Of a stretch of 45,625 bases of DNA, positions 1 through 45,625 are shown in pieces. The stretch is from Bacteroidota bacterium (GTDB lineage: Bacteria > Bacteroidota > Bacteroidia > 2-12-FULL-35-15). Every line of letters begins with the position of its first letter. The first letter of the stretch is position 1. Made by a program: the position numbers and the translations under genes. The notes below the pieces were generated by a model that was not told the origin of the DNA, did not search any database, and saw nothing but the letters and a program-made list of their open reading frames with translations. The stretch lies in contig JAHEXZ010000043.1 in the NCBI GenBank assembly GCA_023251835.1, forward strand, positions 1 to 45,625. The letters are read 5' to 3'.

Positions 1-2
1 AT

Positions 3-302
3 CAGGAAGGTTATAGGTTGGGCGTGATTGAAGGGAAAAGAGATTTTTTGAAGCAATGTAACGATTGCAAAAACGATACTGGTGGTAATACGCAGTATAT
101 TGACCAAGAGAGCGGTTCCTTTGATGACGGTTGGAAAACAGGATATGAAGACGGATATTGTGATTTTAATTTATCCCACCATAAAATGAAACCAATTTTT
201 ATAGTTCCGATTACTCCAATAGCTCCTATTGGTTATAATGAGTACAAACATGGATACCGTATGGGATTCAAAAAAGGTAAGGAAGATTTTGGATCAAAAT
301 AA
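3..302 (+). CDS. Partial hypothetical protein with three Gly-aromatic repeats
   Basis: I do not recognise the family. The reading frame is open back to the window edge, so the gene probably begins upstream; a TTG at 18 is the first possible start inside the window but is not convincing. The visible 99 codons hold three copies of a motif of the form GY/GW-x2-G-x3-G-x2-DF: one near the left edge (GYRLGVIEGKRDF), one in the middle (GWKTGYEDGYCDF) and one at the C-terminus (GYRMGFKKGKEDF). Between copies two and three lies a Pro/Ile-rich stretch that could be a short membrane-associated or buried segment. The spaced glycines resemble glycine-zipper or short amphipathic repeats, but no function can be assigned. 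It ends 53 bp before the exonuclease III gene on the same strand. Confidence 0.6.
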   Translation, partial: QEGYRLGVIEGKRDFLKQCNDCKNDTGGNTQYIDQESGSFDDGWKTGYEDGYCDFNLSHHKMKPIFIVPITPIAPIGYNEYKHGYRMGFKKGKEDFGSK

Positions 303-355
303 ATTTGAAAATTTACATTCAGGATACAAATGAAAATAGTTTAACATTCAGAATT

Positions 356-1123
356 ATGGCAAAAATTATAAGTTATAATGTAAATGGTATCCGGTCAGCA
401 TTAAATAAAGGATTACTCGATTGGTTAAAAGCGGCAAATCCGGATGTTTTATGCCTTCAGGAATTAAAAGCAGAACCGGGACAACTCGACCTCTCTGTAT
501 TTGAAAATGCGGGTTACCATCATTACTGGCATCCGGCTCAGAAAAAGGGATATAGCGGGGTTGCAATTTTAACCAGACAAAAACCAGATTATGTACACTA
601 TGGTTGTGGCATTTCACAGTACGATGCAGAAGGTCGGGTTATTCGGGCAGATTATGGTGATGTATCTGTTTTGAGCGTATATCACCCAAGTGGCAGCAGC
701 GGAGAGGAGCGTCAGGCTTTTAAAATGATGTGGCTGGCCGATTTTCAAAATTATATTGGCTCCCTAAAAAAACAACGTCCTAAGTTAATTATCTCCGGTG
801 ATTATAATATCTGCCACCAGCCGATAGATATTCATAACCCTAAAAGCAATGCTAATACCAGTGGTTTTTTGCCGGAAGAACGCGAATGGATTGACCAGTT
901 TATGAAATCTGGATTTATTGACAGTTTTCGTCATTTTAACAAAGATCCCCATAATTATAGCTGGTGGAGCTTCAGAGCCAATGCAAGAGCTAAAAACTTA
1001 GGGTGGCGTATTGATTATAACATAGTGAGCGATAATCTTCAGCAGAAAATGAAACGCGCAGCTATTTTACCGGAAGCTAAACATTCTGATCACTGCCCGG
1101 TTTTGTTGGAAATCGATTTTTAA
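356..1123 (+). CDS. xth: Exodeoxyribonuclease III (AP endonuclease family 1)
   Basis: A Mg-dependent 3'-5' exonuclease and apurinic/apyrimidinic endonuclease of base-excision repair, acting in the cytoplasm. The 255-residue protein has the whole exonuclease III-like EEP fold: an N-terminal SYNVNGIRSAL motif, LQELK with the metal-binding Glu36, Tyr109 in SVYHPSG, the ISGDYN motif with Asp149 and Asn151, the SWWSFR and GWRIDY motifs typical of the bacterial ExoIII branch, and the C-terminal HSDHCPV with the Asp245/His246 pair. ATG 356 is chosen because the conserved protein begins MAKIISYN; the frame extends 17 codons upstream to a TTG at 305, but that extension looks like leader sequence. A TAAATTTG box at 300-307 could be the -7 element of its promoter, though no -33 box stands at the right distance. 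Confidence 0.96.
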   Translation: MAKIISYNVNGIRSALNKGLLDWLKAANPDVLCLQELKAEPGQLDLSVFENAGYHHYWHPAQKKGYSGVAILTRQKPDYVHYGCGISQYDAEGRVIRADYGDVSVLSVYHPSGSSGEERQAFKMMWLADFQNYIGSLKKQRPKLIISGDYNICHQPIDIHNPKSNANTSGFLPEEREWIDQFMKSGFIDSFRHFNKDPHNYSWWSFRANARAKNLGWRIDYNIVSDNLQQKMKRAAILPEAKHSDHCPVLLEIDF

Positions 1124-1182
1124 GAGTTTTCCGGATAACGTTAATTTTTCTGTTTTCTCTATGAAACTTATATATAATCTAA

Positions 1183-1190
1183 TATATTTG
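1183..1190 (+). promoter_or_regulatory. Candidate -7 promoter box (TATATTTG)
   Basis: TATATTTG matches the Bacteroidota sigma-A -7 consensus TAnnTTTG and lies 41 bp before the substrate-binding protein start in an AT-rich gap. No clear TTG -33 box is seen, so this is a weak prediction. Confidence 0.35.
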
Positions 1191-1231
1191 TAGCTTAAAG
1201 AGAAAATTAAACGAAGTACTGTAGATTGTAT

Positions 1232-2974
1232 ATGAGAAAAGTAGTTTATACATTTTTAATAATAGGTTTTTTGGCTTCGTGCGGTGGATCAAACAGCTCT
1301 ACAGGTGAATCCAGGAGAGCCGAAGGTGGCGTGTATTATGGCGGGGTTTTCAGAATGAATGAGGTTGAGGATTTTGCCACTTTATACCCAATAAGTGTAA
1401 ACGATGTTACTTCGCATCGTGTTGCCAGTCAGGTGTATGAGGGATTGGTTAAACTATCACAATATGATTTAACGGTTTTGCCATCACTGGCTGAAAAATG
1501 GGAAAGAAATGCAGATGCCACAGAATGGATTTTTCATATTCGTAAAGGTGTTAAATTCCATAATGACCCCTGCTTTTCCAGCTCTAAAGGCCGTGAAGCA
1601 ACAGCTGCCGATGTAGTATATTGTTTTGAAAAACTCTGCACTTCAAGTCCTGAAAACCAACAATTTTCCAATACTTTTAAAGACCGTGTTGTTGGTGCAA
1701 ATGAATATTTTCAGTCTACTGTTGATAATCAACCTCTCTCTGAAGGTATTTCAGGTATAAAAGCTATTGATGAAAATACTGTACAAATCAAATTGTTATA
1801 TCCTTTTGCAGGTTTCTTAAATATTTTGAGTACCCCCGGTTGCTGGATATATCCCAAAGAAGCTGTGGATAAATATGGTGTTGAAATGCGTGTACATTGC
1901 ATAGGAACAGGTCCGTTTCAGGTGAAAACTATTAAAGAGGGAGAAGCTGTTGTTTTAGAGCGTAACCCTAACTACTGGGATGTAGATCAATATGGAAATC
2001 AGCTGCCATATCTTGACGCACTTAAATTTACTTTTATCAAAGAAAAAAAATCTGAATTACTCGAATTTAAAAGAGGCAACTTAGATATGGTTTTCGAGAT
2101 ACCTGTTGAAATGATAACAGATATTTTAGGTGAGCTTGACCATGCAAGAGAAGCAAATGCCCCTTTTAATTTACAGGTTATTCCCGCAATGCGCATTTTC
2201 TATCTGAGCTTCCAGATTCAAAGTGATATTTTTGATAAAAAAGACGTTCGGCTGGCATTTAATTATGCCGTAGATCGCGATAAAATTGTTACCTATACCC
2301 TTCAGGGAGAAGGCGTTCCCGGTATTTATGGCATTGTACCACCTTCGTTTAAAGAATACGAAATAAAGAAATTAAGAGGATATTCATTTGACCCCGATAA
2401 AGCCCGTAAATACCTTGCTGATGCTGGCTATCCTAATGGAAAAGGGTTTCCTAAGCTAACCTTACAAATAAATAATGCCGGAAATGGACGAAATATACAA
2501 ATAGGAGAGGTTATACAAAAAATGCTGAAAGAAAACCTCAATATAGATATTGAAATGAATGTTTTGCCATTAGCAGAACATATTGAGCGTTTTGAAACCG
2601 GTAAAGCATTGTTTTGGAAAACCGGCTGGACTGCCGACTACCCCGATCCTGAAACTTTTTTAACTTTGCTTTATAGCAAACACATACCTAAAAACGCAAA
2701 TGAAAGATCCTATTTGAATGCAAGCCGCTATAAAAACCCTCAATTCGACTCTTTATTTGTTTTGGCAATGAAAGAGGTTGACCCTAAAAAACGCATGGAC
2801 TTATACCTTCAGGCCGATCAGGTGGCGATTGATGATGCTGCTATAATGCCAGTTTTTTATGAAGAAAACTATCGCCTTGTACAAACATATATTAAAAATT
2901 TTCCCGCAAATGCAATGGAATACCGCGATATGAGCCGCGTGTATTTTGAACCGAAATTAGCAGCACAAAAATAG
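1232..2974 (+). CDS. ABC transporter substrate-binding lipoprotein, SBP family 5 (oligopeptide-type)
   Basis: Family 5 solute-binding protein of the OppA/DppA type, expected to be a periplasm-facing lipoprotein that binds peptides or similar solutes. The 580-residue length is normal. The N-terminus is a lipoprotein signal peptide ending in LASC with the lipidated Cys17. The mature part shows family landmarks: an early segment on the hydrolysis-resistant YEGLVKL pattern, WxFHIRKGVKFH, the GTGPF motif, ERNPNYWD, a central VRLAFNYAVDRDKI block and a C-terminal region with GWTADYPDP. ATG 1232 is preferred to a TTG six bases upstream because the signal peptide begins MRKVVY. No permease or ATPase gene sits beside it, so it either works with a transporter encoded elsewhere or is an orphan binding protein. 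A strong hairpin terminator follows directly, indicating a single-gene transcript. Confidence 0.9.
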   Translation: MRKVVYTFLIIGFLASCGGSNSSTGESRRAEGGVYYGGVFRMNEVEDFATLYPISVNDVTSHRVASQVYEGLVKLSQYDLTVLPSLAEKWERNADATEWIFHIRKGVKFHNDPCFSSSKGREATAADVVYCFEKLCTSSPENQQFSNTFKDRVVGANEYFQSTVDNQPLSEGISGIKAIDENTVQIKLLYPFAGFLNILSTPGCWIYPKEAVDKYGVEMRVHCIGTGPFQVKTIKEGEAVVLERNPNYWDVDQYGNQLPYLDALKFTFIKEKKSELLEFKRGNLDMVFEIPVEMITDILGELDHAREANAPFNLQVIPAMRIFYLSFQIQSDIFDKKDVRLAFNYAVDRDKIVTYTLQGEGVPGIYGIVPPSFKEYEIKKLRGYSFDPDKARKYLADAGYPNGKGFPKLTLQINNAGNGRNIQIGEVIQKMLKENLNIDIEMNVLPLAEHIERFETGKALFWKTGWTADYPDPETFLTLLYSKHIPKNANERSYLNASRYKNPQFDSLFVLAMKEVDPKKRMDLYLQADQVAIDDAAIMPVFYEENYRLVQTYIKNFPANAMEYRDMSRVYFEPKLAAQK

Positions 2975-2986
2975 TAGCCCAATATA

Positions 2987-3031
2987 AAAACAGAAAGGCC
3001 ATTCCCGGAAGGGAGTGGCCTTTCTGTTTTT
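2987..3031 (+). terminator. Strong Rho-independent terminator
   Basis: A 20-bp near-perfect inverted repeat (left arm 2987-3006, right arm 3011-3030) encloses a GGAA loop. Its core is AGAAAGGCCA/TGGCCTTTCT and it ends in a run of T. It lies 12 bp after the substrate-binding protein stop codon. Confidence 0.88.
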
Positions 3032-3167
3032 TACAAGCCGATTTTATTAACATTCCCCTTATCCCTATAGCGATTCCCCTGTTTATAACGTTTGTAATAT
3101 CTGTCAACAATTAATAGCGTTTATTAATAATATTGTACTGTTATAACCTATATAATCCAAAACCGAG

Positions 3168-4175
3168 ATGAAAAAACAGTATAGTTATATTTTTGTTTTA
3201 CTGACACTGGGCATGATAGTATCATGTGTACCACAGCGAAAGTTGGAAGAAGAACAAACCAAAAGAAGCAATTGCGAAAAAGAGCTTTCCGCATTAAAAA
3301 CAAGCAGCCAGGAGTGTGAAACGAAGTTAGATGAGGCAACAAAAAAATTGGCAGACGATACAAGAAAGATTCAACAATTGTTAAAAGATACTGCTGATAT
3401 TGGTAATAACTATCGCACATTTGCTTCGAAATATGAAAAATTGAACCAGGTTAATGAACAACTTTTAGATAAATACAATCGCCTGCTTGACGGAAATGTA
3501 GCAGATACAAAAAAGCTTTCTGGTGAATTACATTCCACACAGGAACAATTATTGAAAAAGCAGGACGAACTGAAATCCCTGGAAGCAAAATTGAATGAAC
3601 AGAAAACAAACTTAGATGCACTTACAGAAGAACTAAAGCAACGTGAGGCACGTGTGGCGGAATTGGAGGGAGTATTAAAGAAAAAAGATGAAGCAGTTAA
3701 TGAATTGAAGAAAAAGCTTTCTGATGCCCTTTTTGGCTTTGAAGGAAAAGGATTGACAATCACCCAGAAAAATGGAAAAGTATATGTTTCCATGGAAGAG
3801 AACCTCTTGTTTGCATCCGGAAGCATTATTGTTGAGCAAAAAGGAGTTGAAGCATTAAAAAAAGTTGCAAAAGTATTGGAGCAAAATACAGATATAAATA
3901 TTTTAATAGAAGGCCATACGGATGATGTGCCTATGGCTGGTAAAGGCGATATTAAAGACAACTGGGATCTGAGCGTGATGCGGGCTACGGCAATAGTTAA
4001 AATAATTACTAAAAACAGTTCGGTTGATTCAAGACGTCTAACTGCTGCAGGAAGAGGTGAGTACTTCCCAATAGACCCTGCTAAAACAGTCGAAGCTCGT
4101 AAAAAGAACCGCAGAACAGAGATTATTTTAACGCCAAAATTAGACGAATTGTTTAAAGTCCTGGAAACGAATTAA
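3168..4175 (+). CDS. OmpA-family lipoprotein with coiled coil
   Basis: A predicted outer-membrane-anchored, peptidoglycan-binding lipoprotein of 335 residues. Residues 1-20 form a lipoprotein signal peptide with lipobox IVSC (Cys20). Residues about 25-185 are Lys/Glu/Leu-rich with heptad-like spacing and should form a long coiled coil. Residues about 205-325 are an OmpA C-terminal domain: EGHTDDVP at 249-255, the NWDLSVMRA segment with Asp267 and Arg272 (the residues that grip diaminopimelate in this family) and NRRTEI at 314-319. The architecture (lipid anchor, coiled-coil spacer, OmpA domain) suggests it ties the outer membrane to the wall. It is flanked by a terminator upstream and stands alone on this strand, so it is probably monocistronic. 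It has no beta-barrel. Confidence 0.92.
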   Translation: MKKQYSYIFVLLTLGMIVSCVPQRKLEEEQTKRSNCEKELSALKTSSQECETKLDEATKKLADDTRKIQQLLKDTADIGNNYRTFASKYEKLNQVNEQLLDKYNRLLDGNVADTKKLSGELHSTQEQLLKKQDELKSLEAKLNEQKTNLDALTEELKQREARVAELEGVLKKKDEAVNELKKKLSDALFGFEGKGLTITQKNGKVYVSMEENLLFASGSIIVEQKGVEALKKVAKVLEQNTDINILIEGHTDDVPMAGKGDIKDNWDLSVMRATAIVKIITKNSSVDSRRLTAAGRGEYFPIDPAKTVEARKKNRRTEIILTPKLDELFKVLETN

Positions 4176-4210
4176 GAAATCTCCCCAAAACTCGCTGTAA
4201 TGTATAATTT

Positions 4211-4255
4211 GGAATAATGGAATATTGGACTATTTTCCCATCATTCCATCATTCC
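4211..4255. repeat. Imperfect inverted repeat between convergent genes
   Basis: GGAATAATGGAAT at 4211-4223 and ATTCCATCATTCC at 4243-4255 are complementary except for one position. The hairpin lies between the OmpA gene and the convergent pepA gene and may stop transcription from both sides, but it is AT-rich and has no clear T run. Confidence 0.35.
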
Positions 4256-4260
4256 ATCTT

Positions 4261-5700
4261 TTACTTTGTTCTATCTTTCAAAAAATTAAACAACAGCCGC
4301 ACTCCAGCACCTGTGCCGCCTTTAACTCTATATGCCTCTTTTGTAGTAAGAAATGCCGGCCCGGCAATATCAAAATGCATCCATGGATAATCAATATAAC
4401 GGGCTAAAAATTTACCTGCGGTTATTGCTCCTGCATGGGGGCCTCCCAAATTTTTCATGTCGGCAATGTCTGATTTTATCATCTCATCATAGTCGTCCCA
4501 GAATGGCATTTCTGCCAAACGCTCATATACAAGATTACCGCTTTCCTTCAACTGGTTTTTGGTGGTATCATCTGCTGTTCCCATAGCTACAATGCCGGAA
4601 GTGCCAATAGCAGCAACCGCAGCACCAGTAAGGGTTGCAAGGTCAATTACCAGCTCCGGCTTATATTTTTGTGCATACGCCAAAGCGTCAGCCAATATCA
4701 TTCGGCCTTCTGCATCTGCATTTAACATTTCAACGGTTAATCCATTATACATGGTTATGATATCGCCCGGTACATAGGCATTTCCACCTGGTCTATTATC
4801 TGTTGCAGGCACAAGTCCAATTACATGCACAGGTAACTTTGCTTTTGCTATAGCATATATTGTTCCTCCAACAGCAGCAGCACCGGCCATATCACATTTC
4901 ATCATATCCATACTGTTGGGAGTTGGTTTTAAGCTTACACCACCGGTATCATAAACCACACCTTTACCAACCAGGATAATGGGTTGTTTGTTTTTGGCAT
5001 TTTTAGGTTTATATTCCATAATACTGAATGTGGGTGGGTCTATACTACCACGATTAACAGCAAGCAAGCCTCCCATCTTCAGTGCTTTTATTTTAGCTTT
5101 GTCAAACACTTCAACACGAAAACCGGCACCCTTGCCAAGCTGCTGAAACTCTTTTGAAAGTTGTGTTGCTGTTAAAAAATTAACAGGCTCGTTTACCAAT
5201 GTTCGGCAAATACAGGTAGCTTCAACAATAACATTTAATTCATCAATCTCTGTTTTAGAAATGGATTTACTATAAATAGAAATAGTTTTAAGTGAATATT
5301 GCTCTTTCTTTTTGTCTTTTTTATATTTCAAAAACTGGTAATTACTCAGCGCCAACCCTTCGGCAAAAGCCAATGTTCCGGCCGCGTTATTTTCTTCATC
5401 AACAATAGCAATTTGCTCTATTTTATCTGCAACAATTAAAGCATGAGCCGTGCTTGCCGCTTTACGTAATGCTTCTAATGTTAAATACAATTCCTTTTTA
5501 GCCTCTGTTATCTGAATAAAAACAGAACGATTCAGTTGATTGATATGAACAAATTTCTTCTCTTTCTTAGTAATCTCGTTTTTGATATAATCAATTTCAG
5601 CTTTGCTTAAACCGTAATTTTTAAAATTGCTGTTTTTGCTACACAAAACAATGCTGTTTTCTGTGGCATTTATCGTGGTTTTCTGGGAGATTGTTGTCAT
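4261..5700 (-). CDS. pepA: Leucyl aminopeptidase, family M17
   Basis: A cytosolic two-metal aminopeptidase that removes N-terminal residues during peptide turnover. The C-terminal catalytic domain of this 479-residue protein carries the complete M17 site: VGKGVVYDTGG with Lys246 and Asp251, KCDMAGAAAV with Asp270, and NADAEGR with Asp329, Glu331 and Arg333. The N-terminal 160 residues are divergent, as usual for the M17 regulatory domain. ATG at 5700 is chosen; the frame runs 23 codons further, but that part reads through the start of a dispersed palindromic repeat and does not look coding. The gene converges on the OmpA lipoprotein gene and diverges from mqnC. Confidence 0.95.
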   Translation of the reverse strand: MTTISQKTTINATENSIVLCSKNSNFKNYGLSKAEIDYIKNEITKKEKKFVHINQLNRSVFIQITEAKKELYLTLEALRKAASTAHALIVADKIEQIAIVDEENNAAGTLAFAEGLALSNYQFLKYKKDKKKEQYSLKTISIYSKSISKTEIDELNVIVEATCICRTLVNEPVNFLTATQLSKEFQQLGKGAGFRVEVFDKAKIKALKMGGLLAVNRGSIDPPTFSIMEYKPKNAKNKQPIILVGKGVVYDTGGVSLKPTPNSMDMMKCDMAGAAAVGGTIYAIAKAKLPVHVIGLVPATDNRPGGNAYVPGDIITMYNGLTVEMLNADAEGRMILADALAYAQKYKPELVIDLATLTGAAVAAIGTSGIVAMGTADDTTKNQLKESGNLVYERLAEMPFWDDYDEMIKSDIADMKNLGGPHAGAITAGKFLARYIDYPWMHFDIAGPAFLTTKEAYRVKGGTGAGVRLLFNFLKDRTK

Positions 5701-5722
5701 AATTAGTACCTTTACAATGTGA

Positions 5723-5794
5723 TATACTGAGCGAATGAGTTTGCCGGTTGCTGAGCATAGCCGAAGCACGCAAACTTCATTCAGCCGAAGTATA
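5723..5794 (-). repeat. Family 1 palindromic repeat, copy A (72 bp)
   Basis: An imperfect palindrome with ends TATACTGAGCGAATGAG and TCAGCCGAAGTATA. Read on the minus strand it matches copy B (12886) arm for arm, but it carries an internal insert of about 18 bp holding a second small CTTCGGCT...GCTCAG pair, as if nested or partly duplicated. It sits in the 198-bp gap between divergent pepA and mqnC, 22 bp upstream of the pepA start. Confidence 0.8.
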
Positions 5795-5898
5795 ACAAAA
5801 GTAAGAAATAATATCTGTTTATTGCAGATACAACATTGGCGAAACGAGTAATCTTACAAAATAACTGATAGCTCAATAACCAATAATCCAAAAATCAA

Positions 5899-7020
5899 AT
5901 GATCCGGCAACTGCTACAGCGTGCTTTAAATTTTGAATTCCTGTCAATAGAAGAAGGCGTTTTTTTATTTAAAAATGCCCCCACCGCTGATTTAATGTTT
6001 GTTGCTAATGAATTACGCAAAATACAAAAGCCCGATGGAAAAATCACTTGGCAAATTGATCGCAATATGAATACAACAAACGTATGTATTGCTAATTGTA
6101 AATTTTGTAATTTTTATCGTATACCTGGTCACAAGGAAGCTTATATTACAGACATTGAAACCTACAAAAAGAAAATTGAGGAAACATTCAGATACGGGGG
6201 CGACCAGCTATTATTGCAGGGGGGGCACCATCCTGATTTAGGGTTACAATTTTACGTAAACCTGTTTAAAGAATTAAAAACTCTTTACCCCAATTTAAAA
6301 CTTCATACTTTAGGTCCGCCAGAAGTAGCACATATTACAAAGCTTGAAAAGTCCACTCATACCGAAGTGTTAAAAGCACTGAAAGAAGCCGGTATGGATA
6401 GTATGCCTGGTGCCGGGGCAGAAATTCTGAATGATCGTGTGCGCAGACTAATCTCAAAAGGAAAATGCACCGGGCGCGAATGGCTGGAAGTGATGCGTGC
6501 CGCACATCAGTTGGATATTACTACATCCGCTACTATGATGTTTGGCCATGTTGAAACCATAGAAGAACGTTTTGAACATTTAGTGCTGATGCGTGAAGTG
6601 CAAAGTGCAAAGCCAAAAGAGGCCAACGGATTTCTTGCATTTATCCCCTGGCCTTTCCAGGATGATGGTACTTTATTAAAACGTCATAAAGGAATTACAA
6701 ATAAAGTTACCGGTGATGAATACATCCGCATGATTGCCATGAGCCGCATTATGCTGCCCAATATTAAAAACATTCAGGCAAGCTGGTTAACGGTTGGTAA
6801 AGATATTGCCAAGCTCTGTTTACATGCAGGGGCCAATGATTTTGGAAGTATAATGATTGAGGAAAATGTGGTGTCGGCTGCCGGTGCCCCACACCGCTTT
6901 ACTGCAAAAGGTATACAACATACTATTCGTGAAGCCGGCTTTGAGCCTCAACTGCGTACGCAAAAATATGAGTACCGCGAACTGCCTGCTAATATGGTGG
7001 AACAGGTGATTAACTATTAG
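5899..7020 (+). CDS. mqnC: Cyclic dehypoxanthinyl futalosine synthase (radical SAM)
   Basis: A radical SAM enzyme that cyclises dehypoxanthinyl futalosine in the futalosine route to menaquinone. The 373-residue protein has the cluster-binding CX3CX2C motif at Cys63, Cys67 and Cys70 (CIANCKFC), a GGxQLLLQGG-like strand just after it, the MPGAGAEIL segment, and the C-terminal GANDFGSIMIEENVVSAAG block that I associate with MqnC rather than with the related aminofutalosine synthase MqnE. No other menaquinone gene is adjacent, which is common because the mqn genes are often scattered. The gene starts at an ATG after an AT-rich gap holding repeat copy A. MqnE is the main alternative, judged less likely. 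Confidence 0.92.
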   Translation: MIRQLLQRALNFEFLSIEEGVFLFKNAPTADLMFVANELRKIQKPDGKITWQIDRNMNTTNVCIANCKFCNFYRIPGHKEAYITDIETYKKKIEETFRYGGDQLLLQGGHHPDLGLQFYVNLFKELKTLYPNLKLHTLGPPEVAHITKLEKSTHTEVLKALKEAGMDSMPGAGAEILNDRVRRLISKGKCTGREWLEVMRAAHQLDITTSATMMFGHVETIEERFEHLVLMREVQSAKPKEANGFLAFIPWPFQDDGTLLKRHKGITNKVTGDEYIRMIAMSRIMLPNIKNIQASWLTVGKDIAKLCLHAGANDFGSIMIEENVVSAAGAPHRFTAKGIQHTIREAGFEPQLRTQKYEYRELPANMVEQVINY

Positions 7021-7092
7021 GATACCTCGGCTGAGCTCAACATAATACCAATGTCTGATTAGCAGCCTTTTAATATTCAACACATTTTAACC

Positions 7093-8157
7093 ATGAAAAA
7101 AATAATTGCTCTTTTTTTATTCTTCATGTATATTTTGAGTATACATGCCACACACAACATGGCTGCGGACATCAGCTATACACACATTTCGGGGAATACC
7201 TATAAAATAACGGTACGAACCTATACAAATACAAACCCTACAACAACTCAGGTTGATCGCTGCGAATTAATTATTTATTTCGGTGATGGCGACAGTGTCA
7301 TGGCGCCCCGTATTAATGGCCCTTCAATTCAATGTACAACAGCCGATGGAGTATCCATTGCAACCTATTATAAAGAGAGTATTTATGAAACACAATATAC
7401 GTATTCCGGAGATGGCATTTATGATATCTCTGTTGAGGATCCTAACAGAGTTGCCGGTATTTGTAATATTCCCAATTCTGTAGATGCCTCATTTTATCTT
7501 TACGCAACATTAAAAATAAGTTCAATTGCAGTAGACAACAGTTCTCCACATTTTACCGGTATACCAATGGTAACAGATACAGTGGGTATTGTTTCTTATT
7601 ATACACCTGCATTGATTGAAAATGATGCAGATAGCCTTTCCTATGAACTGGTAACCCCTATGGCTATGGGTATTCCTGTTTCGGGATATTCATTGCCGAC
7701 AAGCAGCAATAGTTTTTCAATAAACCCGGTTACAGGTATGGTTATATGGGATGCGCCAACAATGATTTGCAACTATGTTTATGCTATACAAATAACAGAA
7801 TGGAGAATTGTTGCAGGCGCTGCTTATAATATTGGAAGCACAATGCAGGAAGTGTGGAATGAAAACGTTCCCTATACTGGTATAAATGAAAATCGGGCAC
7901 AATTAATGACAACTGTTTTTCCTAATCCATCTTCGGATGTCATCAATTTTTCTATTTCCGGAAGCAGGTATAAAAACGTCACTATAAAAATAACTAATGC
8001 ATTAGGTGAGAATATCAAAGAAATTAACTGTGACAAAAGCTCTGAAGTAACCACTATAAAAGGCTTGAATCCGGGAATATATTTTTATTCTTTATGCGAT
8101 TCGGAAGGCATGGCTCAAAAGGGAAAGTTTGTTGTATCTGGTATAGTCACATATTAA
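7093..8157 (+). CDS. Secreted protein with T9SS type A sorting domain
   Basis: A 354-residue exported protein. A signal peptide covers residues 1 to about 20 (MKKIIALFLFFMYILSIHAT). The N-terminal region (HNMAADISYTHISGNTYKIT) is a beta-rich opening often found at the start of large Bacteroidota surface proteins, where a similar segment precedes PKD domains; a FGDGDS motif and an Ig-like or cadherin-like stretch with paired cysteines follow. The last roughly 80 residues (VFPNPSSDVINFSI to the end) are a typical T9SS type A C-terminal sorting domain, so the product should cross the outer membrane and be released or attached to the surface. It starts 72 bp after mqnC and converges with the MBL-fold gene with only 2 bp between stop codons. 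Its ligand or activity is unknown. Confidence 0.85.
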   Translation: MKKIIALFLFFMYILSIHATHNMAADISYTHISGNTYKITVRTYTNTNPTTTQVDRCELIIYFGDGDSVMAPRINGPSIQCTTADGVSIATYYKESIYETQYTYSGDGIYDISVEDPNRVAGICNIPNSVDASFYLYATLKISSIAVDNSSPHFTGIPMVTDTVGIVSYYTPALIENDADSLSYELVTPMAMGIPVSGYSLPTSSNSFSINPVTGMVIWDAPTMICNYVYAIQITEWRIVAGAAYNIGSTMQEVWNENVPYTGINENRAQLMTTVFPNPSSDVINFSISGSRYKNVTIKITNALGENIKEINCDKSSEVTTIKGLNPGIYFYSLCDSEGMAQKGKFVVSGIVTY

Positions 8158-8159
8158 TT

Positions 8160-8921
8160 CTATACTTCTATCTTCAACCCATCATACGCAAGTTCAATAT
8201 TGGCGGGTAACTCTTTTTGAACTTCGGCATGTAAGCCCAACTGATGGCTGATATGCGTAAAATATGTTTTTCCAGGGTTGAGTTCTTTCGCCAGTTCTAT
8301 GGCTTGTTCTAAATTGAAATGAGAGATATGGGGTTCTCTTCTCAGGGCGGTTAATACCAATATTTTAGTGCCTTTAATTTTTTCTTTTTCTGTATCGGAA
8401 ATATAATTCGCATCGGTTATATACGTAAAATCATTTACCCTGAAACCAAAAACAGGCAGTTTGTAGTGCATAACTTCTATCGGAAGAAAATCAACATCAT
8501 GGATAACTGTTGATTTGTTTTCCAACAAAAAAAGATTAATCTCAGGAATACCGGGATATTTAAAATCGCTGAAAATATATGCAAATTCACGTTTTATGGC
8601 TTCCTGTACATGAGCAGACGCATAAATATCCATTTTCCTTTTTTGGATATAATTAAACGCTCTTATATCGTCAAAACCGGCTATATGATCTTTATGTTCG
8701 TGGGTAAAAAGAACAGCATCTAGTTTTTTAACATTTTCACGTAACATTTGCTGACGAAAATCGGGGCCTGTGTCAATAACAAATGTTTTTCCTTTTTCTT
8801 CAATAAGAATAGAGGTGCGCAGGCGCTTATCTCTTGAATCGTTCGACTGGCAAACAATACAAGTGCAGGCAATAAGCGGTACCCCTTGTGAGGTACCCGT
8901 TCCTAAAAAAGTTACTTTCAT
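8160..8921 (-). CDS. MBL-fold metallo-hydrolase, PhnP-like
   Basis: A cytosolic metallo-beta-lactamase-fold phosphodiesterase-like hydrolase of 253 residues. It opens with FLGTGTSQGVP and a CxCxxC cluster (Cys19, Cys21, Cys24), both seen in the PhnP/RNase Z-like branch where the cysteines bind a structural zinc. The catalytic HxHxDH motif is THEHKDH at 73-79. Further metal ligands are likely in the TDAN segment and in the C-terminal THISHQLG segment. Known PhnP cleaves cyclic ribose phosphates, but no phosphonate genes are nearby, so the substrate is open. It begins 11 bp after the preceding PKD gene on the same strand and may be read from the same transcript by proximity alone. Confidence 0.88.
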   Translation of the reverse strand: MKVTFLGTGTSQGVPLIACTCIVCQSNDSRDKRLRTSILIEEKGKTFVIDTGPDFRQQMLRENVKKLDAVLFTHEHKDHIAGFDDIRAFNYIQKRKMDIYASAHVQEAIKREFAYIFSDFKYPGIPEINLFLLENKSTVIHDVDFLPIEVMHYKLPVFGFRVNDFTYITDANYISDTEKEKIKGTKILVLTALRREPHISHFNLEQAIELAKELNPGKTYFTHISHQLGLHAEVQKELPANIELAYDGLKIEV

Positions 8922-8932
8922 ACAGATTATTT

Positions 8933-11900
8933 TTATCTTACCACAGTTATTGTACCTCTGTAATAATGCTTTTTCTTTTTAATATCTGTTGCTTTAATAA
9001 CATAAACATAGATATCTTGTTGAGTAATCCCGATTCCGTTGTTTACAGTACCATCCCATCCTTTATTAAAATCATCTGAATAAAATACAAAGTTTCCCCA
9101 CCGGTCGTAAATTTTCATTTCAAACTTTCCAACAAAAATTCCTATCGGGCGAAAAACTTCATTTTTGCCATCATTATTTGGAGAAAAACCACTGGGTATA
9201 TAAAATGCAAAATCACGGCTAACAGATGCAGTCTGGTAGACTGTATCGGAACAACCATATTGACTGGTTGCAATTAGGGTTATTGTGTAGGTGCCTGTAT
9301 CAGCATAAGTATGTTTTAGTGAATCTGAAACAAAAGCACTATCAAATGCTGTTGTTCCATCGCCAAAATTCCAGCTCCATAATATTGCTCCGGATGTAGA
9401 GTCTTTAATTGAAACAATAGGATTTATGATGGTTGTTGTTTCCGGTTCGATAGTAAAATCAGGTTCAGGCAAAGGATATACTGTAATATAATTGCTTTTA
9501 GACAAAATACTTACACAGCCGCTATCAGAAGTAGCCGTTAAAGTCGCGTCAAAATAATCGGTTAAGCCCGACAGATTGTTGTTATAGCAGTGAATGGGGT
9601 TTTGTATAGTATCTGTTGTGCTTCCATCTCCAAAATCCCACGAATAAGAAGTTATACTTCCAGATGCAATAGAGGATGAATCTTGAAAAAAGGTACACAA
9701 TGGTTCACAACCTAATGTATCTATAGATGAAAATCTGACTATAGGGTTTGGGCTTACAGTGGATGTTTTTGTAAGAGAATCAGGACAACCAAAGTTTGAA
9801 ACAACAACTAATTTTACAATGTAGGTGCCGGTATCGCTATATTGATGTGCTGTATTCTGGTTATTGTAAACAGGGCTTCCGTCTCCAAAATTCCATACCC
9901 TGGATTGTATCACATCATTGGATGGATTGGAGGAGATAATGGAAAGGTCGGCAAATGGTGTAAGGCTTCCTAAACAAACATTAGAAGCAGAAAATTGTAC
10001 TGTGGGCTTTGGGTGTGTTAATGCATTTTGGGTAACAGTATCCGTACAATTATTATTTGTTGTTACAATTAAAGTAACAGGAAATGCACCATCGCTGACA
10101 AACGTATGGTTGGGATTCTGAAGTGCGCTTAAAGGACTTCCGTCATCAAAATTCCATGCCCAGCCAATAATAGTATTGCCCCCCGAAACAGTTGATGAAT
10201 CAATAAATCCCATAACCTGGTTTTCGCATGCCTCAATAAAACCGAAATTAGCTATAGGTGTTGGAAATATGGTTATTGTATCTTTTATGGTGTTCGGACA
10301 ACCTAGGTTAGAGGAATAGGTAACCAAAGTAACAATATAGTTGCCGGGAGCTATATACTGGTGGTTGGGACTCCAGGTGTTTGTGTTTAAAGAAGTTCCG
10401 TCTCCAAAATTCCACAACCAGTTTGATATACTACCCATTGTTGGTGGGGAGGAAGAGTTGGTGAATAACGCAGAGTCGGACAGACAGGTATTGTTGAACA
10501 TAAATGCACTGCTTGGTGCGTCAAAGGCACTTACTGGTACTGTTGCCGCACTCGAACAGCCATCGGTGCTGGTGGTGACTAAAGTAACAATATAGTTGCC
10601 TGGCGTATAATAATGTGAAGGATTTTGCAGGTTGCTTGTCGGGCCAAAATCCCCGAATGACCATATATAGTTGGCAATAGCGGTAGAATTGTCTATAGTA
10701 GATGTATTTGTAAAATACATAGTATCGCTATAACATACATTACTATGTGTGAAACCAGCAACAGGGTTATAATATACGATGGCAGATTTTACTACTGTAT
10801 CTGTACAACCAAAGTTATTAGTTACAATTAAAGTAACAGTTTTGTTTCCGGCACTGGTGTATATATAAGAAGGACTGGAGCTGGTATTTAAAGGGCCTCC
10901 ATTGCCAAAATCCCATGACCATGCATTAATGCTGCCAGAAGATGTAGTGGAAGCATCTGTAAATTGTGTCTGGCTTCCATTACAAACACTGGTACTGGTA
11001 AACTCTGAAACAGGTTGGGGAAAAATAATGATTGTTTTAGTAATGGAATCGGCACAACCGAAGTTGGAAACAACAAGCAATTCGGCCAGATATGAGCCCG
11101 AAACAGCATATAAATAAGAACTATTTTGATTCAGATTAAACAAGCTGCCATCTCCGAAATCCCATTTCCAGGACACAATTGTGTCTGTATTCTGGATGGA
11201 TGAAGAATCATTGAAAATAACGCTGTTATTGTCGCAAACATTTGCAGCACTGTAGTTTGCTGAAGGAAGCGGATGAACTACTGTTGTTTTTGTTATACTA
11301 TCTGTACAGCCATTATCAGTAGTTATGGTTAGTTTCACCATGTATGTACCTGCTGATGAATAGGTGTGTGATGGATTTGTTGAAGTATTTGCAGGGTTCC
11401 CATCTCCAAAATTCCATAACCAACTTGTAATGTTGCCGGATATTGTGGTAGATGTATCGTTAAAAGTTATTGTTTGTCCAGGGCAATTGCCGGTTGTTGT
11501 GAAAGCCGCAACAGGATTAGGCTCTATAATGATAGTGTGAATGATAGAATCTTTGCATCCTCCACTGTCCTCCATCAGCAGTTCGGTCTGATAGGTTCCC
11601 GGACCAGGAAAAATGAAGTTAGGATTTTGAGTTGTATTGTCAATGGTGCCGTCATTATTAAAATCCCATTTCCAGCTGGTGATTGTGCCTGTGGGTGTTG
11701 ACGCGTCTGTAAATACAGCAGAAGCATTATCACAAACATCGGCAGCAGCGAAAGCTGCTGTAGGCCCACTGAGGTTAATTGCTAAACTTGTATCCGGTAC
11801 ACAACCATTCGCATCAGTAGAAGTAAGTGTTACAACATAGGTGCTGGATCCCAAAGGAAATATATGTGTTGGGTTTTGAGTTGTTTCGGGAGGAGAACCG

Positions 11901-12736
11901 TCCCCAAAATCCCATTGCCAGGCAGTAATTGAACTTCCGGATGCCGGAGTTGAGATGTCCGAAAATGTTATTGGTTGTCCCGGACAGGCAGCTCCGCTGC
12001 CACCTGTAATGCCCGGAGCTGTGAAATTAGGAACAGGAGAAGGTTTAACAGTAATAGTAAAGGTAGAATTTCCACAGCTATTGGAAAGTGTTATGTTTGC
12101 AACCTGAGTAGTGGGACTAACAGTGGGAAGAAAAGCAGGAATATCTCCGCTTCCACTTGCCGCCAAACCAATAGATGTGTTGTCGTTCGTCCATGTACTT
12201 CCTTGTGGAAAGGTGAAAGTTCCCACCATTTCACCGGTTCCGCTGCATGTTGCTACATTTGAGAAGGTTGGTGGTGGCTCGATAATTATAACACCTGTTG
12301 ATGCAGGATACATGCCGCATCCATCTTCCGTAAAAGCAGAGTTCCCTGATATAATTGTTATTGTGATAGGTACACCCACAGGCATACCAACAAAATCATA
12401 AGCTACCCAGTCGTTATAAGTGTTAGCATAACTCGGGCAAGAACCAAATATAGTTAGAGTGGAAGAGCATCCCGGAAGGCTACCAAATGGAACACCCAAA
12501 ACACCGCTGTTGGGAGAACCTGTATAAGTTGTTGTTACACCATTGACAGTAACATCCAGTGTCATTGTAGTAGAATTGATGTCTTCATTCGAATGCCAGT
12601 GTTCAACCCATATTCGTAAATCCCCATTACAGTTGGCACAATAGGATACCTGAACAGAATGCCCAAGAACAGTATATCTCAGGCATAATGCAAAGAAAAA
12701 AAGGCTTAATCTGATATTAAAATACCGCCAGGTCAT
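8933..12736 (-). CDS. Giant PKD-repeat surface protein, T9SS type B (array gene 4)
   Basis: A predicted secreted adhesin-like protein of 1267 residues and the last of four consecutive paralogues. After an export signal (MTWRYFNIRLSLFFFA...) comes a head of about 160 residues that I do not recognise, opening SVQVSYCANCNGDLRIWVEHWHS and containing several cysteines. After a linker domain there are eleven PKD-type domains, each marked by a W-x-W-x-FGDG-like turn and a later QNPxH element. The last roughly 88 residues (FYIPSGFSPNNDG, KIYDRWGN, then RGTITVVR) are the gliding-motility-associated T9SS type B C-terminal domain. ATG 12736 is preferred because the frame extends upstream only to a TTG at 12793. 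The final PKD block aligns in order with that of its upstream neighbour, which indicates duplication. Family biology suggests surface attachment or binding of polymers; the ligand is unknown. Confidence 0.88.
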   Translation of the reverse strand: MTWRYFNIRLSLFFFALCLRYTVLGHSVQVSYCANCNGDLRIWVEHWHSNEDINSTTMTLDVTVNGVTTTYTGSPNSGVLGVPFGSLPGCSSTLTIFGSCPSYANTYNDWVAYDFVGMPVGVPITITIISGNSAFTEDGCGMYPASTGVIIIEPPPTFSNVATCSGTGEMVGTFTFPQGSTWTNDNTSIGLAASGSGDIPAFLPTVSPTTQVANITLSNSCGNSTFTITVKPSPVPNFTAPGITGGSGAACPGQPITFSDISTPASGSSITAWQWDFGDGSPPETTQNPTHIFPLGSSTYVVTLTSTDANGCVPDTSLAINLSGPTAAFAAADVCDNASAVFTDASTPTGTITSWKWDFNNDGTIDNTTQNPNFIFPGPGTYQTELLMEDSGGCKDSIIHTIIIEPNPVAAFTTTGNCPGQTITFNDTSTTISGNITSWLWNFGDGNPANTSTNPSHTYSSAGTYMVKLTITTDNGCTDSITKTTVVHPLPSANYSAANVCDNNSVIFNDSSSIQNTDTIVSWKWDFGDGSLFNLNQNSSYLYAVSGSYLAELLVVSNFGCADSITKTIIIFPQPVSEFTSTSVCNGSQTQFTDASTTSSGSINAWSWDFGNGGPLNTSSSPSYIYTSAGNKTVTLIVTNNFGCTDTVVKSAIVYYNPVAGFTHSNVCYSDTMYFTNTSTIDNSTAIANYIWSFGDFGPTSNLQNPSHYYTPGNYIVTLVTTSTDGCSSAATVPVSAFDAPSSAFMFNNTCLSDSALFTNSSSPPTMGSISNWLWNFGDGTSLNTNTWSPNHQYIAPGNYIVTLVTYSSNLGCPNTIKDTITIFPTPIANFGFIEACENQVMGFIDSSTVSGGNTIIGWAWNFDDGSPLSALQNPNHTFVSDGAFPVTLIVTTNNNCTDTVTQNALTHPKPTVQFSASNVCLGSLTPFADLSIISSNPSNDVIQSRVWNFGDGSPVYNNQNTAHQYSDTGTYIVKLVVVSNFGCPDSLTKTSTVSPNPIVRFSSIDTLGCEPLCTFFQDSSSIASGSITSYSWDFGDGSTTDTIQNPIHCYNNNLSGLTDYFDATLTATSDSGCVSILSKSNYITVYPLPEPDFTIEPETTTIINPIVSIKDSTSGAILWSWNFGDGTTAFDSAFVSDSLKHTYADTGTYTITLIATSQYGCSDTVYQTASVSRDFAFYIPSGFSPNNDGKNEVFRPIGIFVGKFEMKIYDRWGNFVFYSDDFNKGWDGTVNNGIGITQQDIYVYVIKATDIKKKKHYYRGTITVVR

Positions 12737-12821
12737 GAACCATAATGTGTTTTTCGAACCCTTAAATTTAATTCGTTTTGCTGGTTTTATCAATATTTTA
12801 GGGTATAGTTTATATAGTAGT

Positions 12822-12858
12822 TCTCAAAAAATTAGGGTTTAAGACCCTTTTGAGACAA
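12822..12858 (-). terminator. Nested hairpin, possible terminator
   Basis: In the 209-bp gap between two PKD genes, AGGGT and ACCCT form a short stem, while TCTCAAA and TTTGAGA form an outer stem. Read on the minus strand the inner stem is followed by AATTTTTT. It could end part of the transcription of the upstream gene at 12946-16665, or act as a processing site. Confidence 0.4.
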
Positions 12859-12885
12859 CTTCTTTGCATCCAATGCAGGTGGTAT

Positions 12886-12939
12886 TATACTTCGGCTGAA
12901 TGAGTTTGAAAAAACCGGCAAACTCATTCGCTCAGTATA
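12886..12939 (+). repeat. Family 1 palindromic repeat, copy B (54 bp)
   Basis: The simplest copy. TATACTTCGGCTGAATGAG and CTCATTCGCTCAGTATA arms pair, with GAATGAGTTTG/CAAACTCATTC perfectly matched and a loop of about 9 nt. It begins 6 bp beyond the stop codon of the minus-strand gene ending at 12946. Confidence 0.85.
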
Positions 12940-12945
12940 AATGTA

Positions 12946-15900
12946 TTATCTGACAACCGTGATTGTTCCTCTGTAATAATGTTTTCTTTTTTTAATATCT
13001 GTAGCCTTTATAACGTAAACGTAGGTCTCTTGCTGACTAATAGCTGTTCTATTGTTTACTTTGCCATCCCAGCCTTTATTAAAATCATTGGAATAAAAAA
13101 TGAGGTTTCCCCACCGGTCATAAATCCTCATTTCAAATTTCCCAACAAAAATTCCTATAGGGCTGAAAATATCGTTATTGCCATCATTGTTTGGCGAAAA
13201 TCCATTTGGAATATAAAATAAAAAATCCTGTTCAACAACAGGGTTTTTGTATGTTGTGTCTGAACATCCATATAGTGAAGTAGCAATAAGTGTAATGGTA
13301 TAACTTCCTGTATCAGCATACGTATGTTCCAATGAATCAGAAACAAAAGAAGTATCGGATGAGGTTGACCCATCTCCAAAATCCCAGTTCCACACAACAG
13401 CTCCGGACGAGGCATCTGTAATTGAAATAACGGGATTTACAATAGTTGTGGTTTCCGGCTGAAGAGTGAAATTGGCTACGGGGGATGGGTACACAGTAAC
13501 ATAACTATTCTTAGACAGGCTATTTACGCAGCCGCTATCGGAAGTAACCGTTAACGTTACATTATGGTAAGCGATTGAACTACCCGGATTATTATAGCAA
13601 TGAGCAGAATTTTGTGTACTATCTGTTGGACTGCCATCTCCCCAATCCCACTGGAAAGAGTTTACAGCACCAGCACTAATATATGACGAATCCTGAAAAT
13701 TAATACATAAAGGGCCACAGCCCAAAGTGCTGGAAGAAGTAAAATCAGCTGCCGGATTAGGGCTTACTGTAGCTGTTTTAGTTGTTGAATCAGCGCAACC
13801 AAAATTTGAAACAACAATAAAATTAATGGAATAGGTTCCTGTATCGCTGTATTGGTGTGCTGTATTCTGGTTATTATAAACAGGGCTACCATCACCAAAA
13901 TTCCATGTTCTGGATTGTATTACATCGTTAGGAGGGTTGGAGGGGATTGATGAAAGGTCGGAAAAGGGTGTTAGACTACCTAAACAGACATTGGTGGTTG
14001 AAAATTGCGCTGTAGGCTTAGGGTGTACAATTACATTTTTTATAATGGTATCAAAACAGTTATTATTTGTAGTTACAATAAGCATAACAGGAAACGAACC
14101 TGAAACAATAAACTGGTGGTTTGGATTCTGACCCATATCTATTGGGCTTCCATCCTCATAATTCCATGACCAGCTTGTAAGACCGTTTCCGGATAAAATC
14201 GATGAATCTGTAAAATTCATTACCTGGTTTACACATACTTCTGTATATCCGAAGTTAGGAATAGCCGAAGGAAGCATAGTAATTGTATCTTTTAGTGTAT
14301 CGGCACAGCTCAGGTTGGATGAATACGTAATTAGAGTAACGATGTAATCTCCGGATGCCGTATATTGGTGACTTGGACTCCAAGCAGTTGTATTAACAGG
14401 TGTTCCATCGCCAAAATCCCATGACCAGTTTGCTATAGTTCCATCACTTGGAGGGGTGGAATTATTGGTGAACTGTGCAGGCGTTGATAAACAGTTGCTG
14501 CTGGATGTAAACGCGCTCGTTGGAGCATCAAAAGCATTTACAGGAACAATAGCAGCACCAGAACATCCATCGATGGTTGTTGCCACCAGCGTAACAGTGT
14601 AGTTGCCTGTGGTTGTATAGTAATGTGAAGGGTTTACTAAACTGCTTGTGGGGCTTGCATCACCAAACGACCATAAGTAATTGGCAATAGAGGTGGAGCC
14701 ATTGACAGAAGAAGTATTGGTAAAATACATTGTGTCGCCTAAGCAAATATTATTAAATGTAAAACCTGTCACAGGGTTATAATATAGTGAAACAGTTTTT
14801 GTAGCTGTATCTGAGCAACCCAAGCTGTTGTTTACCTGAAAAGTAACAGTATAGACTCCTACATTGGTGAACAAGTGAGAAGGATTGGGATTGGTATCTA
14901 TGGGACTTCCATCTCCGAAGTTCCATGAATAGGTGCTGATAGTTCCGCTGCTTGTGCTTGAGCTGTCTGAGAAGACGATTGCACTTCCCTGACATCCTGA
15001 TTCACCGCCAAATAAAGCAACAGGTTTAGGGTTTACCGTTACCTGTGCAATGGCTGTTCCATTACATGTTCCTGAAACACCTGTTACTGTATATGATGTT
15101 GATGTTAATGGTGAAGCACTTGCCGTATTTGTTCCTGTGGGTGTTGCGCCTGCAGACCAGCTATAGGTGGCTCCACCAGTTGCTGTTAATAGTGCAATTT
15201 CGCCTGTACAGATAGTTGGAGAATTAACGGTAATTGTTAATGCTGTTGAAACAGTTACTATTGCAATAGCACTATCAGAACAGCTTCCGCTGGTTGCTGT
15301 AACAGTGTATGAGGTGTTAGACGAAGGAGATACAACGATGGAGTCAGTTGTTTCGCTAGTAGACCATGAATAGGTTGTTCCACCGCTTGCAGTGAGTGTA
15401 ACAGTTTGTCCGCTGCAAATGGTTGGTGAATTCACACTAATAAGAAGAGATTGAGTAGTATCAGTGATAACGGTTATTGTATCAGTATTGGTGCAACCAT
15501 TTGCCGCATCAGTAGCCGTTACTGTATATGTGCCTGTGGCTGTTACTGTAGATGGATTGGGAGAATTTATTAAAGCCCCTCCATTCCAAACCATTGTATT
15601 GCCGGTACTGCTGCCGGTAAGTGTTACGGAGGTTACAGAACACGTTAAATTGCCACTGCTGCCTGCTGTAACTGTTGGTGGAGTGGTATTGGAAACAACT
15701 GTTACAGAGTCGCTGTTAACGCAACCATTTGCATCTGTTGCGGTTACTGTGTATGTTCCTGTTGTATTAATAGTAGCCGGATTGCTGGCATTAAACAACG
15801 AGCCTCCGTTCCAAACCATTGTACCACTGCTGGTAGCAGATAAGGCAACAGTGCTGTTAACGCAGGTAAAGCTATCGGTTGGCGCAATTGTGACTGTTGG

Positions 15901-16665
15901 TGGAGGTGCGGCTGTTGCATGTGTAACTGTGGTTATATTGTTCCAAAGTAGTGAAACATCAGAGGCTGTTGACACATTAGGACTAACTGAAATGTACTTA
16001 ACACACCCAGGTTGTGTTTCACATTGTACAACATTATCGTCTCTGAAAAAATTAATTGGAGTGGCGCTTGTTGATGGGCAGTATAAATTTCCGGTATCGT
16101 TATAGGTGCCAAAAAGTGTACCATCTACATAAACAGAAATTATACCGGTGCCACCATCTCTCACAAATGTTATCAAATAATAAATATTCGTATTAAAATA
16201 GGGACATGTTCCAACATTTCCGTTAGGATATAGGTTAAGACAGTTTCCTGAAAAATAAATTCCGGCATCAGCTGTACCATTAGAAAAATCAATGATACGG
16301 GCAAACCCACCTAAAGAACTAAACCGGAAAAACACATTTATGGTATAGCTTGTTGTGATTAAGCCGGGATTGGGATATTGTAGTCCACCCCCGTCATTAA
16401 AGCAATACGAGTTAGAAGTAAGACAAGCCCCTGATGTTGTGCCTGAAGTTTGAGTGCTATATGAACCCGTTGTTGCTCCACATGCTAATAATTCGGTTAA
16501 TGCCGGACCGCTGCCAAATTCGTTAAAATTATTGTTGAATATATATTCGTGGGTTTGCGAAGATAAAGTAAATGAGAATATTGCAAGTATGGGGATTATT
16601 AAGCAGCACCCCAACCGTTTGGTTTTGCCAATAATATTAGATGAAAAAAGAATAGGCTGTTTCAT
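12946..16665 (-). CDS. Giant PKD-repeat protein with LamG-like head, T9SS type B (array gene 3)
   Basis: A secreted surface protein of 1239 residues. A signal peptide spans about residues 1-36. Residues about 40-250 form a LamG/concanavalin-like head (EYIFNNNFNE, FFRFSSLGGFARIIDF, ISVYVDGTLFG), a fold that commonly binds glycans. Next come about four Ig-like modules of TCVNSTVALSA...GTYTVTATDANGC type, the first two nearly duplicates of each other. Seven PKD domains follow, and then a C-terminal type B domain (FYIPNGFSPNNDG, RIYDRWGN, TITVVR) almost the same as that of array gene 4. One PKD segment, FGDGSPVYNNQNTAHQYSD, is identical in genes 3 and 4. The Thr/Val-rich repeats create long antisense frames that are not genes. 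It lies 73 bp downstream of array gene 2 and is probably co-transcribed with it. Confidence 0.9.
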   Translation of the reverse strand: MKQPILFSSNIIGKTKRLGCCLIIPILAIFSFTLSSQTHEYIFNNNFNEFGSGPALTELLACGATTGSYSTQTSGTTSGACLTSNSYCFNDGGGLQYPNPGLITTSYTINVFFRFSSLGGFARIIDFSNGTADAGIYFSGNCLNLYPNGNVGTCPYFNTNIYYLITFVRDGGTGIISVYVDGTLFGTYNDTGNLYCPSTSATPINFFRDDNVVQCETQPGCVKYISVSPNVSTASDVSLLWNNITTVTHATAAPPPTVTIAPTDSFTCVNSTVALSATSSGTMVWNGGSLFNASNPATINTTGTYTVTATDANGCVNSDSVTVVSNTTPPTVTAGSSGNLTCSVTSVTLTGSSTGNTMVWNGGALINSPNPSTVTATGTYTVTATDAANGCTNTDTITVITDTTQSLLISVNSPTICSGQTVTLTASGGTTYSWSTSETTDSIVVSPSSNTSYTVTATSGSCSDSAIAIVTVSTALTITVNSPTICTGEIALLTATGGATYSWSAGATPTGTNTASASPLTSTSYTVTGVSGTCNGTAIAQVTVNPKPVALFGGESGCQGSAIVFSDSSSTSSGTISTYSWNFGDGSPIDTNPNPSHLFTNVGVYTVTFQVNNSLGCSDTATKTVSLYYNPVTGFTFNNICLGDTMYFTNTSSVNGSTSIANYLWSFGDASPTSSLVNPSHYYTTTGNYTVTLVATTIDGCSGAAIVPVNAFDAPTSAFTSSSNCLSTPAQFTNNSTPPSDGTIANWSWDFGDGTPVNTTAWSPSHQYTASGDYIVTLITYSSNLSCADTLKDTITMLPSAIPNFGYTEVCVNQVMNFTDSSILSGNGLTSWSWNYEDGSPIDMGQNPNHQFIVSGSFPVMLIVTTNNNCFDTIIKNVIVHPKPTAQFSTTNVCLGSLTPFSDLSSIPSNPPNDVIQSRTWNFGDGSPVYNNQNTAHQYSDTGTYSINFIVVSNFGCADSTTKTATVSPNPAADFTSSSTLGCGPLCINFQDSSYISAGAVNSFQWDWGDGSPTDSTQNSAHCYNNPGSSIAYHNVTLTVTSDSGCVNSLSKNSYVTVYPSPVANFTLQPETTTIVNPVISITDASSGAVVWNWDFGDGSTSSDTSFVSDSLEHTYADTGSYTITLIATSLYGCSDTTYKNPVVEQDFLFYIPNGFSPNNDGNNDIFSPIGIFVGKFEMRIYDRWGNLIFYSNDFNKGWDGKVNNRTAISQQETYVYVIKATDIKKRKHYYRGTITVVR

Positions 16666-16738
16666 ATTAAATCTGTCCGCTAAATTATAATAAAAAAACA
16701 GGTGTTATTACAATTTATACCCTAATAGATGCATAAAA

Positions 16739-19700
16739 CTACCTTATAGTTGTAACAGGTCCCCGGTAAATGTGTTTTTTTGACTGAAAATCAATAATTT
16801 TTATGGAATATATATATACATCAGACTGTGCAGGTTGGTTTCCATTGTTTGCTTTACCATACCAGGGTTTATCTATACTGTTGGTTTTATATATTAAATT
16901 GCCCCATCTGTCAAATATATTCATTTCAAAATCAGTAATAAACATTCCCTTGGCAATAAATGTGTCATTTATGCCATCATCGTTCGGGGTAAATGCATTA
17001 GGGATATATACCAGGAATTCTGGTTCCACTATAATAGTCTGATAAGCCGTATCTAAACAGTTGTATTGAGTAGAAGCAATAAGCGTAATTATATAACTTC
17101 CAGTGTCTGCATATATATGAGGTGCCGGATTATAAATAGAGTCGGTTTGTAAATCTCCGAAGTTCCAGTTCCACGCATTTGCTCCGATGGTTGAATTGAT
17201 AATGTTAATGAGCGGATATGTAGAGGTAGCAGTTTGAGGTGAAACGGTAAATTGTGCTATAGGCCCGGGAAAAACGGCAATGTAATTATTTTTTGTTAGT
17301 ATAGAAACACATCCGCTGTCGGAAGCAACTGTAAGGGTAGGGGAGAAGAAGCGGGGTATAAGAATAGTATCATTATAATAACAGTGTAAAACGTCCTGTG
17401 AGCTGCTGTTTTGGGTATTATCTCCAAAATCCCATAGCCAGTTTGCAACAGCTCCTCCGGGAACAAAAGATGCATTTTGTAATGAAAGACATAATGGTTC
17501 ACAACCAGCAGTATCGGTGGCAGTGAATGATCCGATTGGGTTAGGGTTAATCACAATAGTTTTAGAAATAGAATCCATGCAGCCAAAAACAGTTGTTACC
17601 ATTAATTCAACATCATAGGAACCAGTAGCCGTATATGTATGAGAGGTGTTTTTATTTGTATCCAAAGGGCTTCCATCATTAAAGTTCCAGCTCCAGGACT
17701 CCAGGGTATCCGTTAAAGGCACTGTTGAAATGTCGGAGAATGGTGTTGATGTTCCTAAACAAACATTTAAAAAATTAAATATTACATCAGGAAGTGGATG
17801 CACTACAACATTATTGGAAACAGTATCTTTACAATCATGATTTGTATTTACAATCAAAGTGACCGGATAAAAGCCATAGGCGGAATATTGGTGATAGATA
17901 TTTTGAGAACTATCCGGCAAACTGTTATCACCATAGTTCCATAACCAACCTGAAATAATATCGCCATTTATGGTTGAAGAATCCGTAAAGTTCATTGATT
18001 GGCCTAAACAAATATCGCTGTGGTTAAACAGAGCTACGGGTTTATTATAAACTAAAACAGGTTTTATTATGGTGTCGGCACAGCCCCAGCTATTATTTAC
18101 AGTCAACGAAGCATTATAATTTCCTGCATTAATATAAAAATGTAATGGATTTTGAATAGTATCTGTTGATAAATCACCAAATATCCATTGCCAGGAGGCC
18201 AGGTTTCCTGATGCGGTTGAAGAACTGTCAGTAAATACTGTATTATAGCCATTACAAACAAAGGCAGCACTATAATTTGCAACAGGATTTGGGTAAACAA
18301 TAGCTGTTTTGGTGAGAGAATCAATACAGCCGAATTTTGAAGTTACTGACAATTCAACATTATAAGTGCTTTCATTGGCATAAAGATGAGTACTGTTTTG
18401 ATTATTGTTCTGTGGGCTTCCATCTCCAAAATCCCAAAGATAGGATTGAATTGTATCGGTTATCATTATTGTTGAAGAGTCATTAAATAAAGTAACCGTG
18501 CCGTCACAAACATTGGTTGTGCTGAACTGTACCAAAGGTAATGGATGAACAATTACATTTTTTATAATGGTATCAAAACAACCATTATTAGAGATAGGGA
18601 CTAAAGAAACAGAATACGTTCCAGGATTGGAGTAAATATGACCGGGGTTTTGCACAGAACTTACCGGAGAGCCATCTCCAAAATCCCATAACCTGCTAAC
18701 AATGGTTCCGGCAGAAATAACTGAAGCATCGGTAAAACCCATCGACTGATGTAAACATACAGGGATAGAATAAAAATCAGCAACAGGTAAACAATGAACA
18801 ATAACCGGCTTTGTAATAGAATCTTTACATCCATTATTACTTGTTACAACTAAATTGCTGTTATATGTCCCACAGCTTGGGTAGATATGACTTGGGTTTT
18901 GAATCACAGAGGTATCGGTATCTCCAAACTCCCAGCGCCAGTTTGAGATATTTCCCTGTGTAGAGTCGTTAAAAATGGTAGACTGGTTTTTACAAACAGC
19001 GCTTGCACTATAATTTGCTGCCGGTAAGCAATAAACGGTAGTTGATTTAGTAATGCTATCCCTACACCCATTATCTGAGATAACTATCAGTTTTACATTA
19101 AAAGTATCACATACAGAATACTTATGTGTAGTATTTTGCAATGAATCACTGTTGTTATCATCAAAATTCCAGTTCCATTTATTTATAATCCCCCCTTTTG
19201 GTGTTGTTGATATATCATTAAACAGCATTGTATCTCCTAAACAAACAGCCGCTGCACTGAAATCTGCTAAAGGTTTTCCGAGAACATGTAATTCGGTATA
19301 AGAAGAATCTTTTGAATCACAACTTGTTGCTCCCGGTTTAACAGTTACTAAAGAAACTGTATAAGTTCCTGTATCAGCGTAAGTGTGTGTATCGTTTTGA
19401 AGAGAGGATGTTGTGCCATCTCCAAAATACCATTTCCATGAAACGGGAGTATATAGTGCGCTTCCTGTAAAAGTTACCGAATCGCCATGACATACATAAA
19501 TCTCGCTAAGTGTCATTTTTTGTTGAAGATTTTTAACATTTGCACCAGCCAGATATCCGTATGCTTCCGGGCTTCCAAAGCCATAAGCAATGGCATTGAA
19601 TCCACTATCGGCAACAAGTGTATGAACTCCCACTGTAACGGTGTTTTGGGAAAAGGAATAAGCGGGGTTAGATGGAACAGGATTAAACGTAACAGTAGCT

Positions 19701-20830
19701 CCATCCAGAAGAAAAGTGCCTATATCGGCACTTTTCATTACAATATTGATATACTCTCCTGTAATCGACTGATGAGAAGTTGAATAAAGCAAAACGTTAT
19801 TAACGGTTTGTTCGATTGGATTTAATATAATCATAAATGGATCTCCGGTAACACCATCACAGGAACTGCTTTGTGCATATTGAGCGACAGCAATGGGTTT
19901 GTCTGCTGTGAAATAGCTTGCTGTGGTTAGTATGGTATCAAAGTATTGTGCCTGATTTAAAACAATAGAAGAACCATTAATTGTAATGGTTGTTGCATTA
20001 GAGTCGGCCATTACACGGAAAATATCACCACCAAAACGGCTTTTTAAAGGCGAAGTAATAAAATTTTTACCCCATGTGTTGGTGGGGTACATCTGTTCAA
20101 ACAAATTATCTCCTGAACCGCCACCACCGCACCCGGGTGAATCCCAAGTGCTTCCGGAAAACACAGCTATTTTTTTACAATCACTACTGCCTGTGCTTAT
20201 TGCGGTAATTTTGCTGCCAGTCAGATCTGTTGTTGATTTCACCTGATATACATCTCCTTGTTGTAAAGTCACAGTAAAAGGAGTGTTGGCCGGATTTCCT
20301 CCCAAGGTTGGTGCTGTGGGTATTATTTCTACTTCCGTGCTATCTTCAACTGCCACTATAAGAAACTCAGAATATTCACCTCCGTATTGTGTCATACACA
20401 TTGCATAATATTCTTTACCCAAAACTTTTTTAGGAAAAATTAATGAAGCGTCTGCTCTGGCAGGTGCATATATTTGGGCATGAACGGCAATATCATTGTC
20501 GGCTACAATATGTATTCCCCTTTGCTCAAGACAATCCGAGCAACCAACATAACCTGTTGAAGAAGGTACTGTTACGGTAACCATGGAATTGCCCACAGCT
20601 GAAAAAGATGCAGACCAACCCTGAAGAGGAACAGAAACTGTTCCTGTGGTATTAACGGATGCAGAAATATATAATATAAAGGTGGAGCCATATCCATCAA
20701 TATGCCCCATGTGCCCTACCCAAAAATCAGTTCCTCGATTAGAAAAATCCTGTGAAGAAATTCTGGGGGAGCAAAGGAGAACTATTAGACAAAGGAAGTA
20801 ACCTGAAAATGTTTTTCTTATTGACCTCAT
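16739..20830 (-). CDS. Giant PKD-repeat protein with IgGFc-binding-like head, T9SS type B (array gene 2)
   Basis: A secreted protein of 1363 residues. A signal peptide covers about residues 1-26, followed by SNRGTDFWVGHMGH. Residues about 30-430 match the IgGFc-binding N-terminal domain type, with landmarks GIHIVADNDIAVHAQIYAP, GKEYYAMCM, and FRVMADSNATTITING. In vertebrates that domain type occurs in Fc-gamma-binding mucin-like proteins; in bacteria its ligand is not established. Ten PKD domains follow, several degenerate in the FGDG turn (FDDN, YGDN, FGDL). The C-terminus is a T9SS type B domain (VYIPNAFTPNDDG, NIFDRWGNLIY) that closely matches array gene 1 and is less like genes 3 and 4. 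It starts 24 bp after array gene 1, so the two are almost certainly in one operon. Confidence 0.92.
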   Translation of the reverse strand: MRSIRKTFSGYFLCLIVLLCSPRISSQDFSNRGTDFWVGHMGHIDGYGSTFILYISASVNTTGTVSVPLQGWSASFSAVGNSMVTVTVPSSTGYVGCSDCLEQRGIHIVADNDIAVHAQIYAPARADASLIFPKKVLGKEYYAMCMTQYGGEYSEFLIVAVEDSTEVEIIPTAPTLGGNPANTPFTVTLQQGDVYQVKSTTDLTGSKITAISTGSSDCKKIAVFSGSTWDSPGCGGGGSGDNLFEQMYPTNTWGKNFITSPLKSRFGGDIFRVMADSNATTITINGSSIVLNQAQYFDTILTTASYFTADKPIAVAQYAQSSSCDGVTGDPFMIILNPIEQTVNNVLLYSTSHQSITGEYINIVMKSADIGTFLLDGATVTFNPVPSNPAYSFSQNTVTVGVHTLVADSGFNAIAYGFGSPEAYGYLAGANVKNLQQKMTLSEIYVCHGDSVTFTGSALYTPVSWKWYFGDGTTSSLQNDTHTYADTGTYTVSLVTVKPGATSCDSKDSSYTELHVLGKPLADFSAAAVCLGDTMLFNDISTTPKGGIINKWNWNFDDNNSDSLQNTTHKYSVCDTFNVKLIVISDNGCRDSITKSTTVYCLPAANYSASAVCKNQSTIFNDSTQGNISNWRWEFGDTDTSVIQNPSHIYPSCGTYNSNLVVTSNNGCKDSITKPVIVHCLPVADFYSIPVCLHQSMGFTDASVISAGTIVSRLWDFGDGSPVSSVQNPGHIYSNPGTYSVSLVPISNNGCFDTIIKNVIVHPLPLVQFSTTNVCDGTVTLFNDSSTIMITDTIQSYLWDFGDGSPQNNNQNSTHLYANESTYNVELSVTSKFGCIDSLTKTAIVYPNPVANYSAAFVCNGYNTVFTDSSSTASGNLASWQWIFGDLSTDTIQNPLHFYINAGNYNASLTVNNSWGCADTIIKPVLVYNKPVALFNHSDICLGQSMNFTDSSTINGDIISGWLWNYGDNSLPDSSQNIYHQYSAYGFYPVTLIVNTNHDCKDTVSNNVVVHPLPDVIFNFLNVCLGTSTPFSDISTVPLTDTLESWSWNFNDGSPLDTNKNTSHTYTATGSYDVELMVTTVFGCMDSISKTIVINPNPIGSFTATDTAGCEPLCLSLQNASFVPGGAVANWLWDFGDNTQNSSSQDVLHCYYNDTILIPRFFSPTLTVASDSGCVSILTKNNYIAVFPGPIAQFTVSPQTATSTYPLINIINSTIGANAWNWNFGDLQTDSIYNPAPHIYADTGSYIITLIASTQYNCLDTAYQTIIVEPEFLVYIPNAFTPNDDGINDTFIAKGMFITDFEMNIFDRWGNLIYKTNSIDKPWYGKANNGNQPAQSDVYIYSIKIIDFQSKKHIYRGPVTTIR

Positions 20831-20854
20831 GGCATGCTCTTTTGGTCTAATAAT

Positions 20855-23800
20855 TTACCTCACCAATGTCACAATTCCTTTGTAATTATATTTTTTCAAT
20901 TTAAAATCAATAATTTTAATTGAGTAGATATAAACATCGGGTTGTGCAAGTTCATTCCCATAATTAGCTTTACCATTCCATGGTTTATTCATATCATCTG
21001 TTCTGTAGATAAGGTTTCCCCAGCGATCGAAAATAGACATTTCAAAAGCGTTGATAAAAATACCTCGGCCAATAAATGTATCATTTACACCATCGTCATT
21101 AGGTGAAAAAGCTGTAGGAATAAAGAAAGTAAAATCCGGTTCAATAATAACGGTTTGAAAAGCTGTATCAATGCAGTTGTATTGTGTAGTGGTAATTAAG
21201 CTGATGGTATAAGCGCCAGTATCAGAATAGGTATGTGGTATTGGAACGGAGGCACTATCAATACCAGTGGTGAGCGGAGCCGAACCATCTCCGAAATTCC
21301 AGAACCAGGAATTGGCACCTGTAGAAAGGTCAGTAATAGCAACCACCGGATTAATAATGGAAGCAGAAGTTGGTATTACACTAAAACCGGCATCGGGCTT
21401 AGGAAATACAGTAATATGATTTGTTTTAGTGAGTGAAGTAACACAACCGCTATCAGAAGTAACGGTTAATGAAATAGTATAGAACTTAGGATTAAATACA
21501 GAATCATTAAAAAAACAATGATTAATAAGCGTATTGTTAGCAGCAGTATTGCCATCTCCAAAATTCCAAATCCAACTGTTGTTGTTTCCTGTTGCAATAG
21601 TAGAAGAGTTGGAAAAATCAATACACAGCGGCTCACAACCAATGGTATCGCTGGTAGTAAAGCTGACCAAAGGATTGGGATTAATAACAATAGTTTTAGT
21701 AGTGGGATCAGCACAGCCAAAGCTGGAAAGCACATTTAACTGAACAGAATCAGTTCCGATAGCAGCATATAAATGAGCTGTATTTTGAGTATTAGAAACA
21801 GGTGAATTATCGCCAAAATCCCAGTTCCATATAACAACGCTGTCATAAGTGGGATTAGTTAGTACAGTAGATAAATCAGTAAACACAGCCGTATCGCCAA
21901 AGCAAACGTTGTAAGTAGAAAAAAGAGCATCGGGCAAAGGATGAACAACAACGGTATTGGTAGCTGTATCCTTACAATTGTGATTAGTTTGAGCAAAAAA
22001 AGTAACCGTATAAGCTCCGAAATCATCGTAAGTATGAACAGGGTTTTGTAGAGTATCCAAAGAAGAATTATCGTCAAAATTCCAGATCCACGCACTCATG
22101 AAAGAAGTACCAGTAACGGAAGAAGAATCAAAAAAGCTCATGTTTTGTCCCAGGCACACCTCAGCAGCAGTGAAATCAGCAACAGGCATAGGGAAAACAG
22201 TAAGGGTATCCATAGCTGTATCAGCACAAGCTAAGTTAGAAGAACGCGTGATAAGAGTAATGGTATAAGTACCCGTATCAGCATACAGATGCAGTGGATT
22301 TAAATCTGTAGTATTCAAAGGCGTTACATCTCCAAAATTCCATGTCCATGAGGCAATGGTACCCATAGAGGGATTATTAGAAGTATTGTTAAATAAAGCA
22401 GAATCAACCAGACAACAATTAGCAACATTAAAATCCGCTACAGGCGGGTCAAACACATTCACATTCCTGTTAACAGCATTCACACAATTTTGGTTAGTAG
22501 TAACTAACAATGTTACTCCATAATTAGCAGGGAGATTAAAAAAATGAGCAGGATTTTGTACCCCACCAGTAGGGCTGCCATCGCCAAAGACCCATAACCA
22601 GGAAGCAATAACAGCCGAAGTATCAACATAGGAAGAATCGTTAAAAAACACAGAATCATTTAAACAAACATCCAGAACCGTAAAATTAGCAATGGGGTTG
22701 AAGTAGACAACTATGGGTTTAGTGACTGTATCGGCACAGGTAAAGTTATTCTGAATAATGAGTGTAGTAGAAAAATTACCAGCATTTGGGTAGAGATGAG
22801 AAGGATTTTGAGTAGCATCTGCAGGCGAACCATCCCCAAAATTCCAGTTCCAGGAACTAATGGTGCTGCCGGAAGCAGTAGTGGAGCTGTCTGAAAAAGG
22901 AACCGCAGTGCCATCACATTTGTTTATATCTGTAAAATCAGCCACAGGCTTGGGATATATGATAATAGGATGTGTAACAGAATCAGCACATCCGAATGTA
23001 GAGGAAACAAGAAGTTGCACATTATAAGTTGCAGCGGCCGTATAGAGATGACCACCTGTAACCTGCTGCTGAAAGAGTAAAGGAGTGCTGTCTCCGAAAT
23101 TCCATGTCCATGATTGAATAGTATCAGTATTAGTGATGGATGAACTTTCGTTAAACGAAGCATAATACCCATAACACACGTTAGCGGTGGAGAATTGAGG
23201 TACCGGCAGTGGATGTACTACTATATTTTTAGAGATGGTGTCTTTACATCCGTTATTGGTAGTAACAATTAAGGTAACGGTGTACGTGTCGGGACTTGAA
23301 TATAAATGGCTTGGATTCTGATTAGTATTTGCGGGGCTTCCATCTCCGAAATCCCAGGAATAAGCGGATAGCGTTGCTCCCGAATTAGGCACCGATGTAT
23401 TTGTAAAAGGCATACTGTCTCCAATGCAAACATCGAGGTTGCTGAAGCCGGCAGTTGGAAGGCCATATACATGAACCGGATTGGCAGCAGTATCAAGACA
23501 ACCATAACTACTTTGTATAACCAGAGTAACATTGTAACTGCCCGAATCAGGGTAAATGTGTGTTGGATTGGAAGCGATGGTTACAGGGCTTCCATCTCCA
23601 AAATCCCAACCGGATAACACAATAGTTCCTGGTGTGGTGGATGTGTTGGTAAATTGGGTAGCATTATTTTTACAAACGGTTGTATTTGTAAACGAAGCCA
23701 CAGGAGGGGCAATAACATGGATGTATATGGTATTTGTATCAGTAGTGTTGCCACATTTTGCGATAAGCTGTATCTGTTGTAATCCGACAGTGTTAAATAC

Positions 23801-25306
23801 AAAAGGAAGCGTGTCTTTATCGGCAGTAATAAGGGTGTTGTTTATATACCAGTCTTCAAAACATCTTTTTCCAACGGAGGTAGTATTATAGAACCATACG
23901 GTATCATTAACACAAACATTGGTATCGCTGGGAACAAATGTGGGCACGGTAGTGCAATGCTGACACAGATAAATATCTGTAGGGGAAAAGATGTTTGTGG
24001 TAATAGAAGGAGTGGCAATTGTTGCGGTCGGTATAGTTTCACTGCCTCCTGAGCCAACTGTTGGTGTTATGTTCTGAACAATAGTAGCAGCATTTGTCTC
24101 ATTACAGCCAGCCTCTCCGAGGCTGTCGGTTTTCATAAACAGCGGATCATAATAGTTGGCTCCGAAACTTGCGGTTACAATAGACAGAGCATAACCACCA
24201 TCAGGAGCTTCTCTGGCCATAGCTCCTTTATCATAAGCTGGGCCACCATAAGCCTTAGACCATTCAAGATTACCTAAGCTATCGGTCTTAATCAAATAGG
24301 CATCCAGGTCACCTGCTCCAAAACTTGTAGTATAGCCAAACACAGAAAAACCATGATCTCTTGTTTCTAAAGCAAAACGAGGTTGTTCATCTGCTGCCCC
24401 TCCATAGGTTTTTGCCCACACTACAGCACCACTATTATCTGTTTTTATAAGTAATACATCATTGCTTCCGGAACCAAAGCTGGTTGTATTTGCGCAAACC
24501 ATAAAGCCACCGTCTGCCGTAGTTTTTCCGGAAATTCCCCATTGGCTGCTTCCTTCGCCACTTGCACCACCATATGTTTTAGCCCACTGTATACTTCCTG
24601 ATGAGTCTAATTTTAAAACATATATATCATAGCTTCCTGCCCCAAAACTTGTAGTGTAGCCAACAACTTTGTAACCACCATCACTTGTCTGTTCAACATA
24701 ATCGCCCCAGTCAGATCCGGCTCCTCCGTACACTTTCATCCATTGTGTATTACCGTTTGCGTCTGTTTTTATTAGTGCAACATCTTCGGCACCAAAGCCT
24801 AATCCGCTCATAAAACCAGAGATAACATAGCCACTATCGCTTGTTTGCTGGACATAAAGACCATAATCAGCAGCTCCGCCACCATAAACTTTTGACCATT
24901 GCAGATTACCTGATGCATCAAGTTTTAACAGGGTTATGTCATAATCACCTGCTCCAAGAAAAGCAAGACCGGTAACAATATACCCCCCGTCAGTTGTTTG
25001 CTGAATAGCTTTTCCTCCATCTTCCCCTGTGCCTCCATAAGTTTTAAACCATTCAGGATTACCACAGCCATCTACCTTATAAACATATATATCACAACTT
25101 CCGGCACCCGAAGATCCATGTTGCCCTGTGCCAACAAAACCACCATCATTTGTTTCTGCTAAAGACAGCCCCCCATTCATTCCGGCAGCCTGGAAAGTGC
25201 GCATAAAAGTATTGGTAGTTTGTGAGAAACAGGAAAATGAGATTCTGAAAGCCCAAACAAAGGTGAGAAAAGAGAAGGTAAAAATGTATCTGGTAGTCGT
25301 ACTCAT
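20855..25306 (-). CDS. Giant PKD-repeat protein with likely seven-bladed propeller head, T9SS type B (array gene 1)
   Basis: The largest of the array, at 1483 residues, and the first in transcription order. After a signal peptide (ending near SCFSQ) there are seven repeats of about 50 residues, with consensus TxDGGYxVxG-x-SFGAG-x2-D-x2-L-x-K-x-D-x2-G-x3-W-x-K-x-YGG. The seventh repeat lacks the closing W-x-K-x-YGG strand, and the mature N-terminus (FMRTFQAAG) looks able to supply it, as in a closed seven-bladed beta-propeller. An Ig-like domain follows (about 450-540), then ten PKD domains, and a T9SS type B C-terminal domain (FFIPTAFSPNDDG, SIFDRWGNLIY). The propeller fold is inferred from repeat number and phase; the ligand is unknown. 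A 161-bp AT-rich gap upstream probably holds the promoter, but no convincing consensus box was found. Confidence 0.92.
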   Translation of the reverse strand: MSTTTRYIFTFSFLTFVWAFRISFSCFSQTTNTFMRTFQAAGMNGGLSLAETNDGGFVGTGQHGSSGAGSCDIYVYKVDGCGNPEWFKTYGGTGEDGGKAIQQTTDGGYIVTGLAFLGAGDYDITLLKLDASGNLQWSKVYGGGAADYGLYVQQTSDSGYVISGFMSGLGFGAEDVALIKTDANGNTQWMKVYGGAGSDWGDYVEQTSDGGYKVVGYTTSFGAGSYDIYVLKLDSSGSIQWAKTYGGASGEGSSQWGISGKTTADGGFMVCANTTSFGSGSNDVLLIKTDNSGAVVWAKTYGGAADEQPRFALETRDHGFSVFGYTTSFGAGDLDAYLIKTDSLGNLEWSKAYGGPAYDKGAMAREAPDGGYALSIVTASFGANYYDPLFMKTDSLGEAGCNETNAATIVQNITPTVGSGGSETIPTATIATPSITTNIFSPTDIYLCQHCTTVPTFVPSDTNVCVNDTVWFYNTTSVGKRCFEDWYINNTLITADKDTLPFVFNTVGLQQIQLIAKCGNTTDTNTIYIHVIAPPVASFTNTTVCKNNATQFTNTSTTPGTIVLSGWDFGDGSPVTIASNPTHIYPDSGSYNVTLVIQSSYGCLDTAANPVHVYGLPTAGFSNLDVCIGDSMPFTNTSVPNSGATLSAYSWDFGDGSPANTNQNPSHLYSSPDTYTVTLIVTTNNGCKDTISKNIVVHPLPVPQFSTANVCYGYYASFNESSSITNTDTIQSWTWNFGDSTPLLFQQQVTGGHLYTAAATYNVQLLVSSTFGCADSVTHPIIIYPKPVADFTDINKCDGTAVPFSDSSTTASGSTISSWNWNFGDGSPADATQNPSHLYPNAGNFSTTLIIQNNFTCADTVTKPIVVYFNPIANFTVLDVCLNDSVFFNDSSYVDTSAVIASWLWVFGDGSPTGGVQNPAHFFNLPANYGVTLLVTTNQNCVNAVNRNVNVFDPPVADFNVANCCLVDSALFNNTSNNPSMGTIASWTWNFGDVTPLNTTDLNPLHLYADTGTYTITLITRSSNLACADTAMDTLTVFPMPVADFTAAEVCLGQNMSFFDSSSVTGTSFMSAWIWNFDDNSSLDTLQNPVHTYDDFGAYTVTFFAQTNHNCKDTATNTVVVHPLPDALFSTYNVCFGDTAVFTDLSTVLTNPTYDSVVIWNWDFGDNSPVSNTQNTAHLYAAIGTDSVQLNVLSSFGCADPTTKTIVINPNPLVSFTTSDTIGCEPLCIDFSNSSTIATGNNNSWIWNFGDGNTAANNTLINHCFFNDSVFNPKFYTISLTVTSDSGCVTSLTKTNHITVFPKPDAGFSVIPTSASIINPVVAITDLSTGANSWFWNFGDGSAPLTTGIDSASVPIPHTYSDTGAYTISLITTTQYNCIDTAFQTVIIEPDFTFFIPTAFSPNDDGVNDTFIGRGIFINAFEMSIFDRWGNLIYRTDDMNKPWNGKANYGNELAQPDVYIYSIKIIDFKLKKYNYKGIVTLVR

Positions 25307-25467
25307 TTATGTTTGACTTTTATGAAAAACATCCTTCCTTTTTGCCGAAAACCAGACAATACAAATAGTTTTCGAAAAATAAAGATAAACAATTTATTAA
25401 AAAGGTTGCGTAAAGTCTGACGAAAAAGTGTTTTATAGGGATAAGTATCGGCTTAAAATGGTTTAAT

Positions 25468-26040
25468 TTATTTGTTTTTTTTATACAGCGGAACAGTAGA
25501 ACAGGGTTCGCCATACATAATGCTTTTTACGACAGGACTCAGGAGGCGGGTTATTTCAACATAGGCTGCTGTTGGAACCGGGAGTCGGTTACATCCTTTT
25601 ATGACAACACGAGCATTTTTATAATCATTTATATTTAGCTTTTTAATCAGGTCGTGGTATAGTATGGTTTCAAGCGTTTCCATGTTTCCGAATACTATTT
25701 CTTTTGCATAAGGTTGCAGATGGATTGTAAGAAGCATGTATGCCCAGGTTGGAACAATGGCATCTGTGGTGCAGGTGATTGCAACAAATTTGTTGGCGTA
25801 TTTGTTCCAATCTTCATTTTTTACATATTCGCGGAAGTCTTTTTCACGCAAAACAAGTCCCTGGAAAAGCTGATTTTTAATATCTAATAAAATGCGTTCT
25901 TCCTTAGGGTAAAGTTCTTCCAGGTTTATTGTGATTATACCGCTTTGAGCGACCTTATTTATAGGCCCCACAATATCTCCCCCTCCCTCCTTTGTCGGGA
26001 TAAACTCTGGGGAGGGGGTGGGAGTATTATTTTTTATCAT
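25468..26040 (-). CDS. DUF2480 family protein
   Basis: A Bacteroidota-specific family of unknown function often found beside Fe-S assembly genes, as here. Recognisable conserved blocks are INKVAQSGIITINLEELYP, the LREKDFREYVKNEDW stretch and AITCTTDAIVPTWAYMLL. The start is uncertain. The annotated ATG 26040 gives 190 residues, but the first 23 codons (MIKNNTPTPSPEF...) are a translation of a G/C-skewed hairpin repeat at 25977-26024. A GTG at 25971, just inside the conserved region (GPINKV), would give 167 residues and leave the repeat in the untranslated leader, the same layout as at sufE. I favour that start by analogy but keep the longer frame because GTG starts are less common. It lies 30 bp after sufT. 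Confidence 0.82.
   Translation of the reverse strand: MIKNNTPTPSPEFIPTKEGGGDIVGPINKVAQSGIITINLEELYPKEERILLDIKNQLFQGLVLREKDFREYVKNEDWNKYANKFVAITCTTDAIVPTWAYMLLTIHLQPYAKEIVFGNMETLETILYHDLIKKLNINDYKNARVVIKGCNRLPVPTAAYVEITRLLSPVVKSIMYGEPCSTVPLYKKNK
25977..26024. repeat. Family 2 G/C-skewed hairpin, upstream copy
   Basis: A C-rich arm (CTCCCCCTCCCTCC, 25977-25990) and a G-rich arm (GGGGAGGGGGTGGGAG, about 26009-26024) form an imperfect stem around a loop holding TTTGTCGGGATAAACTC. It overlaps the first codons of the DUF2480 frame, or lies 5 bp upstream of its alternative GTG start. Confidence 0.7.
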
Positions 26041-26070
26041 TTCTTATCTCTTAAAAAATTGAAAAAGGGT

Positions 26071-26400
26071 TTACATAAAACCAAGTTCTAACTGAGCTAC
26101 TTCGCTCATCATTTCTTTTTCCCAGGGTGGCTCAAAAGTGATTTCGACTTTGGCTGATTTTATTCCTTCTACTTCTCGGAGTTTTTGCTCTACTTCAGGT
26201 GGAAGTATTTCTGCAACGGGGCAGGATGGAGAGGTTAAAGTCATTTTTACTGCCAGGTTATTTTCTTCATCAATAGTGATTTCATAAATTAAGCCTAATT
26301 CCCAGATATCGATAGGGATTTCCGGGTCGTAACAGGTTTTTATTGTATCAATCACTCTTTGTGCAAGAGCAGTATCGTGTGTGTTGATTATTGCAGGCAT
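26071..26400 (-). CDS. sufT: SUF Fe-S assembly protein SufT (MIP18/DUF59 family)
   Basis: A small cytosolic MIP18-family (DUF59) protein of 109 residues that in other bacteria helps mature Fe-S proteins under high demand. It shows the family core YDPEIPIDIWELGLIY near residue 28 and LTSPSCPVAEILPPEVEQKL with the conserved cysteine of the TxPxCP motif; EITFEPPWEKEMMSE closes the domain. It stands between sufE and the DUF2480 gene on the same strand, within the Fe-S block. Repeat copy C separates it from sufE. Confidence 0.92.
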   Translation of the reverse strand: MPAIINTHDTALAQRVIDTIKTCYDPEIPIDIWELGLIYEITIDEENNLAVKMTLTSPSCPVAEILPPEVEQKLREVEGIKSAKVEITFEPPWEKEMMSEVAQLELGFM

Positions 26401-26426
26401 TTTTTAAAGTGATAAAGTTTTAAAGT

Positions 26427-26481
26427 TATACTTCGGCTGAATGAGTTTACAAAAAAACATCAAACCCATTCGCTCAGTATA
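26427..26481 (+). repeat. Family 1 palindromic repeat, copy C (55 bp)
   Basis: TATACTTCGGCTGAATGAG and CCATTCGCTCAGTATA arms with a 10-nt A-rich loop. It has the same orientation as copy B and differs from it at a few positions. It fills most of the 118-bp gap between sufE and sufT, 26 bp beyond the sufT start. Confidence 0.85.
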
Positions 26482-26518
26482 AAAGTCAAAAATTTAAATT
26501 AACAACATTTCTTTTGAC

Positions 26519-26941
26519 TCACTCCCTTTTGACTTTGTAAGCGAGCGCATCCATTTTCATTTGTTTTATCATACTTACCAATCCATTACTTCTGGTTGGA
26601 GACAAATGTTGTTTCAGGCCTATTTTATCTATAAAATCAAGTTTTGCATTTATAATTTCGTCAGGTGTATGGTTGGAAAGCACACGAACCATAAGAGCAA
26701 CCATACCTTTTGTAATAATGGCATCACTATCAGCAGTATAGATTACTTTGCCATCTTTTAGCTCTGAGTGTAGCCAAACCTGTGCCTGGCAACCTTTTAT
26801 GAGTTTGTCATCGGTTTTGTATTTTGTGTCAATAATTGGCAGTGACTTTCCCAATTCAATCAGATGCTCATATTTCTGCATCCAATCGTCAAATAATTCA
26901 AATTCATCAATTATCTCCTGTTCTGTTTCTTCTATTGTCAT
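26519..26941 (-). CDS. sufE: SufE-family sulfur acceptor
   Basis: Accepts persulfide sulfur from SufS and passes it to the Fe-S scaffold, in the cytoplasm. The 140-residue protein has normal SufE length. The acceptor cysteine is Cys51 in the LIKGCQAQVW motif. The usual N-terminal acidic helices and the C-terminal LSPTRSNGLVSMI segment are present. ATG 26941 is chosen over a GTG two codons upstream that lies in a G/C-skewed hairpin. The gene follows sufS with a 55-bp gap that is mostly hairpin. Confidence 0.95.
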   Translation of the reverse strand: MTIEETEQEIIDEFELFDDWMQKYEHLIELGKSLPIIDTKYKTDDKLIKGCQAQVWLHSELKDGKVIYTADSDAIITKGMVALMVRVLSNHTPDEIINAKLDFIDKIGLKQHLSPTRSNGLVSMIKQMKMDALAYKVKRE

Positions 26942-26944
26942 AGC

Positions 26945-26980
26945 CACCCTCCCGTACCCCCTTCCCCACTGGCGAGGGTG
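26945..26980. repeat. Family 2 G/C-skewed hairpin, sufE leader copy
   Basis: CACCCTC at 26945-26951 pairs with GAGGGTG at 26974-26980, with a C-rich interior CGTACCCCCTTCCCC. It lies 3 bp upstream of the sufE start codon in the gap after sufS, so on the minus strand the leader is G-rich just before the ATG. Confidence 0.7.
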
Positions 26981-26996
26981 TTATAAATTTTTATTT

Positions 26997-28244
26997 TTAT
27001 TTTAGCATTATTATAGCTTTTTCAAGCCCCTTAATAAATACATTTATTTCTTCGAAGGTATTATAAAATGCAAATGATACCCGCACTGTGCCAGGAACAC
27101 GGTAGTAAGCAACTAATGGCTGAGTACAGTGGTGACCGGTACGTACAGCGATACCCATCTGGTCAAGTATAGTTCCTATGTCAAAAGGATGTATACCTTC
27201 AACTATGAAAGAAAGAACTCCGGCTTTTTCTTTAGCCGTACCCAGAATTTTTACACCCTGTAGTTTTTGCAGTTTTTCAGTTGCATATACCAACAGCTCA
27301 TGTTCGTATGTTGTAATAGCATCTAATCCAATTTCATTAATATAATCAATAGCGGTAGCAAGTCCTAATGTTCCGGCAATATCAGGTGTTCCTGCTTCGA
27401 ATTTCAAAGGTATATCTGCGTATTCTGTTTTTTCAAAGCTCACAGTTTTAATTGTTCCTCCGCCTACCTGGTAAGGTGGTATTTGATTGAGCCATTTTTC
27501 TTTTCCATAAAGTACTCCAATACCTGTTGGCCCAAAAACTTTATGGCCGCTAAAGCAGTAAAAGTCACAATCGAGTTCCTGAACATCAACTTTTAGATGA
27601 GGGACAGCCTGTGCACCATCTACCAGCACAGGAATATTTCTGGCATGCGCTGCTGAAATGATTTCTTTTATTGGATTTATTGTTCCCAGCGTATTTGAAA
27701 CATGGGCAATAGCAATAATTTTTGTTTTTTCATTAAGTAATTTATTATACTCATCCAATACCAGTTCTCCTGCATCATTGATGGGAATTACTTTTAAAAC
27801 AGCCTCCTTTTCTTCGCACACCTGTTGCCAGGGCAGAATGTTGGAATGATGTTCCATGACAGAAACAATAATTTCATCGCCTTTAGAAATGAATCTTTTG
27901 CTGAACGAAGAAGCGACCAGGTTGATAGCATCAGTAGTTCCCTTTGTGAAAATAATTTCACAGGGATTTGCTGCATTCAAATGCTTTTGGATAGCTGCAC
28001 GTGCATTTTCATAGCCAATGGTAATATCCCGGCTTAGCGTATGCACACCGCGGTGTATGTTGGCATTTTCATAGCTGTAATAATGGTCAATCCTGTCAAT
28101 TACCTGCTGTGGTTTTTGTGCAGTAGCCCCATTATCAAAATAAATCAGGGGTTTGCCATTAACTTTGCGTGAAAGTATAGGAAAATCGGCACGGATTTTT
28201 TCGATATTGATAGTGGTTTTATCTATGGCTTTTAAAGCGGTCAT
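26997..28244 (-). CDS. sufS: Cysteine desulfurase SufS (class II)
   Basis: A PLP-dependent enzyme that takes sulfur from cysteine for Fe-S cluster assembly, working with SufE. The 415-residue protein shows the class II features: YFDNGATAQKP near the N-terminus, MEHHSNILPW, the PLP lysine in SGHKVFGPTG (Lys235) and the catalytic cysteine in RTGHHCTQP (Cys373) on a short loop. ATG 28244 is chosen; a GTG four codons upstream is also in frame. In many Bacteroidota sufS follows sufB, sufC and sufD, but here those genes are not in the window and sufS begins a transcript that faces a second desulfurase gene. Confidence 0.96.
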   Translation of the reverse strand: MTALKAIDKTTINIEKIRADFPILSRKVNGKPLIYFDNGATAQKPQQVIDRIDHYYSYENANIHRGVHTLSRDITIGYENARAAIQKHLNAANPCEIIFTKGTTDAINLVASSFSKRFISKGDEIIVSVMEHHSNILPWQQVCEEKEAVLKVIPINDAGELVLDEYNKLLNEKTKIIAIAHVSNTLGTINPIKEIISAAHARNIPVLVDGAQAVPHLKVDVQELDCDFYCFSGHKVFGPTGIGVLYGKEKWLNQIPPYQVGGGTIKTVSFEKTEYADIPLKFEAGTPDIAGTLGLATAIDYINEIGLDAITTYEHELLVYATEKLQKLQGVKILGTAKEKAGVLSFIVEGIHPFDIGTILDQMGIAVRTGHHCTQPLVAYYRVPGTVRVSFAFYNTFEEINVFIKGLEKAIIMLK

Positions 28245-28280
28245 TTTGAATATCACAAAGTTAAGAATAATTCTAAATAA

Positions 28281-28390
28281 GGCTATGGATAATGAATAAA
28301 AAACGATGTTGCGGATAACAAATCATTACGGATTTGCGAAACAGCGTATGGCTATGGATAACAAATTGTTGCGAATCTGAAAACTGCGGA
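28281..28390. repeat. Degenerate tandem direct repeat in a divergent intergenic region
   Basis: GGCTATGGATAA occurs at 28281-28292 and again at 28350-28361, 69 bp apart. Each is followed by a CAAAT(C/T) block and a related GGATTTGCGAAA / GCGAATCTGAAAA stretch. The second copy looks like the first with the segment between two GGATAA boxes deleted. It lies between the divergent sufS and the second desulfurase. Confidence 0.55.
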
Positions 28391-28426
28391 TCGGCAGAGG
28401 CTGTATTATTTCTTATTTTTGGGATT

Positions 28427-29575
28427 ATGAAAACGCCTGTTTATTTGGATTATAATGCCACTACTCCTGTTGATAAAAGGGTGTTGGAGGCGATGTTGCC
28501 TTATTTCACTAATAAATTTGGCAATGCATCCAGCAGGACACATGCTTTTGGGTGGGTTGCGGAAGATGCTGTAAAAATTGCCAGGGAACAGGTTGCTCAG
28601 CTAATCAATTGTACATCCCAGGAAATAGTATTTACTTCGGGAGCAACGGAAGCAATTAATCTTGCTATTAAGGGCGTTTGGGAAAATTACCAGTTTAAGG
28701 GGAAACATATTATTACGGTTAAAACAGAACATAAAGCAGTATTAGATACCTGTAAGGCGTTAGAAAAAAGAGGAGCAGAAGTTACTTATCTGTCTGTAAA
28801 CAGAGAGGGATTGATTGATATTGAAGATCTAAAGAGTGCGTTAAAATCCCGTACTATTTTGGTAGCTGTAATGTATGTTAATAATGAAACGGGTGTAATA
28901 CAGCCCATCCGGCAAATTGCAGATATAGTGCATACCAATAATAGCATATTTATGTGTGATGCCACTCAGGCGATTGGAAAAATTAACTGTGATGTGGAAA
29001 AGGAGCACATAGACTTGTTATGTATAAGTGCACATAAGTTCTATGGGCCCAAGGGTGTTGGAGCACTTTATATAAGAAGGAAAAGCCCTCGTGTTACTCT
29101 TGTTGCACAGATGGATGGGGGAGGGCATGAGCGGGGTTTACGTTCGGGGACGTTGAATGTTCCGGGAATTGTAGGGCTTGGTGAGGCTTGCGGGATAGCA
29201 CAACGGGAAATGTATGATGATGCCAAAAGGATTTTAAATCTTAGAACACGGTTAGAGCAATCGTTGTGCGATTTTTTGGATGTATTTATCAACGGAAATA
29301 TTCAAAACCGATTATTTAATGTAAGTAATCTTACCTTTAAAGGGATACGATCCGAGACTCTGATAAATAAACTTCCGACCATAGCTGTTGCCATGGGTTC
29401 TGCTTGCACTTCTGCTATTGCAGAGCCTTCGCATGTATTAAAGGCAATGGGGGTGAGTGATGAAGATTCGTATAGTACAATACGGTTTAGTCTTGGAAAA
29501 TATACTACTGAGGATGAGATTGATGAAGTGATTGAAAGGGTAAGTAATGTTGTTAATGGCTTACGCTGTAAGTAA
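28427..29575 (+). CDS. Cysteine desulfurase, IscS/NifS type (class I)
   Basis: A second PLP-dependent cysteine desulfurase, 382 residues long. Motifs are VYLDYNATTPVD at the N-terminus, FGNASSRTH, the PLP lysine in SAHKFYGPKG (Lys204), RSGTLNVP, and the catalytic cysteine in MGSACTSAIAEPSHVLKAMG (Cys327) on the longer class I loop. ATG 28427 is preferred because the family begins with VYLDYNATT; the 31-codon upstream extension runs through the degenerate direct repeat and is not conserved in character. It is likely to supply sulfur for tRNA thiolation or other thio-cofactors rather than the SUF scaffold; this is inferred from class only. It is divergent from sufS. Confidence 0.94.
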   Translation: MKTPVYLDYNATTPVDKRVLEAMLPYFTNKFGNASSRTHAFGWVAEDAVKIAREQVAQLINCTSQEIVFTSGATEAINLAIKGVWENYQFKGKHIITVKTEHKAVLDTCKALEKRGAEVTYLSVNREGLIDIEDLKSALKSRTILVAVMYVNNETGVIQPIRQIADIVHTNNSIFMCDATQAIGKINCDVEKEHIDLLCISAHKFYGPKGVGALYIRRKSPRVTLVAQMDGGGHERGLRSGTLNVPGIVGLGEACGIAQREMYDDAKRILNLRTRLEQSLCDFLDVFINGNIQNRLFNVSNLTFKGIRSETLINKLPTIAVAMGSACTSAIAEPSHVLKAMGVSDEDSYSTIRFSLGKYTTEDEIDEVIERVSNVVNGLRCK

Positions 29576-29620
29576 TTTTTTTTCATCGAACTCATAATCC
29601 CTTGTAAAAATAACAGCATA

Positions 29621-29637
29621 GTAGGGTGGGGAAGGGG
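29621..29637. repeat. Possible half copy of the family 2 G-rich repeat
   Basis: GGGTGGGGAAGGGGTA lies in the gap after the class I desulfurase and resembles the G-rich strand of the sufE leader hairpin (GTGGGGAAGGGGGTA). No pairing C-rich arm is seen nearby. It is weak and may be chance. Confidence 0.35.
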
Positions 29638-29694
29638 TATATGCAAATTTTTCCTTATTTGACATTTTGAGGTAGAAGTTTAGCCAAAATAAAT

Positions 29695-29734
29695 AAAAAA
29701 ACACTCCTTCATATTTTCAAAAGAGTGTTTTTTT
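29695..29734. terminator. Bidirectional Rho-independent terminator
   Basis: AAAAAAACACTC (29695-29706) and GAGTGTTTTTTT (29723-29734) form a 12-bp stem with a 16-nt loop. A/T runs on both sides make it usable for the plus-strand desulfurase and the convergent glutamate dehydrogenase gene. Confidence 0.8.
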
Positions 29735-29749
29735 AGAAAAAAGGGGAGA

Positions 29750-31030
29750 CTAATAATTTCCTTTGGCTTTAACGCCCAATTCTATTTTCTTTAATGCAGT
29801 GATATAGGCGCCAATACGTAATGATGTTTTGTATTGCTGTCCATTGCTCCAAACGTGTTCAAATGCTTCACGCATGGAGTTGTCATGTCTTGTATTTACT
29901 TCCTCTTCTGTCCAGTAATGTCCGTAATTGTTTTGCACCCATTCAAAATAAGAAACAGTAACACCGCCACTGTTGGCTAAAATATCAGGTACAACAATAA
30001 TTCCTTTTTCCTGCAAAACATGATCTGCTTCTGCAACAGTAGGTCCATTTGCGCCTTCAACAATCAGTTTTGCCCTGATGTTTACAGCAACTTCTTCTGT
30101 AATTACATTTTGTAAAGCAGCAGGAACCAATATATCCACATTAGCAGTTAACAATTCTGTATTTTTTATTTCCACACCGCCAGAAAATCCTTTTAAAATA
30201 CCATTATTTTCTTTTGTAAACCGGATAGCTGCATGTATATCAATACCTTTTTCATTCCATAAGGTTGTTGTATGGTCTCCAATCGCGCATATTTTAATAC
30301 CTTGTTCATGTATCAGGCGGGCAGCATTTAGTCCAACGTTACCAAAGCCTTGAACTGCGGCAGTAGCTTTTTTAGGGTCTAAATTCATTTTTGCCAGGGC
30401 GGCCAGTGTTGCAACCATTACACCACGTCCGGTAGCGGTTTCTCGTCCTGCAGAGCCTCCCAGACCAACAGGTTTACCAGTAACCACACCAGGAAAGTTG
30501 CCACGGTATACTTTATTATATGCATCCACTATCCAGGCCATTTCACGAGCGCTGGTACCCATATCGGGAGCAGGAATGTCTTTATCCGGGCCAAAAACGT
30601 CAGACAATGCAACGGTATATGTTTTTGTTAAACGCTCCAGTTCTCCCACGCTCATTTTACGGGGGTCGCATTTAATACCTCCTTTACCACCGCCATAAGG
30701 TAAATTAGCAACGGCACATTTAAAAGTCATCCATGCAGAAAGGGCTTTTACTTCATCATCACACACATCCATTCCATAACGAATACCCCCTTTTGAAGGG
30801 CCTAAAATAGTTGAGTGAATGGTGCGGAAACCTTCAAAAACCTGAACTTTGCCATTATCCATCATTACGGGTAAGCTTACTTTTACCTGTTTTTGAGGGT
30901 TTTTTAAAACAGTAGCAACATCCTCTGATAAACCATAAATTTTTGCAGCGATATCAAGTCTGGCTAAAACGGCATCAAACATACTGCTTTCGTGCTGTTG
31001 TGTTGCTGGAGTATTTGTTTTTGTTGTCAT
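29750..31030 (-). CDS. gdhA: Glu/Leu/Phe/Val-type dehydrogenase (probable glutamate dehydrogenase)
   Basis: A cytosolic NAD(P)-dependent amino acid dehydrogenase, most likely linking glutamate and 2-oxoglutarate. Length (426 residues) fits the hexameric bacterial and archaeal small GDH class. Visible features are GPSKGGIRY at 78-85, the catalytic lysine in PYGGGKGGI (Lys116), PAPDMGT with Asp156, the Rossmann GFGNVG at 228-233 and the C-terminal ANSGGVTVSYFEW block. The opening 20 residues (Thr/Gln/Ser-rich) are poorly conserved, so ATG 31030 is accepted with slight doubt. The cofactor preference is not decided from sequence. It ends at a shared bidirectional terminator. Confidence 0.93.
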   Translation of the reverse strand: MTTKTNTPATQQHESSMFDAVLARLDIAAKIYGLSEDVATVLKNPQKQVKVSLPVMMDNGKVQVFEGFRTIHSTILGPSKGGIRYGMDVCDDEVKALSAWMTFKCAVANLPYGGGKGGIKCDPRKMSVGELERLTKTYTVALSDVFGPDKDIPAPDMGTSAREMAWIVDAYNKVYRGNFPGVVTGKPVGLGGSAGRETATGRGVMVATLAALAKMNLDPKKATAAVQGFGNVGLNAARLIHEQGIKICAIGDHTTTLWNEKGIDIHAAIRFTKENNGILKGFSGGVEIKNTELLTANVDILVPAALQNVITEEVAVNIRAKLIVEGANGPTVAEADHVLQEKGIIVVPDILANSGGVTVSYFEWVQNNYGHYWTEEEVNTRHDNSMREAFEHVWSNGQQYKTSLRIGAYITALKKIELGVKAKGNY

Positions 31031-31083
31031 ATGTATTAATTTGAATTCCTCAATCGTAGAAAGAAAGAATATATTAAGGTGTG

Positions 31084-31091
31084 CAAAATTA
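31084..31091 (-). promoter_or_regulatory. Candidate -7 box for gdhA (TAATTTTG on the minus strand)
   Basis: An exact TAnnTTTG match on the minus strand, 53 bp before the gdhA start. A TTTTG lies 25 bp further upstream, slightly beyond the usual spacing for the -33 box. Confidence 0.4.
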
Positions 31092-31361
31092 AGAAAATAT
31101 TAAAACTAAAGAAAGACAAAAGGCAAATAACCGTTTTATTCTTATTTTTAATCAGGTTGTTTGATTTGCGCTGAGTAAAAATAAATAGGATATAATTTTC
31201 TAATAATAAGCGATTTACAAAATAATTTTACATTTTAAAATTTAAACAAAAACTTCCTGGGATTTATGTTATGCTAAAATAGCAGGGTTATTTATTACTA
31301 CATACATTTTTTATAATTTCAACAAAGGAATCATTAAAAGTTTAAATCAGGATTTTTAATT

Positions 31362-31369
31362 TAACTTTG
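31362..31369 (+). promoter_or_regulatory. Candidate -7 box for the serine hydrolase (TAACTTTG)
   Basis: An exact TAnnTTTG match 18 bp before the start codon, implying a very short leader. No clear -33 TTG is seen. Confidence 0.4.
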
Positions 31370-31387
31370 AACAGGGGATAATTTCCA

Positions 31388-32959
31388 ATGGCTAAAAAGT
31401 ATTCAATCAAATATATAGTAAACACCTTTATTTTTATTCTGTTTATTAGTGCTTCACTAATAGCCCAACCACTGAGTACCGACCAGATAGACACTCTTGT
31501 TGAAAGAACATTAACCACCTTTGATGTGCCTGGTATTGCAGTGGCTGTGATAAAAGACGGTAATATAATTATCTCAAAAGGTTATGGTGTTAGATCATTG
31601 AAGTCAAAAGAAAAAGTAGATGCAAGAACGTTATTTGGTATTGCATCTAATACCAAAGCCTTCACAGCCACAGCTCTTGGAATATTGGTTGATGAAAGAA
31701 AAATAAAATGGGATGATAAGGTAAGAGATTTTATTCCTGAGTTTAAATTGTATAACCCTTATGTTACAGAAGAGTTTACAATCAGAGACCTGCTGACACA
31801 CCGGAGCGGCCTGGGGCTTGGTGCCGGAGATCTGATGATTTTTCCGGACTCCAATAATTTTACAAGAAAGGATATCATTCATAATTTGCGCTATTTAAAG
31901 CCCGTTTCGGGCTTTCGTACAAAATATGATTATGATAATCTGTTATACATTGTTGCCGGTGAAGTAATAGCAAAAGTTTCAGGAATGAGCTGGGAAGATT
32001 TTATAGAAACCCGAATCATGCAACCCTTATATATGTTGGAAAGTGCCGCTTCTTATTCCAGGTTAAAAGACAAATCAAATGTTATTGATGCACATGCTCC
32101 TGTCAATGGAAAGGTGCAGGCTATCCGCAGGGATTTTATGGAAACAATGGGTCCTGCCGGAGGCATCTACAGCAATCTTACAGATATGTGCCAATGGGTA
32201 AGCGTACAATTAAACAGAGGCTCTTATGGTCTTAATATGGATAAAATGCTTTTTTCACAAGGGATACAGGATGAGCTGTGGGCCCCCCAAACTATCATTC
32301 CTTTTAAGAGTTCATCTACATATAATACACATTTTGTAAGTTATGGATTAGGCTGGGTTTTAAATGATGTTAAAGGATATAAACAAGTATCACACACTGG
32401 TGGCCTTGCGGGCATTGTTACACAGGTAACGCTTATTCCCGAAATCCGGCTCGGTATTATTGTGCTCACGAACCAACAATCCGGTGCAGCATTCACCGCA
32501 ATTACCAATACTATAAAAGATGCTTATTTAGGAATAAAAGGAATAGACAGAGTAAAAGAAATGCGCGACCGCGAGCTGCAAAATCAAAAGGAAGCAAAAA
32601 AAATAACAGATGAAATCTGGAAAGAAGTTGATGTGCAACAAAAAAATGTTGTTAAACCCGATTTTAGCATATATACCGGAATTTATACCGACAATTGGCT
32701 GGGTGATATAACTATAGCTGTAAAAAAAGAAAAGTTATGGTTTTCTTCAGAACGCTCGCCACGTCTTATCGGTGAAATGTTATACTACAAGGGCAATACT
32801 TTTATTGTGAAATGGAACGACAGAAGTATGGATGCTGATGCATTTGTTCAGTTTACTCTTGACAATAAAGGTAAAGCGTCAGCGATAAAAATGAACGCAA
32901 TATCTCCTTTAACAGATTTTAGTTATGATTTTCAGGATTTAGATTTTTACCGGAAATAG
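31388..32959 (+). CDS. Serine hydrolase, class C beta-lactamase/PBP-like, with C-terminal DUF3471-like domain
   Basis: An exported penicillin-binding-fold serine hydrolase of 523 residues. A signal peptide covers about residues 1-27. The three active-site motifs are complete: SxxK as SNTK (Ser87, Lys90), YxN as YDN (Tyr182, Asn184) and the HTGG box (336-339), all typical of the class C/esterase-like branch. The last 100 residues (SIYTGIYTDNWLGDITIAV onward) form a small lipocalin-like DUF3471-type domain that often caps such enzymes. Substrates in this branch range from D-amino acid peptides to esters, so it should not be read as an antibiotic resistance gene. It stands alone and converges on the DUF5606 gene with a 4-bp gap. 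Confidence 0.9.
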   Translation: MAKKYSIKYIVNTFIFILFISASLIAQPLSTDQIDTLVERTLTTFDVPGIAVAVIKDGNIIISKGYGVRSLKSKEKVDARTLFGIASNTKAFTATALGILVDERKIKWDDKVRDFIPEFKLYNPYVTEEFTIRDLLTHRSGLGLGAGDLMIFPDSNNFTRKDIIHNLRYLKPVSGFRTKYDYDNLLYIVAGEVIAKVSGMSWEDFIETRIMQPLYMLESAASYSRLKDKSNVIDAHAPVNGKVQAIRRDFMETMGPAGGIYSNLTDMCQWVSVQLNRGSYGLNMDKMLFSQGIQDELWAPQTIIPFKSSSTYNTHFVSYGLGWVLNDVKGYKQVSHTGGLAGIVTQVTLIPEIRLGIIVLTNQQSGAAFTAITNTIKDAYLGIKGIDRVKEMRDRELQNQKEAKKITDEIWKEVDVQQKNVVKPDFSIYTGIYTDNWLGDITIAVKKEKLWFSSERSPRLIGEMLYYKGNTFIVKWNDRSMDADAFVQFTLDNKGKASAIKMNAISPLTDFSYDFQDLDFYRK

Positions 32960-32963
32960 ATTA

Positions 32964-33530
32964 TTACGCTACCCCTGTTTTCCTCACGCCCTGTGCTTTT
33001 ACCTTCGCACTTGCTGTTTTTACGGCTTTAGGTTTGGATTCTTTTGATTTGGGTTTAGCAGTTGTTTTTGTTTCACCTGTAGCTTTTAACTTTGTTTTTT
33101 CTTCCTTTGGTTTTTTCTCTTCTTCCCCTTCTTTCTTTTCTTCTTTTTTCTCTAATAAACCTTCTTTGTGAAGAACCGTATACCAGCTCATAACTTTTTT
33201 AATATCAGATGCATATACTCTGTCTTCATCATATTCGGCAAAAGCAGCTTTAAAATAGTTCTTTAATTCAGAATCTGGCGATTTAGAATCAATACCGGTT
33301 GTTCCACCATTTTCTTTATCGTATATTTTTTGAAATACTTCTTTCAAGGGTACTTCATCTGCTGATGAATAAATCCTTACATCCTCCAAAGCACTTACTT
33401 TATGAGTTGCGTAAACAGGTATACGTTTTTTATCAGCCAAAGACTCTACAATGAGTCCGTTTTTTGTTTGAGCTATTACTTTATAAAGCCCGCTCATTCC
33501 TGCAATTGAAATAATTCCGGTTAAATCCAT
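32964..33530 (-). CDS. DUF5606 family protein with Lys/Glu-rich tail
   Basis: A Bacteroidota family of unknown function, 188 residues. The N-terminal 125 residues are folded and conserved in character (GIISIAGMSGLYKVIAQTKNGLIVE and a helical DRVYASDIKKVMSWYTVLHKEGLL segment); the first part looks like a small SH3-like barrel. The last 60 residues are low complexity: first Glu/Lys-rich (KKEEKKEGEEEKKPKEEK), then Lys/Ala/Thr/Pro-rich, ending in a basic stretch that could bind nucleic acid or membranes. The tail resembles disordered extensions of nucleoid or ribosome-associated proteins, but no role is known. It precedes the subtilase gene by 48 bp in its own direction, though it is upstream-proximal only in the genomic sense. 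Confidence 0.85.
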   Translation of the reverse strand: MDLTGIISIAGMSGLYKVIAQTKNGLIVESLADKKRIPVYATHKVSALEDVRIYSSADEVPLKEVFQKIYDKENGGTTGIDSKSPDSELKNYFKAAFAEYDEDRVYASDIKKVMSWYTVLHKEGLLEKKEEKKEGEEEKKPKEEKTKLKATGETKTTAKPKSKESKPKAVKTASAKVKAQGVRKTGVA

Positions 33531-33555
33531 AATCAGATAATCAGTTTAATTTGTA

Positions 33556-33563
33556 CAAATATA
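33556..33563 (-). promoter_or_regulatory. Candidate -7 box for the DUF5606 gene (TATATTTG on the minus strand)
   Basis: An exact TAnnTTTG match on the minus strand 25 bp before the start codon. It overlaps a perfect ATTTGTACAAAT palindrome at 33550-33561. No -33 box is evident. Confidence 0.4.
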
Positions 33564-33578
33564 TAAAAACAATTTCTG

Positions 33579-36461
33579 TTATTTTATGACTATTAACTTC
33601 TGTGTTAACTTTTTATTTCCGGCTGTCAGCTGACAATAATACAATCCACCTGCAAGTGATGATGTATCAAAAACAAACTGATGCCTGCCTGCTGATAATT
33701 TTTCATTTTTAATAGCCATAATTTCTTTGCCCATCATATCCACTATTTTCAGATTAGCTACTGTTTCATCCGTAACATATACAACAATTACAGATTCATT
33801 TAACACCGGGTTTGGGTAAAGAATCATGCCATTTGCATTATCTGCAGTTCCATATTGCGTTACTGTGCTTAAATTTAGTCCATCGTATTTAGCCTGTGCA
33901 TTTATTGCACTTGTTTGTATATCGGTTAAATTATCTCCTGCAATCAATGCAAATGCCACTCTGACAGAATCTCCTGCGGCAATAGTATATGGTCCTGTAC
34001 TCACTACATCAATTATATCAACACCGCTGCCTGATATGCCTGCATTGGCACGATTTGTAGAAAGTGTGGTATATTTTTCTGTTGCATCGAATCCACTATT
34101 AAACAAATCTACACCTCCGGCACCACCAGATATATTGTCGATTGCATAATGCACCACAGGGGCTGAATTAGTAAGCAATTTAACACCGGCATACGTTCCG
34201 TTTGTTCCCGTGTAATAGGCATATCCCATTTTATTTGCAGCGTCAAAAGAAGCCCTGTTAGAAGCAAATGTGGCTACATCTATATCCCAGTCTGAAAAAA
34301 TACCGGCATACAAATTATTTAAGGGACTGCCACCTGTATTAGAAATAACATATTGCACAATCACATATTTTCTGTCACCCGCAGTACTCCATGCAAATGC
34401 TTTATGATGAACTGTGATTGGTAAAGGAGCCACAGCAAGGTTATCTTTAAATGTTCCATCTACATCAAAATCAGAAAATACAGAAGGATTGATATTCCGC
34501 GCAGCCACTATGGACTGAAAATCTGCTTCCGGAACCGTAACGCCTCTTATGGCATCAGACACCTGGCTGGCATTGATTCCTACCATTAACCCCGCTTCAT
34601 ATAAAATAGTACCATTATTCATATAGTTAAATCCTAAGCCTCCGCTCTGACTTTCCTGGCTATAGCCGATACGTCCGGCACTGCTTATTGTTGTAGCCAC
34701 ATCGTTAATGGTTATATTGATGTAATCAACATTTACAATAACTGTAAAAAATTCATAAGCGGTGTAAGATGTCGCAGGATCAGAATAGGTTAACTTAAAC
34801 AATACCGACTGGTTTTGCGGAGTGCCGGAAAGTATTTTAACAGTGAATGGGTCACTAGTATTATTGGCTGTTCCCAAAGTTGCAATAGCTCCTAAAGTAG
34901 TGGTATTATCAAGAATCTGCACATAAGCCGAAGTAGAAGACAGGGTTGCAGTTAAATTTGTTGTTGGCCCCAGATAATTGGTATGGCTGCCCGCTATACG
35001 AAGTGTATCATTTATTACGAAGGTATTATCATTATTATCAGTAATTGTACGTTGAGTTGTAACAACAGAGGGCGATAAAGCCTGTGTGAGTGCGTTGTAT
35101 AAATTGATACGTCCATTACCCAATTTGTTGGCATAAATAGGACTCATCAGATTATAAATATTGTCACAGGTAGTTTTCAGCCGCTCTCCAACCTGTAAAG
35201 CCGTATAAGAAGGATAAAAAGATTTAATAATAGCAGCAGCTCCTGCAGCACAGGGTGAAGCCATAGAAGTACCCGTTTGCGATGAATACGAATTGGTAGG
35301 ATAAGTGGAATAAATGCTTTCTCCTGGAGCACACACATCAACAGTATAATTATAATTGGAACTGGATGAACGTCTGTCGTCACTTTTGGTATTGGCAACG
35401 CTTATAACATAATTAAAAGCCGCAGGATAAAAAGGCTCGTCCGTTCCATTGTTCCCTGCTGCTGCAACAACAAGTGCATCCATATTAATAGTCGCATAAT
35501 CTACAACATCCTGTCCTAACTGGCTTGATGTTTCACTGCCCCAGGAGCAGTTGATAACGGCACATCCATGATCGGCTGCATAGGTAATACCTTCATAAGA
35601 TTGCGTAAGAGCACCGGTAGCATCTGCAATTTTAACAGGTAAAAATTTGCATTTAAAACCAATGCCTGCTACTCCTGTAGCATTATCAACAGAAGCGGCT
35701 GCAATACCTGAAACATGCACTCCATGAGAATTTCCACCATAGGTGGGGTTGTTATCATTTTCTCCTAAATCCCAGCCCGAAAAATTGTCAATATAACCAT
35801 CCCCGTCATTATCGCCTCCGCCAACAGGGTCGGCATAGTTATGTTTAATATTGTTTTTTAAGTCAGGGTGATTGGGTTCAACACCTGTATCCGTAATGCC
35901 AATCACAATATTGGTATCACCACGGGCTGTTGTTGTATTTACACCCCAGGCTGCTTCTGCCTGAATATTAGTAATAGCATACTGGTTGAGTAAATCCGGA
36001 TCATTTGGTGTATAGCACAAATGAGGAATATAATGCGGTTCGGCATATTGAAATAAATGCAATGCCAGGCATTTGTTTATAACCTTTTCTAAGGAAGCGT
36101 CTGCTGTATAGTGGAATTCATAAATCAACGTCAAATCCGCCAGCTTTTCCCCTCTTTCATTTATAAGTCGCTCCGGAGCTTTTGCATGGGGGAATTTTAT
36201 TTTCAGACCCTGACCAGCAACGTTGGTATACAATTGCTTAAAAAGTGGATGCTCAATCCCTGTTGATGTGCAAACAGACCGAAACTCCGGCTTTACTTTT
36301 AATACTACCGTTTTTTCTAAATAATCACCGGTTTTGGCTGTAGCGGGCAGCTTAAATAAGCCTTGCGACAATTTAACATTTCCGTCAATAGCCTGAGAAA
36401 ACAAGCCTGAGGTAAAAAAACAAGCCAATATAATTATTGACAGATGTGTGGATTGTCGCAT
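33579..36461 (-). CDS. Subtilisin-like serine protease (S8) with T9SS type A sorting domain
   Basis: A secreted protease of 960 residues. A signal peptide covers about 1-23. Residues about 45-145 resemble a subtilase propeptide. The S8 catalytic triad is intact: Asp191 in GITDTGVEPNHPD, His246 in SHGVHVSG and Ser399 in GTSMASP, with the oxyanion Asn337 in AAAGNNG. Residues about 470-870 are beta-rich and hold no family I recognise; a calcium-like DNDGDGYIDN loop lies at 218-226 inside the protease domain. The last 80 residues (ILYPNPVLNESVIVVYV to the end) are a T9SS type A sorting domain, so the enzyme should reach the cell surface or medium. It probably serves nutrient capture or processing of surface proteins. 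It diverges from the PadR gene. Confidence 0.94.
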   Translation of the reverse strand: MRQSTHLSIIILACFFTSGLFSQAIDGNVKLSQGLFKLPATAKTGDYLEKTVVLKVKPEFRSVCTSTGIEHPLFKQLYTNVAGQGLKIKFPHAKAPERLINERGEKLADLTLIYEFHYTADASLEKVINKCLALHLFQYAEPHYIPHLCYTPNDPDLLNQYAITNIQAEAAWGVNTTTARGDTNIVIGITDTGVEPNHPDLKNNIKHNYADPVGGGDNDGDGYIDNFSGWDLGENDNNPTYGGNSHGVHVSGIAAASVDNATGVAGIGFKCKFLPVKIADATGALTQSYEGITYAADHGCAVINCSWGSETSSQLGQDVVDYATINMDALVVAAAGNNGTDEPFYPAAFNYVISVANTKSDDRRSSSSNYNYTVDVCAPGESIYSTYPTNSYSSQTGTSMASPCAAGAAAIIKSFYPSYTALQVGERLKTTCDNIYNLMSPIYANKLGNGRINLYNALTQALSPSVVTTQRTITDNNDNTFVINDTLRIAGSHTNYLGPTTNLTATLSSTSAYVQILDNTTTLGAIATLGTANNTSDPFTVKILSGTPQNQSVLFKLTYSDPATSYTAYEFFTVIVNVDYINITINDVATTISSAGRIGYSQESQSGGLGFNYMNNGTILYEAGLMVGINASQVSDAIRGVTVPEADFQSIVAARNINPSVFSDFDVDGTFKDNLAVAPLPITVHHKAFAWSTAGDRKYVIVQYVISNTGGSPLNNLYAGIFSDWDIDVATFASNRASFDAANKMGYAYYTGTNGTYAGVKLLTNSAPVVHYAIDNISGGAGGVDLFNSGFDATEKYTTLSTNRANAGISGSGVDIIDVVSTGPYTIAAGDSVRVAFALIAGDNLTDIQTSAINAQAKYDGLNLSTVTQYGTADNANGMILYPNPVLNESVIVVYVTDETVANLKIVDMMGKEIMAIKNEKLSAGRHQFVFDTSSLAGGLYYCQLTAGNKKLTQKLIVIK

Positions 36462-36658
36462 TTATAAACTGTTTAGGGAGTTAAACCATAGAGCCAATGT
36501 AAGGATTCTTTCTTAAAAAGTCAATTTTGAATATCAACCCTACTTATAGAAATTCGAATCTATTCGATTCCCTTTTATCTGATTTTTAAGGTACATGATA
36601 AAAATTTTAACCCCCCACTCATATTTTCATTTTGAAAATCAAAGACTTGCAAAATATT

Positions 36659-36683
36659 TAGTACCATGTATTGCAAGGTACTA
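36659..36683. promoter_or_regulatory. Palindromic operator candidate (TAGTACC-N11-GGTACTA)
   Basis: Two perfect 7-bp half sites at 36659-36665 and 36677-36683, upstream of the PadR-type gene and overlapping the -33 position of its predicted promoter. A third GTAC lies at 36689. The position suits autoregulation by the adjacent PadR protein; the assignment is an inference. Confidence 0.55.
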
Positions 36684-36701
36684 TTTTTGTACATATATTT
36701 G
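36671..36701 (+). promoter_or_regulatory. Promoter of the padR-pspC pair
   Basis: TTG at 36671-36673 and TATATTTG at 36694-36701 are 20 bp apart, which fits the Bacteroidota -33/-7 pattern. A second TAnnTTTG match (TATTTTTG, 36682-36689) overlaps it. The box lies 39 bp before the padR start. Confidence 0.6.
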
Positions 36702-36740
36702 CATCGTCAAATTAAATGAACAACATATACCCCTGATAAA

Positions 36741-37076
36741 ATGAACATTGAAAACACAAAAGCACAGATGAAAAAGGGTATCCTGGAGTTTTGTATCCTG
36801 TCGATTCTTTCACATGAAGATCATTATCCTTCCGAAATAATCAGTAAAATGAAAGATGCAAAACTATTAGTGGTAGAAGGCACCCTTTATCCTTTACTAA
36901 TGCGGTTAAAAAATGACGGACTGTTGAGTTACCGGTGGGAAGAATCAACCTCCGGCCCGCCACGCAAATACTATAAACTAACTCCGCCCGGTGAGCAGTT
37001 TTTAAAAGAACTGGAAACTACCTGGACAGAACTGGTAGATGCAGTAAACAGAACAACACAGAAAAAGCTTAGTTAA
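36741..37076 (+). CDS. PadR-family transcriptional regulator
   Basis: A 111-residue winged-helix repressor of the short PadR class. It shows MKKGILEFCILSILSHEDHYPSEIISKM at the start, VVEGTLYPLLMRLKNDGLL for the recognition region and GPPRKYYKLTPPGEQFLKELETTW for the wing and dimer helix. PadR-like proteins often control adjacent membrane-stress or efflux genes, and the 34-bp gap to the PspC-domain gene makes that gene its obvious partner. A perfect palindrome in its promoter region supports autoregulation. The inducer is unknown. Confidence 0.93.
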   Translation: MNIENTKAQMKKGILEFCILSILSHEDHYPSEIISKMKDAKLLVVEGTLYPLLMRLKNDGLLSYRWEESTSGPPRKYYKLTPPGEQFLKELETTWTELVDAVNRTTQKKLS

Positions 37077-37110
37077 CTATTAAACCTGAAACTTTAAACC
37101 CATAGAACCC

Positions 37111-38793
37111 ATGAAACGCACCATAACCATGAACCTGAGCGGTATAGTTTTTCACATCGAAGAAGATGCTTATGAAAAATTAAACCAATACCTGCAAACC
37201 ATTAAAAGCTATTTTAAAGATGCTGAAGGCTGCGATGAAATTATGAATGACATAGAATCACGTATTGCCGAGATGCTACAGGGAAAAGTAAGTAATACCA
37301 AACAAGCTGTAATAATGGCTGATGTACAAAACGTAATTTCCGTAATGGGCAGCCCTGAAGAGTTTGCTGGCGACAATGCAAGTGGAAAAGATAGTGCTGA
37401 AAAGCAGAGGAACAACAACTCTTCATCCTATGCGCATACGGGAAGAAGACGCATTTTCCGCGACCCCGATAATAGAATAATTGGTGGGGTATGTTCCTGT
37501 ATTGCTAATTATTTTGATTTTGATCCAATATGGTTGCGTGCAGCCTTTGCTATCAGCTTTTTTGCTTTTGGTACAGGTTTTTTATTGTACTTTGTATTGC
37601 TTATCATTATCCCTAAAGCCACAACTACTGCCGAAAAGCTGGAGATGCGAGGAGAAAAAGTAGATGTCAATAACATTGGAAAGGCAGTGAATGAGGAGTT
37701 CCAGGAATTCAAAAAAAAAATGAATGACCTTGGAAAAGAAATGCAATCCCCCGAAAATAAGGAACGGATAAGATCTACAGCACAAAAAACAGGTGATTTT
37801 ATTAAAGAGCTATTATACCGTTTTTTTAAAATTGTTGGTAAGGCAGCAGCATTCATTCTTATATTTTTGGGTATTGTATTAACAGTTGCTTTATTAGCTA
37901 CACTGTTTGGTCGTGGAACTATTTCTGTTTTTGATACTCCGGGCAATAACATCCGTTTTTCCCTGTATGAACTCAGTGCTGCAATTCTACCGGCTGATTT
38001 GCCTGTTCAATTATTGGTAACAGGACTGATTTTATTCATCGGTATCCCCTTGTTATCTATGATTTATGGTGGAATCCGGTTTTTGTTCGGAATAAAACAA
38101 AAAAACAGGATTGTAAAATATAGTGCAAACCTGTTGTGGCTGCTTGGATTAGGTATACTTGTATATGTGGGTATTCAATTGGGCTCCGATTTTTCTGAAC
38201 AGGCAAGCAACAGACAAACAATTTCTGTTATACAACCTAAAGGAAACACGCTTTATCTTGATTTGAACGTAGCTCCTAAAAACGATGAAGAAGTAAGCTA
38301 CCGCCATCGCCACAAAATACATTTTGGAGGCTGGACAGTGGTTTCAAAAGATGAAAACAAATTTCTATTGGGATATCCAACACTGGATATTATCCAAAGT
38401 ACAAGTGATAACTTTGAGTTGGTTGCTATAAAAACTGCAAATGGTTTTGATAAAAAAGAAGCAGCATACCGTGCAAAAAATATTGATTATATAATTACTC
38501 AAACAGATTCATTAATTGAATTTAACAGCTTTTTTGATATATCAGCAACCGATAAGTTAAGAGCTCAGGATGTTCGATTACTTTTAAAAGTTCCGGCAGG
38601 TAAATCTATATTTCTTAGCAAACGCATGGAGGACATTATATTTGATATTGATAATGTAAATGATGCACTTGACAGCGATATGGTAAACCGTAAATGGATG
38701 ATGACCAAACGTGGCCTTGAGTGTGTCGACTGCGATGGATTGGAAAATGCGGGCATTCCTTTGCCACCAGCACCGCCTGCGAAGCCCGAATAA
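37111..38793 (+). CDS. PspC-domain membrane protein
   Basis: A membrane protein of 560 residues paired with the PadR regulator. Residues 1-90 form a soluble domain (MKRTITMNLSGIVFHIEEDAY, MLQGKVSNTKQAVI, VISVMGSPEEF) that I associate with Bacteroidota PspC proteins. The PspC domain covers about 112-170 (RIFRDPDNRIIGGVCSCIANYF then a hydrophobic span). Three more predicted membrane spans follow, near 240-265, 292-325 and 335-355. The last 190 residues form a soluble domain, probably periplasmic, ending in a Pro/Ala-rich tail. PspC proteins sense or respond to envelope stress in other bacteria; here the role is inferred. No PspA or PspB gene is in the window. Confidence 0.92.
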   Translation: MKRTITMNLSGIVFHIEEDAYEKLNQYLQTIKSYFKDAEGCDEIMNDIESRIAEMLQGKVSNTKQAVIMADVQNVISVMGSPEEFAGDNASGKDSAEKQRNNNSSSYAHTGRRRIFRDPDNRIIGGVCSCIANYFDFDPIWLRAAFAISFFAFGTGFLLYFVLLIIIPKATTTAEKLEMRGEKVDVNNIGKAVNEEFQEFKKKMNDLGKEMQSPENKERIRSTAQKTGDFIKELLYRFFKIVGKAAAFILIFLGIVLTVALLATLFGRGTISVFDTPGNNIRFSLYELSAAILPADLPVQLLVTGLILFIGIPLLSMIYGGIRFLFGIKQKNRIVKYSANLLWLLGLGILVYVGIQLGSDFSEQASNRQTISVIQPKGNTLYLDLNVAPKNDEEVSYRHRHKIHFGGWTVVSKDENKFLLGYPTLDIIQSTSDNFELVAIKTANGFDKKEAAYRAKNIDYIITQTDSLIEFNSFFDISATDKLRAQDVRLLLKVPAGKSIFLSKRMEDIIFDIDNVNDALDSDMVNRKWMMTKRGLECVDCDGLENAGIPLPPAPPAKPE

Positions 38794-38810
38794 AAGTTTA
38801 TTAACTTTTT
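38792..38810. terminator. Weak AT-rich hairpin at the PspC gene end and tRNA 3' side
   Basis: AAAAGTT (38792-38798) and AACTTTT (38803-38809) form a 7-bp stem with a TATT loop, overlapping the PspC-domain gene's stop codon. It may end transcription from both this gene and the convergent tRNA gene. Confidence 0.4.
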
Positions 38811-38818
38811 ACTTACAG

Positions 38819-38890
<72 letters not shown>

Positions 38891-38891
38891 A

Positions 38892-38959
38892 TATACTTCG
38901 GCTAAATGCCCCGATAGCTATCGGGTTTGCGAAAAACAGCAAACTCCTCTGCTCAGTAT
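38892..38959 (+). repeat. Family 1 palindromic repeat, copy D (68 bp, divergent)
   Basis: It keeps the end TATACTTCGGCTAAAT and the other end CTCTGCTCAGTAT. Between them it carries a perfect inner palindrome CCCGATAGCTATCGGG (38910-38925) and a GTTTGC/GCAAAC pair. It lies directly upstream of the tRNA-Thr 5' end. A further TTTTGC/GCAAAA hairpin and a second CAGTATAA end follow up to 39010. Confidence 0.75.
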
Positions 38960-39010
38960 TACTGACTCTACCCCGTTTTGCTATCGCAAAATTAGTAAGG
39001 TTCAGTATAA

Positions 39011-39754
39011 TTAATAACTATAATTACCTGCTTTATCAACAGATAGATTAAGCTCCTGCAGTGTAACCTGGAAAAGGTCATAACCTGTTTTCAGATTATC
39101 CCAGAAGTCTAATACTATTTTATTGTTCTTATAATATTCTTTATACTTCGCTATATTAGATTCAGTAAATTTAAAAGGAAAAATATATACAGGAATTTTC
39201 TGTTGTCCATTATGTTTTGCCTGTATGGCGTAAATATAAATTTCCTTTATTTTATCATTGGTCATAGGCATACAGCCAATGGTAACACACTCGCCATGTA
39301 TAAAAATATCACCTCCCAGGTTTTTTGCTGTGCTTTTTAGTTTATCTGATTTGTTAGGATAGCTAACCCCTAATGATAAATAATAACTACTGGAAGGATT
39401 ATATTTCTCAATATAATAAAAACCTTCCGGCACCTGACCATCGCCTATCATACGTTTAGGTCCCGGTTCCCCGGAACTGGCACAAATGGGGTAACTGATC
39501 AACTTCTTATACTTTTGTTCATTTTTATTTTTGGCATAAATAACCAGCTCCTGCTCGCTTTTAAAAACAGTAATAAGAATATGGAAGTTATTTATATCTA
39601 AGTTCTGCTCTTTTAATTTTTTTGTTACCACATCTTCTTTATCCCTGTATGCAGTTTTTACGCGTTCATACTTTTTTTGTTCTGATAAGAAGTCAGTAGT
39701 TACAACAAAAGCCGTTATAAACAGTATAAATATGAGTAAAAACAGGGTTCGCAT
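39011..39754 (-). CDS. L,D-transpeptidase (YkuD), YafK-type
   Basis: An exported murein L,D-transpeptidase of 247 residues that cross-links or edits peptidoglycan in the periplasm. The N-terminal hydrophobic segment (residues 2-20) is a signal or membrane anchor. The YkuD domain spans about 55-195: MIGDGQVPEGFYYI (102-115), IFIHGECVTIGCMPM with His153 and the catalytic Cys161, and MTNDKIKEIY after it. The overlapping TGATG with the upstream DUF1287 stop codon fixes ATG 39754 and indicates translational coupling. It is the last gene of a three-gene wall-related set. Confidence 0.92.
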   Translation of the reverse strand: MRTLFLLIFILFITAFVVTTDFLSEQKKYERVKTAYRDKEDVVTKKLKEQNLDINNFHILITVFKSEQELVIYAKNKNEQKYKKLISYPICASSGEPGPKRMIGDGQVPEGFYYIEKYNPSSSYYLSLGVSYPNKSDKLKSTAKNLGGDIFIHGECVTIGCMPMTNDKIKEIYIYAIQAKHNGQQKIPVYIFPFKFTESNIAKYKEYYKNNKIVLDFWDNLKTGYDLFQVTLQELNLSVDKAGNYSY

Positions 39755-40341
39755 CAATCGACAGATTTTTTGTAAAAATAATGTCCTATAATTTTAAAAT
39801 CAAATAAACAATCTTCGAGTACTTGTCCTGCACCAATATTATGAACTATCTGGTATCGTTTACCGTCAGCAGATTTTTTATCAACTACAATACCAATATG
39901 GGTTATATTGCCTCCAAGGTTCCAGCAAACAATGTCTCCCGGTTTGTAATCATCTGTATTGCCGGATATTGCTTTTACCTGTCCATTTCTTGAGAAAAAA
40001 GTCATCAGGTTGGGAACCCGTCTGTGATCGATGTTTTTATCCGGTTTACTTAAACCCCATTTGTTGGGATATTTTTTAAAATTGATTTTTATATCTTCAT
40101 ACACTTCTTTTTGGAGATCTATGGAAAGTGAGCGGTAGGCTCTTATTACCACATCTGTACATACTCCACGGTCGCTGGGGATATCTCCATTCGGATACGG
40201 AATAGTAAAATAGGACGGATCATAGTTTACTTTTTGTATTGTTAGTTTCAAAGCCGCATCCGATAGCTGTTTTGCAAAATCATTTTGTGCATGAGCTAAT
40301 GATATAAACAATAGAAAGCCATAAAGTATGAATCTTTTCAT
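39754..40341 (-). CDS. DUF1287 family exported protein (NlpC/P60-like fold)
   Basis: A 195-residue exported protein with a signal peptide (MKRFILYGFLLFISLAHAQ). The domain has the DUF1287 landmarks DIPSDRGVCTDVVIRAYR (with the likely nucleophile Cys62), NIDHRRVPNLMTFF, and PGDIVCWNLGGNITHIGIVV with a His. That Cys...His arrangement is like the NlpC/P60 cysteine hydrolases, so a peptidoglycan-acting amidase is plausible, but activity of the family is not settled. It follows the S41 protease gene with a 5-bp gap and overlaps the L,D-transpeptidase gene by 1 bp. Confidence 0.9.
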   Translation of the reverse strand: MKRFILYGFLLFISLAHAQNDFAKQLSDAALKLTIQKVNYDPSYFTIPYPNGDIPSDRGVCTDVVIRAYRSLSIDLQKEVYEDIKINFKKYPNKWGLSKPDKNIDHRRVPNLMTFFSRNGQVKAISGNTDDYKPGDIVCWNLGGNITHIGIVVDKKSADGKRYQIVHNIGAGQVLEDCLFDFKIIGHYFYKKSVD

Positions 40342-40346
40342 TTTGC

Positions 40347-41999
40347 TTATTTTTTATGTAAAATTCCATAATACATTTCAGGAGAACTCAGAATTTCCTT
40401 CGCTTTTATAATTTCAGGATCTGTTGGCAGCGCATTCTGAATCATCCCCGTATTGTAATAGTATCTTGTTGCAATTTCCTTCTGTAATGCCCTTTTGATA
40501 ATCTCTTTATTCTGAATCAACATATCTTTTTTTGACTTGATTACCTGATCGTATAGTAGCTTATACTTTTTGTTAAACAGATGTATTGTATTGTTTTTAG
40601 TTAATATATCTTCAAACTCCTTCAGTTTTTCTTCCTCAGCAATTTTAAAGGTATATTTTTTCTTTTCTGCAAAACGAAGGAAATCATAAAAGCCAATATC
40701 TGTAACAACAATTTTATCCGCAGGAATTTTTATTGTTTTTGTATTACGAAAATAAGTTACATAATCAAAAATCAATGAAGCATTATTGAGTGCATCTAAA
40801 ACGGGTACACTTGTTAGCAAAGGCTCTGTTTTAATGTCGGGCTCTATTCCACCTATATCATATACCTTTCGACCATTCTTGGTGTAGAATGCTTTTTTTA
40901 AAGTATCCGGAAAAATACTTTCTTTGCCATTGATATAGCGTTTGGAATAATCGCGTTTCTGGATACATCGTCCGGAAGGAGTATAATAACGTGCTGCTGT
41001 CACATACAAACTTGTTCCATAGCCAGGGAACCGTGTTCCCTGTATAAGCCCTTTTCCAAATGTTTTTTGTCCGATAATTACAGCCCTGTCTAAGTCCTGC
41101 ATTGCTCCTGTAAATATTTCTCCTGCAGAAATAGTGTTGCTGTTGGTAAGTATTACTATGGGAATAAGCGTATCAACGGGTTCATTGTGTGTTATATTGT
41201 TGTAGTCATTTGCTTTGCCGCGCACATGAATAATAATAGTGTTTTTAGGGATAAACACATTTACACAATTAACGGCTTCTTCCACCAGCCCTCCAATATT
41301 ATCACGAAAATCAAGAATAATAGATTTTAGTTTTATGTTTTTTTTCAGCTCTTTTACAGCATCTGCAAATTGACGATCTGAACCAGCTAAAAACTGCTGC
41401 ACCAGTATATATCCTATACCATTTGTAGTATCAAGTATTGAATAAAAGGGTATGGATTGATTAATAATCTGCTTTCGTATAATTCTTTTTTTTATGAACC
41501 CTACATACGGTCTGTTAACAGTAATATTTACAGCCGTTTCCGGCTCCCCTTTCAGCATAGCAATAACACTATCTAAAGATTTTCCTTTAACAGACTGGCT
41601 ATCGATTTCTACATATACATCACCTGCCCTTAAATCATTTTGTTGTGCACCATAACCTTCAATAGGATATGTAATAATAACAGCAGAATCTCTATAGATT
41701 ACACGTGCACCAATTCCGGAATACGCTATTCCCTGCCATACTTTAACACGTTCTGCTGTTTCTTTTTCATCAAAAAAAACAGTATGTGGATCTACAGATT
41801 TTACCATGCCGTCAATCGCCCTGCGTATAAGTATATCAGAATCTAATGTATCTACAAATTCTGCTTTCAGCATTTTAAAAACAGATGAAAATAAACGTAT
41901 ATTTTTAGTATCTTTCTCTTCTTCGGTGCTGGTGATGAGAAAAGCAGAAGTAATAATTATGATTAGTAGTGGCAGAATATATACTAATTTTTTCTTCAT
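40347..41999 (-). CDS. S41 C-terminal processing protease with PDZ domain
   Basis: A periplasmic or membrane-anchored processing protease of 550 residues. A hydrophobic anchor covers about 5-23. The order is an N-terminal helical region, a PDZ domain (about 90-165, with LRAGDVYVEIDSQSVKG), the S41 core (about 190-370) and a helical C-terminus (about 400-550). The catalytic pair is Ser291 in SNTISAGEIF and Lys316 in GQKTFGKGLIQ; DFRDNIGG at 230-237 is the conserved strand before the site. CtpA-like enzymes trim cell-wall hydrolases and lipoproteins, which fits the two downstream wall genes. It is the first gene of the set. Confidence 0.94.
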   Translation of the reverse strand: MKKKLVYILPLLIIIITSAFLITSTEEEKDTKNIRLFSSVFKMLKAEFVDTLDSDILIRRAIDGMVKSVDPHTVFFDEKETAERVKVWQGIAYSGIGARVIYRDSAVIITYPIEGYGAQQNDLRAGDVYVEIDSQSVKGKSLDSVIAMLKGEPETAVNITVNRPYVGFIKKRIIRKQIINQSIPFYSILDTTNGIGYILVQQFLAGSDRQFADAVKELKKNIKLKSIILDFRDNIGGLVEEAVNCVNVFIPKNTIIIHVRGKANDYNNITHNEPVDTLIPIVILTNSNTISAGEIFTGAMQDLDRAVIIGQKTFGKGLIQGTRFPGYGTSLYVTAARYYTPSGRCIQKRDYSKRYINGKESIFPDTLKKAFYTKNGRKVYDIGGIEPDIKTEPLLTSVPVLDALNNASLIFDYVTYFRNTKTIKIPADKIVVTDIGFYDFLRFAEKKKYTFKIAEEEKLKEFEDILTKNNTIHLFNKKYKLLYDQVIKSKKDMLIQNKEIIKRALQKEIATRYYYNTGMIQNALPTDPEIIKAKEILSSPEMYYGILHKK

Positions 42000-42047
42000 A
42001 AAAATGCATTTTGAAAAAACCTTTTGAGAACAGTCCTCCCTGTGTAA

Positions 42048-43472
42048 CTATTTCTTTATAATCCGATGAGCATAATTAATCTCATTCCCTTCCACTTTAA
42101 GCACATACACACCTGGTGGCAGGAAGCTTATATTTACTGATTTTGTTGAATTTCCTGCCATTGATATTTCTTTTCTGCTATAAACCGTTCTACCTGTTAT
42201 GTCAATCATTTGAATCAAAAGTTCGCACGTGTTTTTCAACTGTACATCAACAGAAATAGCATTTTCCGAAGGATTTGGAAAGCAGGTTATATTAGTTTCG
42301 GGGATTGTATTAACGTTATCTATCCCTAAAGCAACGTCTGCATTAAGTATAAACAAGCCATTCTGCATATCGCCAGCTAAAATAATACCGCTTGGCAAGT
42401 CGGTATAAGCCCCCCAGCACCCATGGTATACATTATTCGGATAGTTATAATTGTTAGTTATGCCATCTGTGGTATCTGTGTCAAAATAGCCAGTTCTGAC
42501 TGGGGCAGCAGGATTTTCAATATTATAAATCTGTATGCCATCCTGGTAATAGGCAATTACCGCGCGATTATTCCCTATAATATAAGGGTTGTGAGCTGTG
42601 GCTCCTTCAGTTGATTTAAACGTACTCTCCACTGCGATATTTTGCAAGTCGCTCACATCAATAAGTTTAACAGATAAATTGCGTGGCACTTCATCACAAA
42701 AAATAAGAGTGTGACCATTAGCCGTCAAATAGCTGCTATGGTTATAACCTTGATCGGGATAAGATGTAAATGAATTAATCAAAGAAAATGTAGTATCGGT
42801 ATTAAATTTATAAATAAAGAGCCCCTGGTAGCCACAGGAAGCATATACGGTATCATTACGCACAAACATATCGTGTGCAAAATTTATGGTAGAATCATCC
42901 TGGTTTAATGTTCTTAAAAGAAGCGGAACCTCCGGGCTGGCGAGACTATATACGGCCATAGAGTAGTGTCCGCCCTGGGAAGGAAGTGTTACGCTTCCAC
43001 AATACAATTTATTGCCATCAATAAACAATGTATGAGAACGCTCAAAGAGAGTGGTGTCATCGTGAACTACATGAACAGAATCGGGTAAATAAGAAAGGTC
43101 TATAATCTGAAAACTATTGGGCGAAGCATCATCACTGATAGCATAAAGGTAATGGTCGTACGTTTTATACTCACGCCAGATGCATTGATCTCTTCTGCCT
43201 GCCACATAATCACGAACAACAGGAACTGAAGGAGCAGAGATATCAATAATATAAGTGCCAGAGGTGGAACCGATAATAGCATACTCTTTATTGTTGTCTG
43301 AAGTATCTACCCACCCCCAAACACTTTGATATTTTATTCCGAGGTTGGGTTCCGCTACTTCTGAAGGATTGTACCAATGGCCTAAAAGAGAAATATTTTG
43401 TTTATCGTATTGTGCTTTGATAATCGGCACATATAAAACGAGGCTCAAAAAGAGAAGGCTGATTTTTTTCAT
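42048..43472 (-). CDS. Choice-of-anchor B family protein with T9SS type A sorting domain
   Basis: A secreted protein of 474 residues. After a signal peptide (MKKISLLFLSLVLYVPIIKA) the body is a repeat of LVIVD-type blades: KEYAIIGSTSGTYIIDIS, HYLYAISDDASPNSFQIIDLS and similar units to about residue 375, which should build a beta-propeller. The C-terminal 80 residues (CFPNPSENAISVDVQ to the end) are a T9SS type A sorting domain. The ligand is unknown; such proteins usually act at the cell surface. An AT-rich palindrome lies 24 bp upstream of the start. Confidence 0.88.
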   Translation of the reverse strand: MKKISLLFLSLVLYVPIIKAQYDKQNISLLGHWYNPSEVAEPNLGIKYQSVWGWVDTSDNNKEYAIIGSTSGTYIIDISAPSVPVVRDYVAGRRDQCIWREYKTYDHYLYAISDDASPNSFQIIDLSYLPDSVHVVHDDTTLFERSHTLFIDGNKLYCGSVTLPSQGGHYSMAVYSLASPEVPLLLRTLNQDDSTINFAHDMFVRNDTVYASCGYQGLFIYKFNTDTTFSLINSFTSYPDQGYNHSSYLTANGHTLIFCDEVPRNLSVKLIDVSDLQNIAVESTFKSTEGATAHNPYIIGNNRAVIAYYQDGIQIYNIENPAAPVRTGYFDTDTTDGITNNYNYPNNVYHGCWGAYTDLPSGIILAGDMQNGLFILNADVALGIDNVNTIPETNITCFPNPSENAISVDVQLKNTCELLIQMIDITGRTVYSRKEISMAGNSTKSVNISFLPPGVYVLKVEGNEINYAHRIIKK

Positions 43473-43495
43473 TGAACACTTCTTCTGCGGAGTAG

Positions 43496-43516
43496 AAATT
43501 TTTCTATAGAAAATTT
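43496..43516. promoter_or_regulatory. AT-rich palindrome upstream of the choice-of-anchor B gene
   Basis: AAATTTTTC-TATA-GAAAATTT at 43496-43516 is palindromic apart from one extra T. It could be an operator or a hairpin in the leader; no regulator is adjacent. Confidence 0.35.
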
Positions 43517-43627
43517 AGGTTCAATAAAGATAAACACTATTTTTTGTATAAAAAAGAGTAGCTTTTGAAACAGGGTTTTTTGGCGTTCTTCAATAAACGC
43601 TAACCTCAATAGCTATTCAGATCATTA

Positions 43628-44440
43628 TCAAATAAGTTTTATAAGCTCTTTCATAATGCGTGTCATTTTTTTCTCCGCCTGTGCAGCTACATGTTGAACC
43701 TCTTCATGTGTTACCTGCACAATTTTTCCCGGAACTCCAAGGTCAGTAATGATAGACATGGCAAAGCAGGGAATACTCATGTGACGTGCAACAATCACTT
43801 CCGGCACAGTACTCATACCAACAGCATCAGCACCAATATTAAACACATATCTATATTCAGCAGGTGTTTCAAAAGTAGGCCCTGAAAGACCGGCATATAC
43901 CCCTTCCTGTACTTTTATATCATTATCGGCTGCTACCTTTTTAGCTTTATTAATTAATTCTTTGTTATAAGCATCACTCATATCAGGGAAGCGGGGACCT
44001 AACTCGGAAATATTTTTTCCAATCAGAGGATTAGATGGAAACAGGTTAATGTGATCCTTGATAATCATTAAATCACCAATTTCAAAGTTAGGATTAACTC
44101 CTCCAGAAGCGTTAGAAACAAAAAGTTTTTGAACACCTAAAAATTTCATTACACGCACAGGAAATGTTACCTGCTGCATGTTATAGCCTTCGTAATAATG
44201 AAAACGCCCCTGCATTGCTATAACCTGCTTACCGCCCAGCTCACCAACTATCAGTTTTCCTGAATGTCCCTCTACTGTTGATACCGGGAAATTGGGTATC
44301 TCCTCATAAGGAATAATATGTTTAATGGTTATTTCTTTAACTAATCCGCCAAGACCGGTACCTAAGATAATCCCAATTTCAGGCTGTATACTGATTTTAC
44401 TCTGAATGTAGGCTGCTGTTTCTTTGATTTGTTCTAACAT
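43628..44440 (-). CDS. punA: Purine nucleoside phosphorylase, trimeric type
   Basis: Catalyses phosphorolysis of purine nucleosides such as inosine and guanosine to base and ribose 1-phosphate in the cytoplasm, for purine salvage. The 270-residue length suits the trimeric class. Landmarks are GIILGTGLGGL at 23-33 (phosphate site), STVEGHSGKLIVG, GRFHYYEGY, LFVSNASGGVN, and the AEYRY and AVGMSTVPEVIVARH segments of the base site. Its first 44 bases overlap the end of lpxK, so the two are translationally linked although unrelated in function. Confidence 0.95.
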   Translation of the reverse strand: MLEQIKETAAYIQSKISIQPEIGIILGTGLGGLVKEITIKHIIPYEEIPNFPVSTVEGHSGKLIVGELGGKQVIAMQGRFHYYEGYNMQQVTFPVRVMKFLGVQKLFVSNASGGVNPNFEIGDLMIIKDHINLFPSNPLIGKNISELGPRFPDMSDAYNKELINKAKKVAADNDIKVQEGVYAGLSGPTFETPAEYRYVFNIGADAVGMSTVPEVIVARHMSIPCFAMSIITDLGVPGKIVQVTHEEVQHVAAQAEKKMTRIMKELIKLI

Positions 44441-45518
44441 AGTCTAATAGTTGTTTATTAAATTCCTCTCCGCCAGAATCTTTCATACGGATATTCTTAT
44501 CTTTTTCATGAAATAAAATTTCTATTGGCATATAAAACAGCGGCAGATGCTTTAAAATAGCTGATAATTCTGGCGTTTTTAAACGCATGGCATCTTTTTC
44601 CGTTGTCAGTAGTATTTTATTTGCGGATGCAATATTATCAAATATTTTTTTAACATGCTCCAAATCATTAACTGTAAAGACGTGATGATCCGGAAATCTC
44701 ACAGAGACAACTGTTTTAGCTTTATCCTTTAAATAATATTCTAATGGCTGGGTGTTGGCGATACCTGTGAGCAACACGATGGAATAATGCCTTTCAAAAT
44801 AATAGGCTTTACTAAAAGGGGTAATGGTTTCTTCCTGAAAAGGGATAAACTCACCATAGTTGATATATGAAAAATAAAGGTTTTGGTGAGGCAATGGTTT
44901 AACTGATTTCTCAATTCGTTCACGTTCAATAGGCAAAAGCACTTCGGGGCATTTAGTAACAATAATAATATCAGCTCGTTTGATGCCGGAACGAAATTCA
45001 CGCAAAGTTCCGGAAGGTATAACATAATCTTCAAAATAGGGATTGCTGAAATCTGTTAAAACAATAGATAAACCGGGCTTTATAGCACGGTGCTGGAAAG
45101 CGTCATCCAATAAAATGCCTTGTATTGAAGGGAAAAGTTCCAACAACTTTTTTATACCTCTCACACGTTTTTCATCCACAGCAACAGGAAGCTGGGGATA
45201 TTTTCTTTTAAATTGTAATGGTTCATCTCCAATATCTATGGCAGTAGAAGTGTTATCAGACAAAAGAAAACCTTTTGTTTTTCTGCCATATCCTCTGCTA
45301 AGTGTAGCAACCTGAAAATCAGGACTTAATAAACGAATCAGGTATTCAATATGCGGAGTTTTGCCAGTACCGCCAACAGATAAATTTCCAACAGAAATAA
45401 CAGGCACTTGGAAACGGGTGGATGCAAAAATGTTCCAATCGTAAAATTTATTACGTATCATCAGTAATACGCCATACAGGATGGAAAGTGGAAAAATGAT
45501 TATCCTGATAAGTTTCAT
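44397..45518 (-). CDS. lpxK: Tetraacyldisaccharide 4'-kinase
   Basis: Phosphorylates the 4' position of the lipid A disaccharide intermediate at the inner membrane. The 373-residue protein has an N-terminal hydrophobic helix (about 3-20) that anchors it, and a P-loop in VGNLSVGGTGKTPHIEYL (about 43-60). Conserved LpxK motifs include LSRGYGRKTKGF, DEPLQF, ILLDDAFQHR and TLREFRSG, and VVSVRFPDHHVFTVND in the C-terminal part. Its presence confirms lipid A synthesis in the host. It overlaps punA by 44 bp and diverges from the DUF3109 gene. Confidence 0.96.
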   Translation of the reverse strand: MKLIRIIIFPLSILYGVLLMIRNKFYDWNIFASTRFQVPVISVGNLSVGGTGKTPHIEYLIRLLSPDFQVATLSRGYGRKTKGFLLSDNTSTAIDIGDEPLQFKRKYPQLPVAVDEKRVRGIKKLLELFPSIQGILLDDAFQHRAIKPGLSIVLTDFSNPYFEDYVIPSGTLREFRSGIKRADIIIVTKCPEVLLPIERERIEKSVKPLPHQNLYFSYINYGEFIPFQEETITPFSKAYYFERHYSIVLLTGIANTQPLEYYLKDKAKTVVSVRFPDHHVFTVNDLEHVKKIFDNIASANKILLTTEKDAMRLKTPELSAILKHLPLFYMPIEILFHEKDKNIRMKDSGGEEFNKQLLDYVRTNQRNSSLHSE

Positions 45519-45555
45519 TGAGGGTAAAAATACAGATAAACCGTAAATATTTAGA

Positions 45556-45563
45556 TATATTTG
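45556..45563 (+). promoter_or_regulatory. Candidate -7 box for the DUF3109 gene (TATATTTG)
   Basis: An exact TAnnTTTG match 32 bp before the last start codon of the window. No -33 box is seen. Confidence 0.35.
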
Positions 45564-45595
45564 TATATCAGTATGTCAGCAGATTAAGGAAAAAG

Positions 45596-45625
45596 ATGAT
45601 AGCCATAGATAATACCATTGTTTCA
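45596..45625 (+). CDS. DUF3109 family protein, 5' end only
   Basis: Only ten codons are in the window (MIAIDNTIVS). They match the well-conserved opening of DUF3109 proteins as I know it, a Bacteroidota family with an N-terminal cysteine cluster and unknown function. The frame runs off the window. The short match leaves some doubt, but the preceding TATATTTG box and the lpxK divergence support a real start. Confidence 0.6.
   Translation, partial: MIAIDNTIVS

Follow-up and report, generated by a model that had tools for sequence, protein, structure and literature searches.

Four consecutive genes of a Bacteroidota bacterium encode giant proteins that share one stalk and one anchor and carry four different N-terminal heads. 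Does such a locus exchange heads on a common stalk and anchor, and if so, which part of each gene moves? To our knowledge, ligands are known for only a minority of T9SS type B proteins, and we know of no account of how so many of them share few PorP/SprF shuttles. We consider it likely that the locus is a mosaic. Heads would be shuffled among array loci, and stalks and anchors homogenised within the genome, in T9SS type B fibrillar surface proteins.

The window is the whole stretch of DNA analysed, 45,625 nt of contig JAHEXZ010000043.1 (assembly GCA_023251835.1, Bacteroidota bacterium, 2-12-FULL-35-15). Its genome, here G000, is fragmented into 171 assembled contigs. The relatives compared are the congeners G002, G017, G019, G021, and G022. 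All compared genomes are MAGs or were handled as MAGs, and the assemblies of several relatives are highly fragmented.

Layout of the four-gene array

The genes lie on the minus strand and are transcribed in the order D, C, B, A (Table 1). All four open frames are intact. The frame of gene A extends to a TTG. The ATG at 12736 is the better start: it leaves 25 residues ahead of the conserved HSVQV motif, which fits the 25 to about 42 residues found there in homologs of gene A. With this start, the intergenic gaps are 24, 73, and 209 bp. The common layout is a putative signal peptide, a head, PKD domains (10, 10, 7, and 11 in D, C, B, and A), and a T9SS type B C-terminal domain (CTD). The frames and the Pfam/HMM matches bear out the same-strand genes, short gaps, and single layout of the preliminary description. 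Its single operon is not borne out: the 209-bp B-A gap, where a transcript would likely break, contains a terminator-like hairpin (a consensus match only), and the genes do not keep a conserved order. The Bacteroidota-type promoter box (TAnnTTTG) is absent from every gap of the array.

The left flank is syntenic in G002, G019, and G021, and in G022 only from SufS to DUF59. On the other side, type B PKD genes precede the MBL gene in G002, G017, G021, and G022.

Table 1. Position of the array genes, their parts, and the flanking features in the window.
Feature	Position	Strand	Description
MBL-fold gene	8160..8921	-	Right flank; named by inspection
Gene A	8933..12736	-	1267 aa (ATG; TTG alternative at 12793); unnamed head, Ig-like domain, 11 PKD, type B CTD
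A stalk/anchor tract	8936..10918	-	71% nt identical to B tail
A type B CTD	8945..9199	-	
A head domain	12272..12661	-	HSVQVxYC...; conserved N-terminal domain
Terminator-like hairpin	12834..12848	-	Between B and A
Gene B	12946..16665	-	1239 aa; Laminin_G_3 + Ig-like head, 7 PKD, type B CTD
B stalk/anchor tract	12949..14928	-	71% nt identical to A tail
B type B CTD	12958..13212	-	79% aa identity to A CTD
B head-stalk junction	15022..15054	-	...GTAIAQVTV then NPKPVALF...; ortholog similarity stops, array-type PKD stalk starts
B Laminin_G_3 domain	15907..16557	-	Lectin-like; 75-79% identical in five congeners
Gene C	16739..20830	-	1363 aa; IgGFc_binding head, 10 PKD, type B CTD
C type B CTD	16772..17008	-	
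C head core	19580..20452	-	IgGFc_binding PF17517, E 1e-71 (Pfam)
Gene D	20855..25306	-	1483 aa; putative signal peptide, propeller-like head, 10 PKD, type B CTD; first transcribed
D stalk/anchor tract	20864..23308	-	nt match to G000_C132_21306
D type B CTD (CHU_C)	20864..21121	-	
D head	24092..25213	-	Repeats resembling CylK propeller region
DUF2480-, DUF59-, SufE-, SufS-like genes	25468..28256	-	Left flank; named by inspection

Common stalks and unrelated heads

PKD_4 matches all four proteins (Pfam, E 5e-90 to 3e-145), and a purpose-built PKD HMM counts 11, 7, 10, and 10 strong copies in A, B, C, and D. At the C-terminus, all four match CHU_C (PF13585) as well as TIGR04131, with scores over the two curated cut-offs. 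Thus, the 7-11 PKD domains and the type B CTD described before are confirmed. The putative signal peptides are based on N-termini that are hydrophobic by inspection. The genome encodes the T9SS translocon component SprA (TIGR04189, 2629 bits, at C78).

The heads are mutually unrelated, as had been claimed. In BLASTP against all other heads, each returns its own family only, plus generic Ig repeats for B. The head types also stand as they were called. The A head has no Pfam match; it presents invariant Cys, His, and Trp among 7 homologs, and Foldseek with its model finds only generic Ig chains (TM about 0.2). The B head contains Laminin_G_3 (PF13385, E 3e-8, above cut-off), present in 7/7 orthologs and followed by Ig-like repeats. 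Its structure model is poor (pLDDT 56.5). We rejected a kinship of this head with toxins: the Foldseek hits to clostridial neurotoxin binding domains and trans-sialidases reflect the general concanavalin-A-like, lectin-like jelly roll. The C head is of the IgGFc_binding type and shares about 66% identity with its counterparts in G002, G021, and G022. The D head matches the CylK propeller region in the PDB (E 1.6e-10), with identities of 79% in G019 and about 70% in G002 and G022.

Head families were defined by N-terminal matching, which replaced a single-linkage BLAST clustering that merged 81 proteins via Ig repeats.

Head turnover at syntenic loci

The preliminary description would have failed if each gene were ancient and always retained both its head and its place. 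In the congeners the arrays behaved otherwise. Relatives show different heads at the same locus, both at purF and between the SUF and MBL genes. The SUF-MBL interval is complete only in G000 and G002, and four more genomes have partial contigs. In G002, its same-strand array carries head families f10, f1, one unmatched, an 879-aa protein, and f14, and none of the four heads of the window. The G000 homologs of f10, f1, and f14 sit in other arrays or places (C168, C132, C115). Separate contigs of G022 show D and then f10 after the SUF genes, and f14 ahead of MBL. After purF, G002 and G022 have A-type and C genes, G017 has an A-type gene, and G000 has an array with three other heads. Neighbours sometimes move together (A-type with C; f11 with f27).

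The MBL-side array of G021 adjoins genes other than SUF. Its outer flank genes found no match in the loci fetched, so a simple crossover with the second C16 array of G002 is not demonstrated. Likewise, a one-event head swap between two loci was demonstrated for no gene.

Gene B shows a displacement. In all five relatives, its head lies beside malate dehydrogenase. In G002, G017, and G019, it is found (68-71% aa) on complete proteins of 1093-1105 aa, which have additional Ig repeats, 2 PKD, and a CTD that diverges; a gene with a 334-aa head is also beside it there. In G021 and G022, the contigs end within the gene. The malate dehydrogenase locus of G000 is intact and has no B-type gene. G019 is the sister of G000 in the Suf-protein tree (100/99), so the move is most simply placed in the G000 lineage. 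Judged by sequence, B is a chimera relative to its orthologs, a new head-tail fusion at a new place.

Gene D presents another pattern. In G000, G019, and G022 alike, it occupies the first slot after the SUF genes, so the swapping of heads is not unrestricted. Its tail was converted or swapped while D held this ancestral slot.

Probable homogenisation of the tails

The tails of A and B share 71% nt identity over 1995 nt. The D tail and that of the paralog G000_C132_21306 share 82.7% over 2452 nt, with unrelated heads, and the similarity breaks within PKD 2. The neighbours C123_9252 and C123_13692, also with different heads, share 90.9% over 1467 nt; this tract ends before the gene end, as in a conversion.

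Tails group by genome, with 28 changes compared with a shuffle mean of 47.2. By head the grouping is imperfect: 35 changes, compared with a shuffle mean of 44.2 and 16 for a perfect grouping. In 30/54 cases, the tail is closer to a different-head paralog than to the best same-head ortholog, and 24/54 follow the head. We made an AU test on 24 rows chosen from the 79 tails (LG+G4, quick tree), with groups named from the head families. A single clade is rejected for the D-family tails (p-AU 2e-93) and for the A-family tails (p-AU 1e-4); these extreme values are strong rather than exact, because the rows were picked after viewing the large tree. In relatives, the same head occurs with a different tail for B, D, and A. 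For C, descent of the tail with its head is not significantly contradicted (p-AU 0.12).

The claim of exchangeable heads on a common stalk and anchor holds for the most part. The head turnover at syntenic loci, the B head on a new tail and at a new place, and the tails discordant with heads support it. On the other hand, the heads individually form old, conserved families, D kept its slot while its tail was replaced, and the C tail is not significantly discordant.

CTD subclass and PorP/SprF shuttles

In G000, 78 proteins exceed the CHU_C cut-off, and many of them have PKD or Ig stalks. Tandem arrays are usual in this genome, since 29 of the 78 lie in same-strand arrays. The profile search found no PorP_SprF match on the contig of the window, and none of the 27 array-type CTD genes has a same-strand neighbouring PorP/SprF gene (0/27). 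The missing partner, already described for this array, is therefore the rule for its CTD subclass. Four orphan PorP/SprF genes are present elsewhere in G000, at C69:48321, C134:13495, C136:30159, and C113:31821. The 19 core CTDs (genes with at least 4 PKD) share a mean identity of 56% with each other and 31% with PorP-adjacent CTDs.

A neighbouring cognate PorP/SprF is usual and not obligatory for type B substrates. Orphans exist, and in F. johnsoniae three of them use one orphan shuttle (PMC12618676).

Proposed mechanism and alternatives

The four genes are probably paralogs for fibrillar surface proteins, which would most likely be adhesins. Each would present its N-terminal head at the tip of a PKD rod. 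The C-terminal type B signal would direct T9SS export and retention on an outer-membrane PorP/SprF-like shuttle, resulting in display. The array is one of several array loci in G000, and the heads are old families that differ in fold. Heads, whether or not they take part of the stalk along, may move between these loci and join resident stalk/anchor ends. Within one genome, these ends would repeatedly overwrite each other, probably by gene conversion through PKD/CTD homology. The common CTD might be kept because every partnerless protein has to be accepted by the same small set of orphan shuttles; any head joining the common tail would then be exported to the same place. We infer this recombination route, the display, the ligand binding, and the shared shuttle from the sequences. 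A stronger version is doubtful. In it, the arrays form a combinatorial display library: tail homogenisation keeps many unrelated heads compatible with a few orphan shuttles, and the array loci are exchange sites at which a head acquires the shared export address on joining a tail already there, possibly so often that the set varies within one population.

Whole genes might instead have translocated and then evolved in concert, with heads as such never exchanged and no selected display module. We regard this as possible, on the unlikely side. If whole genes translocated and their tails were converted later, the expected pattern would be almost that of head transfer, and D with its replaced tail at the ancestral slot, the C123 tract (91%) that halts before the gene end, and the neighbours that travel together (A-type with C; f11 with f27) all fit it. 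However, the ancestral B tail, with more Ig repeats and 2 PKD, differs too much from the array tail to have been converted by simple homology, and the B join falls at the head/stalk border. The difference is also partly one of wording, since translocation with conversion likewise creates new head-tail combinations.

Two further explanations concern the origin of the shared layout. Four unrelated genes could have joined generic PKD stalks and type B CTDs independently. The layout would then be common in Bacteroidota and would say nothing about exchange. G000 has 78 CHU_C proteins, and for fibrillar adhesins PKD is listed among the stalk domains and CHU_C among the anchors (PMC9210967, PMC8286594). 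Nevertheless, the A/B and D/C132_21306 tails are recent common sequence at the nucleotide level, and single clades of D-family or A-family tails are rejected, which makes independent joining highly improbable. The least probable explanation is a misassembly, in which short reads of repetitive PKD genes were misjoined in the MAG into false head-tail pairs. An exact stretch of 69 nt inside the D/C132_21306 tract and the fragmented assembly would agree with it. However, a misjoin at such a repeat would not yield a 2.4-kb tract of 83% identity. The longest exact matches of A, B, or C to other G000 loci fetched are 20-24 nt (at most 20 between A and B), the four frames are intact, and head turnover is also observed between other genomes.

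Comparison with known systems

Monzon and Bateman describe fibrillar adhesins as long single-chain surface proteins with a terminal adhesive domain, a tandem stalk, and a C-terminal anchor. In the available text, PKD_4 is a stalk and CHU_C an anchor domain in Bacteroidetes (PMC8286594, PMC9210967). The array proteins resemble them in size and stalk (1239-1483 aa with 7-11 PKD) and in the CHU_C anchor of all four. However, the heads show only general fold families or none, and their binding is putative. The same text classifies single proteins, and array loci whose heads turn over or whose tails are homogenised do not figure in it (PMC8286594, PMC9210967).

TIGR04131 and the CHU_C CTD also relate the array to the type B substrates SprB/SprF and Fjoh_1123/1720/4934 with Fjoh_1677 (PMC12618676, PMC9143113). 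Like the three F. johnsoniae orphans, the array genes have no neighbouring shuttle gene (PMC12618676). Unlike them, they present long PKD stalks and tandem arrays, and are far more numerous (27 array-type CTD genes for 4 orphan PorP/SprF). In the shuffling of CshA_NR2 adhesins, tip domains likewise occur on different stalks and anchors, CHU_C included. That shuffling was deduced from domain architecture across phyla, whereas ours concerns congeners, fixed loci, and a homogenised stalk (PMC10952558). Similarly, rearrangement and allelic exchange have diversified the gingipain/HagA proteins of Porphyromonas gingivalis, which are T9SS surface proteins of a member of the Bacteroidota. Their variation affects adhesin and catalytic domains between strains; here, it concerns unrelated N-terminal folds, PKD stalks, and a type B CTD (PMC5266723).

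Natural chimeras appear to occur at this locus, with one head on different tails and one tail under different heads. They separate the parts for export and anchoring (the tail) from those that likely set the target (the head), and they offer natural fusion points. With the array, one could also test directly whether homogenised tails go along with shared shuttles. It presents a concrete route, by recombination, through which the adhesins of environmental Bacteroidota may be renewed.

The array and its heads

The assembly that holds the window as contig C131 (G000, Bacteroidota) has 4.1 Mb in 171 contigs and is 96.6% complete; its named relatives are MAGs. Four giant genes, D, C, B and A in order of transcription, are flanked by a SufS-SufE-DUF59-DUF2480 run on one side and an MBL-fold gene on the other; flanks and array share the minus strand, and the flanking genes were named by inspection. 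At its C-terminal end each giant gene encodes a CHU_C/TIGR04131 domain that scores over the curated cut-offs. The D-C, C-B and B-A gaps measure 24, 73 and 209 bp. The preliminary description of this array was correct in its coordinates, common layout and counts. The B-A gap contains a terminator-like hairpin, so D, C and B may form one unit and A another.

Features of the window and of related loci
Feature	Position	Strand	Description
Gene D	20855-25306	minus	10 PKD copies
Gene C	16739-20830	minus	10 PKD copies
Gene B	12946-16665	minus	7 PKD copies
Gene A	8933-12736 (ATG)	minus	11 PKD copies; the ORF lister gives a TTG start at 12793
Palindrome ACTGAGCGAATGAGTTTG..CAAACTCATTCAGC, intergenic	12895-12936	minus	copy in the B-A gap
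Palindrome, another copy	within 26401-26518
354-aa secreted protein	7093-8157	plus	by eye, C-terminus similar to T9SS type A signals; flanked by mqnC-like and MBL genes, with none seen between them in G002
Subtilisin-like protease, 960 aa	33579-36461	minus	by inspection, C-terminal stretch similar to T9SS type A signals
Divergent cysteine desulfurase-like pair (SufS- and IscS-like)	26997-28256; 28334-29575	minus; plus	also close to each other in G002 and G019
Five tandem genes	G000 C132:30903-40048		each starts 'AQDNVGIGTNTPDASAILEMLSTNKGLLIPRM'-like; directly after a two-gene type B array
Adjacent type B genes C123_9252 and C123_13692	G000 C123:9252-16739		unrelated heads
Neighbouring type B genes	G002 C6, 268412 and 272090		tails 93% identical, different head families

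The palindrome is a lineage-specific REP-like repeat. It has 9 exact copies in G000 and none in three congeners (G019, G002 and G022).

The four heads show no kinship with one another, and their earlier descriptions proved right in substance. The C head is IgGFc_binding (PF17517, E 1e-71). The B head is Laminin_G_3 (PF13385, E 3e-8, above the cut-off in 7/7 orthologs) followed by Ig-like repeats. The repeats of the D head match CylK in PDB, in its propeller region (E 1.6e-10). The first 130 mature residues of the A head matched no Pfam family. They are conserved among seven sequences, in which Cys, His and Trp residues are invariant, and the predicted model has beta strands (mean pLDDT 73) with no meaningful fold match.

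Different heads at conserved loci

The well-assembled congener G002 has a same-strand array between the same DUF2480 and MBL genes. Its heads are f10, f1, one unmatched, an 879-aa protein and f14 (f numbers denote other head families); none is a head of the four window genes. In G000, f10, f1 and f14 have their homologs elsewhere, on C168, C132 and C115. The whole SUF-MBL interval lies on one contig only in G000 and G002; in the other congeners it is split, with the SUF side and the MBL side on different contigs. On the MBL side, the type B PKD gene before MBL is f14 in G022, and in G017 it has an f14-like tail; G021 shows f11-f11-f27. On the SUF side, D directly follows the SUF genes in G019 and G022, so this slot is probably ancestral. 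The two genomes of other families that were compared (G027 and G031) have no such array between SUF and MBL.

The purF locus is a second place with the same pattern, kept in position with differing heads. Directly after purF, G002 and G022 have genes of A type and C, and G017 has one of A type; in G000 an array with three other heads follows. The initial claim that a common stalk and anchor carries exchangeable heads is supported by the differing heads at the SUF-MBL and purF loci; D keeps its slot in G019 and G022.

Same heads on other tails

The B head is single-copy in five congeners (G002, G017, G019, G021 and G022), 75-79% identical, and always adjoins malate dehydrogenase and a gene with a 334-aa head. 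In the complete orthologs (G002, G017 and G019) the head is followed by more Ig repeats, two PKD domains and a divergent CTD; the G021 and G022 copies are cut off by a contig end. In G000 this locus is intact, with the 334-aa-head gene, and B is not there. The window B head ends at ...GTAIAQVTV, where an array-type stalk follows; from nt 1738 on, this tail shares 71% identity with the A tail. Since G019 is the sister of G000 (support 100/99), the simplest placement of the change is in the G000 lineage. It could be a direct capture of the head, or the whole gene could have arrived and then had its tail replaced; these data are compatible with both.

The D head has 74% nucleotide identity to G019. 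From nt 1999, D matches C132_21306, a G000 gene with another head, at 82.7% identity over 2452 nt, with the break inside PKD 2 and about 110 residues into the stalk. Wrong joins in the assembly are an unlikely source of the head-tail pairs of A to C, whose longest exact matches to the other G000 loci fetched are 20-24 nt. D and C132_21306 do have a 69 nt exact match in common; however, the tract is long and diverged, and a false join cannot explain it.

The tree of 79 stalk/anchor ends carries signal of both genome and head. On it, 28 changes account for the genome labels (shuffle mean 47.2, sd 2.3) and 35 for the head families (shuffle mean 44.2, sd 1.5; 16 if agreement were perfect). In 30/54 comparisons a paralog with another head was nearer in tail than the best same-head ortholog. 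Among 24 rows selected after the larger tree was known, so that the p-AU values are strong but not exact, a single clade was rejected for D-family (2e-93), A-family (1e-4) and f14 tails (0.006); grouping the C tail with its G002 ortholog was not rejected (0.12). The C123_9252/C123_13692 pair appears to hold the clearest conversion tract seen, with 90.9% identity over 1467 nt, stopping about 105 nt short of the gene end.

PorP/SprF partners

G000 encodes 78 type B proteins above the CHU_C cut-off (29 in same-strand tandem arrays), SprA, and 17 PorP/SprF genes above the cut-off, 4 of them orphan. Twelve type B genes have a nearby same-strand PorP/SprF partner, and one more has such a gene close by but on the other strand. 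All 27 array-type genes in G000 lack a same-strand partner; therefore its absence is a property of the class. The CTDs of PKD-stalk genes form a subclass (19 core members, mean mutual identity 56%, vs 31% to PorP-adjacent CTDs).

Proposed working

Because they belong to the type B family (PMC9143113, PMC12618676), these proteins would be exported by Sec and then by T9SS, with the CTD held on a PorP/SprF-like shuttle. Each would be a PKD rod with the head at its tip. They are fibrillar-adhesin-like in the sense of two works (PMC8286594, PMC9210967). Domain shuffling in adhesins is already known (PMC10952558, PMC5266723); array loci fixed in place, with heads turning over and tails homogenised, were not found in an open-access literature library. 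New combinations could arise by overwriting the tail in place (D, and also C123_9252/C123_13692) or by a head reaching another locus and joining the tail already there (B, and probably A).

In F. johnsoniae, one orphan shuttle is common to three orphan type B substrates, and there is crosstalk between high-identity CTDs (PMC12618676). We therefore infer that homogeneous tails would keep many heads compatible with few orphan shuttles.

Follow-up and report, generated by a model that had tools for sequence, protein, structure and literature searches.

REP, REPIN and BIME elements are described in PMC3733652 and PMC8266576 as palindromes of 20-40 nt that bear a one-sided tag, reach high copy numbers and form inverted pairs. 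They are abundant at gene ends, and copies near stops as well as in frame, including at NH2 ends, have been reported (PMC3733652, PMC8266576). In E. coli, REPs within 15 nt of stop codons can act on translation, according to PMC12306157. The usual suspect for REP mobilisation is a REP-type Y1 transposase (PMC6006769, PMC8266576). In Bacteroidetes, such transposases carry in-frame repeats in their own genes: hairpin repeats of TnpA-REP subclass 2.4 have in-frame copies inside the transposase gene, and those of subclass 2.6 show atypical structures, as presented in PMC6006769.

Here, we analysed a window of 45,625 nucleotides from a Bacteroidota genome, in which two G/C-skewed hairpins, H1 and H2, lie within a block of Fe-S genes. 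It is highly probable that both are diverged copies of a dispersed REP-like palindrome, H1 in the leader of sufE and H2 in the coding sequence of a DUF2480 gene. As in REP, the element is a short imperfect palindrome dispersed in many copies and, as in REPIN and BIME, inverted pairs occur. Unlike the GTAG/CGTC superfamilies of REP, its consensus, TCCCTCCCCTnnGGGGAGGGCTGGGGAGGGGTn, has neither GTAG nor CGTC at the stem foot and carries a G-rich tail instead. Moreover, in contrast to REP, REPIN and BIME, the present copies abut both starts and stops in a fixed orientation.

Two hairpins in a block of Fe-S genes

The features of the region are as follows.

25468-26040, minus strand: DUF2480 gene; PF10652 at residues 27-188; ATG at 26040
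25963-26034, minus strand: 72 nt (24 codons) holding H2, after ATG ATA and ahead of the conserved core of DUF2480, most likely translated; 28 congener loci lack the stretch
25977-26024, minus strand: H2, probable REP-like element, long-loop variant; its core, 25987-26007 (GAGTTTATCCCGACAAAGGAG), is found exactly elsewhere
26071-26400, minus strand: Fe-S assembly protein of the PF01883 family (Pfam match)
26519-26944, minus strand: sufE; PF02657, E 1.1e-47; ATG at 26944
26945-26980, minus strand: H1, probable diverged copy of the REP-like element, from its sequence; 5.4 bits with model R1 (see below); G019, a genome of the same genus, has a copy at the orthologous junction
26997-28256, minus strand: sufS-like cysteine desulfurase (class V aminotransferase family); PF00266; the name sufS is from context

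The sequences of both hairpins were confirmed. In a window with a GC content of 38%, a C-run followed by a G-run is their striking feature. GC content alone was rejected as a marker of the sites, other 40-mers being equally GC-rich. Compared with dinucleotide shuffles, the folding of H1 and H2 gives z-scores of about -1.4 to -2.7, varying with strand and flank. These modest values indicate that the unusual part of the hairpins is their sequence more than their fold. A scan of the window for a C-run/G-run arrangement returned H2 as the sole match, H1 being under the threshold; any such match arose in 4 of 100 simulations with an order-2 Markov model. A search of the window against Rfam retrieved one tRNA only, and no family matching H1 or H2.

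Other repeats and structures were seen in the window. An intergenic 21-bp hairpin at 2986-3031 (95% complementary, with a very low folding energy of z -10.9) is terminator-like. On the minus strand, 8933-25306 encodes four very large adjacent proteins with tandem units of ~250 bp, apparently interrelated. A second dispersed repeat, TATACTGAGCGAATGAGTTTG, and its relatives occur at 5723-5749, 12913-12939 and 26461-26481; repeats of this type show a perfect inversion at two places 7 kb apart.

A dispersed family of G-rich palindromes

A loose G-run pattern, for which a reversed pattern is not an independent control, revealed many hairpins of one layout in the genome to which the window belongs (here the own genome; 4.1 Mb in 171 contigs). 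This layout is CCCTCCCC-NNN-GGGGAGGG, two bases, then GGGGAGGGGT; alternative stems include CCCTCTCC/GGAGAGGG. The common form is TCCCTCCCC-NNN-GGGGAGGG-NN-GGGGAGGGGT, beside which stem variants and a long-loop variant exist. The element is thus composed of a C-rich/G-rich stem of 8-9 bp and a G-rich tail. A covariance model, R1, was built from 15 copies, with H1 and H2 left out; 99.2% of the cells of its 8-pair stem are paired.

With E values up to 0.1, R1 matches the own genome at least 103 times, a minimum since 150 of 831 candidates were scored. Of 36 genomes in the genus, 34 have one match or more, with 100 in G019 and 141 in G021; G020 and G024 have no match. The link of the hairpins to the Fe-S block is nothing special, as the family has more than 100 matches elsewhere in the genome. 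The family is dispersed and probably non-autonomous, and its dispersal together with the element-free sites described below suggests that it is mobile. A G-rich family of such palindromes is not described in the literature searched.

H1 and H2 score 5.4 and 8.9 bits with R1, respectively, no better than chance matches in the window. Two other window matches were rejected, one at 38797 that overlaps a tRNA and one at 29598 with a similar score. A near-exact search with H1 recovered only itself in the own genome and nothing in 40 relatives or in the wider genome contig collection; it took the loose G-run pattern to reveal the family.

H1 in the sufS-sufE gap

On the minus strand, H1 reads CACCCTCGCCAGTGGGGAAGGGGGTACGGGAGGGTG, followed by GCT and the sufE ATG. 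Its G-rich tail therefore ends 3 nt 5' of the ATG, and most of the gap between the end of the sufS-like gene (26997) and the ATG (26944) is occupied by H1. In G019, a copy scoring 20.4 bits with R1 lies between the aligned end of sufS and the sufE ATG. Among the congener loci, sufE was located upstream in 18 and not in 10 others, one further locus (L094) being unparsed; 17 of the 18 lack an H1-like element, and G019 alone has it. H1 was probably inserted in an ancestor common to the window genome and G019. Because H1 and the G019 copy differ greatly, two separate insertions at one site may also have taken place. As part of the sufE leader, H1 could have a secondary effect on sufE expression.

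H2 lies within the DUF2480 reading frame

On the minus strand, H2 reads CTCCCACCCCCTCCCC-loop-GGAGGGAGGGGGAG. The initial annotation placed both hairpins just before start codons. This is correct for H1, but H2 lies inside the open DUF2480 frame, which opens with ATG ATA, 24 codons and then ATA AAT AAG, and the GTG proposed as its start takes part in base pairing at the foot of that hairpin's stem. In 28 parsed congener loci (the start in L094 was unparsed), the distance from the DUF2480 start to the conserved (I/V)NKV-like core is 2 to about 8 codons, without the 24-codon stretch; in several of them ATG ATA directly precedes the core. The closest named DUF2480 record found, from the MAG Bacteroidia bacterium SW_35, is 76% identical.

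The 21-nt core of H2 occurs exactly at three places of the own genome, in DUF2480 and on two other contigs, with none for the reversed control. The three genes, DUF2480, an epimerase-family gene and RsmE, carry it in one frame within their first ~25 codons and have the peptide PSPEFIPTKEG in common. The epimerase-family copy reads MKNNNNPASPSPEFIPTKEGERVGVRPQ-ILITGAAGFLGSH and the RsmE copy MHLFYTPDIVLTPSPEFIPTKEGGKAVEGP-YTLNEEESKHCIRV; in RsmE, the profile resumes past the added stretch (residue 31 for model position 16). Both of these copies bear similar C-rich and G-rich arms. The core is also found exactly once each in G015, G008, G017, G021, G002 and G022. Several of these congener copies are without the arms, and the core may therefore be a second repeat or move along with one. 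Most probably, H2 is coding sequence and would be translated as about 20 extra residues. A GTG start of DUF2480 is unlikely in view of the paired GTG, the congener starts and the in-frame core in three genes.

The stretch 5' of DUF2480 holds other repeat-like sequences at nine congener loci (L091, L095, L096, L097, L098, L103, L108, L109 and L112), for example TCTCAAATCTCACATCTCA, AGTATTAAGTA and TTTCTCGGCTTCGCTCGAAATGAC, as if the site tolerated many repeat families.

A cis-acting leader, the second proposal of the initial annotation, would lower or regulate sufE translation through the hairpin or through a G-quadruplex of H1, whose four G runs (GGGG-AA-GGGGG-TAC-GGG-A-GGG) were spotted by eye, and H2 would act likewise from the GTG start. 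The 3-nt spacing to the sufE ATG, the retention of an element near sufE in G019 and the effect on translation that REPs near a stop codon can have in E. coli, as given in PMC12306157, are in line with such a role. Nevertheless, the element was found at only 1 of 18 congener sufE junctions and is not conserved as a leader in the genus, the curated Rfam families gave no match, most copies sit at unrelated genes and are equally common at stops and starts, and H2 is most likely coding. We consider translational control within the Fe-S block by such a leader improbable. Insertion of a shared element, the other proposal, is supported by the dispersed family, the element-free congener sites, the copy at sufE in G019 and the exact recurrence of the H2 core.

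Copies in frame in other genes

In the own genome, copies lie inside or at the front of genes identified with Pfam and NCBIfam as ThiC (two copies), chorismate synthase, dihydroorotate dehydrogenase, MurD, a UDP-glucose dehydrogenase family protein, an aldehyde dehydrogenase, an amino-acid kinase and two PorP/SprF proteins. MutS also has an in-frame copy. In five signal-peptide copies, the tail end adjoins HAQ, FAQ, YAQ or FSQ, which by eye were judged to mark the cleavage site.

A loop of chorismate synthase usually has 13 residues, as seen in the 30 readable genomes of 34 with a match. The element is present in this loop in the own protein (19 residues) and in G048 (17 residues); G050 perhaps has a remnant, and G005 and G014 have other repeats. 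The own loop is only 6 residues longer than usual, so that the insertion seems also to have cost native residues. This surface loop, with its differing repeats (L049, L151, L164, L157, L171), looks like a recurrent insertion site.

In ThiC (L041/L081), two inverted copies bracket native-looking coding sequence within a single open frame, yet a native-looking stretch between copies is unlike a REPIN linker. Two inverted copies also surround native-looking coding sequence in one open frame at L065; the same gene, which resembles MetH, has copies in several congeners.

Rickettsia palindromic elements (RPE) are translated; they are longer than the present element and reside in a different host. 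The likeness, by description, is that of in-frame palindromes in coding genes, for which RPE are mentioned in PMC3733652.

Placement and orientation at gene edges

When 52 own loci, including L062 (mis-centred, at a contig edge), were compared with random places for the same loci, 17 were start-proximal (4.3 expected), 13 stop-proximal (3.0 expected), 16 mid-gene (41.9 expected) and 6 otherwise intergenic (2.9 expected). The initial annotation had asked whether placement is random with respect to starts: a start bias exists, but it is one of two, the placement bias being at both gene ends. Past the tail, the flank shows a weak T-N-T preference, and any target motif there is weak.

Orientation was determined relative to frames called by a simple script (>=90 aa, ATG starts) rather than by an annotation pipeline. 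L062 is also included in one of the own sets compared for orientation. Among 51 own loci, 28 copies are intergenic; the tail is <=10 nt from a gene boundary in 19 of these (12 stops, 7 starts) and the head end in 2, one copy belonging to both counts. The congener set comprises 85 high-scoring R1 matches of 150 listed (26 retrieved together with the search results, 59 through their coordinates), with L139 shifted by 17 nt. Here again 28 copies are intergenic, with the tail at a boundary in 19 and the head in 1, which is in both counts. Counted exclusively, own and congener intergenic copies are 36 tail-first versus 1 head-first. Some loci are orthologous sites (the 136 loci form 110 groups) and many genomes are fragmented; grouping the intergenic copies by tail-side protein leaves 33 tail versus 1 head (p 4e-9).

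All in-frame copies near starts, 8 in the own genome and 12 in congeners, are in sense. These 20 copies represent at most 16 different genes, the 4-mer grouping having left L053 (MurD) apart from L129 and L267. Near stops, in-frame congener copies are antisense in 6 of 6 cases, or 5 once L120 is dropped, for which the near-stop call came from a spurious antisense frame. Away from gene ends there is no orientation preference: in-frame copies overall are 29 sense and 28 antisense in congeners, and 14 and 9 in the own genome. H1 and H2 both fit the rule that the tail points into the gene. Finally, among the 150 matches listed, all 11 pairs less than 700 bp apart have their tails outward.

The rule is symmetric about the gene and is thus not accounted for by transcription or translation polarity; insertion of an asymmetric kind, or trimming from one end, could produce it. 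Tentatively, it may be put as a two-sided law that holds irrespective of transcription direction: on both sides of a coding block, the tail touches the block and points inwards, be it ahead of a start, behind a stop, at a signal-peptide cleavage site or perhaps at a domain edge. Such a law would need an asymmetric DNA process, for example insertion with a fixed end at the edges of blocks, or deletion on the tail side until essential sequence is reached. REPs in frame and beside stops are already known, and a two-sided orientation rule was not found in the literature searched.

That the elements are transcription terminators or 3' mRNA stabilisers of upstream genes might be argued from the 12 of 28 own intergenic copies with their tail within 10 nt of a stop. 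However, H1 and H2 both fall outside the set of terminator-like sites and 26 of the 52 own copies are within reading frames, which makes such a function very unlikely. Chance G/C-rich stretches without a common origin, for which the modest folding z-scores and weak R1 scores of H1 and H2 could be invoked, are hardly credible given the exact threefold recurrence of the H2 core and the G019 copy at the H1 site.

Search for a mobilising enzyme

The own genome has three Y1 matches; a weak one, in a 189-aa frame, is taken to be RAYT-like. With the one pattern searched, no element was detected in the 2-3 kb around the three Y1 genes. Unlike subclasses 2.4 and 2.6 of TnpA-REP, to which the family is similar in its Bacteroidetes hosts and hairpin repeats (PMC6006769, likeness by description), the present in-frame copies are in ordinary genes and none was found beside a Y1 gene. 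Across genomes, copy number and Y1 matches, whose division into RAYT-like and IS200-like was made by hand, correlate loosely (Spearman 0.49), with exceptions such as G011, which has 59 R1 matches and zero Y1 matches. A Y1 transposase is therefore at most a candidate driver.

Proposed history and consequences

If H1 and H2 are copies of a dispersed REP-like palindrome, such copies would survive where they do little harm: just after stops, just before starts and in tolerant in-frame stretches such as amino-terminal extensions, the ends of signal peptides and surface loops. H1 would have filled the sufS-sufE gap. H2 would have inserted into DUF2480 behind its second codon and added about 20 residues.

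This reading removes the false lead of an Fe-S leader and carries a warning for gene calling: where a G/C-skewed hairpin is met at a start in genomes like these, it may belong to the coding sequence. The in-frame copies would represent core enzymes remodelled by a repeat. Should the orientation rule hold in annotated isolate genomes, it would place a sharp, cheaply testable constraint on the poorly understood insertion of REP-like elements and, if the two-sided law is true, the element would go on editing proteins of this lineage in frame, at their termini and in their loops.
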